NCBI RefSeq assembly: GCF_026870175.2
Contig: NZ_CP113977.2
Span: 3,100,001 to 3,164,000, forward strand
DNA length: 64,000 nucleotides
DNA from: Flavobacterium aestivum
GTDB taxonomy: Bacteria > Bacteroidota > Bacteroidia > Flavobacteriales > Flavobacteriaceae
Direction of reading: 5' to 3'
The notes under the pieces are model-generated. The model searched no databases. It saw nothing but the letters and a program-made list of their open reading frames with translations, and was not told the origin of the DNA. The translations under genes were made by a program, and so were the position numbers. Below, piece after piece: positions 1 to 64,000 of this stretch. How positions within the stretch are numbered: position 1 is the first letter of the stretch; each line of letters begins with the position of its first letter.

Positions 1-60
1 TTTGATAGGATTTAAGGATGAGAGTTTTGTAGATTAAACTATCATTGTTATAACTGTAGA

Positions 61-117
61 GACGCGATTTATCGCGTCTAACATATAGTTGTTACGTGAG
101 ACGCGATAAATTGCGTC
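61..117. repeat. REP-like palindrome pair, left of transposase
   Basis: Two near-identical palindromes, GACGCGATTTATCGCGTC at 61-78 and a variant GACGCGATAAATTGCGTC at 100-117, sit just upstream of the RAYT-type transposase remnant. Another exact copy lies downstream at 720-737. Palindromes flanking a RAYT gene are the usual arrangement for REP/BIME elements, so these are probably the binding targets of this transposase. Confidence 0.8.
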
Positions 118-146
118 TGTACATTATATTCTGATAAAAATAAATT

Positions 147-698
147 ATGGCAGAAAAATTTCGAAATAAATATAGGATTCCTTCTGCTAGATTAAAAAAT
201 TGGGATTATGGTACTAATGGAGCTTATTTCATTACGATTTAGACAAAGGAAATGAAGCACTTTTTTGGAGAAGTTGTTGATAGTGGAATGAATTTAAATG
301 CAATTGGAGCATTGGCTGAAAAATATTGGATAGAAATAGTAAAACAATTTCCATATATCGAATTGGGAAATTTTCAGATCATGCCCAATCACATGCATGG
401 AATATTGATTATTAATAAATCTGTAGAAACGCAATTAATTCCGTCTATAGAATCAGAGAAGGCAATAGGTGGATTTGCAGGAGAAAATAATCCTATGCTT
501 GCAGAAAATATTTCAAGAATAATCCGATGGTATAAAGGAAGATGTACATTTGAAATGCGAAAAGTAAATCAAAATTTCGAATGGCATTCACGTTTTCACG
601 ATCATATTATCAGAAACTCAGAATCTTTTGAAAGAATACAAAATTATATAGAAGAAAACCCATCGAAATGGGGAGAAGATAAATTTTTTAGAAAATAA
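147..698 (+). pseudogene. REP-associated tyrosine transposase (RAYT, IS200/IS605-like), broken by a stop
   Basis: The frame begins with ATG at 147 and reads MAEKFRNKYRIPSARL..., but an in-frame TAG at 240-242 interrupts it after 31 residues. It then continues in the same frame to 698. The second part carries the HUH nuclease motif (MPNHMHGILII) and a C-terminal region with RFHDHIIRN, typical of the single-stranded DNA transposases that move or copy REP palindromes. Flanking copies of the GACGCGAT palindrome support the assignment. A restart at the ATG at 252 would lack the N-terminal strand of the fold, so the gene is probably inactive unless the stop is read through. No other frame damage is visible. 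Confidence 0.85.
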
Positions 699-719
699 TT
701 ATCAGCTCACAGCCGTACA

Positions 720-737
720 GACGCGATTTATCGCGTC
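720..737. repeat. REP-like palindrome, right of transposase
   Basis: This is an exact copy of GACGCGATTTATCGCGTC found at 61-78, followed at about 742-756 by a degenerate half copy. It lies 22 bp after the transposase stop, completing a palindrome-RAYT-palindrome unit. Confidence 0.8.
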
Positions 738-787
738 TCTAGATTTATCGCATCTCTAAATTGATCTTTCAATAAAATCAATGCATT

Positions 788-1618
788 ATGAACACTCTAA
801 ATGATTTACACAAAATATCGGACTCATTTTTAAATACCGAGAAAATGCCTGTATTGTTTTTAGGACATGGTAGCCCTATGAATGCTATTGAAGAAAATCA
901 GTTTGTGACTGGTTTTCGAAACTTGGCAAAAACATTGCAAAAACCAAATGCTATTTTATGTATTTCGGCACATTGGTTTACTAATGGAACCAAAGTTACC
1001 GCTATGGAAATGCCTAGAACCATTCATGATTTTGGAGGTTTTCCACAAGAGTTATTCGAGGTACAATATCCTGCAAAAGGTAGCCCGGAATTAGCTATAA
1101 TAACCCAAGAATTATTATCACCAACGGCAGTAGAATTAGACCAACACTGGGGTTTAGACCATGGTGCATGGAGCGTAATAAAACATTTATATCCCAATGC
1201 AGATGTACCTGTAATTCAAATGAGTATTGATTACACTAAATCTGGTCAGTATCATTTTGAATTAGCCCAAAAACTAAGTGCATTAAGAAATAAAGGAATC
1301 CTAATTGTAGGCAGCGGAAATATAATTCATAATTTGCGATTAGTAGATTTTCATAATTTTGACAAAGACAATTATGGCTATGATTGGGCAATTGAAGCCA
1401 AAGAAAGCATAAATAATTATTTAGTAAACGAAAATTTCCAACCGCTTATAGATTTCGAAAAACAAAGCAAAGCATTTCAACTATCGATTCCTACGCCGGA
1501 CCATTATTTACCCTTGATTTATACTTTAGGACTAAAAGGGAAATCAGAAGAATTGAGCTTGTTTAATGACAAATTGGTTGCAGGTTCTCTAAGTATGACT
1601 TCGGTGAAGATTTTTTAA
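788..1618 (+). CDS. ygiD: 4,5-DOPA dioxygenase-type extradiol ring-cleavage enzyme
   Basis: This 276-residue protein matches the LigB/DODA family of class III extradiol dioxygenases, which open catechol-type rings using a metal bound by histidines. Visible conserved features are LGHGSPMNAI near residue 26, ISAHWF near 61, DQHWGLDHGAW near 117 and GSGNIIHNL near 176. These supply the metal and catalytic histidines. The length is close to E. coli YgiD. A later ATG at 845 starts exactly at MPVLFLGHGS, so the first 19 residues may not be translated, although this extension looks protein-like. It stands alone between the REP unit and a convergent PQQ-repeat gene. The physiological substrate cannot be read from sequence. 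Confidence 0.85.
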   Translation: MNTLNDLHKISDSFLNTEKMPVLFLGHGSPMNAIEENQFVTGFRNLAKTLQKPNAILCISAHWFTNGTKVTAMEMPRTIHDFGGFPQELFEVQYPAKGSPELAIITQELLSPTAVELDQHWGLDHGAWSVIKHLYPNADVPVIQMSIDYTKSGQYHFELAQKLSALRNKGILIVGSGNIIHNLRLVDFHNFDKDNYGYDWAIEAKESINNYLVNENFQPLIDFEKQSKAFQLSIPTPDHYLPLIYTLGLKGKSEELSLFNDKLVAGSLSMTSVKIF

Positions 1619-1648
1619 GACAATTAAAAAGCTTTTTTAAATCACTCT

Positions 1649-2989
1649 TTATTTTTGCAACTCAATTGCATAACAATTCCCATCTGCGCTTCCAAAATAC
1701 ACAGTATTATTGGCAACAAATGGTGAAGAAACAATTGGGCCCAATTTATAGAATTCATCCATTACTTTTTTATTATTGCTATAAAGTGAAATATTCGATC
1801 CTTTGGCAGCATATCTAAAGTCCAAAAGGTCATTATTTAGAATTCCAGGAGCAAATAGTTTTCTGTTTTCTGTACTAAAGCTATTCCATTCTTTGCCTGA
1901 GGATTCAATATTCAAAGCAAAAAAGTTACCTGTGAAATCACCAAAGTAAGCCGTTTTACCCGCTATTGCAGGAGAGGAATATATGTAGCCATTAGCTTTG
2001 AATTTAAATAATTCGGTGCCGGTTTTTGCATCCAAGCCTAGCAATAAATAAGAATCCGAAGTGCCAACATACACCACATTATTTACTACAACTGCAGAAC
2101 TTAATATCCAGGAAGAGGCGGCATTGTATTTCCAAACCAGTTTACCAGTTTCGGCATTGACAGCAAAGAAAAAAGGATCACGAGCTCCAAAATAAACCAT
2201 ATCATTGGCAACAGCAACTGTAGATTGAATTCCTGTAAAACCAGATTTTCTTCCCGTTTCAAATCGCCAGCGCTCTTTGCCAGTTTCTGCATCTATCGCA
2301 TATAAATTGGCATCCCAACTACCAATATACAAACTGTTTTTATAAAGAACAGGACTGCAATGAATAGAGCCATTTGCTTTAAATGTCCATTTTAGTTCTC
2401 CTGTAAGCGCATTGAGTGCATATACATTCCCATCACTGCTCCCAAAGAAAAGACTTGGATTTTCCTCTTCAAGATTTATTACTGGTGATGATAAAAAGAA
2501 ATCCCATAAATCGTCCATATACATATCAAGTGGTTTCATGCCTAAAGAGCCTTTTTCCCCGAACCAATTTTCCCCACCGGTTTTAAACTTCCATTTCAAA
2601 TGGCCGTTTTTGGTATCAATAGCATAATAATTACCATCAAAACTACCTATATAGACCAGATTTTTAAAAATTACTGGTGAACTATGTACAGCACCGCCTG
2701 TTTTAAATTTCCAATGTAATTTTCCGGACTGTTCCTCAATTGCATAAAGAAACCCATCTTCGCTACCTATGTAAACAATTCCATTTTGAACGATAGGTGA
2801 TGAAAATATTTTTCCATTTGTTTTAAAAGCCCATTTTTGGTTACCCAAAGGCTTATATTTTGGATCATTGTTAAAGACTCGATCTTGAAATGCACTAATT
2901 GTTGTATTTTTTTCCAGTTGTGCAAAAACAGAACTACTACTCGTAATTAAAAAAAGTGAGAGGATAATTACTATAAATGATTTATTCAT
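1649..2989 (-). CDS. Exported PQQ-repeat beta-propeller protein
   Basis: This 446-residue protein has an N-terminal signal peptide (hydrophobic run, then VFAQ) followed by about seven or eight repeats of the PQQ-enzyme/BamB type, each with a pattern like VYIGSxDGxLYAIDxxTGxxxWxFKT. These repeats form an eight-bladed propeller in known relatives. No PQQ dehydrogenase catalytic motif is seen, so it is more likely a periplasmic or surface scaffold or binding protein than an oxidoreductase. It is a single gene, convergent with the DODA gene and divergent from kdsB. BamB-like function is possible, but the copy lacks a lipobox cysteine. The propeller class is secure, the role unknown. Confidence 0.8.
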   Translation of the reverse strand: MNKSFIVIILSLFLITSSSSVFAQLEKNTTISAFQDRVFNNDPKYKPLGNQKWAFKTNGKIFSSPIVQNGIVYIGSEDGFLYAIEEQSGKLHWKFKTGGAVHSSPVIFKNLVYIGSFDGNYYAIDTKNGHLKWKFKTGGENWFGEKGSLGMKPLDMYMDDLWDFFLSSPVINLEEENPSLFFGSSDGNVYALNALTGELKWTFKANGSIHCSPVLYKNSLYIGSWDANLYAIDAETGKERWRFETGRKSGFTGIQSTVAVANDMVYFGARDPFFFAVNAETGKLVWKYNAASSWILSSAVVVNNVVYVGTSDSYLLLGLDAKTGTELFKFKANGYIYSSPAIAGKTAYFGDFTGNFFALNIESSGKEWNSFSTENRKLFAPGILNNDLLDFRYAAKGSNISLYSNNKKVMDEFYKLGPIVSSPFVANNTVYFGSADGNCYAIELQK

Positions 2990-3222
2990 GCTATTTTATT
3001 TTTTGTGAGTGCAAATGACATTTTTGAAGATGACAATATAGCAAGAAATTTAATACTAAAAATGTGTTTCTATCATTCTGTAAAATATTTAACAAGAAAG
3101 ATTAAATTAGAGTTAAAACTTATATTTAGCTGATTTTTAAACAAAAAAATATAAGGATTGAACCTGATGCTTTGTGTAATTAATTCATTAAGATTTCAAT
3201 TTAATTTTAGATTATAAAAAAG

Positions 3223-3230
3223 TATATTTG
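3223..3230 (+). promoter_or_regulatory. Bacteroidota -7 box upstream of kdsB
   Basis: TATATTTG matches the TAnnTTTG -7 consensus of the Bacteroidota primary sigma factor and lies 29 bp before the kdsB ATG. No perfect TTG -33 element is seen at the expected distance. Confidence 0.5.
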
Positions 3231-3258
3231 AAACTTATATTGAAATTGAATAAGAAAA

Positions 3259-3984
3259 ATGAAAATAATAGCAGTCGTTCCAGCCCGTTACGCATCTACA
3301 CGATTTCCAGCAAAACTCATGCAAGATTTAGGAGGCAAAACCGTGATTTTAAGAACTTATGAAGCAGCCATAAATACAAATTTGTTCGACGACGTTTTTG
3401 TGGTAACGGATTCTGATTTAATCTATAACGAAATTGTTTCTAATGGTGGAAAAGCCATTCGAAGCGTAAAAGAACATGAATCGGGGAGTGATCGTATTGC
3501 CGAAGCTGTAGAAAATCTGGATGTAGATATTGTGATTAATGTGCAGGGAGATGAACCTTTTATAGATAAGGAACCTTTGGCAAAAGTTATTGAAGTTTTT
3601 AAAAACGATTTAAGCCAACAAGTCGATTTAGCTTCGTTGATGCGTGAGATAACAAATGAAGATGAAATCAATAATCCTAATAATGTAAAAGTGGTAGTAG
3701 ATCAAAACGGATTTGCTTTGTACTTTTCTCGTTCAGTGATTCCGTATCCAAGAGAAGTAAATGTAGGTGTTAGATATATGCAGCATATTGGCATTTATGC
3801 CTTTAGAAAACAAGCGTTATTAGATTTCTATAATTTGCCAATGAAATCATTAGAGGCTTCCGAAAAGCTAGAGCAATTACGATATTTAGAATTTGGAAAG
3901 CGCATCAAAATGGTTGAAACCACTCATGTAGGAATCGGAATTGATACTCTTGAAGATTTGGAAAAAGCTAGAAAAATGATCTAG
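3259..3984 (+). CDS. kdsB: 3-deoxy-manno-octulosonate cytidylyltransferase
   Basis: KdsB activates Kdo with CTP to give CMP-Kdo, used for the inner core of lipopolysaccharide in the cytoplasm. The 241-residue protein begins with the nucleotidyltransferase signature [19 protein letters not shown]. It has NVQGDEPFI near residue 94, which binds metal and nucleotide, and [14 protein letters not shown] near the C-terminus, all typical of KdsB. The length is normal (about 245). It appears monocistronic, with its own -7 box upstream and a strong terminator hairpin after the stop. No anomaly is seen. Confidence 0.96.
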
Positions 3985-4008
3985 ATCTATAGCCTAAATT
4001 AAAAAAGG

Positions 4009-4062
4009 AACAGCATAAAAAACAGGAATAAACAAAAGTATATTCCTGTTTTTTATGCTGTT
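4009..4062. terminator. Bidirectional terminator between convergent genes
   Basis: A perfect 22-bp inverted repeat, AACAGCATAAAAAACAGGAATA paired with its complement at 4041-4062, encloses a 10-nt loop. The internal A and T runs give a U-tract in both directions. It serves kdsB (plus) and the methyltransferase-like gene (minus), and the end of the latter CDS (4053-4062) lies inside the stem. Confidence 0.85.
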
Positions 4063-4718
4063 TTGTTGATAATAATCAACTCATTATGTCTTTCAATTCT
4101 GGGAATTGATTGAATTTGGTAATGATTATCATTAAATTCTTCTATATAGGTTTTATTTCTAGAATTATGAGCTGCCGTTAAACACATAGTATTAAAAAGG
4201 ATGGTTCCCTTACTTTTTAATAAATAACAAATACGGTTCACAAAAAATTCTTCGAATAAAAAGTTAGGCATTGTGGTGTCTTGAAAAATGTCAATAATAA
4301 TCAAGTCGTATCTGTCTTTTGTTTTCAAAACAAACTCAAAAGCATCGTCAATTATAATTTCTAAATTTTGAATCTCGTTTAATTTAAAATATTCATTGGC
4401 AATAGTAATGATACCAGGATCTATTTCTACACCAGTAATTTTACCATTAAAGTTAATCTCGTCAACCAAAGTTTTGATCACACTTCCTCCTGCAACCCCC
4501 AGCACCAGTACATGTTCCATCTTTGCGATTTTTTCAAATCCAATATGTTTTAGCCCTTTTCTCAAAATGCGTTGTAGACTACCATAAGAATAATTGGTGT
4601 TTTCTGAATCTAAAACCAATTCCCCATTTGCCCAGGTTACTTCTATAGTTTTACTTAAAGAAGAATTTACTTTAAAAATTTTTATAGGAATGAAATAACT
4701 AAACAGTTTCTTTAACAT
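4053..4718 (-). CDS. Spermidine synthase-like class I SAM-fold protein
   Basis: This 221-residue protein carries the Rossmann fold of the spermidine synthase/methyltransferase group. The nucleotide loop VLVLGVAGGSVIKTL lies near residue 70, the acidic strand-2 motif GVEIDPGII near 96, and DLIIIDIFQDTTMP near 138. It is shorter than a true SpeE (about 285), lacking most of the N-terminal beta domain. It may therefore be a stand-alone spermidine-synthase-like methyltransferase of unknown acceptor rather than a polyamine synthase. Its last codons overlap the bidirectional terminator shared with kdsB. The divergent acyltransferase gene starts 65 bp away, so both probably share a promoter region. 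Confidence 0.75.
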   Translation of the reverse strand: MLKKLFSYFIPIKIFKVNSSLSKTIEVTWANGELVLDSENTNYSYGSLQRILRKGLKHIGFEKIAKMEHVLVLGVAGGSVIKTLVDEINFNGKITGVEIDPGIITIANEYFKLNEIQNLEIIIDDAFEFVLKTKDRYDLIIIDIFQDTTMPNFLFEEFFVNRICYLLKSKGTILFNTMCLTAAHNSRNKTYIEEFNDNHYQIQSIPRIERHNELIIINKTA

Positions 4719-4782
4719 TAGTTTGAGTTTTTACCAAAAATAGGATTTAAATTATTTATTTTGCGCAAAAATTAAAAATTTA

Positions 4783-5337
4783 ATGAAGAAACAAATCTAC
4801 AGATGGATATTTTTTAATCTTATGGGGTGGAAAATAGGAGGAGATTTTGATGAGAAAATAAAGAAATGTGTAGTAACAGTAATGCCACACACCAGTTGGC
4901 ATGATTTTTATATAGCCATAATTTGTAGAGGAGCAACAGGAGTAGATATCAATTGGGTTGGAAAAAAAGAATTGTTTCGTTTTCCATTTGGATGGTTTTT
5001 TAAATATTTAGGAGGAGCTCCATTGGATCGTACAGGAGGTTTAAATAAAGTAGATTCTATTGCTGCCCTTTTTGATTCAAAAGAAGTATTCCGTTTGGGA
5101 TTATCACCGGAAGGAACCCGTCAAAAGGTAGAGCAACTCAAAACTGGATTTTATTATATAGCCCTTAAAGCAAATGTACCCATAGTTCCGGTCGCATTAG
5201 ATTTTGGAAAAAAAGTGGTTAGTTTTGGAGCACCAATAACGCCATCAGGAAATATAGATTCTGATTTAGCTATTTTGTACACTCATTACAAAGGTGTAAC
5301 TGGAAAATATCCTGAAAAAGGATTCCAAATAAAGTAA
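4783..5337 (+). CDS. 1-acyl-glycerol-3-phosphate acyltransferase family protein (PlsC-like)
   Basis: This 184-residue protein has the acyltransferase block I motif HTSWHD (HX4D form) near residue 36 and the phosphate-binding block III motif LSPEGTRQ near 107. A VPIVPVALDF segment near 131 completes the PlsC fold. It is shorter than canonical PlsC and has no obvious transmembrane anchor, as is common in the Bacteroidota stand-alone group. It probably transfers an acyl chain to a lysophospholipid or an aminolipid precursor at the inner membrane. The exact acceptor is unknown. Confidence 0.82.
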   Translation: MKKQIYRWIFFNLMGWKIGGDFDEKIKKCVVTVMPHTSWHDFYIAIICRGATGVDINWVGKKELFRFPFGWFFKYLGGAPLDRTGGLNKVDSIAALFDSKEVFRLGLSPEGTRQKVEQLKTGFYYIALKANVPIVPVALDFGKKVVSFGAPITPSGNIDSDLAILYTHYKGVTGKYPEKGFQIK

Positions 5338-5437
5338 AGTTTTAATTTGTTCCTACCTTCCTGAGAATTGGATAAAACAAAAAATAAAAATTAAATTTTC
5401 AAATTTCAAAAAATAGAAGAGGTAAGTACTTCCAGTA

Positions 5438-5911
5438 TTAATTTGGTGTATAAACTTTGAAAGTGCCGTTTTTGTAAAAAAACACAATTTTCTCCAGTTC
5501 ATCTGATGAAGCACTACTAAGAAGATTTGAATTTTCTAATTTTTGAGTTTCGATTGAATTAGTTTCCATTGGATTTTTAATTTCTGAAAATAAATCCAAT
5601 GGTAAAATTTCAGAACTGGATGGGGTAGTGGTAGTATTTTTTAAATCTTCGGAAATACTATCCTTCAAAATATTTTCTTCATTTATTTTAGGAAACGAAC
5701 CACTCCCATTCAATATCCAATATAAATCTACCTCTGGAAAAATATCAATTATTTTAAGAATAAAATCCAAACTAGGTTTGTTTCTACCTGAAAGTAGGTG
5801 GGACATACTAGAACGTTGCACCCCAATTTTATCTGCAAATGAGGAGGCATTCAGACCAAAATAGTCTAAGATAATTTCTAGTCTCTTTATAAATTCATCA
5901 GTGTTTACCAT
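5438..5911 (-). CDS. XRE-family helix-turn-helix regulator
   Basis: Residues about 5-62 form a Cro/CI-type HTH: FADKIGVQRSSMSHLLSGRNKPSLDFILKI is a clear helix-turn-helix followed by the usual third-helix region. The remaining 95 residues are polar, rich in Ser, Thr and Glu, and end in a short FYKNGTFKVYTPN tail. The 157-residue architecture is common for chromosomal Flavobacteriaceae XRE proteins of unknown target. A -7-like box (TACATTTG on the minus strand) lies at 5942-5949. It is divergent from the M14 peptidase gene across about 310 bp of AT-rich DNA, which it could regulate. Confidence 0.8.
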   Translation of the reverse strand: MVNTDEFIKRLEIILDYFGLNASSFADKIGVQRSSMSHLLSGRNKPSLDFILKIIDIFPEVDLYWILNGSGSFPKINEENILKDSISEDLKNTTTTPSSSEILPLDLFSEIKNPMETNSIETQKLENSNLLSSASSDELEKIVFFYKNGTFKVYTPN

Positions 5912-6195
5912 TGTGAATTACTGTTTAAGTTAGAGCATTTACAAATGTAATTAAACTATGTGATATCTACTAATTTGCATTACGAAAATGCATCAATCAG
6001 GTATATTTGTTTATAGTGATCAATTATATAAACACTCCTAAATAATTGATATTAAAAAAAATAGACAATTCTTTAACAGAATACAATTAGTTCTTATGCT
6101 TTTGTTTTTATCGCAATTCAAAAGTTTAAAAAATTGTTTACAAATTTAAATAGATTAAAAATTTCATTGTTTACAATTATAACTATAAAGATGTT

Positions 6196-6203
6196 TACTT
6201 TTG
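6196..6203 (+). promoter_or_regulatory. -7 box upstream of the M14 peptidase
   Basis: TACTTTTG matches TAnnTTTG and ends 18 bp before the ATG at 6222. A second match, TATATTTG, lies farther up at 6002-6009. The rest of the 310-bp interval (5912-6221) is AT-rich with no further gene. Confidence 0.45.
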
Positions 6204-6221
6204 TAAATTAAACATTGTAAT

Positions 6222-7376
6222 ATGAATTTGGAAGAATTATTTATTCAGAATAAAGAAAGCTTAATTGAGGGACGCTATCTTACTTTAGATTCTATAACTC
6301 CTTTATTGGAGAGAAATAATATCAAAAAGAATGTAAAAATTATTGGTGAATCTGTTTTAGAAGCGCCAATTTATAGCTACCAAGTTGGGACAGGAAAAAC
6401 AAAAATCTTCCTGTGGTCACAAATGCATGGAAACGAAAGCACAACTACTAAAGCGCTTTTTGACTTTATAAATTTACTAAACAGTGAAACAGATTTAGCA
6501 AAAGAATTACTGGGAGCTTTTACTTTTTCCTGCATCCCTATGCTGAATCCTGATGGAGCAAAATTATATACACGAGCCAATGCCAACGATGTCGACTTGA
6601 ATCGTGATTCACAAACTCTAACTCAGCCAGAAAGTAAAGTTTTAAGAGCAGCTTTCGAAGAATTTGAGCCTCATTTTTGTTTTAATCTACACGATCAGCG
6701 CACTATTTTTGGAGTTTCAGATACCGGAAAACCAGCAACAATGTCTTTCTTGGCACCTTCTTATAATGAAGAAAGAGAAGTAAATGAAACCAGATTGCAG
6801 TCAATTAACCTAATTGCAGGAATAAATGATGTTTTACAGCAATACATACCTGGTCAAATAGGTCGATTTGATGATTCGTTCAATATTAACTGTATCGGAG
6901 ATACTTTTCAATTTCTTGGAGTGCCTACATTATTATTTGAGGCAGGACATTTCCAAGATGATTATCTGAGAGAAGAGACCAGAAAGTTTGCATTTATGGC
7001 CTTAGTTTCCAGTTTTACAATACTTAACGAAAACGATATAGTTAGCAATGGAATTGACAAATATTTAAACATTCCGCAGAATAAAGTCGTTTTTTATGAT
7101 TTTATGTATAAAAATGTCAAAATAAATTATGATGGTATTGAAATAATTACGAATTTTGCTGCACAATATAAAGAAGAATTAATAGAAGGTCAAATTTGTT
7201 TTAATGCTTACATAATTGAAGTAGGTGATTTAGAAAATTATTTTGGTCATTATGAGTTCGATGCTGAAGGAGCATCTTATAAAGATGATTTTACTAATAT
7301 TCCTAATATAAATCAAAAAGCAGACTTTTATTTAAATGATAATTTGCATTTTGTTAATGGATTAATAAAAAAGTAA
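6222..7376 (+). CDS. M14-family zinc carboxypeptidase
   Basis: This 384-residue protein has the M14 zinc triad: H69 and E72 in SQMHGNESTT, and H157 in CFNLHDQRT. It also has the substrate-carboxylate arginine in DVDLNRDS (R128) and a candidate catalytic glutamate in TLLFEAGHF (E240). No signal peptide is seen, so it probably acts in the cytoplasm, perhaps on amino-acid or peptide conjugates. The C-terminal 120 residues form an additional domain without a recognised motif. It is followed 77 bp later by an Lrp-type regulator. The family is sure, the substrate unknown. Confidence 0.85.
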   Translation: MNLEELFIQNKESLIEGRYLTLDSITPLLERNNIKKNVKIIGESVLEAPIYSYQVGTGKTKIFLWSQMHGNESTTTKALFDFINLLNSETDLAKELLGAFTFSCIPMLNPDGAKLYTRANANDVDLNRDSQTLTQPESKVLRAAFEEFEPHFCFNLHDQRTIFGVSDTGKPATMSFLAPSYNEEREVNETRLQSINLIAGINDVLQQYIPGQIGRFDDSFNINCIGDTFQFLGVPTLLFEAGHFQDDYLREETRKFAFMALVSSFTILNENDIVSNGIDKYLNIPQNKVVFYDFMYKNVKINYDGIEIITNFAAQYKEELIEGQICFNAYIIEVGDLENYFGHYEFDAEGASYKDDFTNIPNINQKADFYLNDNLHFVNGLIKK

Positions 7377-7453
7377 TTTTTTTAGCATTTTATTCAACTT
7401 TTATGCATAAATTTAATCTTTATATTAAAAAATAACCATATAATAAAAGAATT

Positions 7454-7933
7454 ATGAGTAAGTTCCGTTTAGATGAAGTAGATCACCAGATACTAGATAT
7501 GTTGATTGACAACACAAGAGTTCCATTTACTGACATTGCCAAAAAATTATTAATTTCTGCAGGAACTGTCCACGTTAGAGTTAAGAAAATGGAGGATGCC
7601 GGTATAATTATGGGATCTTCATTGGTTCTTGATTATGATAAATTGGGGTATTCTTTTATCGCCTATGTAGGTGTTTTTCTTAATAACACTTCACAAACTA
7701 AATTCGTTTTAGAACGTATTAACGAAATTCCTTATGTAACTGTAGCTTCAGTAACTACAGGTAAATTTAATATTTTTTGCAAAATCAGAGCAAAAGATAC
7801 TAAGCATGCTAAAGACGTAATCTTTATGATTGACGATATTGATGGAGTATACAGAACAGAAACTATGATTTCATTAGAAGAAAGCATCAACGATAAGAAG
7901 CGTTTGATGCACACTATCTTTAAAGAAATGTAA
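7454..7933 (+). CDS. Lrp/AsnC-family transcriptional regulator
   Basis: This 159-residue protein has an N-terminal winged-HTH (QILDMLIDNTRVPFTDIAKK, then ISAGTVHVRVKKMEDAGII, residues about 8-55). The C-terminal RAM domain (about 70-150) binds amino-acid effectors and mediates octamer formation in this family. The length is typical. It follows the M14 peptidase on the same strand and ends at a strong terminator, so it may report amino-acid status to that gene or act globally. Confidence 0.9.
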   Translation: MSKFRLDEVDHQILDMLIDNTRVPFTDIAKKLLISAGTVHVRVKKMEDAGIIMGSSLVLDYDKLGYSFIAYVGVFLNNTSQTKFVLERINEIPYVTVASVTTGKFNIFCKIRAKDTKHAKDVIFMIDDIDGVYRTETMISLEESINDKKRLMHTIFKEM

Positions 7934-7962
7934 TGAAATCTTGAATGCTATATTATAAATAT

Positions 7963-7990
7963 AACCTCAAGTGTAATCTTGGGGTTTTTT
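7963..7990 (+). terminator. Rho-independent terminator after the Lrp gene
   Basis: The stem AACCTCAAG / CTTGGGGTT (one G-T pair) with a 6-nt loop is followed by a run of T. It overlaps the longest possible upstream extension of the next frame, which argues that ppc starts at the later ATG at 8027. Confidence 0.8.
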
Positions 7991-8026
7991 TATGCCAAAT
8001 TAACCAATTTAACCGATATAACCTTT

Positions 8027-10612
8027 ATGTACACGCTGCCTAAAATCGAACGTTTCAACCAAGACGTTCTCTCTAAATACCATATTTACAACAGTGTATT
8101 TATTACGTTACCATTTGACTCCATTGATAATACAGGTGTTTTGTTGCCAATATTTACAGATGTTTGTGATAGCGGTTTCAAGAGACTAGAAACTCCAAAG
8201 GAAATAGTTGATTTCTTTTCTAAAAAGTACATGCACAGCACTTCAGAAAAGGATAAGATTAATTTAATGTTTCATTTTATCCAATATATCGAACGTCAGA
8301 TAGTTTTATTTGATGCTATTGAAGATGCAGCTTTCCCTATTGTAAATAATATGGAAGGAAGAGGTTCTCTTCGTGATATAAAAGAAAAATCAGATGCCAG
8401 AGATAATAAAGAAGAGTTGATTGAGTTTTTAGAGAGTTTCAATGTTCGTACGGTTCTTACGGCACACCCAACACAATTTTACCCTGGAGCCGTCTTGGGT
8501 ATTATCAATGATTTAACAGAGGCTATCAGGAAAAATGACCTTCAGGATATAAAACAATTGTTAGCGCAGTTAGGGAAAACTCCATTTATTCAAAATGAGA
8601 AACCAAATCCTTATGACGAAGCAGTAAGTTTAATATGGTACTTAGAAAATGTATTTTATAATACTTCCGGAGAAATGGTACATTATCTTCAGAAGAATAT
8701 TTTCAAAGGGAATTCCATTCAAAATCCATTGATTAAACTTGGTTTTTGGCCAGGTGGTGATCGTGATGGAAATCCTTTTGTTACAACAGAAATCACATTA
8801 AAAGTTGCGGAGCGTCTTAGGACTTCAATTTTGAAATGTTATTATATCGAAATTAGAAGTCTAAAAAGAAAGCTAACATTCTCTGGAGTAGATGTTTTGG
8901 TTGCAGAACTTGAACAAAAACTATATCGTTCAGTTTTTTATTCTCGTGGTGAAATCTATATTACATTAGAAGAATTTAAAACGCAATTAAATAAAATTAA
9001 AACAATAATAATCGAGCAACATCAGTCTTTATATTTAGATAAAATTGACGCTTTGCTTATCCGTTTGAATTTATTTGGTTTTCATTTTGCCACTTTAGAC
9101 ATTCGTCAAAACAGTAAAATTCATGATGCCGTTTTTAATGATATTGTAACTTATCATTTAAAATCTGGTTCAGATGTTTTTCCTGCTAATTATTTTAATT
9201 TATCAGAAGAAGAAAAATTTGCAGTTTTATCGAATGCAAAAGGAGATTTGGATTTGAATGATTTTGATAATGAAATGACAAAATCTACACTAGGGTCTAT
9301 TCAAGCCATTAAAACAATTCAAGAGAAAAATGGTGAATTTGGAGCCAATCGTTATATTATCAGTAACAACGAAAGCGCTCTGAATGTGATGGAAACTTTT
9401 GCATTATTCCGCTTGAGTAATTGGGAAAATGCTACTGTAGATATTATTCCGTTATTCGAATCCGTGGATGATTTACATAATGCCCATGTAATCATGGAAA
9501 AATTGTACACCAATCCTGAATATGCGAAACATTTAGAAAACAGAAATAATAAGCAAACTATAATGCTTGGTTTCTCTGATGGCACGAAAGATGGTGGTTA
9601 TTTGATGGCGAATTGGAGTATTTATAAAGCAAAAGAATCGCTTACTGCCATTTCCAGAAAATATGGAATTAATGCAATTTTCTTTGATGGGCGTGGGGGA
9701 CCTCCTGCTCGTGGTGGCGGAAAAACGCATAAATTTTATGCATCACTGGGTCCAAATATCGAAAATAACGAAATTCAAATTACAATTCAGGGACAAACGA
9801 TTAGTTCTAATTTCGGAACCTTAGATTCTTGTCGTTATAATTTAGAAAATCTTTTGAGTGCTGGTGTAGCCAATCAGGTATTCAATAAAGGCCAAAATGA
9901 ATTGTCTGCCAATGAAAAAGAAATTCTAAATCAATTAGCTGATTTAGGATATAATAAATATTTAAGTTTTAAGAATCATCCAAAATTCATTCCGTACTTA
10001 GAACAAATGAGTACTTTGAAATATTATGCGAAAACGAATATCGGAAGCCGTCCTTCAAAAAGAAGTAAATCCGAAACTTTAGATTTTGCAGATTTACGCG
10101 CAATACCTTTTGTGGGTTCTTGGAGTCAGCTAAAACAAAATGTACCGGGATTTTTTGGAGTGGGTTCTGCTTTGAGGCACTTTGAAGATACGGATCAATG
10201 GGATAAAGTTCAGTCATTATATGATGAATCATTATTTTTCAAAACGCTTTTGGAAAACAGTATGATGTCATTGGCAAAATCATTTTTCCCACTGACAGCT
10301 TACATGAGTAAGGATCCTGAATTTGGAGCTTTTTGGCAAATTATTTATGATGAGTTTTTGGAAACCAAAAGATTATTATTAAAAATTGCTGGTCACACTG
10401 AATTAATGGAGAACTATCCTGATGGTAAAGCATCTATTCAGATAAGAGAGCGTATTGTATTGCCTTTGTTGACAATACAACAATATGCACTGTTAAGAAT
10501 TAACGAATTAAACAAAGAAAAAAATCCTGATTTGGAGCTGGTAAAAGTATATGAAAAAATCGTAACACGATCTCTTTTCGGAAATACTAATGCCAGTAGA
10601 AATTCAGCTTAG
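8027..10612 (+). CDS. ppc: Phosphoenolpyruvate carboxylase
   Basis: This enzyme converts PEP and bicarbonate to oxaloacetate, the anaplerotic step feeding the TCA cycle. From the ATG at 8027 the protein has 861 residues. The catalytic His lies in LTAHPTQ (H147). Also visible are FWPGGDRDGNPFVT near 238, FATLDIRQNS near 347, the GFSDGTKDGGY block near 520, the glycine-rich FFDGRGGPPARGGGKTH loop near 555, and QGQTISSNFGT near 590. The C-terminus is SLFGNTNASRNSA, close to the allosteric aspartate-site end of the family. An in-frame start at 7979 would run through the upstream terminator and is rejected. Confidence 0.96.
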   Translation: MYTLPKIERFNQDVLSKYHIYNSVFITLPFDSIDNTGVLLPIFTDVCDSGFKRLETPKEIVDFFSKKYMHSTSEKDKINLMFHFIQYIERQIVLFDAIEDAAFPIVNNMEGRGSLRDIKEKSDARDNKEELIEFLESFNVRTVLTAHPTQFYPGAVLGIINDLTEAIRKNDLQDIKQLLAQLGKTPFIQNEKPNPYDEAVSLIWYLENVFYNTSGEMVHYLQKNIFKGNSIQNPLIKLGFWPGGDRDGNPFVTTEITLKVAERLRTSILKCYYIEIRSLKRKLTFSGVDVLVAELEQKLYRSVFYSRGEIYITLEEFKTQLNKIKTIIIEQHQSLYLDKIDALLIRLNLFGFHFATLDIRQNSKIHDAVFNDIVTYHLKSGSDVFPANYFNLSEEEKFAVLSNAKGDLDLNDFDNEMTKSTLGSIQAIKTIQEKNGEFGANRYIISNNESALNVMETFALFRLSNWENATVDIIPLFESVDDLHNAHVIMEKLYTNPEYAKHLENRNNKQTIMLGFSDGTKDGGYLMANWSIYKAKESLTAISRKYGINAIFFDGRGGPPARGGGKTHKFYASLGPNIENNEIQITIQGQTISSNFGTLDSCRYNLENLLSAGVANQVFNKGQNELSANEKEILNQLADLGYNKYLSFKNHPKFIPYLEQMSTLKYYAKTNIGSRPSKRSKSETLDFADLRAIPFVGSWSQLKQNVPGFFGVGSALRHFEDTDQWDKVQSLYDESLFFKTLLENSMMSLAKSFFPLTAYMSKDPEFGAFWQIIYDEFLETKRLLLKIAGHTELMENYPDGKASIQIRERIVLPLLTIQQYALLRINELNKEKNPDLELVKVYEKIVTRSLFGNTNASRNSA

Positions 10613-10613
10613 T

Positions 10614-11021
10614 ATGAAAACTAAATTCAATCCAAGAAAATATTATTTAACGTTACTAATTTTGAGTATAATTTGGGTTACATTAGGCCCAAATTATTAC
10701 AATAATTATTCCCCTTTTATATTTTTTATATTTGGAGTCCCAATCTTTGGTTATCATTCCTTTAGCAGTGTGACATCATTTAGTAGTCAATTAAAAGTTA
10801 AAGAGCCAGAATTATTTAGGATAAACAAAATCGATTATGGTAATTCCAAAGATGAAATGATAAATGGAATGAATTTATTTAATAATCCAGATTTTGAAAA
10901 ACTAACGGATAAAGAATTAGTATATAGTTTTAGGAACTCAAAATCCTGCTATAATTATACGATATTGTCTTTTTTCTCAATTATAATCATTGCAATAATG
11001 TCGATTTATATTAAATATTAG
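10614..11021 (+). CDS. Small membrane protein, unknown function
   Basis: Starting at the ATG at 10614, two bases after the ppc stop, this 135-residue protein has two N-terminal hydrophobic segments (about 12-27 and 35-52) and one C-terminal (about 110-130), with a cytoplasmic-looking middle rich in Lys and Asn. I do not recognise the family. Its close coupling to ppc suggests co-transcription, but this may be passive. An upstream in-frame ATG at 10590 inside ppc is less likely. Confidence 0.55.
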   Translation: MKTKFNPRKYYLTLLILSIIWVTLGPNYYNNYSPFIFFIFGVPIFGYHSFSSVTSFSSQLKVKEPELFRINKIDYGNSKDEMINGMNLFNNPDFEKLTDKELVYSFRNSKSCYNYTILSFFSIIIIAIMSIYIKY

Positions 11022-11052
11022 AATAAATATCAAATTAAACAAACCAACAAAA

Positions 11053-11568
11053 ATGAACTCAAACCAATTACCCGTAAATGAATATTCAGGTCATTTTGCG
11101 ACTTACATTCAAGCTGCTTCAAATGTTGAATTAATTGAAGAATTAGAAATCTCTTTACACGATTTCATCAAATTTGTTCAAAATATTCCTTTAGACAAAT
11201 TTGATTATCGATATGCCGAAGGAAAATGGACTATAAAAGATATTATTCAGCATATTATTGATACAGAAAGAATTTTCAGTTACCGAGCGTTGAGAATTTC
11301 CAGAAATGACAAAACTCCTTTACCAGGTTTTGAAGAAAATGATTATGTAGATAACACTAATGCTAACGGAAGAAGTATTCAAGATTTGTTAACTGAATTT
11401 TCTGCAGTAAGACAATCAACTTTATTGCTGTATAAAAGTTTATCTGATGAACAGTTAAAAAGATTAGGAATTGCTTCTAATAATGAAATTTCGGTTCGTG
11501 CTTTAGGTTTTGTTACTATCGGTCATCAAAAGCACCATCAAAAAATTTTCCAAGAAAGATATTTATAG
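11053..11568 (+). CDS. DinB/YfiT-like four-helix metal-binding protein
   Basis: This 171-residue protein has the DinB superfamily pattern of three spaced histidines: IIQHIIDTERIF near residue 57, and GHQKHHQKIF at the C-terminus. Family members bind a divalent metal in a four-helix bundle and are often thiol-dependent transferases or hydrolases, though most are uncharacterised. No signal peptide is seen. It ends 1 bp before the convergent glycosylase gene, so the two transcripts overlap. No further substrate clue is visible. Confidence 0.85.
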   Translation: MNSNQLPVNEYSGHFATYIQAASNVELIEELEISLHDFIKFVQNIPLDKFDYRYAEGKWTIKDIIQHIIDTERIFSYRALRISRNDKTPLPGFEENDYVDNTNANGRSIQDLLTEFSAVRQSTLLLYKSLSDEQLKRLGIASNNEISVRALGFVTIGHQKHHQKIFQERYL

Positions 11569-11569
11569 A

Positions 11570-12049
11570 TTATTTGAAACAAGCTGACCAAATTTTCAAT
11601 TTATTCTCAAAAGTCATAGTATTAGCAGGACTAGTCGAAGGCATTACATAATACGTGATGCCTTCAATCTGTCCAAATCTTTTATAAAAAAAGGCATGGC
11701 TCTGTTTACCATTAAATATAATTTTGGTAATAGACGGAAATTCTCTGAATAAGGATTCAAAATCATTTTCTTTTTGATTCTTGATATGGATGTCCAAACT
11801 TCCTTTTCTTTCACAATTTTCTAAAACATCCCATAGACCAATTTTATTGGATAAAAGGAATTGAACTTTTTCTTCAAAAACTTCAGCAATTGGTGATGTA
11901 TCAAATAGGGCATACATAATTTTCCAAAAATGATTTCTCGGGTTTGCATAATATTCCTGTTTGGTAAGTGATACTGAACCAGGCATAGTTCCCAAAATCA
12001 ATACTTCGGTATTTGAATTTATAAAGTAAGGAAATGAATATATCGTCAT
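11570..12049 (-). CDS. DNA-deoxyinosine glycosylase (UDG superfamily)
   Basis: This 159-residue protein belongs to the uracil-DNA glycosylase superfamily group that removes hypoxanthine. It has the first active-site motif LGTMPGSVSL near residue 18 and NPRNHFWKIMYALF near 36. The second motif region is IFNGKQSHAFFYKRF, then MPSTSPAN near 139. It probably initiates base excision repair of deaminated adenine. It lies 3 bp after recQ on the same strand, forming a DNA-repair pair. Confidence 0.85.
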   Translation of the reverse strand: MTIYSFPYFINSNTEVLILGTMPGSVSLTKQEYYANPRNHFWKIMYALFDTSPIAEVFEEKVQFLLSNKIGLWDVLENCERKGSLDIHIKNQKENDFESLFREFPSITKIIFNGKQSHAFFYKRFGQIEGITYYVMPSTSPANTMTFENKLKIWSACFK

Positions 12050-12052
12050 AAA

Positions 12053-14164
12053 TTAAAGTGTTGCATTTTCTTTTTCAATCAAAGCTAAACCAATTCTGAT
12101 TTTATCATAAGCAATCTGTTCTTCAAAATATTCAAAATAGGGTTTTAACGCATTAGGTGATTCTAATTTAATTTTGGCTTCGGCAATTTTTGAAATTTCT
12201 GCTTCAGTAATATAGACACTCAAGTCAATCGGATGTCCATCAACATATAGTTTCGCCAAATGTGAAGTTATAGTTGTCACTCCCAATTTTCTTTTTGCGG
12301 CTATTTCTTCAACAGTTAGTCCGCTTTGAAATAATTCTAAAGTTTCTTTATAAGTACTTCCTTCTTTTTTCTTCCGAACTACTTTATTTTTTTGAAACTC
12401 TATAATTGCCTTGATAAATGAATCGCCGTATTTTTCAAGTTTAGCTTTTCCAACACCATCAATCGCGATGAACTCTTCATCACTCATCGGTCTTTGAATT
12501 TCCATTTGTTTCAAAGTCGCATCATTAAAAATGACATAAGCAGGAACTTCTTCTTCTTTTGCTAATTCTGCTCTAAGCTTTCTAAGAATTTCAAAAAGGG
12601 AATTAGTTGTGGTTTTACTTCTTACTTGACTTACTTCTGATTTTTCAGCATTAAATTTTGGCACGGTCGTTAATTGAACTTTTTCACCTTCAAATAATAC
12701 TTTTTTTGCTAAAGAGGTTAATTTAATTTTGTTTTGCTGGTGAAAAGCAATCTCACAGTATCCCAAATTAGTTAGTTGAATGATATACTGATTCCAATCA
12801 TGCCAAGATATATCTGACCCTACATTATACGTTTTTAAATTTTGATACCCTTTGTCATAAATTGAAGCATTTTTTGAGCCTCTCAAAAAATCAACAATTA
12901 CTGGCAGTGCCTCAGATTCCTGTAAACGAATCACAGCTGATAGGGCTTTTTGGGCAATGATTGTTCCATCAAAAAAAGCGGGTGGATTTTTGCAAATATC
13001 ACAATTGCCACAATTTTCAGTAATCAATTCTCCAAAATAGGAAAGCAAAATTTTTCTGCGACAACTTAAGGCATCAGCATATTGTTTCATTCTTTCCAGT
13101 TTAGCCAGTTGTACCTCGGCATTCAAACCTACAGATGCAAATTTTTGCAATTGAACAACATCACCATAACTTTCGAACAAAACCGTTTCTGATGGTAAAC
13201 CATCACGACCGGCACGACCAATTTCTTGATAATAGCCTTCTATGTTTTTAGGCAAATTATAATGAATTACCCAGCGTACATTCGATTTATCGATTCCCAT
13301 CCCAAAAGCAATCGTGGCGCAAACTACCTGACAATCATCATTTATAAATTCATCTTGCGTTTTCGATCTAACTTTATTGTCTAGACCAGCATGATAGGCT
13401 TTTGCTTTTATTCCGATTTTTTGCAATTTTTCTGCTAGCTCTTCAGTTGTTTTACGACTTAAACAATAAACTATTCCACACTCATTGGGTTTATCTTTTA
13501 TAAAATCAATTATTTGTTTTACTCGGTCTAAAGCCGGTCTTACTTCCAGGCTCAAATTTTTCCTGTCAAATGAAGCAACAAATGTTTTAGGATTTACCAA
13601 ATTCAATTGATCACTTATGTCTGTACGTGTTGCTTTGTCGGCAGTTGCTGTCAAAGCTAAGATTGGAGTAGAGGGGAAGCGATTTTTTAGATATCCCAAA
13701 TTCGTATATGCCGGTCTAAAATCATGCCCCCAAGCCGAAATACAATGTGCTTCATCAATAGCAATCAGGCTAACAGTTATTTGACTAAAAGCATTTTCAA
13801 GATAGGACAAACTCTCCGGAGCTACATAAACAAGTTTGACTTTATTTTCTATTAAGTTCTGAATGTGCAATTGTTGCTCCTCATCAGATTGGGAGCTATT
13901 GATATAACAAGCGGGAATTCCGTTGGCTTTTAAGCTATCAACCTGATCTTTCATCAAAGCGATTAGTGGCGAAATCACAATTGTTATTCCTGATAAGACT
14001 AATGCCGGAAGCTGAAAACATATTGATTTTCCTCCTCCAGTTGGCATGATGGCCAAGGTGTCTTGCCCAGCAAGTATACAATTTATAATATCTTCCTGAT
14101 TGGGTCTAAATTTTTCAAACCCAAAATTTTCTTTTAGTTTGGCATGTAGAATTTCGGTGGTCAT
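12053..14164 (-). CDS. recQ: ATP-dependent DNA helicase RecQ
   Basis: RecQ unwinds DNA 3' to 5' in recombination and repair. The 703-residue protein shows Walker A IMPTGGGKSICFQ (K46), the DEAH box AIDEAHCISAWGHDFRP near 135, helicase motif VI near 316 (YYQEIGRAGRDG), and the four-cysteine RecQ zinc site (CRRKILLSYFGE ... CGNCDICKNPP) near 370-390. A winged-helix RQC region and an HRDC domain near 525-595 follow, with an extra C-terminal helical HTH-like region (GLTVEEIAAKRKLGVTTI). The length is normal. It forms an operon with the downstream glycosylase. Confidence 0.95.
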   Translation of the reverse strand: MTTEILHAKLKENFGFEKFRPNQEDIINCILAGQDTLAIMPTGGGKSICFQLPALVLSGITIVISPLIALMKDQVDSLKANGIPACYINSSQSDEEQQLHIQNLIENKVKLVYVAPESLSYLENAFSQITVSLIAIDEAHCISAWGHDFRPAYTNLGYLKNRFPSTPILALTATADKATRTDISDQLNLVNPKTFVASFDRKNLSLEVRPALDRVKQIIDFIKDKPNECGIVYCLSRKTTEELAEKLQKIGIKAKAYHAGLDNKVRSKTQDEFINDDCQVVCATIAFGMGIDKSNVRWVIHYNLPKNIEGYYQEIGRAGRDGLPSETVLFESYGDVVQLQKFASVGLNAEVQLAKLERMKQYADALSCRRKILLSYFGELITENCGNCDICKNPPAFFDGTIIAQKALSAVIRLQESEALPVIVDFLRGSKNASIYDKGYQNLKTYNVGSDISWHDWNQYIIQLTNLGYCEIAFHQQNKIKLTSLAKKVLFEGEKVQLTTVPKFNAEKSEVSQVRSKTTTNSLFEILRKLRAELAKEEEVPAYVIFNDATLKQMEIQRPMSDEEFIAIDGVGKAKLEKYGDSFIKAIIEFQKNKVVRKKKEGSTYKETLELFQSGLTVEEIAAKRKLGVTTITSHLAKLYVDGHPIDLSVYITEAEISKIAEAKIKLESPNALKPYFEYFEEQIAYDKIRIGLALIEKENATL

Positions 14165-14199
14165 TTTGGCGTATATTTTATTTAATAAATCTAATAAAA

Positions 14200-14225
14200 A
14201 AAGGAACCCAAATTTGAGTTCCTTT
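14200..14225 (-). terminator. Terminator after the polyaspartate-protein gene
   Basis: An imperfect palindrome around AAAGGAACCCAAATTTG lies 23 bp past the stop of the gene ending at 14249. On the minus strand it is followed by a T-rich run, as expected for a rho-independent terminator. Confidence 0.7.
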
Positions 14226-14248
14226 AATTATATCATTAAGAAGGATGA

Positions 14249-14653
14249 TTAGTCTTCATCATCTTCGTCATCGTCATCAGCAATGTCACTTTTATCAGAA
14301 TCATCATCATCGTCATCATCGTCACCATCAACATCTGGTTTGTCTAGATTATCGTCATCGTCGTCATCGTCGTCAGCATCATCAACATCTAGTTCAAGAC
14401 CGCTTATTGGTTCAACTACATCATCAATTTCATCATCATCATCGTAATTTCCAATTCTATCAGCTAGTTTTGTACTTACTTTTACTAAATATATGGTGTC
14501 TTCTGTTCTAACTTCAACAGCTTCGATTAATTCGTTTTTGGCATTTCTAAATCGTATGATATCTGAATCATCATAACCATCAGGAAATTTTTCGATCAAA
14601 AGATTTAAAATTTCGTTGGTCAGTTTTGCGTAATCAACTATTACTCTTTTCAT
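14249..14653 (-). CDS. Small protein with polyaspartate C-terminal tail
   Basis: This 134-residue protein has a globular N-terminal half (residues 1-70: helix, then strands with VRTEDTIYLVKVSTKLADRIG) and a C-terminal half that is almost all Asp with a few Ser, Lys and Pro. The function is not known to me. Acidic tails of this type can mimic DNA or bind basic proteins or calcium. Similar proteins appear in Flavobacteriaceae next to the deoxyhypusine-synthase-like gene, which lies 9 bp upstream here, so co-expression is likely. The opposite-strand His-rich frame is only the complement of the GAT/GAC repeats. Confidence 0.75.
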   Translation of the reverse strand: MKRVIVDYAKLTNEILNLLIEKFPDGYDDSDIIRFRNAKNELIEAVEVRTEDTIYLVKVSTKLADRIGNYDDDDEIDDVVEPISGLELDVDDADDDDDDDDNLDKPDVDGDDDDDDDDSDKSDIADDDDEDDED

Positions 14654-14662
14654 AAATAATTA

Positions 14663-15634
14663 TTATAAATCTAACAAATAAGCGAAAATTAATGGAGCTA
14701 CAATTGTAGCGTCAGACTCAATAATGAACTTTGGTGTATTTATATCTAATTTACCCCAAGTAATTTTTTCATTAGGAACAGCTCCTGAATATGAACCATA
14801 ACTGGTTGTTGAATCTGAAATTTGGCAGAAATAACTCCAGAACGGAACATCATGCATTTCCATATCTTGATACAACATTGGTACAACGCATATTGGGAAA
14901 TCTCCAGCAATACCACCACCAATTTGGAAGAATCCAACACCATTAGAACTATTTTTCGTATACCAATCAGACAAGAAAGTCATGTATTCTATACCTGATT
15001 TCATGGTAGAAGCTTTCAATTCTCCTTTTATAACATAAGATGCAAAAATATTACCCATAGTACTATCTTCCCATCCTGGTACAATAATAGGTAAATTTTT
15101 CTCAGCAGCAGCATACATCCAGCTATCTTTTAAGTCAATTTCATAATATTCTTCTAACACACCTGAAAGTAGCATTTTATACATGAACTCATGAGGGAAA
15201 TATCTTTCTCCATTATCATCAGCATCTTTCCAAATTTTGTAAATGTGTTTTTGAAGACGACGAAATGCTTCGTGCTCCGGTATACAAGTATCTGTTACTC
15301 TGTTTAAACCTCTTTCTAACAAATCCCATTCGTCTTGTGGAGTCAAATCTCTGTAATTTGGAACTCTTTCGTAATGTGAATGTGCTACTAAATTCATTAT
15401 ATCTTCTTCAAGATTGGCTCCTGTACAAGAAATAATCTGAACTTTATCTTGGCGAATTATTTCGGCAAAAATCTTTCCAATTTCGGCGGTACTCATAGCA
15501 CCAGCCATAGTTACCATCATTTTTGCACCATTGGCTAATTGCTGTTCATATGCTTTTGCAGCGTCAACTAAAGATGCAGAATTGAAATGCAGATAATGCT
15601 TCTCAATAAACTGACTGATTGGTCCTTTACTCAT
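14663..15634 (-). CDS. Deoxyhypusine synthase-like enzyme, probable homospermidine synthase
   Basis: This 323-residue protein is a member of the NAD-dependent deoxyhypusine synthase family. The catalytic lysine of eukaryotic DHS, in the motif SWGK, is conserved here as TWGK (K295), followed by the DATIVAPLIFA helix. Nucleotide-loop features include MVTMAGAMSTAEIG near 40 and SCTGANLEED near 69. Bacteria lack eIF5A, so the acceptor must differ. DHS relatives in bacteria make homospermidine by aminobutyl transfer, and homospermidine is a major polyamine of Flavobacteriaceae. The neighbouring arginine decarboxylase supports a polyamine role. Exact product is inference. Confidence 0.85.
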   Translation of the reverse strand: MSKGPISQFIEKHYLHFNSASLVDAAKAYEQQLANGAKMMVTMAGAMSTAEIGKIFAEIIRQDKVQIISCTGANLEEDIMNLVAHSHYERVPNYRDLTPQDEWDLLERGLNRVTDTCIPEHEAFRRLQKHIYKIWKDADDNGERYFPHEFMYKMLLSGVLEEYYEIDLKDSWMYAAAEKNLPIIVPGWEDSTMGNIFASYVIKGELKASTMKSGIEYMTFLSDWYTKNSSNGVGFFQIGGGIAGDFPICVVPMLYQDMEMHDVPFWSYFCQISDSTTSYGSYSGAVPNEKITWGKLDINTPKFIIESDATIVAPLIFAYLLDL

Positions 15635-15746
15635 TTTCTTTAACGTTTATTTTATTTAATGTTTAAAAGGTTTTTTGAGATTCGTATTTACAAATAAAAG
15701 AAATTTATAAATACGAATTTTCTTAAATAACATTTTTTTTTATTAA

Positions 15747-17144
15747 TTATTTATTATAACCTAATATTTTTAGTACATCCTCAGCGGTTTGTTGTTCTGA
15801 GAATACTTCGGTGGCAAGTATGCCATTTTCGTCTCTGTCAATTAAAATATGCTTGGGCTGTGGTATCAAACAGTGATGTAAACCTCCATATCCGCCTATA
15901 GTTTCCTGATAAGCTCCTGTATTGAAAAAACCAAGATATAATGGCTTTTCTTTATTGTATTTAGGCAGGTAAATAGCATTCATATTTTGCTCTGAATTGT
16001 AATAATCATCACTATCACAAGTCATTCCGCCTAATAAAACCCTTTCATAAGTATCATTCCATCTATTGATTGCCAACATGATGAAACGCTTGTTTATAGC
16101 CCAAGTGTCTGGCAATGTGGTTATGAAAGATGAATCGATCATATTCCATTTTTCTCTGTCATTTTGTTGTTTTTGATACAACACCTGATAGATCGCACCT
16201 CCACTTTCTCCAACTGTAAATGAACCAAATTCTGTAAAGATATTAGGCACATCAACTTCGGCTTCGTCGCAGGCAATTTTAATCTGATTGATAATTTCAT
16301 CAATCATGTATTGGTAATCGTATTCAAATGCCAATGAATTCTTGATAGGGAAGCCTCCACCAATATTCAATCCATCAAGGGTAGGGCACTCTTTTTTCAA
16401 AGCAACATATACCTTGATACATTTTACAAGCTCATTCCAGTAATAAGCATTGTCATTGATTCCGGTATTAATAAAAAAGTGCAACATTTTCAGTTCCAGT
16501 TTTTTATTCTCTTTTATTTCTTTTTTATAAAAAGGTACAATGTTTTTGTATCCAATTCCTAATCTTGAAGTATAAAATTCAAATTTAGGTTCTTCTTCGG
16601 CAGCAATTCGAATCCCGATTTTGAATTTTCCTTTGATTTGCCCTTGCAACAAATCCAATTCCTCATAATTATCAATAATAGGAATGGTGTTTTTATGGCC
16701 ATTGTTTATTAATCTCGCAATATTGTCAATGTATTGATCTCTTTTGAAACCATTACAGATAATATAGGTACTCTTATTAATTTTACCTTTTTCTAATAAA
16801 TTTTCAACAATATTAATGTCAAAAGCTGAAGAAGTTTCAATATGAATGTTATTCTTGAAAGCTTCATTCATAATGTATTCAAAATGAGAGCTTTTTGTGC
16901 AATAACAGTAGTAGTATTTAGCCTCATATTTATTCTTTTCCATCGATTTACGAAACCATCCTTTGGCTTTGTTGATGTTATTTGAAATTTGAGGTAAATA
17001 GGTAAATTTTAAAGGTGTTCCGTAAGTTTCTACCAATTTCATCAAATCTATATTGTGAAACTGAAGATTGTCTTTGTTTAATTTAAATTCCTCTTGTGGA
17101 AAGTAGTAAGTTTGATTTATTAAATCAGAATATTTTGTATTCAT
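15747..17144 (-). CDS. speA: Arginine decarboxylase, PLP fold III (biosynthetic)
   Basis: This 465-residue protein is a fold-III (alanine-racemase-like) decarboxylase. YYCYCTKSSHF near residue 77 is the PLP-lysine strand region with Lys at the expected place. GLNIGGGFPI near 250 is the phosphate-binding glycine loop, and LLGGMTCDSDDY near 370 holds the CDSDD-type motif contributed across the dimer. It is shorter than E. coli SpeA and fits the compact Bacteroidota type. The product, agmatine, would feed putrescine and homospermidine. The gene lies 112 bp upstream of the deoxyhypusine-synthase-like gene on the same strand. No agmatinase is present in the window. Confidence 0.85.
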   Translation of the reverse strand: MNTKYSDLINQTYYFPQEEFKLNKDNLQFHNIDLMKLVETYGTPLKFTYLPQISNNINKAKGWFRKSMEKNKYEAKYYYCYCTKSSHFEYIMNEAFKNNIHIETSSAFDINIVENLLEKGKINKSTYIICNGFKRDQYIDNIARLINNGHKNTIPIIDNYEELDLLQGQIKGKFKIGIRIAAEEEPKFEFYTSRLGIGYKNIVPFYKKEIKENKKLELKMLHFFINTGINDNAYYWNELVKCIKVYVALKKECPTLDGLNIGGGFPIKNSLAFEYDYQYMIDEIINQIKIACDEAEVDVPNIFTEFGSFTVGESGGAIYQVLYQKQQNDREKWNMIDSSFITTLPDTWAINKRFIMLAINRWNDTYERVLLGGMTCDSDDYYNSEQNMNAIYLPKYNKEKPLYLGFFNTGAYQETIGGYGGLHHCLIPQPKHILIDRDENGILATEVFSEQQTAEDVLKILGYNK

Positions 17145-17434
17145 CTGTAGTATGAGTTTTATATTAATTTTATTTTAAAATAGAATTAACATAAAAATCA
17201 AACCCTAATGTTTGCGTATATAATTTGTAGCTTCTCGTAATCGGCTTTGAAGTATTGAAAAACATCAAAACTAAAATTTCCTTTTATCCCATAAAAACGC
17301 TTCAATAGCCTTAAAAAAGATCTATTGTTGCCGCTTTTTTTGGCAGAAAAATTAGTGCTATTTTGATTCTTATTCATCGGGGCAAATGTAAAAAATAATA
17401 TAGACGTAATGCAATGCTTTTTATTAAAAAAAAA

Positions 17435-18505
17435 CTAAGATTTGTAATCCTCGAAAGCCTTTAGAATTAATTCGTTTTCAACAGATTGATTAATTTTAAT
17501 TTTTCCGATGCCTTCAATCAATGCAAATTGAATCGTTCCGTATTCATTTTTTTTGTCATGAATAAGCAATTCCAGTATAGGATCAATATCACTTTCATCA
17601 AAAACAACATCATCGTAAATTGATTTTAGAGTTGTTTTTATTTGATCGTATTCAGCATTGGTAATTAAATTTTTATGCAATGAAATATAACTTTCTAAAA
17701 TCATTCCAATTGCAATAGCCTCTCCATGTAATAAAGTAGTCTTGTTTTCATTTTCTAAAAAATAACTTTCTATTGCATGTCCTAAAGTATGACCAAAATT
17801 CAATGATTTTCTAATGTTTTTCTCCGTTGGATCTTGCATTACAATTTCATTCTTGATTTCAACAGAACGATAAATAAGCGTATCGAGTTTTTCAAAATCA
17901 ATCGATCCAAGATCCAGGAATAATTCCCAGTATGCTTTATCATAGATTAAGCCATGTTTCAGCATTTCGGCAAGACCAGAACGCATTTCATTTTGGGGAA
18001 CTGTTTGCAGATAGTTAGTATCAATCAAAACCATTTCTGGAGTATTGATAACACCTATTTGATTTTTTAAATTACCTAAATCCACTCCATTTTTACCACC
18101 AACGGATGCATCCACCATTGATAATAGGGTAGTAGGGATATGTATAAAATCTACACCTCTTTTGAAAGTAGATGCCACAAAACCTCCCAAGTCTGTCACA
18201 ACACCACCACCAATATTAATAATCAATGTTTTTCTATCAGCACCAAGCTCAGTAAGAACGTTCCAAATCTGAATACAAGTTTCTATATTCTTATTAGGTT
18301 CACCTGCTTCAAACTCTATTATTTCTATAGCAAGATCTGTCTCCAATAGAGGCAAAAACTTTGGCAAACAATGATCATTTGTATTACTGTCTACTATAAT
18401 AAATAGGTTAGAATATTTATTTTCTTGTAAGTGTTGGTTTAGTTTTTTATATGCTGTTTCATTAAAATGAACAGGATAATTATTGGCTTGTATAGATTGC
18501 ATCAT
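17435..18505 (-). CDS. aroB: 3-dehydroquinate synthase
   Basis: AroB converts DAHP to 3-dehydroquinate, the second step of the shikimate pathway. The 356-residue protein shows the NAD-binding INIGGGVVTDLGGF segment near residue 97, FIHIPTTLLSMVDASVGGKNGVD near 125, and the zinc-ligand region LNFGHTLGHAIE near 238. The length is normal. It is monocistronic and divergent from proline dehydrogenase. Confidence 0.96.
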   Translation of the reverse strand: MMQSIQANNYPVHFNETAYKKLNQHLQENKYSNLFIIVDSNTNDHCLPKFLPLLETDLAIEIIEFEAGEPNKNIETCIQIWNVLTELGADRKTLIINIGGGVVTDLGGFVASTFKRGVDFIHIPTTLLSMVDASVGGKNGVDLGNLKNQIGVINTPEMVLIDTNYLQTVPQNEMRSGLAEMLKHGLIYDKAYWELFLDLGSIDFEKLDTLIYRSVEIKNEIVMQDPTEKNIRKSLNFGHTLGHAIESYFLENENKTTLLHGEAIAIGMILESYISLHKNLITNAEYDQIKTTLKSIYDDVVFDESDIDPILELLIHDKKNEYGTIQFALIEGIGKIKINQSVENELILKAFEDYKS

Positions 18506-18566
18506 GGTTATTTAATTGAAAGCGCAAAATAAGGCATTTTTTACTGAATAATATTCATAGTCTCTT

Positions 18567-18574
18567 TATATTTG
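18567..18574 (+). promoter_or_regulatory. -7 box upstream of proline dehydrogenase
   Basis: TATATTTG matches the TAnnTTTG consensus 19 bp before the ATG at 18593. Confidence 0.5.
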
Positions 18575-18592
18575 CATAAAAAAATAACATAA

Positions 18593-19762
18593 ATGGAACA
18601 AATATTTAATAATACCCAAGTTGCCTTTTCATTGAAAAGCGATACAGAATTAGATAGAGCTTATTTTCTTTTTAAGTTAATAAGTAGTCAACCTTTAGTT
18701 CGAATAGGAACAGCGGTTACTAATTTTGCAATAAAAGCCAATCTTCCTGTTGAAAGTTTAATTCGTGCTACCGTTTTTGACCATTTTTGTGGTGGAGTAA
18801 ACGAAGAAGACTGCTTATCTGTAGTTGATAAAATGTACACCAAAGGAGTTTCTTCGGTTTTGGATTATTCTGTAGAAGGTAAAGAAGAGGAAGATCAATT
18901 TGATGCTGCTCTTAAAATGACATTGAAAACTATAGATTTTGCAAAAGAACGTCAAGCAATTCCGTTTGCAGTTTTTAAACCAACAGGTTTAGGTCGTTTG
19001 GATTTATATGAAAAATTAGGAGAAAAACAAGCGTTAACTCCTGATGAGCAAGCAGAATGGGATAGAGTAGTAGCTCGTTTTGATTTAGTTTGTAGTGAGG
19101 CCCACAAAAAAAATGTTGCCTTATTGATTGATGCTGAGGAAAGCTGGATGCAAGATGCTGCTGATGATTTGGTTACTGAAATGATGCGCAGATACAACAA
19201 AGAAAAAGTAATTGTATTCAATACTTTACAAATGTACCGTTGGGATCGTTTGGATTATTTGAAAAAATTACACGAACAAGCCAAAGCCGAAGGATTTTTT
19301 ATAGGAATGAAATTGGTTCGTGGTGCTTATATGGAAAAAGAAAACGTTCGTGCTACAGAAAAAGGGTATCCAACTCCAATTTGCGCTTCTAAAGAAGCAT
19401 CAGATATAAATTATGATGCAGCTGTTGTATATATGGTAGAACATTTGGACAAAATGGCCATTTTTGCTGGAACTCATAATGAGTTGAGTACTTATAAATT
19501 GATGGAATTAATGAAAACTAAAGGAATTCCATCGAATGATGACAGAATTTGGTTTGGACAATTATACGGAATGAGTGATAACATCAGTTACAACTTAGCC
19601 GAAAAAGGATATAATATTGCAAAATATTTGCCATTCGGACCTGTAAAAGATGTTATGCCGTACTTGATCCGTCGTGCGGAAGAAAACACTTCTGTTGCTG
19701 GACAAACCAGTCGTGAACTTTCTATGATTAAAGCTGAGAGAAACAGAAGAAAAGAAAAATAG
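18593..19762 (+). CDS. Proline dehydrogenase (monofunctional PutA domain)
   Basis: This 389-residue FAD enzyme oxidises proline to pyrroline-5-carboxylate at the membrane face. Visible features include the beta/alpha barrel strands with AVFKPTGLGR near 125, LLIDAEESWMQ near 178, FNTLQMYRWD near 212, GMKLVRGAYMEKE near 239, and the substrate-binding C-terminal helix YLIRRAEEN near 364. It is the short, monofunctional form; the partner P5C dehydrogenase is not nearby. It has its own -7 box and a terminator after it. Confidence 0.93.
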   Translation: MEQIFNNTQVAFSLKSDTELDRAYFLFKLISSQPLVRIGTAVTNFAIKANLPVESLIRATVFDHFCGGVNEEDCLSVVDKMYTKGVSSVLDYSVEGKEEEDQFDAALKMTLKTIDFAKERQAIPFAVFKPTGLGRLDLYEKLGEKQALTPDEQAEWDRVVARFDLVCSEAHKKNVALLIDAEESWMQDAADDLVTEMMRRYNKEKVIVFNTLQMYRWDRLDYLKKLHEQAKAEGFFIGMKLVRGAYMEKENVRATEKGYPTPICASKEASDINYDAAVVYMVEHLDKMAIFAGTHNELSTYKLMELMKTKGIPSNDDRIWFGQLYGMSDNISYNLAEKGYNIAKYLPFGPVKDVMPYLIRRAEENTSVAGQTSRELSMIKAERNRRKEK

Positions 19763-19784
19763 TTTCTTTTTCTTTTCTAAAATA

Positions 19785-19820
19785 AAAAACCGGTGATTAT
19801 ACAATCTGCCGGTTTTTTTT
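19785..19820 (+). terminator. Terminator after proline dehydrogenase
   Basis: The stem AAAAACCGG / CCGGTTTTT with a 15-nt loop is followed by a T-run, 22 bp after the stop. Confidence 0.75.
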
Positions 19821-19899
19821 TATCCTAATACGTTAACTACTTGTAAATCGTAATTGATTGCATTTTATAGTCAAAATAAATTTGTTAGAAGTAATTTAA

Positions 19900-21687
19900 T
19901 TAAGAATTACTAAACTGCAATTTGCTCAAATTCTTATACAATCCATTTTCTAAATTAATTAATTCCTGGTGTGTTCCCTGTTCACTAATTCTACCATTGT
20001 CAAGTACTAAAATCTGATCAGCAGAACGAATTGTAGAAAGACGGTGCGCAATGATAATACTTGTTCTTCCTTCCATCAAGATTTCCAGAGCTTTTTGGAC
20101 CAGTTTTTCGCTTTCGCTATCTAATGAAGATGTTGCTTCGTCTAAAATCAATATCGATGGGTTTTTCAATAAGGCGCGTGCAATAGCAATTCGCTGTCTT
20201 TGTCCTCCTGATAGTTTAATACCTCTTTCTCCAACCACTGTTTCAAACTTTTCAGGGAAACCTTGTATAAAGTCATAAGCATTAGCTTGCTTGGCTGCTG
20301 TATATATTTCTTCATCTGTAGCATTAGGCTTACCATAAGCAATATTCTCTTTAATAGTTCCTCCAAAAAGGATTACATCCTGAGGAACAATACTCATATT
20401 ACCACGAAGATTTTCCAGATCGTAATCATAAATGTTTTTTCCGTCAATTAGAATTTCTCCACTATTTATATCATAAAAACGTAATAATAAAGAAGCAATA
20501 GTAGATTTTCCCATTCCGCTAGGACCAACAATGGCTATTTTTTGTCCGAAGCTGGCCGTGAAATCAATTCCTTTTAAAACCTGAACTTCTTTTCTAGAAG
20601 GGTAGCTAAAAGCCACATTATTGAAAGTTACATCTCCTTTTATTTTATTTATGACAGGAACGTGTTCGTTTGAATTAATTTCTTCCGGCACTTCGTCCAG
20701 CAATTCAAAAACTCTTTCGGTGGCACCAATCGCTTTTTGCATTTGTGCATACAACTCGGCAATACCTCCTGATGATGCACCTACATAACTTGAATACAGG
20801 ATAAAAGTAAATAATTCACCTACCGTGATTTCTCCGGCAATACTCAGTTGTACCCCATACCAAACAACTCCTACAATGGTTCCGAACAAACAAATAATAA
20901 TAAAAGAGGCAAAGTACCCTCTAAATTGTCCACCCTTTATACCAACTTTAACCACTTCTCTGATTCTGTCTTTGTAACGTCCTATTTCGTACCATTCATT
21001 GGCAAAAGCCTTAACAATACTAATACCTTGCATGGTTTCTTCGACCACCACTTGACTTTCGGCCACTTGATCCTGCACTCTTCTAGAATATTTTCTAATA
21101 AACCTTCCAAAAATAACTGCTGCAACACCAACCAACGGAACTATAGAAACCATCATAATAGTCAGTTTAATATTGATGCTGGCTAGCATGATAAAACTAC
21201 CTATTATCAATATAAATTGTCTTAAAAATTCAGCTATGGTAGTTGTTAGAGTGTCTTGAATCTGTGTGATGTCATTACTGATTCGGCTATTTAATTCACC
21301 TACACGCTTATGCGAAAAGAAGGTCATTGGTAATTTAACTAAATTGGTATACAATGCTAGTCGGACATTTGCCAATGTGTTTTCTGTAAAATTAACGAAC
21401 AGTGAAAGTCTAAAAAAAGAGAATACAGATTGTAACAAGAGTACACCCCCTAAACCTAAAGCAATTTCATTGGCCAAGTGGGCATCTTTTTTGTTTACAC
21501 AGTCTACAAGCATTCCCATAAATTTAGGAAAGGCTAGGGCAGTCACACTGGTTAGTAGTAAAAATAGTAACCCAAGATAAAATTTCCATTTATGATGTGC
21601 AGCATATTTAAATATTAATAGCGCTTTATTTAGTGAACTTGCTGTAATTTTCGATTTTGGTAAATCATTTTCTTTGAATCGGGCCAT
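19900..21687 (-). CDS. ABC exporter, permease fused to ATPase (MsbA/LmrA type)
   Basis: The 595-residue half-transporter has six hydrophobic segments in residues about 35-320 and a C-terminal ATPase. Walker A is IVGPSGMGKSTIA near 388, the signature is LSGGQRQRIAIARALL near 492, and Walker B is ILILDEATSSLDSES near 513, followed by the switch histidine (IIAHRLSTI). It probably works as a homodimer exporting lipids, peptides or drugs. The substrate cannot be told from sequence. It lies alone, divergent from tRNA-Val. Confidence 0.93.
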   Translation of the reverse strand: MARFKENDLPKSKITASSLNKALLIFKYAAHHKWKFYLGLLFLLLTSVTALAFPKFMGMLVDCVNKKDAHLANEIALGLGGVLLLQSVFSFFRLSLFVNFTENTLANVRLALYTNLVKLPMTFFSHKRVGELNSRISNDITQIQDTLTTTIAEFLRQFILIIGSFIMLASINIKLTIMMVSIVPLVGVAAVIFGRFIRKYSRRVQDQVAESQVVVEETMQGISIVKAFANEWYEIGRYKDRIREVVKVGIKGGQFRGYFASFIIICLFGTIVGVVWYGVQLSIAGEITVGELFTFILYSSYVGASSGGIAELYAQMQKAIGATERVFELLDEVPEEINSNEHVPVINKIKGDVTFNNVAFSYPSRKEVQVLKGIDFTASFGQKIAIVGPSGMGKSTIASLLLRFYDINSGEILIDGKNIYDYDLENLRGNMSIVPQDVILFGGTIKENIAYGKPNATDEEIYTAAKQANAYDFIQGFPEKFETVVGERGIKLSGGQRQRIAIARALLKNPSILILDEATSSLDSESEKLVQKALEILMEGRTSIIIAHRLSTIRSADQILVLDNGRISEQGTHQELINLENGLYKNLSKLQFSNS

Positions 21688-21831
21688 TATTTTTTAGTTT
21701 ATTATACAAATGTAATGCTATAAGCAAGCTGTAGCAAAAAAATAATGCAATTTTATATTATGATAACCCGCTGTTACTGAGTTTGTAAAGAAATTTGTTC
21801 GTTTTTTTATGAATATTTTTCATTTTTTTGC

Positions 21832-21861
21832 TTGCAAATACGAGTTCTAGTTGTATATTTG
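21832..21861 (+). promoter_or_regulatory. Promoter of tRNA-Val
   Basis: TTG at 21832-21834, a 19-nt spacer and TATATTTG at 21854-21861 form a full match to the Bacteroidota housekeeping promoter. It lies 43 bp upstream of the tRNA. Confidence 0.75.
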
Positions 21862-21904
21862 CACACGCAATCACGACAACGACACTTGTTAAGATTCAAA
21901 AATA

Positions 21905-21979
21905 GGGCGATTAGCTCAGCTGGTTCAGAGCACCTCGTTTACACCGAGGGGGTCGGGGGTTCGAACCCCTCATCGCCCA
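21905..21979 (+). tRNA. tRNA-Val (anticodon TAC)
   Basis: The 75-nt cloverleaf is complete: acceptor stem GGGCGAT/ATCGCCC, anticodon stem CCTCG/CGAGG around loop TTTACAC (anticodon TAC), T arm GGGGGTTCGAACCCCT and discriminator A. CCA is not encoded. From the anticodon stem onward it is part of the 45-bp direct repeat that marks the insertion, so the integrated element restores an intact tRNA. Confidence 0.95.
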
Positions 21980-21981
21980 CA
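21937..21981. repeat. attL: 45-bp direct repeat at the tRNA-Val 3' end
   Basis: The segment from the anticodon stem through the acceptor stem to CACA is repeated without mismatch at 52681-52725. Together with the adjacent integrase gene this is the classic signature of tRNA-targeted site-specific integration. The flanking bases differ (C versus A before, G versus A after), which fixes the repeat length at 45 bp. Confidence 0.95.
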
Positions 21982-22000
21982 GATTTAAAGCATTTAGAAT

Positions 22001-22032
22001 AAGCGATTTACGGAAGTAAATCGCTTTTTTTT
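22001..22032 (+). terminator. Element-borne terminator behind tRNA-Val
   Basis: AAGCGATTTAC / GTAAATCGCTT with a 4-nt loop is followed by a T-run. It replaces the original chromosomal terminator, which integration displaced to 52727-52751. It also covers the earliest possible integrase start (22033), favouring the later ATG at 22090. Confidence 0.85.
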
Positions 22033-22063
22033 ATGCAAAAAATTAATGACTTTTTAAAAAACA

Positions 22064-22081
22064 TACACAAAAACGTACACG
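22064..22081 (+). repeat. Candidate integrase arm-type site, left copy
   Basis: TACACAAAAACGTACACG matches TACACAAATCCGTACACG at 52591-52608 in 16 of 18 positions and in the same orientation. The copies lie 82 bp inside attL and 72 bp outside-in from attR. A conserved sequence near both ends of an element is expected for integrase arm binding sites. Confidence 0.55.
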
Positions 22082-22089
22082 GTTTAGAA

Positions 22090-23313
22090 ATGAAACGACA
22101 ATATTCTGACCCAAAAATCTATACTGGAGGTGTTGATATAAAAAAATGGAAAACACTTTCAGAAGCCCAAAAACAAGCAGCCTTAAAAAAGAATTGGTAT
22201 CTATACTATTCATTTCGTGACCCCGAAACAAATTTACTAACTCGTCAACCAAACATAAAGGATGGTGTAAATTGGTATAAGACCAAAGAAGAACGTTTAG
22301 AGATTTTAGAAAAATACCGCATTAGTTTGTCAATCGTTTTAAAAAATGGCTACAATCCATATACTCCTGATGATACCGTAGAGGAAGATGTTATTCTGAC
22401 CATTGAAGAAGCCTTTGCAATGGGAATAAAACTAAAAGAGAAAGTATTAGCCGAAAAACCATTTGCTACCTATAAACTAAGGATAAATCATTTTAAAGAA
22501 TGGCTCTATAAAAAGCAATTTATAGGAAAACCTATTACGGCAATCACAAAAAAAGCCGCACAGACCTATTTAAACGAAATTGTTGCCAAAACATCTGCCC
22601 GTAATTACAATGATGCTAGAGGTATATTATCATCTTTATTTCAAGTATTACAGGATAATGATGTTATAGCGGATAATTTTATTTTAAAAATTCCGACTTT
22701 AAAATCAACTCCAAAAAGAAATAAAACCTATACTCAGACTGTTCAAGAACAAATTTTTAAAGACCTCAAAGAAAAGGATAGTCAATTGTTGCTCTTTATT
22801 TTGTTTATTTCATACAATTTCCTGCGCCCAGTAGAAGTATGCAGATTGCGAGTTGAAGACATTGACATTATTGGCAAACGTATTTACATAAAAGCTAAAA
22901 ACAAGCCTGTAAAAACAAAAATTATTCCCGAAATTATGCTTCGGGAGCTACCAAATTTAGAAAATAAAAACAAAAAACATTTTCTTTTTACTCCCAATGG
23001 AATAGGAGAATGGGTGACTAAAAACGAAGACGACAAAAGAGGCTATTTTACTAAACGATTTAATAGGGTAGTTAAAAAACCTTTGGGACTTGGAATTGAA
23101 TATGGATTATATAGTTTCCGCCATTATTTTATTGGAAGACTATATCAAAAATTTGTACAAACAATGACCCCTTTCGAAGCTAAATCTAAGCTAATGCTTA
23201 TTACGGGACATTCAACAATGAGTGCGTTAGAGAAATATTTACGAGACATAGATGCTGCTCTTCCTGAGGATTATTCAGAACATTTAAAATTAAATTGGCC
23301 AGTTGAATTGTAG
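22090..23313 (+). CDS. int: Tyrosine recombinase (integrase)
   Basis: From the ATG at 22090 this is a 407-residue integrase. It has an N-terminal domain, a SAM-like core-binding domain (about 120-210) and a catalytic domain. The first catalytic Arg is in FLRPVEVCRLR, the second cluster is YSFRHYFIGR (a Tyr replaces the usual first His, as in many Bacteroidota integrases), then ITGHSTMSALEKYLR contains the third His and the nucleophile Tyr. It lies next to attL, transcribed into the element, and should catalyse integration and excision at tRNA-Val. The open frame extends to 22033, but that extension runs over a candidate arm site and directly from a terminator. Confidence 0.93.
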   Translation: MKRQYSDPKIYTGGVDIKKWKTLSEAQKQAALKKNWYLYYSFRDPETNLLTRQPNIKDGVNWYKTKEERLEILEKYRISLSIVLKNGYNPYTPDDTVEEDVILTIEEAFAMGIKLKEKVLAEKPFATYKLRINHFKEWLYKKQFIGKPITAITKKAAQTYLNEIVAKTSARNYNDARGILSSLFQVLQDNDVIADNFILKIPTLKSTPKRNKTYTQTVQEQIFKDLKEKDSQLLLFILFISYNFLRPVEVCRLRVEDIDIIGKRIYIKAKNKPVKTKIIPEIMLRELPNLENKNKKHFLFTPNGIGEWVTKNEDDKRGYFTKRFNRVVKKPLGLGIEYGLYSFRHYFIGRLYQKFVQTMTPFEAKSKLMLITGHSTMSALEKYLRDIDAALPEDYSEHLKLNWPVEL

Positions 23314-23408
23314 ATTTTTTTTTATTCCTGATTCTTAAAAAAATCTGCTTTTGAAAGAAAACATATTGAAAAGCTGATTATAAACTAAAAAACGCCATTC
23401 TGATAACT

Positions 23409-23440
23409 AAAAAAGTCTCTTTATTAAGAGACTTTTTTTT
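23409..23440. terminator. Terminator between integrase and the convergent gene
   Basis: AAAAAAGTCTCTT / AAGAGACTTTTTTTT with a TATT-type loop, A-run before and T-run after, lies about 95 bp past the integrase stop. It can work in both directions. Confidence 0.8.
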
Positions 23441-23455
23441 AAGGGCATTTCATGT

Positions 23456-23481
23456 ATTCTATTTAATCGATTAAATAGAAT
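23456..23481. repeat. Perfect 26-bp palindrome
   Basis: The 13-bp arm ATTCTATTTAATC is followed immediately by its exact complement, with no loop, 9 bp past the stop of the convergent gene at 23491. Lack of a loop makes it a poor terminator and a good candidate for a dimeric-protein binding site. Confidence 0.7.
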
Positions 23482-23490
23482 GATTAGCTA

Positions 23491-23847
23491 TTAGGAATTT
23501 TGATTTTCAAGAACATCATTGCTGATCTCTTTTAAAAGTATTTCCCGTGACTTGTCTAAAAACTCAGCTTCATCAATGGGTAATAATTCAATTGCAATAT
23601 TCAATATTTGTGCGATATTGACTTTTGAACTTTCCTCAGAATCAGAACCACGCTCAGATTCATCCTCTATGGAGCGCACACAAAGCCTTATAAGGTCGGA
23701 GATAATAAGCATCAAGTGACTGTAATCATAAACGGTAAATGATACGGCATATAAATCCTTTTTCTGTTTGTCAGGTGTTAATGTTGTAAAAAGTGCACTG
23801 ACTAGTTCATGTAATTCATGTTTGGTTTTAATATTATTGGTTTCCAT
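23491..23847 (-). CDS. Hypothetical element protein, 118 aa
   Basis: This is a predicted helical, acidic cytoplasmic protein: a helix with HELHELVSALFTTL, a middle DYSHLMLIISDLIRLCVRS helix, an ESERGSDSEESS linker and a C-terminal helix. No motif is recognised. It lies between the integrase (convergent) and the XRE regulator (divergent), a position often held by excision or regulatory factors. That role is only positional inference. Confidence 0.6.
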   Translation of the reverse strand: METNNIKTKHELHELVSALFTTLTPDKQKKDLYAVSFTVYDYSHLMLIISDLIRLCVRSIEDESERGSDSEESSKVNIAQILNIAIELLPIDEAEFLDKSREILLKEISNDVLENQNS

Positions 23848-24050
23848 AGTTACTCATTTTTCAATTGGATTACTAATTTTTCAAGATACTTTGATATTTT
23901 ACATCGAAGCTTATTTACCCAGTCTTGAAATTTCCTGTATCGCTTTGATAGTATAAGCCAACTCATAATTTTGCTTTTTAGATGTTAAACACTATTTTTA
24001 ATTTGTATTTTTGTTTAGCATACGCAAGTAAGTAATAGATTACAACATAG

Positions 24051-24061
24051 CGAACTGTTCG
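24051..24061. promoter_or_regulatory. Small palindrome in the regulator upstream region
   Basis: CGAACTGTTCG, symmetric around T, lies in the 290-bp interval (23848-24138) between the divergent 118-aa gene and the XRE regulator. A wider CAAGTA...TACTTG symmetry surrounds it (about 24026-24088). It may be an operator for the XRE protein. The rest of the interval is AT-rich without a gene. Confidence 0.35.
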
Positions 24062-24126
24062 AAATTGTATATTACAAATACATACTTGTTTTTTATTAAA
24101 ACTGATTTTTTTTACAGGATTTTAAA

Positions 24127-24134
24127 TATCTTTG
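24127..24134 (+). promoter_or_regulatory. -7 box overlapping the XRE gene start
   Basis: TATCTTTG matches TAnnTTTG and ends only 4 bp before the ATG at 24139. Transcription would begin at or within a few bases of the start codon, giving a leaderless or nearly leaderless mRNA. Confidence 0.45.
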
Positions 24135-24138
24135 AGCT

Positions 24139-24564
24139 ATGAGCACAGAAACAAAACCAAAACATATAGGCAGAAATATTAGCCGTATAAGAGAACTAAA
24201 AGGTATAAAGCAAGAAGTATTGGCTAAGGCTATTGGTGTAAGTCAACAGTCAGTTTCTAATATGGAAGCAAATGAAACAATTGAAGAAGAAAAACTTATT
24301 GAAGTTGCAAAAGCTCTTGGAGTAACCGCAGAAGCAATCAAAAATTTTTCTGAAGAAGGGGTTATAAATTATTTTAGTGATATACATGACAACGATTTTA
24401 ATAATAGTCAAGTTTTTGCTCCATACAGTTCCAACAATTGCACATTCAATCCACTAGATAAAATTGTAGAGCTTTACGATGAAAAGGAAAAGCTTTACGA
24501 ACGTTTATTAGCAGCGGAAAAAGAAAAAATCTCTTATTTGGAAAAATTAGCTGATAAGAAATAA
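24139..24564 (+). CDS. XRE-family regulator, candidate element repressor
   Basis: The N-terminal HTH (residues about 8-62) reads ISRIRELKGIKQEVLAKAIGV then SQQSVSNMEANETI, a typical Cro/CI DNA-binding unit. The remaining part has a helix pair ending in a coiled-coil-like segment, KIVELYDEKEKLYERLLAAEKEK, likely for dimer formation. At 141 residues it resembles small phage or transposon repressors. A promoter -7 box abuts the start, which may keep expression low and constitutive. A terminator follows. Confidence 0.8.
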   Translation: MSTETKPKHIGRNISRIRELKGIKQEVLAKAIGVSQQSVSNMEANETIEEEKLIEVAKALGVTAEAIKNFSEEGVINYFSDIHDNDFNNSQVFAPYSSNNCTFNPLDKIVELYDEKEKLYERLLAAEKEKISYLEKLADKK

Positions 24565-24586
24565 TATAAAGTTTAGTTTACATAAG

Positions 24587-24618
24587 AAGAGGCAGTCTAA
24601 TTTTTTAGACTGCCTCTT
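24587..24618. terminator. Terminator after the XRE regulator
   Basis: A perfect 14-bp stem, AAGAGGCAGTCTAA and its complement, with a TTTT loop. It is the strongest hairpin of this part of the element. Confidence 0.85.
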
Positions 24619-24768
24619 CTTTTAATTGGAATTATGAATTAAATAGACAGTATTTCCTTCATCAATAAAACTATTTTATCTTGTTTATCTGTTTATATAA
24701 AAGATTAACAATATAAAGTGTTAAAGAAAATAACAGTACAATTGTTGCTACTGGCGAATAAGTAAACC

Positions 24769-25278
24769 TTATAAAGTATTTCTAATCTGTCTTTTTTTTA
24801 GGAGATAAAAAATAGTACCAATAATTAGAATTGGTAAAACAAAATAATAATAACTCACAAAATGATAAGTACCATTATAGCTAGCTAAATAAAAATAATC
24901 AGCAAGGTAAAGATAGGCAGATAACAAAATACAGAGTACCACAAAAATTAAATAGTATTTAGTAATTGGCTTTATTTTCAGGTATGAAATTGGTGTTAAG
25001 AACATCAACAAATATTTTGAATAATGTCTCTCTTGGGATTCCTCTACACGTTTTTCTAATTTTTTTATTAAAATTGCCCTCAAATAAAAAACAGTCCCAA
25101 TAATAAAGGCAGCAACCACGAAAAAGAAATAACTTATTAGATAGTAAGTGTCATACAAATTAATGGTATAAAAATGTTGATAAAAGTAAAAATAGACAAA
25201 CAACAAAATGCAGAATGTCACAAAAAACAAATAATTTCTAGTTAGTATTTTCATATATTTCATTATTAAAAAAAGCAT
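24769..25278 (-). CDS. Four-span membrane protein, cargo
   Basis: This 169-residue protein is an internal duplication. Two halves each carry two hydrophobic helices around similar text (for example LLFVYFYFYQHFYTINLYDTY in the first, LLSAYLYLADYFYLASYNGTY in the second), joined by a charged loop KKLEKRVEESQERH. The family is not recognised. Its start overlaps the end of the upstream 196-aa gene by 41 bp, and both follow a lipoprotein gene, so the three are probably one operon. A membrane immunity or accessory role is possible but unproven. Confidence 0.6.
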   Translation of the reverse strand: MLFLIMKYMKILTRNYLFFVTFCILLFVYFYFYQHFYTINLYDTYYLISYFFFVVAAFIIGTVFYLRAILIKKLEKRVEESQERHYSKYLLMFLTPISYLKIKPITKYYLIFVVLCILLSAYLYLADYFYLASYNGTYHFVSYYYFVLPILIIGTIFYLLKKRQIRNTL

Positions 25279-25828
25279 TATACATTTTGAAATGTCCTAA
25301 ATATATCCCTTGAAAACTAATATTATCTATGACAGTATGAATTAATTCTTGTGGGAACTTTTGATATAGGAGTTTCTTTTCTACAATCGATTCTATATCT
25401 AAAATTAAATCTTTCAACTTTCTAGTGTCTGTATTTGCCCGTTCAAGTTCATTTATTTTTAATTGTGAAAAAAACGGACTAGGTGAATGTTTCATCGATA
25501 CAATTACATAATAAGGACTTAAAATACTTAAGTATAATGTGATAGAGAATAACTTACCATCTTCAAAAACATTTAAAAAAAACTTAACGCATCTATCCTG
25601 ATTATCTAGTCTTGAGAAATCTTCAAAATCTTTTAAAACTAAATCTTCTTCAAATTCTGCTTTAATACTACTTCGTAATTTCTTGTTTTCATCAGAATTA
25701 AAAAAATCTATAGTTGACGACAATCTTCTATACTCTTTGGTTTGAAAATATTTTTCATTTTCATCCCAAGGACATACATTCTTAGGATAAAATAAATAAG
25801 CCAAATTTACTAAAACTTCATATATCAT
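25238..25828 (-). CDS. Hypothetical cytoplasmic protein, 196 aa
   Basis: No signal peptide or known motif is seen. The protein is mixed alpha/beta, with a conserved-looking core SITLYLSILSPYYVIVSMKH near residue 97 and a helical C-terminus. It is the middle gene of a three-gene minus-strand set (lipoprotein, this, four-span membrane protein). The size and context resemble immunity proteins, but nothing identifies a partner toxin. Confidence 0.55.
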   Translation of the reverse strand: MIYEVLVNLAYLFYPKNVCPWDENEKYFQTKEYRRLSSTIDFFNSDENKKLRSSIKAEFEEDLVLKDFEDFSRLDNQDRCVKFFLNVFEDGKLFSITLYLSILSPYYVIVSMKHSPSPFFSQLKINELERANTDTRKLKDLILDIESIVEKKLLYQKFPQELIHTVIDNISFQGIYLGHFKMYNAFFNNEIYENTN

Positions 25829-25839
25829 ATAAAAATAAT

Positions 25840-26646
25840 TTAATCACAATTTCCTGAACTTAGTGGATTCGTTTTATATTGTGTGGCAGTAAGATTCGAA
25901 GTTGAGTTAAAATTTACTATGCCTCCATTGGTATAGTCCCTATATTCCTTAATTAATTGTTCTTGAAAATATAATTTAACTGTTAATTCAGAAACTTCTG
26001 TCTTACCAAATTTAGCAATTGTTTCATCCATAGCCAACTGAAGAACTCTTGCAGAAACTGTTGCCGCAACACCTGAAGTTACATCTCCATTGCCTTTGTT
26101 AAAATTTATTGGCATACCAAAACTTATAGGCTGGGGGTAGTTGATAATTTGTGTTATCTGAATATGGTTAGGTGGAGTTAATAAAACAACTTTAAAACTA
26201 ATATTTTTAATCAATGCTTCTTGCCAATTAGCACCTTTTTTTGCTGTAAAATTAAAACTTTCACAACTAGGAGGAGGAGAATCTGCTGGACTTGTTGTCG
26301 ATCCATCACCACCGTTACCACCAATTGAAGTATTTCCTCCTGTACTTATTCCTCCAGTTACTGGACCACGAGGCGTATAGACCACCGGAGTTCCAGTACT
26401 TGAAACCGTTATAATAACTGGTCTTAATGGAATTGGATTTCCGCCGCCGCCATCTGTATTGCAATCCCCATCTTGACAGGGAAGGACAGGCGGTGCTTTG
26501 CCAGTAACTTTATTAATCGAAACTGTTTTGGCTTCAACCATTTTAACATCTTGTTCCATCAATGCATCGTCTTTCTCACAACTTAATGCAATGAGAAGAA
26601 AACAGTATAGCATTACTTTTGCAATTCTTTGTAATTTGTTTTTCAT
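25840..26646 (-). CDS. Lipoprotein with Gly/Pro/Thr-rich linker, unknown function
   Basis: This 268-residue protein has a lipoprotein signal (FLLIALSCEKDD, lipobox Cys near residue 23). A low-complexity stretch rich in Gly, Pro and Thr follows (about 55-125, with CQDGDCNTDGGGGNPIP). The C-terminal globular domain (about 130-268) begins SCESFNFTAKKGANWQEA. The first Cys pair is probably disulfide-linked. It should be anchored in the outer membrane. The family is not named, and it is the first gene of a three-gene cargo operon within the mobile element. Confidence 0.65.
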   Translation of the reverse strand: MKNKLQRIAKVMLYCFLLIALSCEKDDALMEQDVKMVEAKTVSINKVTGKAPPVLPCQDGDCNTDGGGGNPIPLRPVIITVSSTGTPVVYTPRGPVTGGISTGGNTSIGGNGGDGSTTSPADSPPPSCESFNFTAKKGANWQEALIKNISFKVVLLTPPNHIQITQIINYPQPISFGMPINFNKGNGDVTSGVAATVSARVLQLAMDETIAKFGKTEVSELTVKLYFQEQLIKEYRDYTNGGIVNFNSTSNLTATQYKTNPLSSGNCD

Positions 26647-26840
26647 TATTTCTTTTTAGTGTTAATAAAGTATTTATAACGTAAAGTGTTTCTCGAGAAC
26701 GTTTTAGTTTTCACAAAGTAAGAATATTTTTATTTAAAAAAATAATTGAAAGTAATAATTGTTGTATTGTATTTTACAATCGACTTCTATTGTTGTTAAA
26801 AAGTAAGACTAATTTTTAATTTGATAAGAGGTTTATCAAC

Positions 26841-26868
26841 AAAAAAAAGCGGTACCAATTGCACCGCT
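26841..26868 (-). terminator. Terminator at the end of the late module
   Basis: On the minus strand AGCGGTGC, loop AATTG, GTACCGCT is followed by an eight-T run, 30 bp beyond the stop at 26898. It closes the long minus-strand transcription unit coming from 39.2 kb. Confidence 0.85.
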
Positions 26869-26897
26869 ATTCACACAATAAATAAAATGGCTTAATT

Positions 26898-27704
26898 TTA
26901 GAAAAACTTATTCCTCACTTCAATTTTAAGATTTAGACTAAGGCATTCTATTAAGAATCCTCCATCAACTGCTTTTAAAGTCGAAAAGTCAAAAGGAATA
27001 TAATTACCAATAGCAATACTTTGATTTGCCATTAAGTACACTTCATTTGTTCTCGTATCTTGGTAGATACGCAATAAATGATACCTACCACCCCAAAAAT
27101 TAAATGTTGATGTGATTTTTATGTACATGCCATTCATTTGGAAAGTATCAATAGATGGGATTAATCTATTTTCGGCACTATCAGTCATCATAGTACTTAA
27201 ACCGTTCTCATTGTCAAAATGATTGGGAGCCCAAAAATTAATTTGTGAAGTACTGGCAAGCTGAAAAACTGACTGGACAATATATTTTTTGGATTGTGTG
27301 TAAGATGTAAAACCGTAAACATTTCCTCTATACTGTGGACTCTCGTATATTTTAAAAAAAGGAGTTGTAGGCGGAAAATTAGTCACATGTACCTCTTGAG
27401 CTTGTCCTTGTCCGTCTGCATTATTCTCAAAGAAAAATTTTTCCGAAAGTTCCTTTAAAAAATCGTCAACGCTAGACGAATAAATTATAGGTTCACAAAC
27501 GGAACCGTCAATTTCGCGATAATCTAAAACAAAGGGACTCTTTTTAAACGAAGTTTCATTTTGTATTTTAAATTTATTGGTGTTTGATAAATCCTTAACC
27601 ACATTTTGGGCAGGATTAAAAGAAGTAATAATAGTGTTGTCCGCTATTTTTCGAAGCGATACGTTGCCGCTTGCTTCTTTTATGAATTTTACTATTGGAC
27701 TCAT
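26898..27704 (-). CDS. Hypothetical late-module protein, possible virion or receptor-binding protein
   Basis: This 268-residue protein has no signal or membrane segment. It is rich in beta-prone and aromatic stretches (for example FFKIYESPQYRGNVYGFTSY near 120, INFWAPNHF near 157, FNFWGGRYHLLRIYQD near 200). Such composition fits a fibre, spike or receptor-binding protein, but I do not recognise the family. It is the last gene of the late module, 4 bp after the lysine-rich protein, and followed by the terminator. Confidence 0.55.
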   Translation of the reverse strand: MSPIVKFIKEASGNVSLRKIADNTIITSFNPAQNVVKDLSNTNKFKIQNETSFKKSPFVLDYREIDGSVCEPIIYSSSVDDFLKELSEKFFFENNADGQGQAQEVHVTNFPPTTPFFKIYESPQYRGNVYGFTSYTQSKKYIVQSVFQLASTSQINFWAPNHFDNENGLSTMMTDSAENRLIPSIDTFQMNGMYIKITSTFNFWGGRYHLLRIYQDTRTNEVYLMANQSIAIGNYIPFDFSTLKAVDGGFLIECLSLNLKIEVRNKFF

Positions 27705-27708
27705 TTGC

Positions 27709-27975
27709 TTATTTTTTTACCGTTTTTTTCTTTTTGGTCGCTTTCTTTTTAACTACTTTCTTTTTGGTTGCTTTTTTAACGGGTTTCTTTTTGGCAACTT
27801 TCTTCTTAACACTTTTCTTCTTTACGGTTGGTTTTACAGTTACTTTTACAATTTTACCTCCTTTAAGATACTTAAATCCTTTTTTTAAAGTGCCGTCTGC
27901 TTTAAGCCCTGTACTTTTTAATACTCTGGAACATACCGTTTTTAATCCTCTTACTGATGTTTTTTTTACTGCCAT
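27709..27975 (-). CDS. Lysine-rich histone H1-like DNA-condensing protein
   Basis: The 88 residues split into a short ordered N-terminal part (GLKTVCSRVLKSTGLKADG) and a C-terminal tail of KKK, KPVKK and KKATKK repeats with Val, Thr and Ala, like bacterial histone H1-like proteins. In a viral late operon such a protein would neutralise or condense packaged DNA. It could instead be a general nucleoid protein. The tail gives a pI far above 10. It lies 4 bp upstream of the terminal late gene. Confidence 0.7.
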   Translation of the reverse strand: MAVKKTSVRGLKTVCSRVLKSTGLKADGTLKKGFKYLKGGKIVKVTVKPTVKKKSVKKKVAKKKPVKKATKKKVVKKKATKKKKTVKK

Positions 27976-28003
27976 GATTGATTTTTATTAATTTGATTTT
28001 TGA

Positions 28004-31000
28004 TTAATTTACCAGGAATGATAATTTCTTTTTCGCCTTTGGTTCTGACACCGTTTCGGCTTTGTCCTGTATTAGCTTTTTATAAAAAATGTTGAATTTC
28101 AAGCCGTCGAGCGGTTTGTTTTGATAGCGGTTTTTGTCGGCATAGATATAATTATCTCTATAGTCTGCCATTTTTTCGGTAAACAAAACAATGTCCGCAT
28201 CAAACTGACTTTTACTGCCTCCGCGCATTTTGCCATCTGTGGTTTGTTGAAAAATGACAATGAATAATTTACCGTTGTATTTTTTACGTAAATCTTTATC
28301 GACTTCAAACCCTTTATGCATTTCCTGCATTTTTGAGAAACTATCTATTACTACAATTTCGCTGTCCTGTATTAATTTCTCTAAGTCTGAAATACTTTTT
28401 ACTTCTGGAGCTACAATATTCTGCAATGCTTTTGCATTCAAATATTCATTGGCTTTGTCGTAATACAAGGTGCTTTCGGGATGCTCTTCAATACTGGCGT
28501 GTCCCACTTTGTAATTTTGAGCTAACGCATTCATAAACTGAAAGCACATTCTCGTTTTCATTGAACCCTGACCGCCTGTAAGCGAAATCACAATACTTTC
28601 TTTTTGCTTACGCTCTATTTGTCCTAGAAAATCCGCTATATCTTGATTCTCAATTTTGAAACAGTCAACATTAGTAGGTCTGTTAGCCATCTTGTAAGCA
28701 AGAGAATTTTTGTTTACATTTTTCTCTGGAGTACCCTTTGGGGTATACCCCAGTTGTTTATTTACTTCGTTTTTTGTAGCACCTTTTGGAGCGTTTAATC
28801 CTTTTACTTCAGTAATAGGTTCAGACTTTTCTTGATGCGTTCCTTTATTCTCTAAACTCGGTATAACCGCAACAAGTAACTTCCAATTGTGTTGTCCAAA
28901 AGTGTTTAATTGTCTTTGCCAAGCTCCTTCTTTCGGCGACCATTTAAAAGCCAATCCGCTACGTTTTAGAGCCGTTCTAATCTCTTCATTGGGTTTGTCC
29001 TCAAAAAACAACTGAAGACGGTTTATGTCATAATTCCAAACCGCTTTCCCGCCGTCAAAATCTTTTTCCTTATTGCCCTCTTCTTTTTTGACATTCAATT
29101 TTTTCTCCAGTTCAATTTGAGCTTTTAAATTACGGATACGAGCCAATGCATTCGTACTCACATAGCTTCCCAAAGTCGTAAATCCACTTTTATGGGCTTG
29201 GTTTATAAAATCTTCGGAAAACCCCATTTTTATAAGTTCTTCCTTTTTTTGGTCGTCCGTTATTTTTTTACGCATGATTTTATTAAAGTCAAGCGTTTTT
29301 TGATGCTGCTCTTCTTCTTTTTTTAATTTTATTTCGAGTTGTGAAAGAGCTGTTTGTGAACCTGTTTTTATGATTACAGGCTTTAATTCTTTTGCGAATA
29401 AATTTTGGTATTTTTTACCATATTCAACCAATGCGTTTAATCGGCTGTCTACAATAGCATTTTTTTTGCGCATACGAGCCACGGGGAAATTCGAACTACC
29501 CGCAATCATGGTAGAGAAAAGACCGTGTCGGCTTTTTAAATAGGCGAGAGTATGGGATAAATACCCTTCTTTAAATCGTAGAAAACGTTTTTCAAAAACA
29601 GAAAGCAAGTCGTTTTTCTCAGCAATTTTCATTTGTTGCTCCCAAACAGCATCCATAAATTGGACATAACTTTTTTGTTCGGATTCAGCCCTTTTTTCGG
29701 GACTGAAACTCGTACCCGTGTGTGCATGATACGCCGTGTTGTATGGAATATCCTTAATGGAGAACGGTTTTACAAAAACGCTTTTTTTCGACACAAATGC
29801 TTTCTTTTTTCCATAATTGGATGCTTTTTTATGTATTCGGACATGAGGTTCTGAGCCTTCAGTTTCATCCTCTTTTGCCTTTTCACGTCCTAGAATATGG
29901 TTGGTTCCTTTTTGTGCCTGAGCGCTAGCTTTGAGAAAGAAACGGTTATCATTGGTCAATTCATCCACTAGTTTATCATTCCAACTTTTCAAATACTTCG
30001 CAGAATTTTCTTTGGTGTGAAACAAAATACCCGATTCCCCACAAAGGAAAACCGCACCCAGTTCTGCCACCAATTCCTCAAAAGCATACGCTTTTTTATC
30101 TTCCTTAGACCCGTCTCTTTTTCGGGTGTCATTCCCTCTGTCTAAACGTTTGGAATGTCCGGTACTATGAACCGCTTCATGGAAATAAGCTGAATAATAA
30201 AATTCTTCACTCGAGAAAGCTGTAATACTCGGCATATTTAAACGGTCTTCCTTCGGATAATACGCCGCAGCATCACCCACAAAAGTATATTTTGGTGGGT
30301 TTTGATAGCCGTCAATAATAGCCTGCGCACTCTCGATGGGGTCAGTCTCTTTGGTTGGCGTGTGGTCTTCTTTGAATTTCAAGCCTGTACAATCGTCAGC
30401 ACGATAAACGTTGTAGTATTTGATGATTGGAATTTTGTAACTGTTTTTGTCCAAATCTGTTTTGCCCAGATTCTCGCTCTTTACGAATTCAGTCCATTTT
30501 GCCCTGTCAGTCGTTTTAAAAGCCAATCCCTTGTGATTGTCGTAACTAAAAATAAGAGTGTAATAAATAACGCGTCTGGGTTTGGCACCTTCGTTTAGGA
30601 TGGTATTAGCTTTTTTTATTTGGTTGAAAGTTAGATAATAGGGCTGCTTGAATTGTATAGGCACTAAATACGGCTCACCGTTTTCATCGTATTTTACGTC
30701 AAAATTGAGAATGTAATTGGCACCCGTATACTCTTTCCCCGAAACATAATTTTTGGCACCTCCTAAAGCTCCCGAACCTTTCCACTCTTTTTGCCAAGGC
30801 AAATGCCCCACGGTATCGATGGTGTTGATTATCATTTTTGTAATATAATCATAGATTTCATTAGGTGAAACGGCTTTACCCAGTCCCTCACTATCATCCT
30901 CCGAATGATACTCAAGAGTAGGCAATAACATATCGGCTTCGACTCCGTTTAGTCCGTAAGGCTCAACAGGGCTTTTTATTTCAATAGCAAAAGTATTACC

Positions 31001-31141
31001 CGCAAAAGCATGAAGTACTTTAGTTATTCTTTTCTCTATTACAGTATGCTGCTCTTTTTTGGCTATTTCCTGTAGTTTTTCAAGGTATTTCCTTTCTACT
31101 ATAGTTCCGTTTAAACTATTGAATTCTTGTGCTAAGGTCAT
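28004..31141 (-). CDS. Polyvalent protein: ArdC-like domain, zincin protease, RecA-like ATPase
   Basis: This 1045-residue multidomain protein begins with an ArdC-type single-stranded-DNA-binding region (about 88-245, with HLPWQKEW and ANYILNFD). It continues into a zincin metallopeptidase with HEAVH at 321-325, STGHSKRLDRG and a downstream FEELVAELG. A middle region (about 740-770) carries the KPNEEIRTALK...WSPKEGAWQRQL motif. The C-terminal domain is RecA-like: Walker A GGQGSMKT near 857, Walker B EIVVIDSF, and FIVIFQQTTDGKMRGGS. ArdC/zincin fusions are the polyvalent proteins of phages and conjugative elements, thought to be delivered with the DNA to block host defences. The ATPase may serve replication or packaging. 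Confidence 0.8.
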   Translation of the reverse strand: MTLAQEFNSLNGTIVERKYLEKLQEIAKKEQHTVIEKRITKVLHAFAGNTFAIEIKSPVEPYGLNGVEADMLLPTLEYHSEDDSEGLGKAVSPNEIYDYITKMIINTIDTVGHLPWQKEWKGSGALGGAKNYVSGKEYTGANYILNFDVKYDENGEPYLVPIQFKQPYYLTFNQIKKANTILNEGAKPRRVIYYTLIFSYDNHKGLAFKTTDRAKWTEFVKSENLGKTDLDKNSYKIPIIKYYNVYRADDCTGLKFKEDHTPTKETDPIESAQAIIDGYQNPPKYTFVGDAAAYYPKEDRLNMPSITAFSSEEFYYSAYFHEAVHSTGHSKRLDRGNDTRKRDGSKEDKKAYAFEELVAELGAVFLCGESGILFHTKENSAKYLKSWNDKLVDELTNDNRFFLKASAQAQKGTNHILGREKAKEDETEGSEPHVRIHKKASNYGKKKAFVSKKSVFVKPFSIKDIPYNTAYHAHTGTSFSPEKRAESEQKSYVQFMDAVWEQQMKIAEKNDLLSVFEKRFLRFKEGYLSHTLAYLKSRHGLFSTMIAGSSNFPVARMRKKNAIVDSRLNALVEYGKKYQNLFAKELKPVIIKTGSQTALSQLEIKLKKEEEQHQKTLDFNKIMRKKITDDQKKEELIKMGFSEDFINQAHKSGFTTLGSYVSTNALARIRNLKAQIELEKKLNVKKEEGNKEKDFDGGKAVWNYDINRLQLFFEDKPNEEIRTALKRSGLAFKWSPKEGAWQRQLNTFGQHNWKLLVAVIPSLENKGTHQEKSEPITEVKGLNAPKGATKNEVNKQLGYTPKGTPEKNVNKNSLAYKMANRPTNVDCFKIENQDIADFLGQIERKQKESIVISLTGGQGSMKTRMCFQFMNALAQNYKVGHASIEEHPESTLYYDKANEYLNAKALQNIVAPEVKSISDLEKLIQDSEIVVIDSFSKMQEMHKGFEVDKDLRKKYNGKLFIVIFQQTTDGKMRGGSKSQFDADIVLFTEKMADYRDNYIYADKNRYQNKPLDGLKFNIFYKKLIQDKAETVSEPKAKKKLSFLVN

Positions 31142-31142
31142 A

Positions 31143-31625
31143 TTAAGAGAGTTTGTAATCGATTCCTAAAACACTAATAACTGCTACAATCCTAACATCA
31201 TCCACCTTTAAACCATCGTTATGGAGTATGGTAAGGGCGGTACTGATTGCAGTTTTTAAATCCAATGCAATGGGAATGTCTTTTAGGGTTATACTAGAAT
31301 TGGCGGGAATAGTGATGGCGTTTATGTTTAATTCGGAAGAGCCAAAAAGAACGTTCTTTTTATCATAAAACAAGATTCTTTTGAGCGTTACCGCTACAAT
31401 ATTGGCATTGAAATTTACAGGCGTTGGATTGATTACTTTTAAATCGAGTTTGAAAGTAACATAGGGCATTCCGTCATTCCATTTGGCATTCAAATTCTTG
31501 AAAGCAACGGGCAACACCTTTACGTTTTGAAGCTGTTCAACGATTTTTTTTATTTTATCGCCCAGTAAGAAATAACCAAAAACACCCACTATACCAACTG
31601 TGATAACTACATTTCTGAGACTCAT
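31143..31625 (-). CDS. Membrane-anchored LEA14/WHy-like protein
   Basis: This 160-residue protein has one N-terminal membrane helix (VVITVGIVGVFGYFLLG, residues 5-21), then a beta-sandwich-like domain. KVINPTPVNFNANIVAVTL and ITIPANSSITLKDIPI match the pattern of LEA type 2/WHy domains. It lies 1 bp before the polyvalent gene and just after the candidate spanin. A role as a virion membrane protein is inferred from the topology shared by many neighbours. Confidence 0.6.
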   Translation of the reverse strand: MSLRNVVITVGIVGVFGYFLLGDKIKKIVEQLQNVKVLPVAFKNLNAKWNDGMPYVTFKLDLKVINPTPVNFNANIVAVTLKRILFYDKKNVLFGSSELNINAITIPANSSITLKDIPIALDLKTAISTALTILHNDGLKVDDVRIVAVISVLGIDYKLS

Positions 31626-31646
31626 TTTGCTACTTATTTACAGGGG

Positions 31647-32201
31647 TTAAAACCAAATTCGAGCGATTCGATACCCCACATAAACAAGAAAACCAAACCC
31701 AATAAAGGCTAAAATTTTAATCCAAAGGGGAATGTATTTAACGGGTACTTTTACGAATTGTTTGTCTACTTTGACAACTGTTTTTTCTTTATTGGTGGCT
31801 ACATTTTCACTTTGGGTTTGCGCTATTTTCTGCCAGATTACAAGCTCTTTTTTTAATTCATTGTAATGAATTCCTGCTTCATTATCGCCTGATTTTTTAC
31901 GGCTGTTCAGTTGTTTTAACAACTGGTCAACGGTGGCTTGGGTTATGCTGTCACATTCGGGCTTTGTTGTTTTTACTTTGGCAATTTGAATTATCAAACT
32001 ATCGAGAATCGCTTGGTTTACCTGTGTGTTTTTTACGCTGTCCGTGTGGTGTTCAATAACCCGTTCAATGGTGTGCGTGTTCCCAATAGGCTTTGTCGCA
32101 CAGCTATTGCATACTACCCCAAAAACAAAAAGGGCTAAAAGTAAGTAAAGGATTTGCAAAAGGGTTTTGAGTGTATCTTGATATGGAGTGTTTTTTGACA
32201 T
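31647..32201 (-). CDS. Candidate unimolecular spanin
   Basis: The 184-residue protein has an N-terminal hydrophobic segment ending in VVCNSCATK, which can be read as a lipobox. A periplasmic helical middle (about 38-150) follows, then a C-terminal membrane helix (LWIKILAFIGFGFLVYVGY). A lipoprotein N-terminus plus a C-terminal membrane helix is the layout of u-spanins such as T1 gp11, which link and fuse inner and outer membranes during lysis. It comes directly after the holin-like gene (2 bp), completing endolysin, holin and spanin. The lipobox is imperfect, so the call is inference from topology and position. Confidence 0.55.
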   Translation of the reverse strand: MSKNTPYQDTLKTLLQILYLLLALFVFGVVCNSCATKPIGNTHTIERVIEHHTDSVKNTQVNQAILDSLIIQIAKVKTTKPECDSITQATVDQLLKQLNSRKKSGDNEAGIHYNELKKELVIWQKIAQTQSENVATNKEKTVVKVDKQFVKVPVKYIPLWIKILAFIGFGFLVYVGYRIARIWF

Positions 32202-32203
32202 GA

Positions 32204-32542
32204 TTATTTAAATTTAGTTTTTAGCAGCACTTTTAGAACATCAAAAAAGCTGCTTATTAGTTCTTCAACTTCAGTATGTATAAGAGTGGACAAGGAACCA
32301 CCCCAAGCGCAGATGACATAGGTGACGACTTTGTTTAGGTTTAGGTATTGGTCACAAATCACATAAACTGAAAACGCGACAAAAACACTGACTATAGCTT
32401 CAGCAAGAAACCAACTTAGCGTAGGTTTCTTGCCTCTGCTGATAGCGATATAAATTTTGGTAAAAATCCCCGCCAGTAACAGCAGTATAAACAAAAAGTG
32501 CTCTTGAAGATATTTGAAACTATTGATTAAAAGGTTTTTCAT
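32204..32542 (-). CDS. Holin-like membrane protein
   Basis: The 112 residues show two strong membrane helices (HFLFILLLLAGIFTKIYIAI and AEAIVSVFVAFSVYVI), a weaker third one (VVTYVICAWGGSLSTLI), and a Lys-rich C-terminus, as in class I or II-type holins. It lies 2 bp after the endolysin gene and 2 bp before the candidate spanin. Its job would be to open the inner membrane at a set time. Confidence 0.7.
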   Translation of the reverse strand: MKNLLINSFKYLQEHFLFILLLLAGIFTKIYIAISRGKKPTLSWFLAEAIVSVFVAFSVYVICDQYLNLNKVVTYVICAWGGSLSTLIHTEVEELISSFFDVLKVLLKTKFK

Positions 32543-32544
32543 TT

Positions 32545-33144
32545 TTATTTGAATACTTTAGAATTAAATGTGAGCCAATCCCAAGCGTAAGCATTAGCAG
32601 ACTTCCAATTAGGTAATTGAACTTTTTTTTTTAATACTTCGAGAGTTACATTTTGTGCCTTATAATAGGCTACGAGTTTTATACGCTCTTCCAGTCCGTT
32701 TGTACCTCCGTTAATCCCTTTGGTGATACTGGTAACGTTGTCGAGATCGGCATATTTGTTTAGATTTCCCCAAGAGCTGCCATAAACCCAATACCAACAG
32801 GCTATATCTATTGAGATGGCTAAATCAGATGCCAAACTGGGGTTGTTTACAATATCAATTCCTGAATAGTTTTTGTATCGTTGGTAATTCCCTCGACCCG
32901 TTAATTGGATGAGTCCACGACCTCTAAATCGATAGCCGTCACCGACTTTGGTATTCCCTAAGTATTTATGGTTTTGGTATTTCTTTTGGGCGTTGTTGTA
33001 CGATATTGCTTCTACTGAAGCGGTGAAATTTCGACTTTCGTGAGCCAATTGCCCAAGAAAATGGGCAATTCTTAAGGGAGTAGTGATACCGTATTTTACA
33101 AAGGCATTATAAAACAAGGTTTTATTTGATAGTACAAAACTCAT
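32545..33144 (-). CDS. GH19 (chitinase-like) endolysin
   Basis: The 199-residue protein matches the glycoside hydrolase 19 lysozyme group used by phages. The catalytic glutamate is in LAHESRNF (E36), the substrate-cleft signature YRFRGRGLIQLTGRGNY near 75, and SITKGINGGTNGLEER near 145. No signal peptide is present, which fits release through a holin. Its start overlaps the stop of the upstream 33-aa gene (TAATG), indicating translational coupling. It is the first gene of the lysis cassette. Confidence 0.9.
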   Translation of the reverse strand: MSFVLSNKTLFYNAFVKYGITTPLRIAHFLGQLAHESRNFTASVEAISYNNAQKKYQNHKYLGNTKVGDGYRFRGRGLIQLTGRGNYQRYKNYSGIDIVNNPSLASDLAISIDIACWYWVYGSSWGNLNKYADLDNVTSITKGINGGTNGLEERIKLVAYYKAQNVTLEVLKKKVQLPNWKSANAYAWDWLTFNSKVFK

Positions 33145-33245
33145 TATAGGATTACTTTTTGGGGTTCAACTTTTGGTTTTTTAAATAATAGATACAATCC
33201 CATTACGGCAATTGCACCAATAACTACTTTGGTTTGTGTGGTCAT
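33144..33245 (-). CDS. Tiny single-span membrane protein, 33 aa
   Basis: MTTQTKVVIGAIAVMGLYLL followed by FKKPKVEPQKVIL: one membrane helix with a basic tail. The stop codon overlaps the endolysin start (TAATG) and the ATG lies 2 bp after the stop of the peptidoglycan-binding gene. The tight spacing in a single-span-rich operon supports a real gene. It may be a minor virion membrane protein or a lysis modulator. Confidence 0.65.
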   Translation of the reverse strand: MTTQTKVVIGAIAVMGLYLLFKKPKVEPQKVIL

Positions 33246-33247
33246 AG

Positions 33248-33898
33248 TTAGTACGGTTTTACGGCATCAGCTTTTACAAAAGCAAAGCCATCAAATATTT
33301 TGACTAAATAACTTCCCGTAGCGTTCACATCTACAAAAGTTCCAGCCGAATCTCCGTATTTTAAATCGCCACCGTTAAAGAACTTCTCTCCAGTACCAAA
33401 ATATTTTCCGTTGGCTCCTTTTTTTGCAATAAACAAAGAGGTGTCTTTTATAGCCTGTAATTTTTGACCTACTTTGGGTAAGACCTTTCGAGCGGCTTTT
33501 ACAATGGGCTTTGCAAGGATTTTAGATTTTGTTTTCACGTTTGCTTTTTTAGCAAAAGCATTGATACTTATCTTCGTAACTCCTTTTTGTGCCAGTAAAG
33601 CTGCAAGGGTTACACTTCCAAAATCACCATCAATGGGTACGCCTAACAAGCGCTGCAATTCTCTAACTTCAAGACCTTTGCTGCCTTTGGTTAATAGCAG
33701 GTTTCGGTTTAGGGAAGCACCGGTTTGCGGATTAGGGTTTGTGGTTAGTGGGCTTGGTTCTGCGTACTCCGGTACATTGTCCGTCGTGCTGCTTAGAGCT
33801 TCATTCTGCTTTTTTTTCCAGTACAAAAACCCCAAAGCTCCCACACCAATAACGGTAACCCCAATTAATACTTTATTTTCATCACTCACTTTCATCAT
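33248..33898 (-). CDS. Membrane-anchored peptidoglycan-binding protein
   Basis: From the ATG at 33898 (or 33895) the protein has about 216 residues. There is an N-terminal membrane helix (VLIGVTVIGVGALGFLYW), a Pro/Asn-rich linker, and a peptidoglycan_binding_1-type domain (TKGSKGLEVRELQRLLGVPIDGDFGSVT, about 69-96). A Lys-rich middle and a C-terminal SH3-like beta region (SYLVKIFDGFAFVKADAV) follow. It could hold the viral membrane to the cell wall during entry or exit. A longer frame to 33976 overlaps the upstream gene and is rejected. Confidence 0.7.
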   Translation of the reverse strand: MMKVSDENKVLIGVTVIGVGALGFLYWKKKQNEALSSTTDNVPEYAEPSPLTTNPNPQTGASLNRNLLLTKGSKGLEVRELQRLLGVPIDGDFGSVTLAALLAQKGVTKISINAFAKKANVKTKSKILAKPIVKAARKVLPKVGQKLQAIKDTSLFIAKKGANGKYFGTGEKFFNGGDLKYGDSAGTFVDVNATGSYLVKIFDGFAFVKADAVKPY

Positions 33899-33906
33899 CT
33901 TTGTTT

Positions 33907-34332
33907 TTATAAATGCATTGGAAATTTCTTTCTCAATAAATTGTAATCCGCTGCGCTCAGTTCTTCTTTTAACCACGTTTTTAAAGAGAGATTCGCACCG
34001 CCTATGGTATTGTATCCCAATAACCGATTGTAGTTTCGAAGACCGAACGATTTGCTGATTAAGCCAAACTGTTTTTGTGTAACTCCTGTCAATTCCTCAA
34101 TTATCCTTTGTTCATCTGTGCCGTTGTAAATGTTCATGGCATTATACAAAGCGGTTGCTTTTTGGCTTGGGGAAAAAACAGGAGCTTGGTTTGTATCGCC
34201 TTCGTCTATGTATTTTTTCTTTCCTCCAAAAAGTGTTTTTCCGTTTTTATTGGTTTTGGTCGCCAAATAAATTCCCGCTCCCAATACCAATACTGAAACA
34301 CTTACGAGTATGGCTTTTTTTGTGTTTGTCAT
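33907..34332 (-). CDS. Membrane protein with annexin-like repeat (copy 1)
   Basis: The 141-residue protein has an N-terminal membrane helix (AILVSVSVLVLGAGIYLA). After a linker, residues about 57-140 resemble an annexin repeat: KATALYNAMNIYNGTDEQRIIEELTG, then Q..LISKSFG, ending SLKTWLKEELSAADYNLLRK. The GTDE motif, the spaced hydrophobics and the ELS end fit the annexin consensus. The next gene upstream encodes a paralogue of the same layout and the two overlap by 1 bp. Annexin homology is by eye and may be convergent. Confidence 0.6.
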   Translation of the reverse strand: MTNTKKAILVSVSVLVLGAGIYLATKTNKNGKTLFGGKKKYIDEGDTNQAPVFSPSQKATALYNAMNIYNGTDEQRIIEELTGVTQKQFGLISKSFGLRNYNRLLGYNTIGGANLSLKTWLKEELSAADYNLLRKKFPMHL

Positions 34333-34766
34333 TAGAAAAATCCTTTTATTAGAAATCGAAGTTTGGCTATTTCCGCCTCATTAAATTGATCTTGAAGCCA
34401 TTCTACCAAAGTCAGTTTTGAAAGCGTTGAACTTCTGCGCTCACCAAATGCATTAATGATTTTTATAAAGGCATTATGATTGAGACCTGATAAATTGTTT
34501 TCTACGGTAGGGTAGTTAGCACCAAACCCTAATAAAGCGGTGTAAATGGCTTCGGCTCTGGCTTTGGCTTGGGTATCGCTAATATTACTGGGCTCGTATC
34601 TTGTGTCTGTAGGAACGGGCTTAAAACCCATGAATAGTTTGTAATAAGCTATCCCAAAGGCAGTGCCAATTAAGGCAACCTTCAAAACCGTAAAGCCTAA
34701 TTTTTGCCCCTCTGAACTCGTTAATGCTTTAGTTATTGCAGGATTTCTTAAACCTTTCTTATTCAT
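34332..34766 (-). CDS. Membrane protein with annexin-like repeat (copy 2)
   Basis: This 144-residue paralogue of the downstream gene has a membrane helix at about 25-45 (LKVALIGTAFGIAYYKLFMG). The C-terminal repeat-like domain is KARAEAIYTALLGFGANYPTVENNL...FIKIINAFG..., ending LTLVEWLQDQFNEAEIAKLRFLI. It lacks the GTDE motif, replaced by ANYPTVEN. Its stop overlaps the next start. Both are probably structural membrane proteins of the particle. Confidence 0.55.
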   Translation of the reverse strand: MNKKGLRNPAITKALTSSEGQKLGFTVLKVALIGTAFGIAYYKLFMGFKPVPTDTRYEPSNISDTQAKARAEAIYTALLGFGANYPTVENNLSGLNHNAFIKIINAFGERRSSTLSKLTLVEWLQDQFNEAEIAKLRFLIKGFF

Positions 34767-34788
34767 CTGATTACTGTTTTCTGATTTT

Positions 34789-34992
34789 TTACGCGCTCAA
34801 AAAACCTTTTATCATAGGGAAATTGTTTTTTATGTGCGTGATTGCCATTGGACTTTTGGATAATTCAACCAATTTGGTAAGTACCTCTACATCCAGTTTT
34901 GATAATTGGCTTAAAGCATTTGCTTTCGATTTGGTTTCAAATGGATTGGTTCCTGTTACTTTAATTTGTGTGCTGTTATTTATGCCTGCCAT
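34789..34992 (-). CDS. Small hypothetical late protein, 67 aa
   Basis: MAGINNSTQIKVTGTNPF then an amphipathic helical region (LSQLSKLDVEVLTKLVELSKSP) and a C-terminal MIKGFLSA. There is no membrane helix. It overlaps the upstream 254-aa gene by 13 bp in another frame, as in a compact viral operon. The function is unknown. Confidence 0.55.
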   Translation of the reverse strand: MAGINNSTQIKVTGTNPFETKSKANALSQLSKLDVEVLTKLVELSKSPMAITHIKNNFPMIKGFLSA

Positions 34993-35744
34993 AATTGATG
35001 TTTTTGTAATAGTTCTGCTAGTTCGTTAGTAAATTCGGGGTTGGTATTCATTGCGCTGTTGATGCTCTGTAGTACGTTTACAGTTGAATCATCAAGGTTT
35101 TGCAAAGCTTTTGCAAGATTTTGTTTTGCAGGGGTTGAATAATTCTCAGTAGGTGAGGCTAATCCTGTAACTGGTGGAGCTCCGTTGAAGGTTGCCAAGA
35201 TGGTGGGCAAATGTTGTATGGCTCCCAACAACATTTCTTGTGTCCCGTTGCTTCTTGCCGTATCATATTTCGTTGCCAAACGCTCTTCCTTGAGTTCTTC
35301 TATTAGCTTTTTGTTTTCTTTCTCAGATGCTTTTAAAATCTCGTTTTCGGCATGCAATCGTTGGGCATCGCCTTTAGCCACAAACAAGTTAATCATGTCG
35401 AGTGACCCCAAGCCAAACGAGTTGGGAAATAGTTCAGCTTTATGAACGGTAACAGGCTGCTTAACGGGTTCAACCGATTGGGTGTCTTTCGAAAAATTCA
35501 CATCAAAACTCTTACCGTCCATTTTATAGGTACTACCATTTTTGCGCTTTAAAGTCAACGTTAATCTTCTGTGTCCATCGGCGAAAAGAGTTTCAAAAAA
35601 TTCTTCAGCACTACCATAGTCGGCTATGATTTCGGCATGGGGTTTATTCCTAAACACAAAAGCAGCAGTATCCAAATCCAAAACAGAAATAGCGGAATAG
35701 CTGTCGGTGTTGAGTTTGTCTATAAGTGTATCTAATTCTTGCAT
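34980..35744 (-). CDS. Late-module protein with coiled coil, 254 aa
   Basis: The N-terminal 90 residues look alpha/beta (SAISVLDLDTAAFVF, LTLTLKRKNGSTYKMDG). A strong coiled coil (about 132-165, AENEILKASEKENKKLIEELKEE) follows, then a Pro/Ala-rich and helical C-terminus. The family is not recognised. It overlaps the 104-aa gene at one end and the 67-aa gene at the other. It could be a scaffold, spike or assembly protein. Confidence 0.6.
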   Translation of the reverse strand: MQELDTLIDKLNTDSYSAISVLDLDTAAFVFRNKPHAEIIADYGSAEEFFETLFADGHRRLTLTLKRKNGSTYKMDGKSFDVNFSKDTQSVEPVKQPVTVHKAELFPNSFGLGSLDMINLFVAKGDAQRLHAENEILKASEKENKKLIEELKEERLATKYDTARSNGTQEMLLGAIQHLPTILATFNGAPPVTGLASPTENYSTPAKQNLAKALQNLDDSTVNVLQSINSAMNTNPEFTNELAELLQKHQLWQA

Positions 35745-36046
35745 GTGATTAATTTTCTATAAATAATGTCCAACTCTTTTTTGTGCCAACTGAATTTTTT
35801 AAACACTCCTTCGATTCCGTCGTCTGTTTTGCTAAATTGAATGTCCAAGATCACTTTTGTAATAGTGCCGTCTGGGACGGCAAGGGTAAAGTGTTCGTTA
35901 GGATGAAGCTCAAGCTCATTGATAAAGACACTAACCAAACCATTGTTTTTCACTTGTAAAGTGGTTACGTTTTCGATTGGAATTTCCCTGTCGGATTTCA
36001 CTTTTAAAAAGACTAAGCCTGTCTCTATTAATGAAATATCATTCAT
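35732..36046 (-). CDS. Small beta-rich late protein, 104 aa, candidate minor capsid protein
   Basis: The pattern of short beta strands (VTTLQVKNNGLVSVFINELEL, EHFTLAVPDGTITKVILDIQF) suggests a single beta sandwich with no membrane helix. It follows two other small beta-rich proteins in the same operon. In tail-less viruses small beta-barrels make the coat and the vertices. Assignment to a vertex or spike is positional inference. Confidence 0.5.
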   Translation of the reverse strand: MNDISLIETGLVFLKVKSDREIPIENVTTLQVKNNGLVSVFINELELHPNEHFTLAVPDGTITKVILDIQFSKTDDGIEGVFKKFSWHKKELDIIYRKLITCKN

Positions 36047-36068
36047 AGGTCTGTTTTTACGGTTTATT

Positions 36069-36434
36069 TTAAGCGCAGCCTTCTCTGATTTTGTACATCA
36101 AAATCAAATGAAAATAGGTGTCTTTTGATACTTCAGTTTGCGTCTTTACCTTGAAACTAAAGGTTTTCGATTCGGTTTCAAAAAGCAAAGGCTTGTAACT
36201 GTCGTCGAATCCCGAACCTTCCCTGCGTTTCCAATGGTTGATGTGGCATGGTTTTGAAAATGCCACGCCGCTATCGTCATAGATACCATAAACCGCTAGA
36301 TTATTTATATCGTCGTGGTTGGTGTGTAATTCAGCCCCTAGAATAAATCCATTGTCTAAGGCGGTGCTAAACGACATTTCCATCTCGTTTTTGGGAATAA
36401 CTAAATTGATTACTTTCTCTCGTATTGCTGCCAT
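36069..36434 (-). CDS. Small beta-rich late protein, candidate capsid protein
   Basis: From the ATG at 36434 the protein has 121 residues, all soluble and beta-prone: VINLVIPKNEMEMSFSTAL at the start and FSFKVKTQTEVSKDTYFHLI at the end. A frame opening at 36485 would run backwards through the hairpin at 36454-36479, so the later start is preferred. The size and topology would suit a single-jelly-roll capsid subunit beside the 182-aa protein, but no sequence family confirms this. Confidence 0.55.
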   Translation of the reverse strand: MAAIREKVINLVIPKNEMEMSFSTALDNGFILGAELHTNHDDINNLAVYGIYDDSGVAFSKPCHINHWKRREGSGFDDSYKPLLFETESKTFSFKVKTQTEVSKDTYFHLILMYKIREGCA

Positions 36435-36453
36435 AATTTTTAATTTTAAGAAA

Positions 36454-36479
36454 AGCCGTAAGCCTTTACGTTTACGGCT
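36454..36479 (-). terminator. Hairpin after the candidate major capsid gene
   Basis: AGCCGTAA / TTACGGCT with a 10-nt loop, then TTTC on the minus strand, 30 bp past the stop of the 182-aa gene. A partial terminator here would raise the amount of the upstream mRNA over the downstream part, as is common after major capsid genes. Confidence 0.65.
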
Positions 36480-36508
36480 CTTCATGTGCCTATTTTAAAA
36501 CTCTTTCC

Positions 36509-37057
36509 TTATCGTTTGGCTTGGTGAGACCTGAATTCAAAACGAACGTTATACTCTTTGTCAGTTGGAACCGATACGTTCTTTGGGTATTCGATTTCAA
36601 TCTCGAATTCTAAATTGCTTCGGATTAGGGGAGAAGTAGACAAGCTTCTAAAAGCTACAAACGGGTCAATCATTAAATCCGTAATCGGCATATCGACCAA
36701 AACGGTACCCGCTTGTTTGATTCTAAATTCTGCCGCTAAAAACTCAGCAGGCATAAGGTTTTTTATGGTACCCCAGTTTTGGGCTTTTAGGTTGGCATCC
36801 TGTCCCCATAAAACACGGATGCCGTCTATAACATAATCACGTCCTGCATTCAATTTATTTCCGTCAATGTTAGTGATTCCCACCTCTCTACGGGTGTTTA
36901 CATCAACAAGATTTACAATACCCGCCTGACCTTTTACTGCTACATTCAAGTATAACGTTTTGTCTGTCAATTCTACCTGACCAATTTTAGGGATTCCACC
37001 TTTTCCTTTTGCCTTAATAGTTGCTACCGCTGAGGCTAATTCTGTTCTTCTGCTCAT
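36509..37057 (-). CDS. Candidate major capsid protein, 182 aa
   Basis: This soluble protein has a basic N-terminal arm (MSRRTELASAVATIKAKGKG), then alternating beta strands (VELTDKTLYLNVAV, REVGITNIDGNKL, YVIDGIRVLWGQ, EFLAAEFRIKQAG, LEFEIEIEYPK, EYNVRFEFRSHQAKR). The all-beta layout with a basic arm, a dedicated hairpin right after the gene, and a place among membrane and vertex-like proteins make it the best major-capsid candidate. No known capsid family could be recognised by eye, so this is inference. Confidence 0.5.
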   Translation of the reverse strand: MSRRTELASAVATIKAKGKGGIPKIGQVELTDKTLYLNVAVKGQAGIVNLVDVNTRREVGITNIDGNKLNAGRDYVIDGIRVLWGQDANLKAQNWGTIKNLMPAEFLAAEFRIKQAGTVLVDMPITDLMIDPFVAFRSLSTSPLIRSNLEFEIEIEYPKNVSVPTDKEYNVRFEFRSHQAKR

Positions 37058-37107
37058 TTGATTAATTGATTATTTTTTGATTGATGATTGTTTGATTTTT
37101 TTTGCTG

Positions 37108-37716
37108 TTAATAAATCTCGTTGTATAGATCTTCCTCGGCTCCATGAAGTCCATCTTCACCGTACACGTATTCTTCCGCTCCTTGAAGTCCATTCTGATA
37201 CAATTCGTCTTCCAATGCTCCGTGAAGTCCGTCCTGCACTTGGAAAACGTTTCCGTATTCATCCGTGAAGGTGCCGTTTAGCCCGTTCTCTTGAAAAATG
37301 TTTCCCGCTTCATCGATATAGGTTCCGTTCAATCCGTTTTCATCGTATTGGTAAACATGACCGTCACCGCCCATAAACGCACCGTTTAAACCATCTTCAT
37401 AAGGGCAGGCAAGTCCAACAGCCCCTTTCATAAACTGGGTGGCTTTACCGTCTCCTATAAGGCGGGCACTTAGATTTTTTGTGGCAATCTTTTTGATACT
37501 TATAGCCACTTGGGTAAGTGTGCTACCCACCAATGCTCCTTTGAGCAAATTGTCTTTTGTACTGGCTCCTTTTACTCTAGTGGCTCCAAAAGCGGAAGCC
37601 CCTGCAACTGCCAAATTGATAATTGGACTTTCTGAGTAGGGGAGTAATGCAGTCAATCCACTAGATACTAGACCGCCACATACACCACCTCCAATAATTA
37701 CTACCTCTTTATTCAT
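37108..37716 (-). CDS. Late protein with hydrophobic half and [D/N]GL[N/H/Q]G repeats
   Basis: Residues 1-110 are rich in Gly, Ala and hydrophobics (VVIIGGGVCGGLVSSGLTALL, then ASAFGATRVKG), compatible with membrane-inserting segments. Residues about 108-202 hold six units starting DGLNGA, NGLNGT, NGLNGT, DGLHGA, NGLQGA and DGLHGA, the first three spaced by about 17-20 residues and then tighter, each followed by acidic and aromatic residues. I know no named repeat of this form. It lies between the candidate capsid gene and a proline-rich membrane protein, so it is probably structural. Confidence 0.6.
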   Translation of the reverse strand: MNKEVVIIGGGVCGGLVSSGLTALLPYSESPIINLAVAGASAFGATRVKGASTKDNLLKGALVGSTLTQVAISIKKIATKNLSARLIGDGKATQFMKGAVGLACPYEDGLNGAFMGGDGHVYQYDENGLNGTYIDEAGNIFQENGLNGTFTDEYGNVFQVQDGLHGALEDELYQNGLQGAEEYVYGEDGLHGAEEDLYNEIY

Positions 37717-37732
37717 TTTTTTGTTGATTTAA

Positions 37733-38482
37733 TTACTTACTTTTTTTTGTTGCCATGTAAATTCCACCTACCACTACAACCGCTCCAATGACATAAAGCA
37801 TAGTGTTGTTGCTTTTTCCCGCAACGGGAGCTGTCATTTTTTCGGTAACGGCTTCTACCTGTTTTACGGGAGTTAATTCGCCTACAGGCTCATTCACAGC
37901 TTCTGATGCGTTGGTATTGCTATCAGTAGTTGTAATTTCCTTAGCTGTAGTTTCAGAAAAACCTCTAGGCTCTATTTCGCTTACCCCTTCAATTTTAGCT
38001 CTTGCTTGGTTTACAACTGCTCTGCCTACTTTTGATTGCGCTAGTTTGACCCCTTTTTTTACGATTTTGGACTTAGCCACTTTCATAACCGTCTTACCCA
38101 CTTTGGAATCCAATACCTTCATTGCCGTGCCTCCTCCTGGTATAATTCCCGCGACTAGCGGACCTGCAAACTTGGCTACCTTTATGGTGTTTTTTAAGTT
38201 TACTTTTCGAACTAGTTTTTTGATGCCTTTCTTTGGCTTTTTTGATCTTCCTAATCCTTGGTCTTCGTTGTCTTCAAAGGAATCGGATTCACTGTAACTG
38301 GGTTCGGCATCCTCGTAGGTTACTGGCGGCGGAGGCGGAGGCGGAGGCGGTGGCGGTTTTGAATGTTTTTTCAAAATCAAAGCATGTGGGGCAACTGCCG
38401 CTTTTACGGTATTTTTTAAATTGACGTTTCGCATCCACTTGGGCTTACCTAACCCGTTTTCATCTGCATTAATTAGTATCAT
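37733..38482 (-). CDS. Late membrane protein with internal duplication and polyproline run
   Basis: This 249-residue protein contains two related units, GLGKPKWMRNVNLKNTVK near residue 11 and GLGRSKKPKKG...RKVNLKNTIKVAK near 75. They are separated by an 11-proline run and an acidic stretch. A Gly/Ala-rich hydrophobic segment follows (about 100-120) and a C-terminal membrane helix (TMLYVIGAVVVVGGIYMA). The layout suggests a virion membrane protein with an extended spacer. The starting NADENGLG text resembles the GLNG units of the next gene. Confidence 0.6.
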   Translation of the reverse strand: MILINADENGLGKPKWMRNVNLKNTVKAAVAPHALILKKHSKPPPPPPPPPPPVTYEDAEPSYSESDSFEDNEDQGLGRSKKPKKGIKKLVRKVNLKNTIKVAKFAGPLVAGIIPGGGTAMKVLDSKVGKTVMKVAKSKIVKKGVKLAQSKVGRAVVNQARAKIEGVSEIEPRGFSETTAKEITTTDSNTNASEAVNEPVGELTPVKQVEAVTEKMTAPVAGKSNNTMLYVIGAVVVVGGIYMATKKSK

Positions 38483-38493
38483 ACTTCATTGTT

Positions 38494-39201
38494 TTAATTT
38501 TTCTTCCCAAAAACAAACGCTCCTCCTATAATTCCGCCTATGATGGCATAAATCCCTAGGTTTGATTCTTTCTTTGCAAAGGTTTTGGTTTTCTTTGCAA
38601 AGGCTTTGCGGGCGGGTCTTGGGGCGTTTAGCCCATAATGCGGTAAATTAACTTCAGTATCTTCTGCCATTACATATATTGGTTCTCTGTTATTACTCGT
38701 TGTTGCATCTATGACTAAATAGCCGTCTTTTATGTCTGCTGTTGCTTGGTTTAAAGGCACTATCACATACACATGGGTAAATAGCTCAGGTTTCCAACTC
38801 GGTTGCCTTATTTGACGGATATAGTGTTTAATTCCTAAATTAACCAGTATGCAACTCGCGAAAACGGAATACGATTTGCAATCCATCCCTATTGCACGAT
38901 GTTCAAATGCATAGGAGGGACTTTGTAAATCTTGATTTAATTTATCGGCTTTATACTGAATGTGATTGTATAAAAACCAATAAATACGATCACAGGTCTC
39001 TTTCAATGTATCCCTTTGCAAAAGCTTTGCAATTTTCTTTGTTTGATAGTTGTGCTTTGCTATCCATTTCTGCATTAATTGAACTGTTACAAAAGTATTG
39101 CCGTTGCCTAGGTATCTTCTTTGAGAGCTCACCTTGGGGAACAACGGCTCGTACTCTTGACCGCCTAATAAAGTTCTGTGTAACAAGCTATCTGCATTCA
39201 T
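38494..39201 (-). CDS. Transglutaminase-like cysteine protein with C-terminal membrane helix
   Basis: This 235-residue protein holds a transglutaminase/protease-like core: Cys in GMDCKSYSVFASCIL near residue 112, His in LFTHVYVIVPL near 148, Asp in YLVIDATTSN near 170. A Lys-rich linker (FAKKTKTFAKK) and a C-terminal membrane helix (GIYAIIGGIIGGAFVFG) follow. It is the first gene of the late module. It may process or crosslink the other structural proteins, whose Lys- and Gln/Asn-rich repeats would be natural substrates. The activity is inferred from the triad. Confidence 0.7.
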   Translation of the reverse strand: MNADSLLHRTLLGGQEYEPLFPKVSSQRRYLGNGNTFVTVQLMQKWIAKHNYQTKKIAKLLQRDTLKETCDRIYWFLYNHIQYKADKLNQDLQSPSYAFEHRAIGMDCKSYSVFASCILVNLGIKHYIRQIRQPSWKPELFTHVYVIVPLNQATADIKDGYLVIDATTSNNREPIYVMAEDTEVNLPHYGLNAPRPARKAFAKKTKTFAKKESNLGIYAIIGGIIGGAFVFGKKN

Positions 39202-39327
39202 TTTCGTTTCGGTCTTGTATAGAATATTAGGCTCATCGTTTGATTGTTGAGTGCAAATATTAGACAGGAATTTATAGCCATTAAGGGTAATGCGGACTTT
39301 TGCGGACTTTACTTGAGTTTGAGTTTC

Positions 39328-39410
39328 TTTTGCAAAGGCTTTGCAAAAAAAGGTGTAGTTTTTTACAAACCCTTGTAATTCTGAAACCTTGTAAAAAACT
39401 TTTTTTACAA
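39328..39410. promoter_or_regulatory. Inverted repeats in the divergent control region
   Basis: The 337-bp interval 39202-39538 separates the late module (minus) from the transglutaminase-like cargo operon (plus). It has TTTTGCAAAGGCTTTGCAAA symmetry at 39328-39348 and AGTTTTTTACAA (39357-39368) facing TTGTAAAAAACT (39389-39400), then TTTTTTTACAA again. A near -7 box for the late module (TAATATTTG, minus) lies at 39253-39261. These are candidate operators for late-gene control. Confidence 0.45.
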
Positions 39411-39538
39411 TACGGCGTATATTAAGAAAAAGCTTTAGATTTGTTTAAAGATTAATCTTATAAATTAAAAATAACGGTTTTTCAACTATAGAGATAAAAT
39501 AACGCAATCGTTACTATATTAAATTTGGATACAATTAA

Positions 39539-40903
39539 ATGAAAAATGCAATTAAAATCATTTTAGTGACATTAGTATTGTCATATTCATGTTTTACACA
39601 TAGTCAAATAATACCTGTATTTCCAACAACAGGAAATCCCCAAATTCCACAGGTTCAGCATTACGGATATTCAAACGCAGGAAGTCCAGTCACCAATCCA
39701 AAGTATCAAATCAACGACCTAGAAAGAGAAAGTCAAAGACAGCAAAACCAAGATGAACAGATAAAAAGAGAATTTGAGCAAAACGAAAAACAACGAAAAG
39801 AAATTTTAAGCCAAGTAGAAAGTGATATAAATGAATTAAGTGTTGTAAATTACAATCTTCCATCACTATCAAATCAAAAAGGGACAAAATATTATAGAGA
39901 TGTTTATGACAAAATGCTTGCTCTGAACATAGAAAACTATTCCGTAAAAGATTTAAACTTTCAAATTGAAAACGCCTATTTTGAAAACAAACTTGATAAA
40001 GCTGAATTTGATAAGACCATAAAACAGACTGGGAAATTCATAATTGCAAAAATGAAAGAATTAAATTATGATACAAACAGCAATACAGCTAAAAACTTTA
40101 TGCTCTTTGAATTCTTTTCTCAAACCTTACAACTCAAAGGATTTAAAGAAAAACATTTTCCACTAAAATATGATTTTGAGGATAACTGGGGCAGAAAAGA
40201 TTGGTCGAAAATGTTTGTAACTAAACTTTTGCGAACAGGAACAGGGCAATGCCATTCAATGCCATTCCTCTATCTAATACTTGCCGAAGAAATTGGCGCA
40301 AAAGCTTATTTATCATTTAGTCCAAATCATAGTTATATCAAATTTCAAGATGAGAAGAGCAAATGGTATAATCTCGAACTCACAAACGGAATGTTTACGG
40401 TTTCATCTTTCATTTTAAACAACGGATTTATTAGAGCCGAGGCAATGCAAAACAAAATCTATATGCAAAATTTATCAAAACAGGAATTGTTATCACAATT
40501 TTATACCGATTTAGCATTGGGCTATTTACATAGATTTGGGTATGACGATTTTGTAGAAAAAGTAGCAAACAAAGCGCTGGAATTATATCCTAAAAACATC
40601 AATGCAAATATGGTAAAAGCCAATTACAACACAGTACGCTTCAAATATGTAATGAAACAATTGGGAATAAATCCAGAAAAAAAACAAGAATTACAGCAAA
40701 TAAAGAACTATCCTCAAGCCATTGTTTTACTAAATGAAACAAACGGGCAATATCAAAAAATTGATGATTTAGGATTTCAGTTAATGCCCGCAGAAGCCTA
40801 CGAAAAATGGTTAGGTTCTTTAAAAGAAGCCAAAAACAAGCAAGAAAATGAGACTTTCAAAAAACAATTCAAGGGATTAGTTATCAAAAAAACAAAAGGT
40901 TAA
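39539..40903 (+). CDS. Exported transglutaminase-like protein (copy 1)
   Basis: This 454-residue protein has a signal peptide (IILVTLVLSYSCFTHSQ), a Gln/Glu-rich coiled coil (about 60-100) and a transglutaminase-like core. The Cys lies in GTGQCHSMPFLYLILAEEIG near 240, the His in SPNHSYIKFQD near 262, and the acidic position in LELTNG. The C-terminal third is helical (TPR-like, ALELYPKNINANMVKANY). It is a paralogue of the next gene, 3 bp away. Adjacent to an RHS-type toxin, it may help export or mature it, or it may modify surface proteins. Confidence 0.65.
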   Translation: MKNAIKIILVTLVLSYSCFTHSQIIPVFPTTGNPQIPQVQHYGYSNAGSPVTNPKYQINDLERESQRQQNQDEQIKREFEQNEKQRKEILSQVESDINELSVVNYNLPSLSNQKGTKYYRDVYDKMLALNIENYSVKDLNFQIENAYFENKLDKAEFDKTIKQTGKFIIAKMKELNYDTNSNTAKNFMLFEFFSQTLQLKGFKEKHFPLKYDFEDNWGRKDWSKMFVTKLLRTGTGQCHSMPFLYLILAEEIGAKAYLSFSPNHSYIKFQDEKSKWYNLELTNGMFTVSSFILNNGFIRAEAMQNKIYMQNLSKQELLSQFYTDLALGYLHRFGYDDFVEKVANKALELYPKNINANMVKANYNTVRFKYVMKQLGINPEKKQELQQIKNYPQAIVLLNETNGQYQKIDDLGFQLMPAEAYEKWLGSLKEAKNKQENETFKKQFKGLVIKKTKG

Positions 40904-40906
40904 ATA

Positions 40907-41950
40907 ATGAAAAAAAGGACATTTTTAATATTTCTATTTCTTGTCTCAAAGTTTTATGCAACTGCTCAAACACAAGAAAAGTTATTTGAGGACAGCTATA
41001 AATTACTCAATAATATGATTATTAATGAAAGCGATTATAGTTTCAAAAAAGCTGTTTTCGCAGTTGAAAATACGTATTTGAACAATAAATTAGACACACT
41101 TTTTCTTAGTAATAAAATCAAGACTTTAAAAAATCTGAGTTTATCATTAATCAAAGAACGATTTTTATGTTATACCGAAAAGGATAAAGATATTGTAAAT
41201 AAAAGAGCCGCAATTTTTTCGATTATCTGCGATACCATTCCTATCAATTTCAACGATAAAATATATCAATACGAACCTTTTGGTTATGATTTTAATGATG
41301 TTTTTGGACATAATACAAGAGAGAGTCTTTTCGTTTCAAAATTATTAGAAACAAGAAAAGGAAACTGTCATTCATTGCCCTATTTGTATAAAATTCTTGC
41401 CGAAGAAATCGGAATAGATGCCAATTTAGCACTTGCACCAAACCACGTTTACATTAAACACAGAAGTGTTAAAGATGGTTGGTATAACACCGAACTCACA
41501 AGCGGAATTTTCCCGATTGATGCATGGATTATGGCATCAGGATTTATTCATATTGATGCTATTACAAATGGGGTTTACATGAAAGCATTGAATAATAAAG
41601 AAAGTATTGCATTAGTTTTAGTCGATTTAGCAGAGAATTATAATGCGAAATTTCCCAAAAATGATGGCAGTTTTGTTTTGAAGTGTTGTGAAACAGCCAT
41701 AAAGCAATATCCAAATTTTGCAACTGCTCTAATTCTACAAGCTGAAACCCATAAAAAACAAATGAAAAAAGAACAAAATAATGAAAAAGCAAATCAACTA
41801 CTTCTTGATTTAGAAAAAGAATATGCACATATCCATGAAATAGGATATAGAAATATGCCTGAGGATATGTACTCCAATTGGTTGATTACATTAAGAACAG
41901 AAAGAAATAAATACGAAAACAAAAATTTGAATACCTTTAACAAAAAATAA
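40907..41950 (+). CDS. Exported transglutaminase-like protein (copy 2)
   Basis: The 347 residues carry a signal peptide (FLIFLFLVSKFYATAQ) and the same core as the upstream gene: KGNCHSLPYLYKILAEEIG, APNHVYIKH, TELTSG, then a helical tail with AIKQYPNFATALILQAETH. The Q-rich coiled coil of copy 1 is missing. The gene pair and the RHS toxin gene 6 bp further look co-transcribed. Confidence 0.65.
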   Translation: MKKRTFLIFLFLVSKFYATAQTQEKLFEDSYKLLNNMIINESDYSFKKAVFAVENTYLNNKLDTLFLSNKIKTLKNLSLSLIKERFLCYTEKDKDIVNKRAAIFSIICDTIPINFNDKIYQYEPFGYDFNDVFGHNTRESLFVSKLLETRKGNCHSLPYLYKILAEEIGIDANLALAPNHVYIKHRSVKDGWYNTELTSGIFPIDAWIMASGFIHIDAITNGVYMKALNNKESIALVLVDLAENYNAKFPKNDGSFVLKCCETAIKQYPNFATALILQAETHKKQMKKEQNNEKANQLLLDLEKEYAHIHEIGYRNMPEDMYSNWLITLRTERNKYENKNLNTFNKK

Positions 41951-41956
41951 TTTTTT

Positions 41957-43054
41957 ATGAAAAAACTATATTTTTTATTTTTTTTAATTTTTAGTTTTTG
42001 TGCAGTTTCGGCACAAGAAAAACTTTCAAAAGAAGAACAGGCAAGAAGAGAAAAGAACATTCAGGCAGGGAATCCATTCGTAAAATACGGCTGCAAAGCA
42101 CCTGTAGCCACATTAAGTAAAGGAAAATATTTAGAGGTTCACGACCTAGATAGTATTGTTACAATTGGTACAACCCGTTGGCATGTAGATTACAAAAAAA
42201 TTGTTGGTGATATTGTTCAAGATACATTAAATGCTGATGCACAACCTACAGGGGACAAGGTAGGTCGTTGGATGTCGCCAGACCCATTGAGTGAGGAATT
42301 TCCAGAATGGTCACCTTATGCGTTTGTAAATGACAACCCAATAAGATATAGCGACCCAACAGGAATGGCTCCCGAAGAATGTTGTGATGGATTAAAAGGA
42401 TTTCTTATAGGCATGTCTGATAATCTTTTAGGAAGGAATGACCGTAGCAATTTTGGCGGGCAAGACTTTAATAATGGTGCAAGAGCAGCTGATATTCTCT
42501 CTGTTGCAGGTGGTACATACTTATCGGCAAATGGTGTAATGAATACAGGAGCAGGTGCATCAGGTCTGGCTAGTTCATTAGCCGTTACAGAAGCATCAGG
42601 TGGTTTAGCTATTGAAGTTACTGGTCCTACTGCCGCTATAAGCGCAACTACTATGGGATTAGGAATGTTGCAAACTGCGATAGGTGGAAACATTTCGATG
42701 AATGCCATGAGTAATTTGAAGAATGGCAGTTCTTCAGATTCTTCACATGGCAATTCCAAATCTAGCACTAAAGAACAACATAATTACGATATAGAGGATA
42801 CACATAATGACAATAGAGTTGTTAAAAATGGAACAAGTAGTGGCAAAGAAACTAAATCAGGAGAATCATATAGAGGAAATTCACAAGCAAATAAGTGGAA
42901 TAAATCCGAAGGAACTCCAGGAAGATACAAATCCAATACAACTAATAGAATACCAGCTGGTGACGGAGCAAGACAAAAAGCACTTGATTATGAAAAAAAC
43001 AGATCTAATCAAGTTAGAAGCCAATTAGATCCAACAAAACATAGCAGACCTTAA
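41957..43054 (+). CDS. Short exported RHS-core protein with toxin-like C-terminus
   Basis: The 365-residue protein has a Sec signal (LYFLFFLIFSFCAVSAQ). After about 75 residues it has the conserved RHS end motif: GRWMSPDPLSEEFPEWSPY, AFVNDNPIRYSDPTGM. A Gly/Ala-rich hydrophobic region (about 175-255) and a polar tail follow, ending with PAGDGARQKALDYEKNRSNQ and then LDPTKHSRP, a terminus seen in several polymorphic toxins. It lacks the long RHS repeat shell, so it is either a dedicated short carrier or a truncated toxin. The two genes downstream are plausible immunity genes. Confidence 0.65.
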   Translation: MKKLYFLFFLIFSFCAVSAQEKLSKEEQARREKNIQAGNPFVKYGCKAPVATLSKGKYLEVHDLDSIVTIGTTRWHVDYKKIVGDIVQDTLNADAQPTGDKVGRWMSPDPLSEEFPEWSPYAFVNDNPIRYSDPTGMAPEECCDGLKGFLIGMSDNLLGRNDRSNFGGQDFNNGARAADILSVAGGTYLSANGVMNTGAGASGLASSLAVTEASGGLAIEVTGPTAAISATTMGLGMLQTAIGGNISMNAMSNLKNGSSSDSSHGNSKSSTKEQHNYDIEDTHNDNRVVKNGTSSGKETKSGESYRGNSQANKWNKSEGTPGRYKSNTTNRIPAGDGARQKALDYEKNRSNQVRSQLDPTKHSRP

Positions 43055-43073
43055 CATTAAAACTTTTAATACT

Positions 43074-43802
43074 ATGAACTTAAGAAATATTGGGCTTTTT
43101 ATGAGCTATGATTCTGGATATAAAGACCCTTTCAGAGACAACTTTAACCTTAATACTAAATTTATTAACAATTTCATAACTAGAAAGATTAGACCTTTAA
43201 AAATTTTAACAGACGGAACTTTCAATATGATAAACATTGAGCCTTCTGTTAATAATATAGGAAATTGTAAAATAAAAGGGGAAAAAGCTATCAATGCCAA
43301 TGTGAACTTCAATAAAGATTTATATTTAGGTATGAATGAAATTGAAAGGAATAATTATTCTTTAGAACTTCTCAATGAAGGTTATAAAATAATTTCAAAA
43401 TTTAAAAATATTGATGTATCACTTTTTGTCAATATTAATAATGAATTAAAGTCTGAAAATTTTATAAATGAATGGACACATAAAAAAAAGAAGTTTAAAG
43501 AACAAAATCTTGAAGTTGAGTTAATATGTAAATTTTCTGCATCGGATTTTAAATTAATCATAGTAATCTCAGACATGAGTACCAAAGATATATTATTAAA
43601 TGATGTTTTAATTCGAACTTTACCTGATGAAGTATGTTTCTCTCCTTTGTTTAAAGATATACAAATAATAAATAATCAGCTAATAATTACTGAATTTCAA
43701 AATAGACCTAAATTCATTTTTAACTTAATTGACGTTTATGACAAAAAATTCATTTTTGAAGTAACTGATGTTGGATTGATTTATAAAAAATTCGAAGACT
43801 GA
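43074..43802 (+). CDS. Hypothetical protein, possible immunity protein
   Basis: The 242-residue, soluble, Asn/Ile/Lys-rich protein starts 19 bp after the RHS-core toxin stop. Strand-helix alternation (KILTDGTFNMINIEPSVNN, FKLIIVISDMSTKDILL) suggests an alpha/beta fold. I do not recognise a family. The AT-richness and position after a toxin gene are usual for immunity genes. Confidence 0.5.
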   Translation: MNLRNIGLFMSYDSGYKDPFRDNFNLNTKFINNFITRKIRPLKILTDGTFNMINIEPSVNNIGNCKIKGEKAINANVNFNKDLYLGMNEIERNNYSLELLNEGYKIISKFKNIDVSLFVNINNELKSENFINEWTHKKKKFKEQNLEVELICKFSASDFKLIIVISDMSTKDILLNDVLIRTLPDEVCFSPLFKDIQIINNQLIITEFQNRPKFIFNLIDVYDKKFIFEVTDVGLIYKKFED

Positions 43803-43820
43803 TTTATAGAAAGCAAAAAA

Positions 43821-44495
43821 ATGGATTGGAGATATAATACAATATGGTTTGAGCAGATTAATTCAAATAAAGTATGCACTTTAGATTATAAAGAGAAATC
43901 AATTTCAAGTTCTAATTTTGATGATATTGAATATGGTATAATTTGGTATTTTAAGTATAAAGGAATCTCATTCGACCTATTACCAAAATCAGAAAAGCTA
44001 TTATATTTGGAAATTAATTCGGCAAATTTCAAGGATTTTATTGGGGTTAAGAAATATGGGAATTTAAAAAGACTTGAACTACATTATTGTACTAAGCTGG
44101 AAAATGATTTAGGGTTATCATCTCTAAAAAATACACTAGAATTTTTACACATTAATCAATCCAAAAAAATTAAACTGTCAAAGGAATTAAGTCAACTGAA
44201 AAAACTAAAAGTCTTGTGTTTAAATAATTGTGGTCCATTAGAGAATTTGATTTTTTTAAATGATTTCCCAAATCTTATTGATTTTAGATTTGTTAATACA
44301 GATGTTCTTGATGGTGATCTATCTCCAATTTTAAAACATCCAACATTGAGAACTGTATCTTTTTCGGATAAAAGACATTTTAACTATAAGAACGATGAAA
44401 TAAAACTTGCATTGAACTTAAAATCAACAATCGATTTTAAAGATTTTGTTTATAAAGGAGAATACAAAACATTTAAATATAATTACAGCGACTAA
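43821..44495 (+). CDS. Leucine-rich-repeat-like protein, possible immunity protein
   Basis: The 224 residues contain about five LRR-like units (for example NLKRLELHYCTKLEN, TLEFLHINQSKKIKL, LKVLCLNNCGPLENL, NLIDFRFVNTDVLDG, TLRTVSFSDKR). There is no signal peptide. LRR-type proteins are common as immunity proteins in Bacteroidota toxin loci. It starts 18 bp after the previous gene on the same strand. Confidence 0.6.
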   Translation: MDWRYNTIWFEQINSNKVCTLDYKEKSISSSNFDDIEYGIIWYFKYKGISFDLLPKSEKLLYLEINSANFKDFIGVKKYGNLKRLELHYCTKLENDLGLSSLKNTLEFLHINQSKKIKLSKELSQLKKLKVLCLNNCGPLENLIFLNDFPNLIDFRFVNTDVLDGDLSPILKHPTLRTVSFSDKRHFNYKNDEIKLALNLKSTIDFKDFVYKGEYKTFKYNYSD

Positions 44496-44545
44496 ATATA
44501 GGAACTTAAAATAGCGCTAATATAGTACCGAAAAAGCTAAACAAG

Positions 44546-44689
44546 ATGTTGATTAATTATTGTTTCTATATTTTGCATCAAAATAAAAGCAGAATTTTGT
44601 CCTATTTAAATTTAGGAAACAAAAATGATACGTTAGATCAAATACATACACACTTAATAAAGAAATTGAAAGGTATACCAAAAGTATAA
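44546..44689 (+). pseudogene. Toxin-tip remnant or small ORF, 47 aa
   Basis: MLINYCFYILHQNKSRILSY..., in an open frame that extends back to 44510 (NSANIVPKKLNK), ends QIHTHLIKKLKGIPKV. There is no clear own start. It precedes by 22 bp a probable immunity gene. Orphan toxin C-termini followed by their immunity gene are typical debris of polymorphic toxin cassettes. The short length keeps this tentative. Confidence 0.3.
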
Positions 44690-44711
44690 TACTTAAAAAG
44701 ATAAAGTAAAA

Positions 44712-45335
44712 ATGTTAGAAATATCGCCAGCAATAAGACTACCTAGAATAGACGAAGTTCCTAATAATTCAGAAGTTTTAGAAGGCATAAAAGAAAGAGA
44801 AAATGCCAATATTGTAGAAGGTTTTGTTATCCATCAAAATACAACTCAGGATTTACCATTTAACTTTTATGCAGAAATAAATGTAAATAATTCTAGATTA
44901 TGGAAGGTATTCAAAAACATCACAAATGATTTGCCTGAACAATTAAGCTGTATTTACAATTTGTATGATTCTGAACCAAATTATAGCATTTATTCAGATA
45001 AAAAGATAATTCTTAAAAAACTTGATAAATTTGAAACAGAGTTAACAAAGGATTGCAATATAGAATTTGGACTTATCCATCAAGTAGAAAATAGTTTGCA
45101 AGAAATTTTTATCAGTGACTGCAAGTATATAAAGTTTTGGGGAATTGACGAAATTAGATTTAGACAAATTATGGAGATCAATCATTTAAATGAAATTAAA
45201 AACTTAAATTTTATTGATGAATATCCAAAAGTTATAGAACCTTTGACAAATTTCATAAAAAATGCAAGAGACACGTTTCAAGTTTTTAATGAGTTAGATA
45301 TTTTTTTTATGAATTGTGAAAGTGACGTTAGCTGA
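44712..45335 (+). CDS. Hypothetical protein, possible orphan immunity protein
   Basis: This 207-residue soluble protein begins MLEISPAIRLPRIDEVPNN and contains FVIHQNTTQDLPFNFYAEINV near 38. A late helical region (LNEIKNLNFIDEYPKV) completes it. The fold resembles an alpha/beta immunity protein, but no family is recognised. It follows a toxin-tip-like remnant. After its stop, a frame without start (DELIEEFKIDLFNEEYDG, about 45352-45426) looks like another truncated gene cut by a repeat. Confidence 0.5.
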   Translation: MLEISPAIRLPRIDEVPNNSEVLEGIKERENANIVEGFVIHQNTTQDLPFNFYAEINVNNSRLWKVFKNITNDLPEQLSCIYNLYDSEPNYSIYSDKKIILKKLDKFETELTKDCNIEFGLIHQVENSLQEIFISDCKYIKFWGIDEIRFRQIMEINHLNEIKNLNFIDEYPKVIEPLTNFIKNARDTFQVFNELDIFFMNCESDVS

Positions 45336-45426
45336 CAAAAAATAGTAAGATGAGCTAATAGAAGAATTTAAAATTGACTTATTTAACGAAGAATATGATG
45401 GTTTTCCTGACTTTACCCCATCTGGT

Positions 45427-45614
45427 GCTCGTTTACAAACGAGCGTCAACTTCTTCAATCAACTAAATAAAGTGTTTGCAACGCGGGTAACTAAATTATA
45501 AGCCTTTGTATTACTAGAAATTATAGAAGTTTCATAGCAATCTATTTATATAAGCCGCGTTACAAACGCTACAATTTGTCTTTTAATTTAAGAGAATACT
45601 TGTTGCAAACGAGC
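45427..45614. repeat. Inverted-repeat-bounded element (MITE-like), 188 bp
   Basis: Outer arms GCTCGTTTACAA (45427) and TTGCAAACGAGC (45603-45614) face each other, and inner arms GTGTTTGCAACGCGG (about 45472) and CCGCGTTACAAACGC (about 45556) do likewise. A related left half is found at 48839-48903. No coding capacity is seen in this gene-free interval (45336-45642). Confidence 0.6.
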
Positions 45615-45642
45615 TAGGGGAGTAAAGGTCTTTTCTTTGTTT

Positions 45643-46956
45643 TTATGATCTATGGTGTATAATGTCATAGTGAATGTTTAGTCTTGAAAATTGTGTGTTC
45701 AAAAACATGTTTGAACGTAAGTCGTATAAAATTTGGTGTGATGGGTGTCCAAACTTGTTTCCAAAACCAAAATTACACACAGCAACTACTCGATTTCCCC
45801 AACGATTAATATTTGCTCCAATGTTTAGTGCTTCAAATGTTGTGAAGTCCCAATTTTTTGAAGAGCCGTGATGAGGGACTTGAACCACATGAGCATTGAC
45901 TAACTTATCTTTAAACGCTTGTGGAAAATCAATTGGGTTGTTGTTTGGATTGATAGATGTGTCGCCCAATAAAAGAGTTCCTAACATAACTCTATTGTTA
46001 TTACTAAAATGATGCTCATCGTAATGATGGCGATGGTAATGATAATCATTGTGAAAGCGAGTCAATTCACAATTAGAGTAAATTCGACCCCACAAGTGTT
46101 CAAAGCGAATTGGCCCGTGTAAAACCACAAGACCGTGAGAATTGATGTCACCAATGCAGTCAGTGTAACATTTATGAGATTCTTTCCTTTTGGTTGTTAC
46201 AATCTCTTTTAGATTATCAAGAGATAAATCTTCATCCGTTTTTTTCTTCAACTTCTTTTTTAAGCATTCATGTAGTTTTTTGATTGCTTCTTCGTTGACA
46301 TCTTTAGCATAAGTTGTAAACTCCCAATTTTTTCTTATGAAAAATTGCAAATTGTTCTCATATACTGAAACATTTGATTTACCTTTTAATTCTTCTGTGT
46401 CCTCGTTAATTGTACCTCGTGCATATGCATAAGCGAATTCCGATTGATCGTTGTTATAGCCTAGATATACTATTTCAGTTTTATCGTTAGGTTTGACAAA
46501 ATAGAATTTAGTACTTTCGCTATTTTGTAAGATAAATTGAGTTGGGTCTTCAATAAACGAAATGTAATCATCTAAGGAAAAGTTGTTGTCAGGGTCATCA
46601 TTTTCAAAAAAGGAAACTAAAAAGAATTGTCTGTATTGTTTTTCAATGTATGGTAGTATGATATTCTTTACCTTAAACTCTGTCAATAGACGTTTCAAAC
46701 CAGAAACATGGTCGTAGTCTAAGTGAGAAATGAATAGCAATTCAATTTCATCATTATGCGGAAAAAAATATGGTTGATGTTTAAAATAAGTTATTTCGTT
46801 ATTCAGTGATTGATTATTTTCAGCAATGAATGAACTTGTCCCGCAGTCATAAACAACGGTGAATACTCTATTAATTTCGTGATGCCAAATTCGTCCACCA
46901 TAAAACGAACCTTGTCCAGCTTTGTAAAAAGAAAATTTTGCTTCCATTCGTCTCAT
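45643..46956 (-). CDS. Metallo-beta-lactamase-fold hydrolase (ComEC-like)
   Basis: The 437-residue protein has the MBL motif LFISHLDYDHVSGL (HxDxDH, near residue 73) and the later strand AHVVQVPHHGSSKNW near 367. FGHPSHQILYDL follows near 407. These features are shared with the ComEC C-terminal hydrolase domain. There is no signal peptide or membrane part, unlike true ComEC. The start text MEAKFSFYKAGQGSFYGGRI is a usual first strand. Stand-alone MBL proteins of this type occur in defence islands, often with a second gene. Here it lies between repeats, next to a small membrane protein. Nuclease or phosphodiesterase activity is likely but unproven. Confidence 0.8.
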   Translation of the reverse strand: MRRMEAKFSFYKAGQGSFYGGRIWHHEINRVFTVVYDCGTSSFIAENNQSLNNEITYFKHQPYFFPHNDEIELLFISHLDYDHVSGLKRLLTEFKVKNIILPYIEKQYRQFFLVSFFENDDPDNNFSLDDYISFIEDPTQFILQNSESTKFYFVKPNDKTEIVYLGYNNDQSEFAYAYARGTINEDTEELKGKSNVSVYENNLQFFIRKNWEFTTYAKDVNEEAIKKLHECLKKKLKKKTDEDLSLDNLKEIVTTKRKESHKCYTDCIGDINSHGLVVLHGPIRFEHLWGRIYSNCELTRFHNDYHYHRHHYDEHHFSNNNRVMLGTLLLGDTSINPNNNPIDFPQAFKDKLVNAHVVQVPHHGSSKNWDFTTFEALNIGANINRWGNRVVAVCNFGFGNKFGHPSHQILYDLRSNMFLNTQFSRLNIHYDIIHHRS

Positions 46957-46980
46957 TCGGGGTTTTATTTTACACTTTTA

Positions 46981-47121
46981 TCTAACGTTCCAGTACTACA
47001 ACGTGATTGGGACTAAATTAAGCCCATTATTCGGATTAGCCAAATCATCCCAAATACAAAGTCAACTTCCTATTAAGCTAGTTGCTCAAATCCATTGTTG
47101 TAGCTGCTATAGCTCGTTGCA
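46981..47121. repeat. attC-like imperfect inverted repeat, copy 1
   Basis: A 141-bp gene-free unit starts TCTAACG and ends CGTTGCA. Its arms pair imperfectly (CTACAACGTGATTGG near 46996 against the complement of CCATTGTTGTAG near 47094). It lies between the MBL gene and the 137-aa gene. It resembles two other units at 47567 and 54812. Confidence 0.45.
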
Positions 47122-47122
47122 T

Positions 47123-47536
47123 TTAACTCAATGGTGGCAAACCATCTCGAAAAACTTTTATTGGCATTTCTATTTGTTGCAAGTTTAATTCTTTTCTCAA
47201 ATCTTGCCTTAATTCAGTTAACAATTCGATTAGATTTGTTCCGTTCTTTTCAGCTAATTCATTAGCAATTTTTATTGTCAATTCAATTTGTTTTTTAGTT
47301 CCAAACAACTGAATATCGGCGATTGGTTTTTCAACATATTCTTTTGCGTCAACACCTTTTCGATTTGAAGCATATTCCAGTTTTCGCCATGCTTCAATTA
47401 AATAGTTTACTCTTAGTTCTCTCTGTTTATTTTTTCTGTCACGTTTTGCACTAAATAAATGTACAATATACCAACCAAATATGGTAACTAGAGCAGTAAT
47501 TAATAAAGGGATTAGTAGTTTTAGATTTATTTCCAT
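47123..47536 (-). CDS. Small membrane-anchored protein, unknown function
   Basis: From the ATG at 47536 this is a 137-residue protein. It has one membrane helix (LLIPLLITALVTIFGWYIVHL) and a cytoplasmic helical domain with KQRELRVNYLIEAWRKLEYASN and QLFGTKKQIELTIKIANELA. This layout is common in single-gene cargo of environmental bacteria, function unknown. The gene is tightly enclosed by two attC-like repeats (46981-47121 and 47567-47702), like a cassette. An upstream start at 47563 is possible. Confidence 0.6.
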   Translation of the reverse strand: MEINLKLLIPLLITALVTIFGWYIVHLFSAKRDRKNKQRELRVNYLIEAWRKLEYASNRKGVDAKEYVEKPIADIQLFGTKKQIELTIKIANELAEKNGTNLIELLTELRQDLRKELNLQQIEMPIKVFRDGLPPLS

Positions 47537-47566
47537 GTTCTGATTTGCAATGTTCTTAGGCAATTA

Positions 47567-47702
47567 GCTATAACGTCTTGCTACTAGGCGATGTAGCGGA
47601 TTAATATTCACTATTTTTTGGAGGTTTACCTAATTTCTCCAAGTACAAAATCATTATTCAATTCAGCCCAAAACCGCTATAACGCTTAGTAGCTGTTGTA
47701 GG
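47567..47702. repeat. attC-like imperfect inverted repeat, copy 2
   Basis: A 136-bp unit has outer ends CTATAACG and CTGTTGTAG, and long inner arms: CTACTAGGCGATGTAGCGG (47580 on) against the complement of CCGCTATAACGCTTAGTAG (47674-47692). The two arms differ at only a few positions, so a single strand would fold into a long hairpin. Confidence 0.55.
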
Positions 47703-47786
47703 TAGTTGTTTTTATACGGTTTTGTTTCTACGCCGAATTTAAGAATATTTTTCGTATGTTTGGTTTTCACTTTAATATTTTTAAAT

Positions 47787-48143
47787 ATGCTAGAAAATAT
47801 AAACTTTACTTTAGTTTCAAGAGTAGATTCTCCACAAGGCGAAGCTAAAAACAAAGAACAATTGCACACTTCACATTTTGACTTTGGAAGTGAGCCGAAT
47901 CCTGACGGAAGCTTGATTTCTATTCAATCTATTTTAACAGATGACAGTCGTAACAATTACGAAAGGCAAGAACAGATAATTTTGCACTTTGAACAAACTT
48001 CATATATAGAATTTGACAATGACTTTTTAGCAAAGTTTATTCAATTTTCTATAAAACAACACGGATATGCTTTAGGATTATCAGAAGATAAAATACTAAT
48101 TCCTTCTATTGAGGCGATTCTGTCTTTTGTTGAGAACAGTTAG
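47787..48143 (+). CDS. Hypothetical cargo protein, 118 aa
   Basis: MLENINFTLVSRVDSPQGEA, with IILHFEQTSYIEFDNDF near 66 and a helical end IPSIEAILSFVENS. It appears soluble and unknown. The frame opens at 47706, but the hydrophobic extension overlaps non-coding repeat sequence, so the ATG at 47787 is chosen. Its last 38 bp overlap a convergent 48-aa frame. Confidence 0.5.
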   Translation: MLENINFTLVSRVDSPQGEAKNKEQLHTSHFDFGSEPNPDGSLISIQSILTDDSRNNYERQEQIILHFEQTSYIEFDNDFLAKFIQFSIKQHGYALGLSEDKILIPSIEAILSFVENS

Positions 48144-48252
48144 GTACATCATCTTTTAATTTTTCTTTGGGCGCTGTATTTTTACCAACTCCAAATTTTG
48201 GCTTTTTTAATTTCCAAGTAAATACTGCTTGGAAATTTTCTTTTTGAATCAT
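48106..48252 (-). CDS. Small convergent ORF, 48 aa
   Basis: MIQKENFQAVFTWKLKKPKF continues to a Lys-rich middle (GVGKNTAPKEKLKDD) and ends CSQQKTESPQ. The composition is protein-like and there is an ATG start. It overlaps the 3' end of the plus-strand 118-aa gene by 38 bp. A hairpin with AATTTCCAAG arms (48209-48237) lies inside it, which may instead be the terminator of the plus gene. It is one of two such small minus-strand frames here. Confidence 0.35.
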   Translation of the reverse strand: MIQKENFQAVFTWKLKKPKFGVGKNTAPKEKLKDDVPNCSQQKTESPQ

Positions 48253-48281
48253 TTCGTTAAACTTTTTTAAATTATTTTATT

Positions 48282-48665
48282 ATGGCATTTCAAGATTTTA
48301 AGTACACGGTTCACGATATATTAGGCTATGTTGATTATCTAATAACAAATGAAACTTATGATTATTCAAATAATGTTCAAATTCATAATGACGAATATGG
48401 ACATATTGTTAGAATAGAGACAGAACTAGTTTTTAGAAAAAATAATACTGACTACATCTCTAAAGGAGAAATTAACTATTTTATACCTAAAACAGATGAA
48501 GAATATTTTGATTTAAAGTATATTGTTGTCGAACTTATCTATCAGTCTTTTTGCAGACAAGCGGGGTATATCTATGCAACACATTCAGAAATTCCAAAAC
48601 TAATTCCTTCTGTTTTTAATCTTTATCAGGTTTTTGAGTTGAATTACAAGAAGAATCATTTTTAA
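48282..48665 (+). CDS. Hypothetical cargo protein, 127 aa
   Basis: MAFQDFKYTVHDILGYVDYL; it has strands VQIHNDEYGHIVRIETEL near 32 and a Cys-containing helix ELIYQSFCRQAGYIYATHSE, ending KNHF. It is soluble, with no known motif. The C-terminal text IPKLIPSVFNLYQVFE resembles that of the 118-aa protein (IPSIEAILSFVE), so the two may be distant relatives. Confidence 0.5.
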   Translation: MAFQDFKYTVHDILGYVDYLITNETYDYSNNVQIHNDEYGHIVRIETELVFRKNNTDYISKGEINYFIPKTDEEYFDLKYIVVELIYQSFCRQAGYIYATHSEIPKLIPSVFNLYQVFELNYKKNHF

Positions 48666-48771
48666 GACATTCTTTTATTTTTTCGTAGTATGGGTGTTCT
48701 TTTACTTCTTTGTAGAAACCTTTTGCGCTTGCTGTAGCGATTAATTCAGGACATTTGTATCTTCCATTCAA
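48616..48771 (-). pseudogene. Convergent small frame, 51 aa, possible gene fragment
   Basis: The frame with TTG start reads NGRYKCPELIATASAKGFYK, then EVKEHPYYEKIKECLKND and ends STQKPDKD. Its sequence is clearly protein-like, but no ATG is available, and an in-frame stop lies just upstream. It may be the tail of a truncated gene or a TTG-started small protein. It overlaps the 3' end of the 127-aa gene by 50 bp. Confidence 0.35.
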
Positions 48772-48838
48772 ACGTTATTTTTTAACGCTTAGGCTTCTTT
48801 ACAGTTACCAATTGGATTTTTATTTTTTGCCACTTCAA

Positions 48839-48903
48839 GCTCGTTTGCAATGAGCGCCTACTTACTTCAATTAACTAAATTAAGTGTTTGCAATACTATC
48901 CGC
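48839..48903. repeat. Dispersed repeat, related to 45427-45491
   Basis: GCTCGTTTGCAA...GAGCG, then CTTCAATTAACTAAAT and AAGTGTTTGCAA, closely follow the order and spacing of 45427-45491. It is in direct orientation and lies in the 337-bp interval before the next gene (48666-49002), which has no other clear gene. The two copies bracket the MBL cargo segment. Confidence 0.6.
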
Positions 48904-49002
48904 ATTTACTTGTCTACTAAATGTAATTTCTTCAGCGTCAGTTTTAAGATCTTTTTCATTTACTTAAATTAATTATTATAATTTGAGAGCTAACATAATT
49001 TT

Positions 49003-49323
49003 TTATTCCGTTTTATTTGTCCTTTCAAATTCCCATTGCAAAAGTTTATTTCTAGTCAATCGGTCTCGATACTTATTTAATTTAATTTCCAATTCCTCCG
49101 ACAATAAATAACCGTCAGGCGTTCCATTTCTATCAATAAAGATTATGATTTCGTGAGTTAATAAAGCTTTAGCTTGATGCCTCATACCCATCGGAACACC
49201 TGTTCTTGTTTCTTTAAGAATGTCGTTTATTTCCCTTTCCAATACTCGTTCGGGTATTTGATTTAAATATAAATCCTGTAATTGGGCTTTATTTCTAATA
49301 TAATTTAAAGTTTTAAGATTCAT
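49003..49323 (-). CDS. Hypothetical element protein, 106 aa
   Basis: A helical, charged protein (LQDLYLNQIPERVLEREIND; then HQAKALLTHEIIIFIDRNG; C-terminal KYRDRLTRNKLLQWEFERT). No motif is recognised. It is the last gene of a minus-strand series with the 75-aa, 582-aa and 80-aa genes that forms the right-end core of the element. Confidence 0.55.
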   Translation of the reverse strand: MNLKTLNYIRNKAQLQDLYLNQIPERVLEREINDILKETRTGVPMGMRHQAKALLTHEIIIFIDRNGTPDGYLLSEELEIKLNKYRDRLTRNKLLQWEFERTNKTE

Positions 49324-49379
49324 AAATTATGTATAGGATTTGGTTAGTTAATCAATGTGGTTTATTTGTTTTGACTTAG

Positions 49380-49607
49380 TTACAATAGCTTTTTTGTAAC
49401 AATTAAATTTCCATTTTCGTAGAACTGGACAACATTCGTTATTTTGGCTAATCTGTGCTTTTCAAATCTCCTAAGCATGCTTCTAATTATTGACTCGTTA
49501 CTGCGTTTGTTTTGTTTTATAGGGGAATACCAAACTGCATTACTTTCATCTTTTTTGGTAAGTATTACCATTTTAATTTTAGAACTTTCGGGGGTAAATA
49601 CAGCCAT
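49380..49607 (-). CDS. Hypothetical element protein, 75 aa
   Basis: MAVFTPESSKIKMVILTKKD..., with a possible wing-like strand end NVVQFYENGNLIVTKKLL, and SIIRSMLRRFEKHRLAKI as a helix between. It may be a small DNA-binding protein. It lies 43 bp after the large DNA-binding protein gene on the same strand. Confidence 0.55.
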   Translation of the reverse strand: MAVFTPESSKIKMVILTKKDESNAVWYSPIKQNKRSNESIIRSMLRRFEKHRLAKITNVVQFYENGNLIVTKKLL

Positions 49608-49650
49608 ACTAAATAATTAAGTTTGGTTTATTAATAGCTTTCATTAGGCA

Positions 49651-51399
49651 TTAAAATTCAGAAAGATTGTATTTCAAAAAATCATCGTCGAAAGCCACCT
49701 TTTGATTCATCTTTAATGATTTATTTTCAATTATGCTTGGTAATTTTTCTAAAAAATCGGCTGGCAAATTCTTTTCTACATAATCGAACAACTGAGGCAT
49801 TGTGATTTTGTTTTTGAAGAATCGGTTTATTTCATTTTCACATTTTTTAGAATGGTTTATTTTTTCTTTTCTGCGTACTGAATTGGTTTGCTGTTTCTTT
49901 TTAAGTGCTTCATACTTCACTTTTGACTGTAAATGTTCAGCATATTTTACTTTTGTATACTCAAAACCGACTTCTTTAGATGTTTTGCGGGTCATGTCAA
50001 AATAATCGTAAGGGAATAGGGGAGGGAATTCATTTTTTACAAACCATTTTCTAGCCCACTCACCTCGCCAGCGCATTTGGGTTATATCCTCCAAAATATT
50101 GGTTTTATTAAAAGAATCACCAGTAAATGAAATCCATTTATAATTCATATACAGGGTAATTGCCTTTTTCCAAGAACCTGAATAAGGGGTAGTGTTCTTA
50201 TAAATTTTAGACATACTCTTAAAAAAATCTTGAATGCAAAGCTCTCTAAACTCTTCTTTTAGCATTGTTCCGTGAAAAGCTTCTTTTTCGAGAATACGTA
50301 AATCTATAGGCTTGTAGTTGTTGTAAAGCTTATCCGCAAGGTTTTCTGCCAGTTCTTGAGGGTGGAGAATTAGACTTTGAAGTTTTTCGGATAAAGTTTC
50401 TGGAATTTCAACCTTTTTTGCGCCCGCCCCCTCAGTTGGATTTTGCTCTTTGCTTGTCGGTGTTCCAGTAAAAAAATTAGAAGGCGTGACCAAAGGGAAC
50501 TCCTTATCAAAAAGAGGAATGTTTTTCACATTCTCTTTCTTTTTATATTCATTTAAAGATGTTCTAGTACTCTCATTGTTATCAAGTAAATCTTTCCCAT
50601 TATAAGATGTAACTGGTTGATTCCCAATAGTGGATAATTTTGAAGTTTTGAGGTCAAAAACCACAAGAATTTCAGTATTTATATGTAATTCAACGGGCTT
50701 TTTTTGACCTTTATAACAGTAATCTACAAAGACGCCGCATTCTTCTAAACGTTTTCTATGATTGCGCACGGTCTTTCTACAAAGGTCTAAACTGGCTATT
50801 CCATTGCGTTTTAATTGGGTTACCAAGAATGAATTAACTTTAAATTCTTCAATGGGTCTAATAGCTGTAACTCCCAGTTTTATATATTGCTCGTTGCGTT
50901 TCATAAGTTGTGAATTATACAAGTGCAACAAGTTTTGAAAAATTAACTCGGTTGCGTACTTAACTTCTTGTATTTTCTTTCTGCAAATAATCATTCCGTA
51001 TTCTTTACAAAATTCATCAACCAAATTATTATAGGCTCTAGCGGACAATGATTTGTTTTTCTTCATAAAAAGTTTGGAAAATTCATTTTGAACCTCATTT
51101 AAACAATTTTCAGCCAGAAAAGATTCTACCTGTAGATTGTGTTTAATGGTTAGTTCATTTTCGGCTACAGTCATAAAATTATAGCTTTCAATATATTTTC
51201 TGTAGTTGTCCATTGTAGCTGAAAAAGCCTCTTGGGTAATAGCGGGATAAACCGCCATAATGCGAGTTTCAATATCCGAAGTGGTAACAAGAGTTGTTGC
51301 TATTGAATCTTGAATAGCTTTCTTTTCGGCTGTATCACCAAACCCAAAAAGGGTGGAGGCTAACGAAAAAACGTTGCTATCTAAATTTTGTTTCTTCAT
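49651..51399 (-). CDS. Putative DNA-binding replication protein, 582 aa
   Basis: The large soluble protein starts best at the ATG at 51399. Residues about 205-250 look like a winged helix (FLVTQLKRNGIASLDLCRKT, VRNHRKRLEECGVFVDYCYKG), the type found in replication initiators and plasmid Rep proteins. A polar linker (about 290-340) is followed by a C-terminal helical half rich in Trp and Lys (MRWRGEWARKWFVKNEF). The size, position at the right end and presence of small partner genes suggest the initiator of element replication. No catalytic motif is visible. Confidence 0.5.
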   Translation of the reverse strand: MKKQNLDSNVFSLASTLFGFGDTAEKKAIQDSIATTLVTTSDIETRIMAVYPAITQEAFSATMDNYRKYIESYNFMTVAENELTIKHNLQVESFLAENCLNEVQNEFSKLFMKKNKSLSARAYNNLVDEFCKEYGMIICRKKIQEVKYATELIFQNLLHLYNSQLMKRNEQYIKLGVTAIRPIEEFKVNSFLVTQLKRNGIASLDLCRKTVRNHRKRLEECGVFVDYCYKGQKKPVELHINTEILVVFDLKTSKLSTIGNQPVTSYNGKDLLDNNESTRTSLNEYKKKENVKNIPLFDKEFPLVTPSNFFTGTPTSKEQNPTEGAGAKKVEIPETLSEKLQSLILHPQELAENLADKLYNNYKPIDLRILEKEAFHGTMLKEEFRELCIQDFFKSMSKIYKNTTPYSGSWKKAITLYMNYKWISFTGDSFNKTNILEDITQMRWRGEWARKWFVKNEFPPLFPYDYFDMTRKTSKEVGFEYTKVKYAEHLQSKVKYEALKKKQQTNSVRRKEKINHSKKCENEINRFFKNKITMPQLFDYVEKNLPADFLEKLPSIIENKSLKMNQKVAFDDDFLKYNLSEF

Positions 51400-51516
51400 A
51401 ATCAATTTTTATAACCTCTCAGCATCGGGCTTTGCGCCCGAATGCGTTAAGGGATTTGAGCAATTGCTCGTCGGTTCTTTCGGTTGTGTAAAATTTAATT
51501 GTTCTTGGTTTAGGAC

Positions 51517-51759
51517 TTAGCATGCAACACGTAAGTGCTTAAATTTTGCATCTTTGGTTCGTTTTAGAATTCTTAAAATCGCTTCCATGCTTTCGGCATC
51601 AGTTATAATGGGTGTTCTAGTATTTCTTTTAACTAATTTTTCCTTTTTCTTTTCTTCTTTCTTTTCGCCTTCAAGATCTTTTAGAATCAATAAATAGAAA
51701 CGTTCAAATTCCTCTCGAGAGAGTGCTTTGGCTACGCTATGTACTGTTTCTGCATTCAT
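51517..51759 (-). CDS. Hypothetical element protein, 80 aa
   Basis: MNAETVHSVAKALSREEFER, a Lys/Glu-rich middle (EGEKKEEKKKEKLVKRN) and ITDAESMEAILRILKRTK. Small mobile-element proteins with this head-to-tail pattern are common in Bacteroidota, but no function is known. It is divergent from the XRE gene at 51992 and shares a repeat-rich control region with it. Confidence 0.6.
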   Translation of the reverse strand: MNAETVHSVAKALSREEFERFYLLILKDLEGEKKEEKKKEKLVKRNTRTPIITDAESMEAILRILKRTKDAKFKHLRVAC

Positions 51760-51771
51760 AATTACTGGCTA

Positions 51772-51985
51772 TACAATTAATTGTAATAATTTGAATAGTT
51801 ATTTTTAATATCTACAATTATCAATACTTAAACTTTTTGATAGAAAACAAAAACATTGTTTTGTGTTTTATCACATTTTTAAGAAAAATACACAATTATT
51901 TTCGTTCTGATTTTCGTATATTGTCAAGGCAAATTTATTACAATATTTGAATTTATTACAATGTTAGTTAAAAATATATTACAAT
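51772..51985. promoter_or_regulatory. Operator-like cluster of ACAAT sites
   Basis: The divergent interval holds a palindrome TACAATTAATTGTA (51772-51785) before the minus gene. Three direct copies of the same half-site, TTATTACAAT at 51935-51944 and 51953-51962 and TATTACAAT at 51977-51985, lie before the XRE gene. The arrangement suits autoregulation by the XRE protein. Confidence 0.5.
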
Positions 51986-51991
51986 TTTATT

Positions 51992-52426
51992 ATGGATAAT
52001 TTTATAGGTCTGAATATCAAAACTTTGTGCTTAATACACAATTTATCTCAAAAAGATTTTGGGAATTTGTTTGACATTAAGCAAAGTACTATTAGTACAT
52101 ATTTGGCAGGAAGAAGTAATCCCCAAATAGAGACTATTCAAAAAATATGCGAATATTTTAAGATAACTATTGACGAACTAATTAATATCGATTTAGCCCA
52201 GAATGATAACCATAGTAATAAAAATAAAACAAATATTACTTCAAAAAAAAACGCTCATCATATCGGGAATCGCACAGTTGGAAACCATAACAAAAGTGAC
52301 TTTTCTGACAATACAGTAAGTAATAGTGAGTTAGAATTATGGAAACAAAAGTTTGAATTTTTGGAACGTGAAAATGTGCTATTGAGAGAATTATTAGCTG
52401 AGTATAAAAAAAATAAAAACAGTTAA
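51992..52426 (+). CDS. XRE-family regulator, right end
   Basis: The N-terminal HTH (residues about 5-60) reads LCLIHNLSQKDFGNLFDIKQ then STISTYLAGRSNPQIETI. After an Asn/Lys-rich linker a C-terminal coiled-coil segment follows (SELELWKQKFEFLERENVLL). The layout is like the repressor at 24139 and of phage repressors in general. Upstream ACAAT repeats are likely binding sites. With the left-end regulator it may form a lysogeny switch, or it may control the replication gene set. Confidence 0.75.
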   Translation: MDNFIGLNIKTLCLIHNLSQKDFGNLFDIKQSTISTYLAGRSNPQIETIQKICEYFKITIDELINIDLAQNDNHSNKNKTNITSKKNAHHIGNRTVGNHNKSDFSDNTVSNSELELWKQKFEFLERENVLLRELLAEYKKNKNS

Positions 52427-52590
52427 TTCAAAATAATAGTAGCAGGCAGAATATCTAAATTAAGAATGATTTTTAAATATCGCTGAAATAGCAAATCGTA
52501 AGAAGAAAAAAATAAATTTAAAGTTTGGTATAATTCTTAGAATTTCAGACTTTTGAAAAATAAATAGTAACAAATATAATTATAAACCCT

Positions 52591-52608
52591 TACACAAATC
52601 CGTACACG
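52591..52608 (+). repeat. Candidate integrase arm-type site, right copy
   Basis: TACACAAATCCGTACACG, in the same orientation as the left copy at 22064-22081 with two differences. It lies in an AT-rich 254-bp gene-free stretch (52427-52680) before attR. Confidence 0.55.
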
Positions 52609-52680
52609 TTTATTATAAAATTTAAATCAAAGGATTCAGTAAATACAATACCTGCCAACTTCCAAAAACAAGGGTATTTA

Positions 52681-52725
52681 GTTTACACCGAGGGGGTCGG
52701 GGGTTCGAACCCCTCATCGCCCACA
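52681..52725. repeat. attR: 45-bp copy of the tRNA-Val 3' end
   Basis: The exact repeat of 21937-21981. The host terminator follows at once, which shows this is the original chromosomal side of the tRNA locus. Confidence 0.95.
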
Positions 52726-52726
52726 A

Positions 52727-52751
52727 AACTTCTCAAGAGATTGAGAAGTTT
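52727..52751 (+). terminator. Displaced original terminator of tRNA-Val
   Basis: AAACTTCTCAA / TTGAGAAGTTT with a GAGA-type loop and a T-run, 2 bp after attR. Before insertion it would have ended the tRNA-Val transcript. Confidence 0.85.
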
Positions 52752-52855
52752 TTTTTTGCCCATAATTTTTCGGCTAAACACGGATCAACACAAAAACCGA
52801 CTTTAAATTAAGCCTAAAACCCAAATCTTGCGAAACCGCTGTTAACCCTTTGTTA

Positions 52856-53332
52856 TTAATTCTGTTGGCTATGATTACTGTTAAAAGAATCTCTAAACAT
52901 TTTCCAGCCTTCTTTTGTTTTTTTCCAAAGTTTTAAATATTTGCCGCTGTCAATCTGTTGCCCGTTTGCACTAAAAATTTGAAATGAGCCTTCTTCGGTT
53001 ACATATTCAAGTCCATCGCCGTAAACTTGGGTGGTTGTAAACTTTCCGCCTTTTACCGTGCCAGCCGCAAAAGTATCTTTAAAATCTTTGGCAAGCGCTT
53101 CTATTCCACATAAGGCAGGTGCATTGGGTGGCATTAGACAGGCATCCTGTGTGTAAAGCTTAAGGATTGACCCATCATTTTTAGCGTAAAGGTCAAAATA
53201 AATTAGGTTGATTTTGGCAATTGATTTCTTTGCCTCTTGTAGTTGACTTGATTTGTCAGTCTGTGCATAACTACTCACACAAAATGTAGATAATGCCAAA
53301 AGTGAAAATTTTAAAATCTTGTTCGTTTTCAT
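52856..53332 (-). CDS. Exported NTF2-like protein (SgcJ/EcaC, DUF4440 type)
   Basis: The 158-residue protein has a signal peptide (LKFSLLALSTFCVSSYAQ) and an NTF2-like fold: the first helix IAKINLIYFDLYAKNDGS, DACLMPPNAPALCG near 69 and the strand pair YVTEEGSFQIF, YLKLWKKTKEGWKMFRD. Family members bind small molecules or act as esterase/cyclase-like enzymes. It is the first chromosomal gene after the element. A half attC-like sequence (CGAAACCGCTGTTAAC, 52831-52846) lies right after its stop. Confidence 0.8.
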   Translation of the reverse strand: MKTNKILKFSLLALSTFCVSSYAQTDKSSQLQEAKKSIAKINLIYFDLYAKNDGSILKLYTQDACLMPPNAPALCGIEALAKDFKDTFAAGTVKGGKFTTTQVYGDGLEYVTEEGSFQIFSANGQQIDSGKYLKLWKKTKEGWKMFRDSFNSNHSQQN

Positions 53333-53416
53333 ATTTCAATAGTATTTTTTAGTTAATGAATAGCAAAAGTATTGCTGCCTCTATAATTAAAATTGTAAAA
53401 AACGGAACAAGATAAT

Positions 53417-54229
53417 TTATTTTAAAAGAGCTATGAGTTCCGTAGAACTTTCGAGGTGAAAGCCGGACGGTGTACTGCCTGTAAATTCTTTGAAATCTTT
53501 GATGAAATGTGATTGGTCGAAATAGCCACAATGATGAGCAATGGAGGTGAGGGAATCGTTATTGTTTACCAGTAGATGCAGGCTTTTTTGAAAGCGATTT
53601 ATTTTGCGAAACAAATTGGGTGTGAGCCCTGAATATTGCAGGAATATTGTTTGTAGATACCGTGATGAAATGCCATGACTCGCGGCAATCCTATTCATAT
53701 TTACTTTGTTATTATCTAGTAACAATTCATATGTTACACTGTTTACCAAATCTAATTTATCAAGTTTCTTATCAAAACATAAGAGTCTTTCCATTAAAAA
53801 TGCCTCTGTGAATGTTATTTTTTTGATTATTGAGTCAGCCTCTAGTAATTTTGAATGTAATTCTTTGATTTTATTACCAATAACATCTTCTAGATTAAAA
53901 ACAGCATCATTAAACTGTTGTATATTTTCATTAAAAAAACATACAGCTGTATGAGGATAAAACCTAACACCAAACATGGCATGTTTACCATAAGATTTTA
54001 TTTGCATAGGCTTCAATACTTGCCCCCAAAGCTGAATATCGGGTTCAGCTACAAGTGTGCCATTTATACTAAATTCCTTTCTGGTAGCTCCCAAGTTGAA
54101 CATGATTTCAAGAGAGCCCGAAGCAAAAACATTATCATCTGTTAGCACATCTGTTTCAGTTTCGCAGATAAAATAACATTGAATGAATTCCTTTAAAACA
54201 CCTTGCGGCTTAAATTCTTGATAGTTCAT
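53417..54229 (-). CDS. AraC-family transcriptional regulator
   Basis: The 270-residue protein has an N-terminal sensing domain (about 1-140, LKEFIQCYFICETET). The C-terminal double HTH comprises ISSRYLQTIFLQYSGLTPN then SIAHHCGYFDQSHFIKDF and the closing FTGSTPSGF. The inducer is unknown. It lies 84 bp upstream of the NTF2-like gene on the same strand and may regulate it. Confidence 0.9.
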   Translation of the reverse strand: MNYQEFKPQGVLKEFIQCYFICETETDVLTDDNVFASGSLEIMFNLGATRKEFSINGTLVAEPDIQLWGQVLKPMQIKSYGKHAMFGVRFYPHTAVCFFNENIQQFNDAVFNLEDVIGNKIKELHSKLLEADSIIKKITFTEAFLMERLLCFDKKLDKLDLVNSVTYELLLDNNKVNMNRIAASHGISSRYLQTIFLQYSGLTPNLFRKINRFQKSLHLLVNNNDSLTSIAHHCGYFDQSHFIKDFKEFTGSTPSGFHLESSTELIALLK

Positions 54230-54290
54230 AGCTTGATATGTAAATGTTACTAATCTGAATTCTCCCTACCTGCGTTGCCAGCAATAAAGG

Positions 54291-54797
54291 CTAATGGTGG
54301 CTGATTTCATTTATTTTTTTGAATAGAAGAGATTTGGAAAGTTCAAAATTTTCTGAGGAAATAAGCGAGTCCAATTCTTTTTTAGTCTTAATGTATTCTT
54401 TGTGTTCTATTTTAACGCTATCATAATAATTTTTCCAAGCCTTTTTCATTTCGCCGTCTGGAGCTACAATTGAAAGATATTTTGCTAAGTTTAATCTTGC
54501 TTCAATGCCGTTAGCCTCAATCATTTTTGCATTTTCAAAATATTGTAATTCTTTTAAATCTTGGTCTCTTTCTTTAAATAAGTCAGTTATTATTAATGTG
54601 CTAGTTGTTATCGCAATCGATACAATAGTATATTTAAAAAGGTCAATTATTTTATCAATTTTTTGAGCTTCAATATTTCCTTTAAGAATTATTCTTACTG
54701 CTACTATCATTGCGACAACAGTAATAGTGACGAATAATCCGTAAAGAAAAAAACTAACTGTTCCAGTATTTGTAAACATAATATAAATTGTAAACAA
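54291..54797 (-). CDS. Two-span membrane protein, cassette-like
   Basis: The 168 residues show membrane helices at about 12-38 (FLYGLFVTITVVAMIVAVRI) and 48-70 (YTIVSIAITTSTLIITDLF) and a helical cytoplasmic domain with KNYYDSVKIEHKEYIKTK. No family is recognised. The gene is immediately preceded by an attC-like repeat (54812-54959) and stands alone, like a mobile single-gene cassette. Confidence 0.6.
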   Translation of the reverse strand: MFTIYIMFTNTGTVSFFLYGLFVTITVVAMIVAVRIILKGNIEAQKIDKIIDLFKYTIVSIAITTSTLIITDLFKERDQDLKELQYFENAKMIEANGIEARLNLAKYLSIVAPDGEMKKAWKNYYDSVKIEHKEYIKTKKELDSLISSENFELSKSLLFKKINEISHH

Positions 54798-54811
54798 TGT
54801 TTTGCAATTGC

Positions 54812-54959
54812 AGTCAACGTGCCGCGGCTTTACGTAGTGGCGATGCCAGCGAACGAATTACTTTCTGTTAAAGATAGAGTTTTCGTGAAGAAAAAACCTC
54901 AAGGTAATAAAGCAAACTAGCCATTGCGTGAAACCGCTGTTACCGGCTGGCCGTTGAGT
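54812..54959. repeat. attC-like imperfect inverted repeat, copy 3
   Basis: The 148-bp unit starts AGTCAACG and ends CGTTGAGT, close to the complementary R''/R' boxes (RYYYAAC and GTTRRRY) of integron attC sites. The arms pair over CGGCTTTACGTAGTGGCGA against the complement of the right part (ATTGCGTGAAACCGCTG). It separates the 168-aa and 130-aa genes. Confidence 0.55.
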
Positions 54960-54962
54960 AAA

Positions 54963-55355
54963 TCAGGTTAGAGTGTAACCTAATTGAGTATACATTTCTA
55001 AAAAATCAAAGTTATTCCAAGCTTCTATCAATTTTCCATTACGAATTCGCACAATACATTGCCCATTAAAATTGACTTCCTTTCCGCTTTCAATATGTGT
55101 TGCCTTAACATTACAATTAGCAGATTCCATATCGTCTTCAGAAATGACATGATTTACAGTAACTAAAATATTGGTAAAATTATTTCGAAACTCATCATAA
55201 TACGTTTCAAAATTTTTAACTCCACGCATAGGTTCTGGAGTCAAACCATGTGCAATATATTCAGGACTCAATAGATCACTAATAGATTCTTTTCTGCCTT
55301 GATTCCATACTTCTTGGAACCACTTATTCGAAAAGCTTTTTGAAATGTCTTTCAT
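54963..55355 (-). CDS. Ester cyclase / SnoaL-like NTF2-fold protein
   Basis: The 130-residue protein has the SnoaL-type pattern: WFQEVWNQGRKESISDLLSP near 12, YIAHGLTP, GVKNFETYYDEFRNNFTNI near 45, and a final strand pair (GKLIEAWNNFDFLEMYTQLG). Members bind or cyclise polyketide-like or steroid-like compounds, others have unknown roles. No signal peptide. It lies directly beside the attC-like repeat. Confidence 0.85.
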   Translation of the reverse strand: MKDISKSFSNKWFQEVWNQGRKESISDLLSPEYIAHGLTPEPMRGVKNFETYYDEFRNNFTNILVTVNHVISEDDMESANCNVKATHIESGKEVNFNGQCIVRIRNGKLIEAWNNFDFLEMYTQLGYTLT

Positions 55356-55428
55356 AGTATAAATTTTAAAATGTTAATACAATGTTGAAGCAAAAAGATT
55401 TTAAGGCTTGCGAGTAACTTGTATATAC

Positions 55429-55488
55429 CGCTACAAAGTAGCGACAACCACACCCTTATTTTATATGATTTGTCGCTACTTTATAGCG
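55429..55488. repeat. Inverted repeat in leader of the ester-cyclase gene
   Basis: CGCTACAAAGTAGCGACAA (55429-55447) pairs with TTGTCGCTACTTTATAGCG (55470-55488) with a single mismatch over 19 bp. It lies just downstream of the promoter at 55498-55525 in the minus direction, so it would fold in the mRNA leader or act as an operator. Confidence 0.6.
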
Positions 55489-55497
55489 TTTATTTAA

Positions 55498-55525
55498 CAA
55501 ATATAAATATTCTTTTTATTACAAA
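55498..55525 (-). promoter_or_regulatory. Promoter of the ester-cyclase gene
   Basis: On the minus strand TTTG, a 16-nt gap, and TATATTTG form a Bacteroidota promoter. The surrounding about 60 bp is closely repeated at 59269-59332, before the lipoprotein gene. The rest of 55526-55926 is AT-rich and holds no gene I can see. Confidence 0.6.
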
Positions 55526-55926
55526 TAATCAAAAGTGCTTTTATTTACCATATAAACTATTGATATTCAAGCAAATCTATATTTAGATGATTTTGCAGCT
55601 GTAGATATACTAATCTTTATAAAGAATGCATTTAAAACAGAAAAGAGACTTTTTTAATGGCATATATAAATACAATAATTATTCCCAGCAATCTTAATTT
55701 TCTGAAACACCATTACTACTCATCTTTGAAAATATTTCCAGTGACTAGTCTAAGGGATTAGACAAAGGGTTTATGAGCTTAACATATTTAGCACTTAACA
55801 CATACCATACAATTTAATAACTTATAAGTAACTAATAAATAACATACTACATTTCTTATAGATTTAATTTTATGTGAAAATAGAAAGTTAAAATTTAATT
55901 AATAACTAATCTTTTTTCCCTAATCT

Positions 55927-58587
55927 ATGAAAAGAAATCTACTTTCGATTGTTGCATTAGTATGTGCAGTTTCAGGTTCGGTATTTGGTCAAACAAAAGG
56001 TTTGATTATTTCTGAAGTTTCGCCAAAACCAAGCGGAACGGAATCACCTTATGAATATGTAGAGTTAGTCGCTACTCAAAGTATTAATTTTGCTACTACA
56101 CCTTACACTGTTGTTGTGAGTGATGGCGCAGCAACTGCAAACGGATGGAAAAACGGCGGTAACAACACTTACGCTTTCCAGATCAGTACAGGTTCTGTCA
56201 ATGCGGGACAAGTGGTATATGTTGGCGGGTCTTCAATGGCACCTCTAAGCAATGGCGGTGTATCACTAAGATCTATCAATACATCAACTGTAAACGGAGA
56301 TGTTTTTGGTACTAAAAACATTTCTGGGGTATTTGGCAATGGCGGAAGTAATATGGATGGTATTGCTGTGTTCAATGTAGCTGCTGCAAGCATTACTTCG
56401 TCTACTGTTCCTGTTGATGCTATTTTCTGGGGTTCAGGGGTTGGTAGCGCTTATCTTAGCAGTACTTCAGGATTTCAATTACCGGTAAATGACAAGTACA
56501 ATGGAGGCAAAGTAGCCACAAATTCTTTTAAGGCTCCGGATCCTTCTTCTGGCGACCTAATAAAAGCGACTGCTGGTACTTTTGATGCTGCTACCAACAC
56601 ATGGACAACGGCTCGCACCTGGGCTAAATCAACCAGCGCATCCTATAATACAAGTTCAATTACTGTAACAGGCACAGGAGGAAACCAATTTCCAACCGTT
56701 TCTATTACATCTCCTACTAACAATACAAACTTTACACCACCTGCCAATATCACTATTACTGCCAATGCAAGTGATGCAGATGGTTCTGTAAGCCAAGTTG
56801 AATTTTACAATGGAACTACTTTATTAGGAACAGCAACTACAAGTCCTTATTCCTTCGCATGGAATAGTGTAACTGCTGGTACTTATACTTTGACTGCTAA
56901 AGCTTATGATGATCTAAATGCTGTTACAACTTCCTCTGCAGTTACTGTAACGGTATCAACAGTTAATCAAGCTCCAACTCTTAGTTTCCTACCTGCTGCT
57001 TCTAAATTGGTAGATGAAGCTTCTGGTACTATTGCTTGCGTAAAAGGTGATGCAACAGACCCTGTAAGCGTATCAGGTTTGGATATCAATGTAACAGATG
57101 AAAGCTTGAGTACTCTTACATTTACAATGACAAGCTCAAAAACAAGTGTGGTTCCTAATGCTAATTTCTCAATAGTTGGTACTGGTAATACCCGTAAATT
57201 TATAATAACTCCTACAGGTGTTGGTTACGCTACGATTACCTTAAAAGTAACTGACAATGCCGGATTAAATAAATCAATTTCTTTTTCATTAGGAGTAACT
57301 AATAAATATATCACAACTTCTGTAAATGATTTTTACCACACGGGTTCATCCGATGGTTCTGCAGCTATAGCTATTGATAATAATTATATGTTTGTGGGAG
57401 ATGATGAAACTACATTGATTAGTTTATATAATAGAAATGCATCCGGTCTTCCTATTTATACTTTTGACCCAAAACCTTTCCTAAATTTAGCTACTGGCGA
57501 AAGCGATCTTGAAGCTGCATTTGTAAGCCCAACAAATCCTAACAGAATTTACTGGTTCGGTTCTCAAAGTAACAATAAAAATGGCGAATCAAGACCCGAC
57601 AGGGACAGAGTATTTGTTACCGATATAGTAGGTACTGGCGCCAATGCTACACTTACATTTGTTGGATCTTACCAAGGACTTAGAAGTAAAATTATTGCCT
57701 GGGGTGATACAAATGGATATGCACTTTCTACTTCAGCTGCAACAGGCATGATACCAAAACGAATTGACGGGTATAATATAGAAGGGGCAGTAATGGGACC
57801 TGACGGAACTACAGCTTACATTTGTTTCAGAGCTCCCTATGTAAATACTACTAATCGCAATAAGGCATTGATTTGCCCAATTAATAATTTTGAAACTTGG
57901 TTCAATAATGGTTCTCCTGTTGGTAATCCTACTTTTGGGACTCCAATTGAATTGAATCTTGGAACAAGAGGGATTAGAGATATCGCCAAAAATGCATCCA
58001 ATCAATATGTGATTGTTGCAGGTGCATTTGACACAACTGTAAATTTTGCTTTGTATTCATGGAACGGACAGGGAAGTAGTGCTCCAACTCAACTTACTGC
58101 CAACCTTGCCGGATTAGCACCTGAAGGAATTATAGTGCCTGCTTCACAAAGCGGAACTTTCCAAGTGCAACTTATCTCTGACGAAGGTGCCGATACTCCA
58201 TACGGTGATGCAATAGAACAAAAAGACATTACTACTTTACAGTATAGAAGATTTGTTTCTTCGGTATTAAATGTTAGTGGCTGCCTTACCTGCAAAACGA
58301 GCAAAAATGCTGTAACTACTACTGCAAATCGACCAATGGTTACGCCAACTAACTTGGTAATATATCCTAATCCATTAACAGATAAAGTAACTGTTCTTTT
58401 AGGACAGAACGAATTACCATCTACAGTTTCAGTAAAGGTAATCAGCTCTTTAAGTCAAATTGTCGCATCTGTAAAAGCCAATGTTATAAATAATTCAATC
58501 ATACTGGATTTACATACACTCAATCAAGGTGTTTATTTTATCAGCATTGAAGGAATTGAAAACGTATTTAAAATTATCAAGCAATAA
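55927..58587 (+). CDS. T9SS-secreted lamin-tail/Ig-domain protein
   Basis: The 886-residue protein starts with a signal peptide (SIVALVCAVSGSVFGQ). A lamin-tail-like domain follows (about 24-170, GLIISEVSPKP...YEYVELVA), then a bacterial Ig domain (about 258-345, TVSITSPTNNTNF...VEFYNGTTLLGTA). A second Ig/cadherin-like region (about 350-455) precedes a beta-propeller-like domain (about 460-790). It ends in a type A T9SS sorting domain (LVIYPNPLTDKVTV to the end). It should be exported to the surface or medium. Lamin-tail plus propeller proteins are often linked to nucleases or phosphatases, but no catalytic motif is clear. Confidence 0.85.
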   Translation: MKRNLLSIVALVCAVSGSVFGQTKGLIISEVSPKPSGTESPYEYVELVATQSINFATTPYTVVVSDGAATANGWKNGGNNTYAFQISTGSVNAGQVVYVGGSSMAPLSNGGVSLRSINTSTVNGDVFGTKNISGVFGNGGSNMDGIAVFNVAAASITSSTVPVDAIFWGSGVGSAYLSSTSGFQLPVNDKYNGGKVATNSFKAPDPSSGDLIKATAGTFDAATNTWTTARTWAKSTSASYNTSSITVTGTGGNQFPTVSITSPTNNTNFTPPANITITANASDADGSVSQVEFYNGTTLLGTATTSPYSFAWNSVTAGTYTLTAKAYDDLNAVTTSSAVTVTVSTVNQAPTLSFLPAASKLVDEASGTIACVKGDATDPVSVSGLDINVTDESLSTLTFTMTSSKTSVVPNANFSIVGTGNTRKFIITPTGVGYATITLKVTDNAGLNKSISFSLGVTNKYITTSVNDFYHTGSSDGSAAIAIDNNYMFVGDDETTLISLYNRNASGLPIYTFDPKPFLNLATGESDLEAAFVSPTNPNRIYWFGSQSNNKNGESRPDRDRVFVTDIVGTGANATLTFVGSYQGLRSKIIAWGDTNGYALSTSAATGMIPKRIDGYNIEGAVMGPDGTTAYICFRAPYVNTTNRNKALICPINNFETWFNNGSPVGNPTFGTPIELNLGTRGIRDIAKNASNQYVIVAGAFDTTVNFALYSWNGQGSSAPTQLTANLAGLAPEGIIVPASQSGTFQVQLISDEGADTPYGDAIEQKDITTLQYRRFVSSVLNVSGCLTCKTSKNAVTTTANRPMVTPTNLVIYPNPLTDKVTVLLGQNELPSTVSVKVISSLSQIVASVKANVINNSIILDLHTLNQGVYFISIEGIENVFKIIKQ

Positions 58588-58696
58588 AACATTGTTTTTA
58601 TTAAAGATAAAAATCAATAGACTGCATTTTATCTAACCCCCCAGTTTCTTTAAATCATATAAAAAATGATTCGGAAACAGGTTCGTAATAACCACA

Positions 58697-58726
58697 AAAC
58701 TCCTTAAGAAATTAAGGAGTTTTTTT
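58697..58726 (+). terminator. Terminator downstream of the T9SS gene
   Basis: AAACTCCTTAA / TTAAGGAGTTT with a GAAA-type loop and T-run, 110 bp past the stop. A half attC-like sequence (GCGTCAGAACCGCTGTTG, 58756-58773) follows it. Confidence 0.75.
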
Positions 58727-58782
58727 GCTATATAATAAGATGGATGTGAATAATTGCGTCAGAACCGCTGTTGTGAGATACC

Positions 58783-59193
58783 TTACATTTGAATCTCATA
58801 TAGTAATACTTCACCGCTTTTTTCATCTACAAAGTATATTGATCCTTCTGAATGCTCTTTTTCGACATAAGCTTTTTGCCCCACTTTTGGTGTAAACCAA
58901 TTTGGTGCGTCATTGGGTAAACTAAAATCTCCGGTAGCAGTTTCCAAATCATTGGTTTCGATGAAATTATCTATCCATTCATCTGAAGCCTTAAATTTTA
59001 AATAGGTGATGTATTCCTCTGTCCAATGTGATGATTTCCAAAACTGACCATTAATTACTTTTATATCGTCTGGCACATCTTCATAAGACCAAAGTTCAAA
59101 GGCTTCTTTAGGATCATAAGTTTCTTTGGTTTCTGTTCCGCATGATACAAGACAAAAGAATAATAGTGTCGAAAGCAAATATTTCATTTTCAA
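58783..59193 (-). CDS. Lipoprotein, unknown function
   Basis: The 136 residues carry a lipobox signal (LLFFCLVSCGTET, Cys near 18) and a compact domain with AFELWSYEDVPDDIKVINGQ near 31, WTEEYITYLKFKASDEW and a strand-rich end (GSIYFVDEKSGEVLLYEI). No family is recognised. It stands alone, with a promoter and leader resembling those of the ester-cyclase gene. Confidence 0.65.
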   Translation of the reverse strand: MKMKYLLSTLLFFCLVSCGTETKETYDPKEAFELWSYEDVPDDIKVINGQFWKSSHWTEEYITYLKFKASDEWIDNFIETNDLETATGDFSLPNDAPNWFTPKVGQKAYVEKEHSEGSIYFVDEKSGEVLLYEIQM

Positions 59194-59298
59194 GATAGTT
59201 TTTAAAGGTTTCTCACAAGTTGTATTTACTCACTTGAAAGCATCAACAAGCACATCATTTTTTTGATATTTTGTTGCTGTTTTATAACGGTTATCGAA

Positions 59299-59327
59299 CA
59301 AATATAAAATATTATTTTTATTACAAA
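59299..59327 (-). promoter_or_regulatory. Promoter of the lipoprotein gene
   Basis: On the minus strand TTG, a 17-nt gap and TATATTTG. The region 59269-59332 repeats 55467-55530 closely. Between 59333 and 59720 I see no gene, only AT-rich DNA leading to the RHS gene. Confidence 0.6.
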
Positions 59328-59720
59328 TAGTTTGTAGAGTTTTTATTCTCTGTAAACTTTTACTTCTCACAAGCATGATGTGTAAGTGTTTTTTTTAGTT
59401 GTATTTAAAGAATGCTGTTTTATTTTTTATTCTGAAGGATTAAGACTGTTTTGTTGTTAATAATTATTGTTTTTAAAGTTAGTTTGTTAAAATTAACATT
59501 TATGCTCTTTTTTTTAACAGTAAATATGTTAAACACATTTTGATGGGAATTATTTTGTAATATATTTACCTCAATGATGCAATCTATATTTTCTTGAATT
59601 AACTATAAATCATCTATTAACATTAGACTATTGTGCTGTAGTAATAATTCATTTTGAAGAAAATTCGTAAGATCATTCAGAATAAATGAAAGAAGAATAT
59701 TAATTAAGGCCCCATTAATT

Positions 59721-62700
59721 ATGTTACTAACCGATAATCATTTAACCATCGTGGTGGGTATAGATATCCATTTTACCACATTACCTCCATTTAATCCTTT
59801 TCATCCTTATATAGGTATTGTTATTGACCCAGCAGATTATATTCCTTTTTTAGGAACCAATGTGCATGTAAATGGCTTTAAGCGCGGGAACTCTGATACA
59901 GGAGGAATTATAATTCCATTACAACATATTCCACTATTTACCCCGCCATGGCTTATGATGCCCATTATAGGGCATGAGAGTATGAACTTTTTTGCTTCGC
60001 AAACCGTTTTCTCAGATGGTACCCGAATGAGTCCCAAGGGATATATGCTAATGACCTGTAATGATATTGGTATTCCGCTCTCAATGTCTATCGGAAAAAC
60101 CAAAGTAGGCAAAAAAATGTTGCCCTTTGCGCCAACACTTTTTGCACCAACCTCATTTTCATTACCAATTCCTACCGGAAAACCCGTAATGGTGGGAGGT
60201 CCCTATCCACCGGATTGGGGAGGAATGCTTACAGGATTATTAGCCAGTATAGGTTTTAGTACACTATTAAAAAAAACTAGGGGGTTAATCAAGAAATTCA
60301 ATCATAGTGGTAAATGCCCAAAAGGACTTAAAAAAGTTTTGTGCAAATTTGGATTTGAGCCTATAAACCTTATCAATGGAGCCGTGATTTACGAAGGTAG
60401 CGATTTTGATATTGCAGGTCCTATTGCGCTCAATTGGGAACGCAGTTGGTATTCCGATTCTCAATATGTGGGCTGGCTCGGGCATGGCGTACACTGTAAT
60501 TACGATCGTGCGGTAGAATTGTATCCCGAAGATGATGCCTTGGGACTACGTATGGAGGATGGTAGACTTGTGGCATTTCCAACTCTGCTGCCAGAAGAAG
60601 AATTTTACCTGCGTGAGGAAAAAATAACCCTTAAAAGAAACTCAAACGGCTATCAGGCCTACGACCATAACAGCAAGCTCTTTTATGATTTTACCCTGTT
60701 TGACGGAAAAAAATACCAACTCACACAAATAACCAATCACGATGGATTAGCCATTGTTTTTGAATTCACAGGATATGGTTTAAGCAAAATCATCGATGCC
60801 GCAGGCAGAGAAATAAAAGTAAGTACCAAGGACGGACTCATCCAAAAGCTTGAACTCGTGAGACCGGAACAGGAGGAACTATTGGTGGCTTATGAATATG
60901 ACGAGCATTATAACATGGTAGCAATTCTCGATGCTTTAAAAAATCCAACAGTTATTAAATTTGAAAACCACTTGATGGTTAAAAAAACCGATCGTAACGG
61001 ACAAACCTTTTACTGGGAGTACGATGCAAAAAACCGTTGTATTCACACCAGGGGCGATGGCGGTTGGCAGGAAGGCTGGATTGAATATCATGCCGAGGAT
61101 GGCTACAACTTAGTAACCGATGCCAACGGAGCCGTAACTACTTATTATTATGAACCAAGCCAACTTGTAACTCAGGTAAAAAACCCAATGGGTAACAGTA
61201 CTTTTTATGACTATACCGAGTTTATGGAACTGTATCGTGAGATCGATCAGGAAGGTCGTATCACTGGATTCAGTTACGATGATATGGGGAATAAAACAGG
61301 TACTACCTATCCTGATGGTACCGAAGAAATGATGCTGTATGATGACGAAAATCGTCCATCGATAGCTATAGATCCCGAAGGACAAAAAACAATCTATTTG
61401 TATAATGATGAAAAAGCACACCAACTCAAAACCATAATAGCGCCAGATAAAACAACTACACATTTTACTTATAATAGTGATGGACTACTGGCTACGGTTG
61501 CTAAAACCAATAATAAGTTACAATTGATTTACGACCAACAGCACAACCTTATTGAGTGGAAAGAAAATGACCAAAAGCTAAAAACATGGGAATATGATTA
61601 TCGTGGGCGTGTATGGGCGATTTACACCCCGATGCAAATGGCAGATTACTTTACCTACGATGTACTGGACAGGGTACAACAAATCGTGGAGAAAGATGGT
61701 AACGTCATAGAATTTAGCTATAACAATTATGATGAAGTAATAGCCCTAAAAGACAAAAAGAACCATATAAAGTTTAGCTACACCCCAATGGGAAGTCTTG
61801 CCAGCAGAGAGCAAAATGGCGTAAAAGTTCGTTTTGACTACGACAAGATGGAACAGTTAACCAGTATAAAAAACGAAGACAACGAAACCTATTATTTTGA
61901 CCGTAACAAGGCTGGACATATCATAAAAGAAACCGCTTTTGATGGCATCGTAAAAAAATACAGCCGCAACTTGGTGGGTGAAGTGACTCGAATAGATCAC
62001 GGAGGCGGGAAATTTACCGAGTACGAGCAAGATGCTTTGGGACGCATCACCAGAGCCGATTACCACGATGGTACTTGGGAAACTTACACCTATAACAAAA
62101 ACGGATTATTAACAGAAGCCACCAACCAAAACGTAAGCATACGTTTAGAACGAGATGCCAACGGACGTATTGTACAGGAAACCCAAAAACAAGTCCTCGA
62201 TGCCAACGAAAACGGTATAACTCTTACCGCAACTTATAACGACCTAGGGCAGCGTACCAACATAAGCACCACATTAGGTGCCAACATAAATACTCATTAT
62301 GATCAAAAAGGGCAACTCGAGCGCATAGAAGCCCAAAGCAATGAGCTCAAAGAGCAGCACCAAGCTTGGGAAACCACACTAAAGCGAGACGAATTGGGAC
62401 GCGAAATAGAACGTTATGCCACAGGAGGGCTACACATAAAAACCAATTACAACAGCAGTGGCAAGCAAAAAGAGCAGGAGGTATTTGCCAATGGTAAACG
62501 CACGGGTTCCCGTTATTACAATTGGGATACCAACCAACAGTTACGCAGTACGGTAAACCAGCTGACCAAAAGTATGACGTACTTTGATTATGATGACTTT
62601 GGGAATCTTGCCAGAGCTGATTATGATGGTAAAGGAGAACTATACAAAACCCCTGATGCGGTGGGGAATCTCTATAAAACTCATGACCGCAGCGACCGTA

Positions 62701-63923
62701 CGTATGGCAAAGGAGGTAAACTGCTAAAAGATGAAAAATATTATTATAAATACGACGAGCTGGGCAACCTGATACACAAAAGCCCTCGTGATATTAACAA
62801 GCCACTAGTTTTTGAAAAGCCAACCAATATATTTGATAAACTTATTGGTAATAAAGAAGAAGAAAAACGCTTACAACAAGAACACGAACAGTGGCAAAGT
62901 GGCGATACTACCTACACTTGGCTCGCCAACGGAATGCTGGAAAGTGTAACAAACCCTGATGGAAAAGTCGTGCGTTTTGAGTACGATGCACTTGGAAGAC
63001 GTACAGCCAAAATTGCAAACAAAGAAATAAATCGCTATGTTTGGGATGGCAACGTTCTTATTCATGAATGGAAATACGACCTAAAGGACAGACCAAAACT
63101 CATCATTGATGGTGACGATTTGGTTTATGACAAACCCGAACCTGTTGAAAACCTAATCACTTGGGTCTATGAGAGAGGAAGTTTTGTACCAAGTGCTAAA
63201 CTAATTGGTGACGAGAAATTCTCAATTATAAATGATTACATTGGCAGACCAGTACAGGCTTACAATGAAACTGGTGAGTTAGTTTGGGAAACGGATTATG
63301 ACATTTATGGTGATTTAAAAGACCTAAAAGGTGATAGAAATTTTATACCCTTTAGACAACTTGGGCAGTATGAAGATGTAGAAACTGAGTTGTACTATAA
63401 TAGATTTAGGTATTATAATCCTGATACTGGGACATATTTATCCCAAGATCCTATTGGTTTAGCAGGAAATAATCCGAATTTTTATGCGTATGTGCATGAC
63501 ACCAATGCGATGGTTGATCCTTTTGGATTGGATGAATATTTTTTTAGAACAATATCTAAAGAACATTCTGAAATTTTAGAAAGAACAGGGGTATTACCTG
63601 CTACAAAAGAAACATTTACTTCTCCAACATTAGCATTTTCAGATAATTATGATGGAGTTACTTATAAATTTACAATGAAAGATGGTACTACAGATTCTTT
63701 AGCTAAAATTGGAGTTAAAGACCAATCAAAATTAGTTAAATCAACTTATCCAGATATGCCTGAAGTTAAATCAGGTTGGGTTCATGATTCAGCTTATTTT
63801 AAGCAAGAAAAAGTAGGTAAAAAAGCTCAAATCAATATTGGATTAGGACAAGGTAAAGGTCTTGATACATTTAATGATAATATCATATCTTTTGAAAAGG
63901 TAAAAAAAATCGGATGTCACTAA
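59721..63923 (+). CDS. PAAR-like/RHS polymorphic toxin, 1400 aa
   Basis: The N-terminal 200 residues have PAAR-like text and Pro-rich hydrophobic segments (FLGTNVHVNGFKRG, GTRMSPKGYMLMTCND, FAPTSFSLPIPTGKPVMVGG), as in T6SS-linked RHS effectors. Then comes the DUF6531-type start (NLINGAVIYEGSDFDIAGP) and a long RHS/YD shell with more than ten YD-type repeats. It ends in the core motif LYYNRFRYYNPDTGTYLSQD, PIGLAG, and the cleavage-site text DPFGL. The last about 128 residues (DEYFFRTISKEHSEILERTG...) are the variable toxin, perhaps ADP-ribosyltransferase-like (FxRTIS, TFTSPTLAFS). An immunity gene follows. Confidence 0.88.
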   Translation: MLLTDNHLTIVVGIDIHFTTLPPFNPFHPYIGIVIDPADYIPFLGTNVHVNGFKRGNSDTGGIIIPLQHIPLFTPPWLMMPIIGHESMNFFASQTVFSDGTRMSPKGYMLMTCNDIGIPLSMSIGKTKVGKKMLPFAPTLFAPTSFSLPIPTGKPVMVGGPYPPDWGGMLTGLLASIGFSTLLKKTRGLIKKFNHSGKCPKGLKKVLCKFGFEPINLINGAVIYEGSDFDIAGPIALNWERSWYSDSQYVGWLGHGVHCNYDRAVELYPEDDALGLRMEDGRLVAFPTLLPEEEFYLREEKITLKRNSNGYQAYDHNSKLFYDFTLFDGKKYQLTQITNHDGLAIVFEFTGYGLSKIIDAAGREIKVSTKDGLIQKLELVRPEQEELLVAYEYDEHYNMVAILDALKNPTVIKFENHLMVKKTDRNGQTFYWEYDAKNRCIHTRGDGGWQEGWIEYHAEDGYNLVTDANGAVTTYYYEPSQLVTQVKNPMGNSTFYDYTEFMELYREIDQEGRITGFSYDDMGNKTGTTYPDGTEEMMLYDDENRPSIAIDPEGQKTIYLYNDEKAHQLKTIIAPDKTTTHFTYNSDGLLATVAKTNNKLQLIYDQQHNLIEWKENDQKLKTWEYDYRGRVWAIYTPMQMADYFTYDVLDRVQQIVEKDGNVIEFSYNNYDEVIALKDKKNHIKFSYTPMGSLASREQNGVKVRFDYDKMEQLTSIKNEDNETYYFDRNKAGHIIKETAFDGIVKKYSRNLVGEVTRIDHGGGKFTEYEQDALGRITRADYHDGTWETYTYNKNGLLTEATNQNVSIRLERDANGRIVQETQKQVLDANENGITLTATYNDLGQRTNISTTLGANINTHYDQKGQLERIEAQSNELKEQHQAWETTLKRDELGREIERYATGGLHIKTNYNSSGKQKEQEVFANGKRTGSRYYNWDTNQQLRSTVNQLTKSMTYFDYDDFGNLARADYDGKGELYKTPDAVGNLYKTHDRSDRTYGKGGKLLKDEKYYYKYDELGNLIHKSPRDINKPLVFEKPTNIFDKLIGNKEEEKRLQQEHEQWQSGDTTYTWLANGMLESVTNPDGKVVRFEYDALGRRTAKIANKEINRYVWDGNVLIHEWKYDLKDRPKLIIDGDDLVYDKPEPVENLITWVYERGSFVPSAKLIGDEKFSIINDYIGRPVQAYNETGELVWETDYDIYGDLKDLKGDRNFIPFRQLGQYEDVETELYYNRFRYYNPDTGTYLSQDPIGLAGNNPNFYAYVHDTNAMVDPFGLDEYFFRTISKEHSEILERTGVLPATKETFTSPTLAFSDNYDGVTYKFTMKDGTTDSLAKIGVKDQSKLVKSTYPDMPEVKSGWVHDSAYFKQEKVGKKAQINIGLGQGKGLDTFNDNIISFEKVKKIGCH

Positions 63924-63937
63924 TTTTAAACTAAATA

Positions 63938-64000
63938 ATGATAACAAAAGAAGAAGAAAAATTAATATATGATTTAATTTTAAACAAACTTGATGAAGAA
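63938..64000 (+). CDS. Start of a probable immunity gene (cut by the window end)
   Basis: The ATG at 63938, 14 bp after the RHS toxin stop, opens MITKEEEKLIYDLILNKLDE and runs off the window. A gene directly behind an RHS toxin tip is normally its immunity gene. Only 21 residues are seen. Confidence 0.5.
   Translation, partial: MITKEEEKLIYDLILNKLDEE

Follow-up and report, generated by a model that had tools for sequence, protein, structure and literature searches.

A probable provirus integrated at a tRNA-Val gene

The question raised by this locus is what kind of element carries a long series of genes on one strand, lysis genes among them, with nothing recognisable as a tail. The window (the whole stretch of 64,000 nucleotides from Flavobacterium aestivum that was analyzed) contains 18 accepted ORFs on one strand between positions 26898 and 39201, and the series described in the initial annotation is therefore real, albeit with gene calls that were simple longest-ORF choices made by a script. 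We conclude that the region is very probably the late module of a temperate, tail-less provirus of 30.7 kb, to which the phage SSIP-1 is a distant relative.

The element extends from 21937 to 52725, such that the gene series is only a part of it. Identical 45-bp attachment repeats, made up of the 3′ end of tRNA-Val plus one base, lie at 21937-21981 and 52681-52725 (both plus strand), and the integration target, tRNA-Val (tac), is located at 21905-21980 (plus; ARAGORN). A 40-base core of the repeat occurs in four exact copies in the genome, flanking both this element and a second bounded copy (copy 2) whose frames are open. The left end encodes a tyrosine integrase of 426 aa (22033-23313, plus; PF00589, E 3.7e-7; 84% identical in copy 2), a 118-aa protein (23491-23847, minus; 74% identity) and a 141-aa HTH regulator (24139-24564, plus; PF01381, E 6e-13; 80% identity), the latter two also being found in copy 2. 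Together, the repeats and the integrase support the earlier view that the element is temperate.

On the other side of the late genes is a variable cargo region (39244-48972), in which the protein match to copy 2 is limited to one 44-aa ORF, followed by early-region proteins of 106 aa (49003-49323, minus; 94% identical in copy 2), 75 aa (49380-49607, minus) and 80 aa (51517-51759, minus; 68% identity in copy 2). The 75-aa protein and a replication-like protein of 582 aa (49651-51399, minus) are present in all eight bounded elements; the latter has no Pfam match and a weak one to a replication initiation family (phrog_270, E 0.005). Divergent from the early genes is a repressor-like HTH protein of 144 aa (51992-52426, plus; PF01381, E 2e-11; 94% identical in copy 2). 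The bounded elements of the group measure 23-31 kb and occupy tRNA sites. They come from a set of 23 loci, 14 of which had no tRNA in the stretch examined; one further locus (G061) has a tRNA without a repeat and lies outside the eight.

When compared with copy 2, 16 late genes (28004-39201) gave dN/dS values of 0.027-0.22, and because gene order is also kept across many genomes, the late series is more than a chance assembly. A decayed or domesticated provirus, in which particles are no longer made, would be in keeping with the internal stop seen in one family member elsewhere (G886), and activity of the element is itself a prediction. However, the two bounded copies, their open frames and the dN/dS range all argue against decay, which we consider unlikely.

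Gene content of the late operon

All late genes are encoded on the minus strand. A tailed phage (Caudoviricetes) was considered and rejected, since Pfam and PHROG scans of the 18 late proteins revealed no terminase, portal, capsid (including HK97) or tail-structure family (including tail tube and tape measure); reading by eye had likewise recognised no terminase, portal, major tail or tape measure. The lysis genes proposed at the outset were matched in the same libraries: a GH19 endolysin of 199 aa (32545-33144; PF00182, E 1.8e-10; phrog_181, E 2.3e-50), which also hits a "tail fiber" family (phrog_3201, E 4e-11) inside its GH19 region, and a holin-like protein of 112 aa (32204-32542; phrog_785, E 4.5e-5; phrog_6384, E 0.0017). 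Next to them, a 184-aa protein with two spans (31647-32201; hydropathy, gene order) would be spanin-like by its position.

At the end of the series are a 268-aa protein to which no role is assigned (26898-27704; 83% identical in copy 2) and an 88-aa protein (27709-27975) with 37 Lys/Arg and a single Asp/Glu. Given this composition, the DNA-condensing role suggested in the initial annotation is plausible. Conserved proteins of 67 aa (34789-34992) and 254 aa (34980-35744, soluble) each occur in 22 of the 23 loci. In the first clustering of these loci, cluster c1 also took in short Lys-rich proteins.

Membrane proteins

Hydropathy analysis identified seven single-span proteins (235, 249, 202, 144, 141, 216, and 160 aa), matching the "at least seven" originally reported, and predicted two spans each in the 112- and 184-aa proteins. 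The 160-aa protein (31143-31625) belongs to a family found in 22/23 loci. The next, 216 aa from its ATG or 242 aa from an upstream GTG (33248-33898), has a weak peptidoglycan-binding-like part whose sole match is PF09374 (E 0.064). The 141-aa (33907-34332) and 144-aa (34332-34766) proteins are tandem paralogues of a family present in 23/23 loci, and its profile matches a structural protein of FLiP (E 2.8e-6). Further upstream are the 202-aa protein (37108-37716), with a weak profile match to SSIP-1 gp44 (E 0.0033) that hhalign did not support, and the 249-aa protein (37733-38482), in which sequence and hydropathy place the span at the C-terminus. That the particle contains a membrane, as was first proposed, is supported indirectly by these single-span proteins and by the link to SSIP-1, and an inner membrane is probably present.

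Relationship to SSIP-1

SSIP-1 is a salt-water phage whose particles are known to be tail-less and to have an inner membrane. The first gene of the late series encodes a 235-aa transglutaminase-like protein with a C-terminal membrane span (38494-39201; PF04473, E 2e-4). Its family profile matches the SSIP-1 structural protein gp34 with an E value of 1.9e-12 (hhalign 97%), a separate transglutaminase profile built from circular contigs does so with E 7.8e-9, and PF04473 is also found in gp34 (E 3.3e-5). Cys108, His143, and Asp165 are invariant in 19 sequences of the family. When the transglutaminase and two circular-contig proteins were searched by tblastn in 50,697 phage records, nothing matched at E 1.

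The second link is through a 1045-aa protein (28004-31141) that joins ArdC-N and zincin domains (PF08401, PF18818) to a C-terminal P-loop ATPase. The profile of this family matches the SSIP-1 ATPase gp40 (E 4.5e-8) over the ATPase domain, which belongs to a broad superfamily. The protein also matches 60 phage records; among the 40 listed, 39 do so via the ArdC-zincin part, and these matches therefore say little about the virus. By profile comparison, the transglutaminase-like and ATPase proteins are clearly related to the SSIP-1 structural proteins gp34 and gp40. The initial annotation matched the gene set to neither SSIP-1 nor FLiP and suggested a separate lineage; this must be corrected, because profile searches show links that reading by eye could not. 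The ties to SSIP-1 are firm for two proteins and weak for others; the 144/141-aa family of membrane proteins is connected to FLiP. SSIP-1 had also been called a virus of Bacteroidota; its host genus, Salisaeta, is now placed beside that phylum, in the adjoining Rhodothermota.

Gene order adds a further likeness: in SSIP-1, gp34 is followed by the membrane-type gp44 and then by tandem gp45/gp46, the relative order in which the 202- and 182-aa genes stand here, although the sequence signal is weak. An integrase and a regulator are also annotated in SSIP-1. In contrast, SSIP-1 is circular, 43.8 kb long, and has two tandem capsid-like genes where the window element has one. The SSIP-1 ATPase has a gene of its own, located between those for gp34 and gp44, whereas ours forms the end of the ArdC-zincin protein, past the lysis genes. 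The majority of the other genes have no match.

Candidate capsid proteins

The candidate major capsid protein is the 182-aa protein (36509-37057). It has no match in the Pfam or PHROG libraries, its profile found nothing among PDB sequences at E 10, a single-sequence scan of viral contigs found nothing, and tblastn of the protein and a distant homologue likewise found nothing at E 1 in the 50,697 phage records. SSIP-1 gp45 and gp46 were the profile's top two matches, at E values (0.04-0.24) no better than decoys and hhalign values of 68% and 35%; a scan with gp46 recovered only SSIP-1 itself. Elsewhere in the profile searches, low matches included SH1 VP6 (E 0.00089) and the SSIP-1 anti-repressor (0.016). 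The predicted structure is jelly-roll-like with a single barrel and moderate scores. In Foldseek, a tailed-phage capsid chain was listed first. The clear best fold match is the SPV1 capsid protein. BFVD structure searches returned 17 and 11 matches with E values of at most 0.001, to mixed beta-rich viral proteins, and our conclusions do not draw on them.

The 121-aa protein (36069-36434; AlphaFold2 pLDDT 78), a beta sandwich, is a candidate second capsid or penton protein. It is the downstream-ATG form of a 138-aa ORF, and copy 2 encodes 121 aa. Its model is ambiguous: jelly-roll capsid proteins are among its matches, but PHM and GOLD domains, which are non-viral, reach scores comparable to those of the viral ones. 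Of the fold predictions that the initial annotation had proposed, that of the 182-aa protein was jelly-roll-like, and that of the 121-aa protein gave mixed viral and non-viral matches. The neighbouring 104-aa protein (35732-36046) is probably a minor virion protein, judging from a profile match to a 92-aa protein of the circular contigs (hhalign 94.8%). The two models, together with the lack of tailed-phage structural families, favor the original proposal of a tail-less, virion-forming element.

Within a tail-less virus, the 182-aa protein might instead be a minor or spike protein, with the shell built from another protein; the moderate scores of its model and the jelly-roll-like appearance of the 121-aa model would allow this. 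Yet the family occurs in 69/80 loci selected by another gene, its gene has the lowest dN/dS of those compared with copy 2, and it is tandemly duplicated in one related metagenomic contig (L080/L251), making a minor role quite improbable. A PICI-like satellite, which would integrate and excise but depend on a tailed helper phage for the capsid that packages it, with the 182-aa protein as a decoration or interference protein, could fit the 23-31 kb size, the tRNA integration, the Foldseek result and the one HK97-type capsid gene elsewhere in the host genome (C1:2942465). Against this stand the element's own lysis cassette and long conserved late operon, in which the Pfam and PHROG scans found no terminase or head family, the lack of a PF05065 capsid (a profile that misses other HK97 families) in six other carrier genomes (G004, G009, G013, G016, G024, G033), and the two proteins related to SSIP-1, which is described as an autonomous virus; we consider a satellite very unlikely. 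A non-viral reading, in which the genes encode a membrane-bound apparatus for secretion or conjugation or one resembling a tailocin, would explain the numerous single-span proteins and the ArdC-type protein, a kind common on conjugative elements, but has almost nothing to recommend it given the endolysin and holin, the capsid protein as best fold match, and the lack of a relaxase, VirB4/TraD-type ATPase, sheath or tube in scans of the element minus three small ORFs (Pfam) and of the 18 late proteins (PHROGs).

As a tail-less provirus, the element would be inserted and excised at tRNA-Val by its integrase and silenced at its early promoter by the repressor. After induction, the 582-aa protein would initiate replication of the circularized genome. 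The 182-aa protein would form the upright jelly-roll capsomers of a shell, in which the 121-aa protein would be the second or penton component, and beneath it would lie a host-derived membrane bearing the single-span proteins. Like gp34 and gp40, which are annotated as virion components, the transglutaminase-like protein and the ATPase would be part of the particle, the ATPase perhaps serving in packaging, and the endolysin, holin and spanin-like protein would lyse the cell.

Distribution and comparison with known viruses

A genome scan recovered 92 transglutaminase loci, of which 80 were kept; these were chosen by the transglutaminase gene and not by the 182-aa gene. Their hosts include Flavobacterium, Tenacibaculum, Aquimarina, Mesonia and others. 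One locus (L027) is very divergent and has few clusters in common with the rest. Possible further relatives are circular genomes of 11.4-13.6 kb with twelve protein families. In hhalign comparisons of families reduced to at most 70 sequences, five of the twelve had no partner, including the 135- and 251-aa families, which occupy the positions that the 121- and 254-aa genes have here, and a sixth had just a 6-column match. We found no description of this widespread provirus group in the literature searched, which was mostly without subscription papers.

Portogloboviridae come closest by fold, the VP4-like single jelly-roll of SPV1 being the best match to the modeled 182-aa protein. SPV1 has an internal membrane, single jelly-roll proteins forming hexamers (VP4) and pentamers (VP10), and a circular dsDNA genome of ~20 kb, with no packaging ATPase among its listed functions (PMC8459092). 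Its host, however, is archaeal (Saccharolobus), whereas our element sits in Flavobacterium, and SPV1 infection is chronic with no lysis observed. In Helvetiavirae (SH1, HHIV-2, HCIV-1, P23-77), the major capsid proteins are two, each with a single barrel, and packaging relies on an FtsK/HerA-like ATPase (PMC5332951). Here, there is one member of the 182-aa family and a 121-aa beta sandwich without a clear family, and Pfam scans of the element, except three small ORFs, found no FtsK/HerA-type ATPase and only a RecA/KaiC-like domain. Finnlakeviridae and PhiCjT23-like prophages are also tail-less membrane viruses of Flavobacterium, with ssDNA genomes of 6-9 kb, a double jelly-roll capsid and prophages at the dif site (PMC9719478); the window element differs in its size of 30.7 kb, tyrosine integrase, tRNA site and single jelly roll. 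The groups mined in 2018 (Odin, PM2, Bam35-Toil, FLiP, and others) are similarly uncultured and tail-less, with proviruses among them, but are defined by double jelly-roll capsids (PMC5894146), whereas the model of the 182-aa protein has a single barrel.

Implications

It is possible, if somewhat short of an even chance, that SSIP-1 shares a deep lineage with these elements and the circular genomes of 11.4-13.6 kb, a single lineage of membrane viruses of bacteria in which the capsid proteins are upright single jelly rolls. In almost every member seen, one gene of this kind is kept, as in SPV1, which has been suggested to resemble the state preceding the duplication that led to viruses with two capsid proteins (PMC8812541). 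The older idea of a later step to double barrels is disputed (PMC8812541, PMC9719478). If the deep lineage is real, SSIP-1 and the metagenomic contig with the tandem 182-aa genes would show the duplication within bacteria. On the main reading, SSIP-1 would no longer be a near-orphan, since it would join a common group of which lysogens are in culture. These strains would allow study of how capsids with one barrel work, together with internal membranes and an unfamiliar ATPase, and would inform the proposed change from one single-barrel capsid gene to two.

The element, its boundaries and a second copy in the genome

A tRNA-Val gene (21905-21980) lies next to the tyrosine integrase gene, and a 45-bp stretch of its 3′ end is repeated exactly at 52681-52725. 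The 40-base core of this repeat has four exact copies genome-wide, two of which flank the window element (21937-52725; 30.7 kb), while the other two flank a second element of 29.1 kb (copy 2; ~C1:158651-187840 of the same genome, G000, represented by stretches L057, L015, and L028) at another tRNA-Val gene. The late region (26526-39470) shares 86% DNA identity with copy 2, and the integrase and regulator region was matched too. A replication-like gene (582 aa) lies at the far end of the element, together with small early genes and a divergently oriented gene for an HTH repressor-like protein. This repressor-like protein is 94% identical between the two proviruses, which seemingly have equal immunity.

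None of the ORFs at 39539-48972 matches a protein of copy 2, and we therefore regard this region as cargo. In the gap between the late and early modules (39539-43054, plus strand), it encodes transglutaminase-like proteins of 454 aa (Pfam Transglut_core2, E 0.017) and 347 aa (the same family, E 1.3e-4), and a 365-aa protein that ends in a Tox-URI2-like domain (PF15653, E 1.3e-7) and is likely to be a toxin of bacterial competition. A metallo-beta-lactamase-fold protein (45643-46956, minus strand) is partly matched by PDC-M48B (E 4e-12) and LmuA (E 2e-8), both defence models, and may be the product of a provirus-borne defence gene.

The late gene series is under selection

The gene series at 26898-39201 was confirmed as 18 closely packed minus-strand ORFs. 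Pfam and PHROG scans of these ORFs identified a GH19 endolysin, a holin-like protein, and a 1045-aa ArdC-zincin-ATPase protein, and left several soluble proteins without an assigned family. Hydropathy points to seven membrane proteins with one span and two with two spans in the series, in line with the small single-span proteins described in the initial annotation; an 88-aa protein is rich in Lys and Arg (37 K+R, 1 D+E). The reported lack of tailed-phage genes also held, as none of the 18 late ORFs matched a terminase, portal, HK97-capsid, tail-tube, or tape-measure family. A second PHROG match of the GH19 protein, labelled tail fiber, is confined to the GH19 region.

Between the window and copy 2, dN/dS is 0.027 to 0.22 for 16 late genes (28004-39201), the lowest being that of the 182-aa candidate capsid protein, and 0.165 for the 268-aa gene next to these 16. 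Five ORFs gave higher values: 80 aa (0.49), 118 aa (0.44), a 98-aa antisense ORF (0.28), a 268-aa ORF at 25840 (0.63), and a 44-aa ORF (1.6).

Related modules in other genomes

Counting the window's genome each time, the 182-aa protein found positives in 13 of 150 relatives, its 14-row profile in 8 of 395 genomes drawn from the phylum, and its 23-row profile in 15 of 397 genomes of the family (one match with an internal stop). A set of 23 loci (the window plus 22 more) was picked through the 182-aa protein. Every locus carries the transglutaminase, 182-aa, and 144/141-aa families, and the counts are 22 for each of the 254-, 67-, and 160-aa families, 19 for each of the 202- and 121-aa ones, and 17 for the 104-aa one. 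A tRNA gene adjoins the module in nine of the 23 loci, and in eight of these nine the tRNA end is directly repeated (44 to 86 bases, 23.3 to 30.7 kb apart); no such repeat was found in G061, the ninth genome. The 582-aa and 75-aa early genes are present in each of the eight repeat-bounded elements.

An independent sample came from a transglutaminase-alignment scan of genome contigs (92 relatives, 80 kept), whose named hosts are mainly Flavobacteriaceae. The 182-aa family recurs in 69/80 of these loci, and the gene order transglutaminase, 202, 182, 254, 67, 144/141, other genes disregarded, in 66/80. Eleven of the 14 loci lacking the full order have <2.2 kb of DNA past the transglutaminase gene, one lacks the 67-aa gene, and one has a split 254-aa gene; locus L161 has none of the families within 8.9 kb downstream of its transglutaminase gene. 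With 10-kb flanks, the 582-aa profile matched in 36/80 loci and the integrase profile in 3/80. Among these late modules (L092-L171), GH19 occurs in 27/80 and an alternative endolysin-type family, which from its motif we take to be muramidase-like, in 23/80, never together.

Links to SSIP-1 and FLiP

The initial annotation could not match this gene set to SSIP-1 or FLiP. That statement no longer stands, since family profiles run on every ORF of SSIP-1, P23-77, and FLiP, and again with SH1 and reversed decoys added, solidly linked two SSIP-1 proteins: gp34 to the transglutaminase (E 1.9e-12, rerun 5.1e-12), both of which match Pfam DUF553, and gp40 to the ATPase part of the 1045-aa family (E 4.5e-8, rerun 1.2e-7). 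The 202-aa family matched gp44 (E 0.0033, rerun 0.0092; reversed gp44 0.24; hhalign none >20%). The top two matches of the 182-aa profile in both runs were gp46 and gp45, at decoy-level E values (0.04/0.088, rerun 0.11/0.24; best decoy over 25 profiles 0.032); a broader profile and the 23-row profile retained gp46 alone (E 0.12 and 0.42). When 18 SSIP-1 proteins were compared with 16 profiles by hhalign, the pairs above 20% involved gp34 (97%), gp40 (96%), gp45 (68%), gp46 (35%), and gp50, the last a trivial match of 16 columns. The links to SSIP-1 are two solid and three weak ones, and the annotation of SSIP-1 lists all five proteins (gp34, gp40, gp44, gp45, and gp46) as structural. The order gp34, gp44, gp45/46 agrees with the module, whereas the ATPase gene lies at a different place. 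According to reviews, SSIP-1 contains a membrane and belongs to the two-capsid-protein, vertical single-barrel type (PMC6356626, PMC4958249); PMC6260650 adds a question mark.

The 144/141-aa membrane-protein family matched a FLiP structural protein (L256, 4746-5321; E 2.8e-6, rerun 7.7e-6), and this double jelly-roll ssDNA phage and our group therefore have a gene of that type in common.

Free and probably circular genomes

Scanning viral contigs with the transglutaminase gave 15 loci. One of these is a contig of 12,654 bases whose terminal repeat is 121 bases long, and its 224-aa protein family, as the next query, found 159 relatives (80 kept). Terminal direct repeats of 99-127 bases, with unit lengths of 11.4-13.6 kb, occur in 23 of 54 whole contigs, which suggests that these 23 are circles. 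By hmmsearch, they carry the transglutaminase (23/23), 104-aa (23/23), 160-aa (5/23), and 144/141-aa (4/23) families, and none has the 182-aa, ATPase, integrase, or 582-aa family. Profile-profile comparison with the element gave 100% for the transglutaminase, 95% for 104-aa, 94% for 160-aa, 93% for 144/141-aa, 88% for the ATPase, and 63% for 182-aa; six other families gave no match or a trivial one. The circular contigs look like a related, non-integrating branch. Contigs L082, L089, and their relatives, a type common in the environment, encode a phage lysozyme (PF00959) and an AAA_25 ATPase together with, by eye, a long fibre-like protein; the two proteins of this type that were searched against the phage collection had no match there.

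Two adjoining 182-aa-family members (243 and 218 aa, 32% identical) occur at 2715-4186 of L080/L251, the only such pair among 95 loci from the genome and viral-contig transglutaminase scans, and are possibly a capsid-gene duplication.

Classification

No description of this virus group was found in the mainly open-access literature searched. PMC12324425 and PMC9719478 deal with different elements (4.6 kb and 6-8-kb prophages, respectively), and PMC8776804 with a single non-tailed flavophage (ssDNA, 6.6 kb). The host disagrees with Portogloboviridae and the genome with Finnlakeviridae, and the paired single-barrel major capsid proteins and FtsK/HerA-like packaging ATPase of Helvetiavirae were not recognised with confidence; we have therefore left the group outside every ICTV family. 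The analysis establishes the provirus architecture, selection, synteny, and one convincing fold resemblance of a predicted model. The decoy scores and the place of the ATPase gene lower our confidence in the overall reading slightly. The element is very probably a temperate, tail-less, and probably membrane-containing virus, a relative of SSIP-1 with single jelly-roll capsid proteins; it would make particles that hold a membrane, and the ATPase would package DNA.
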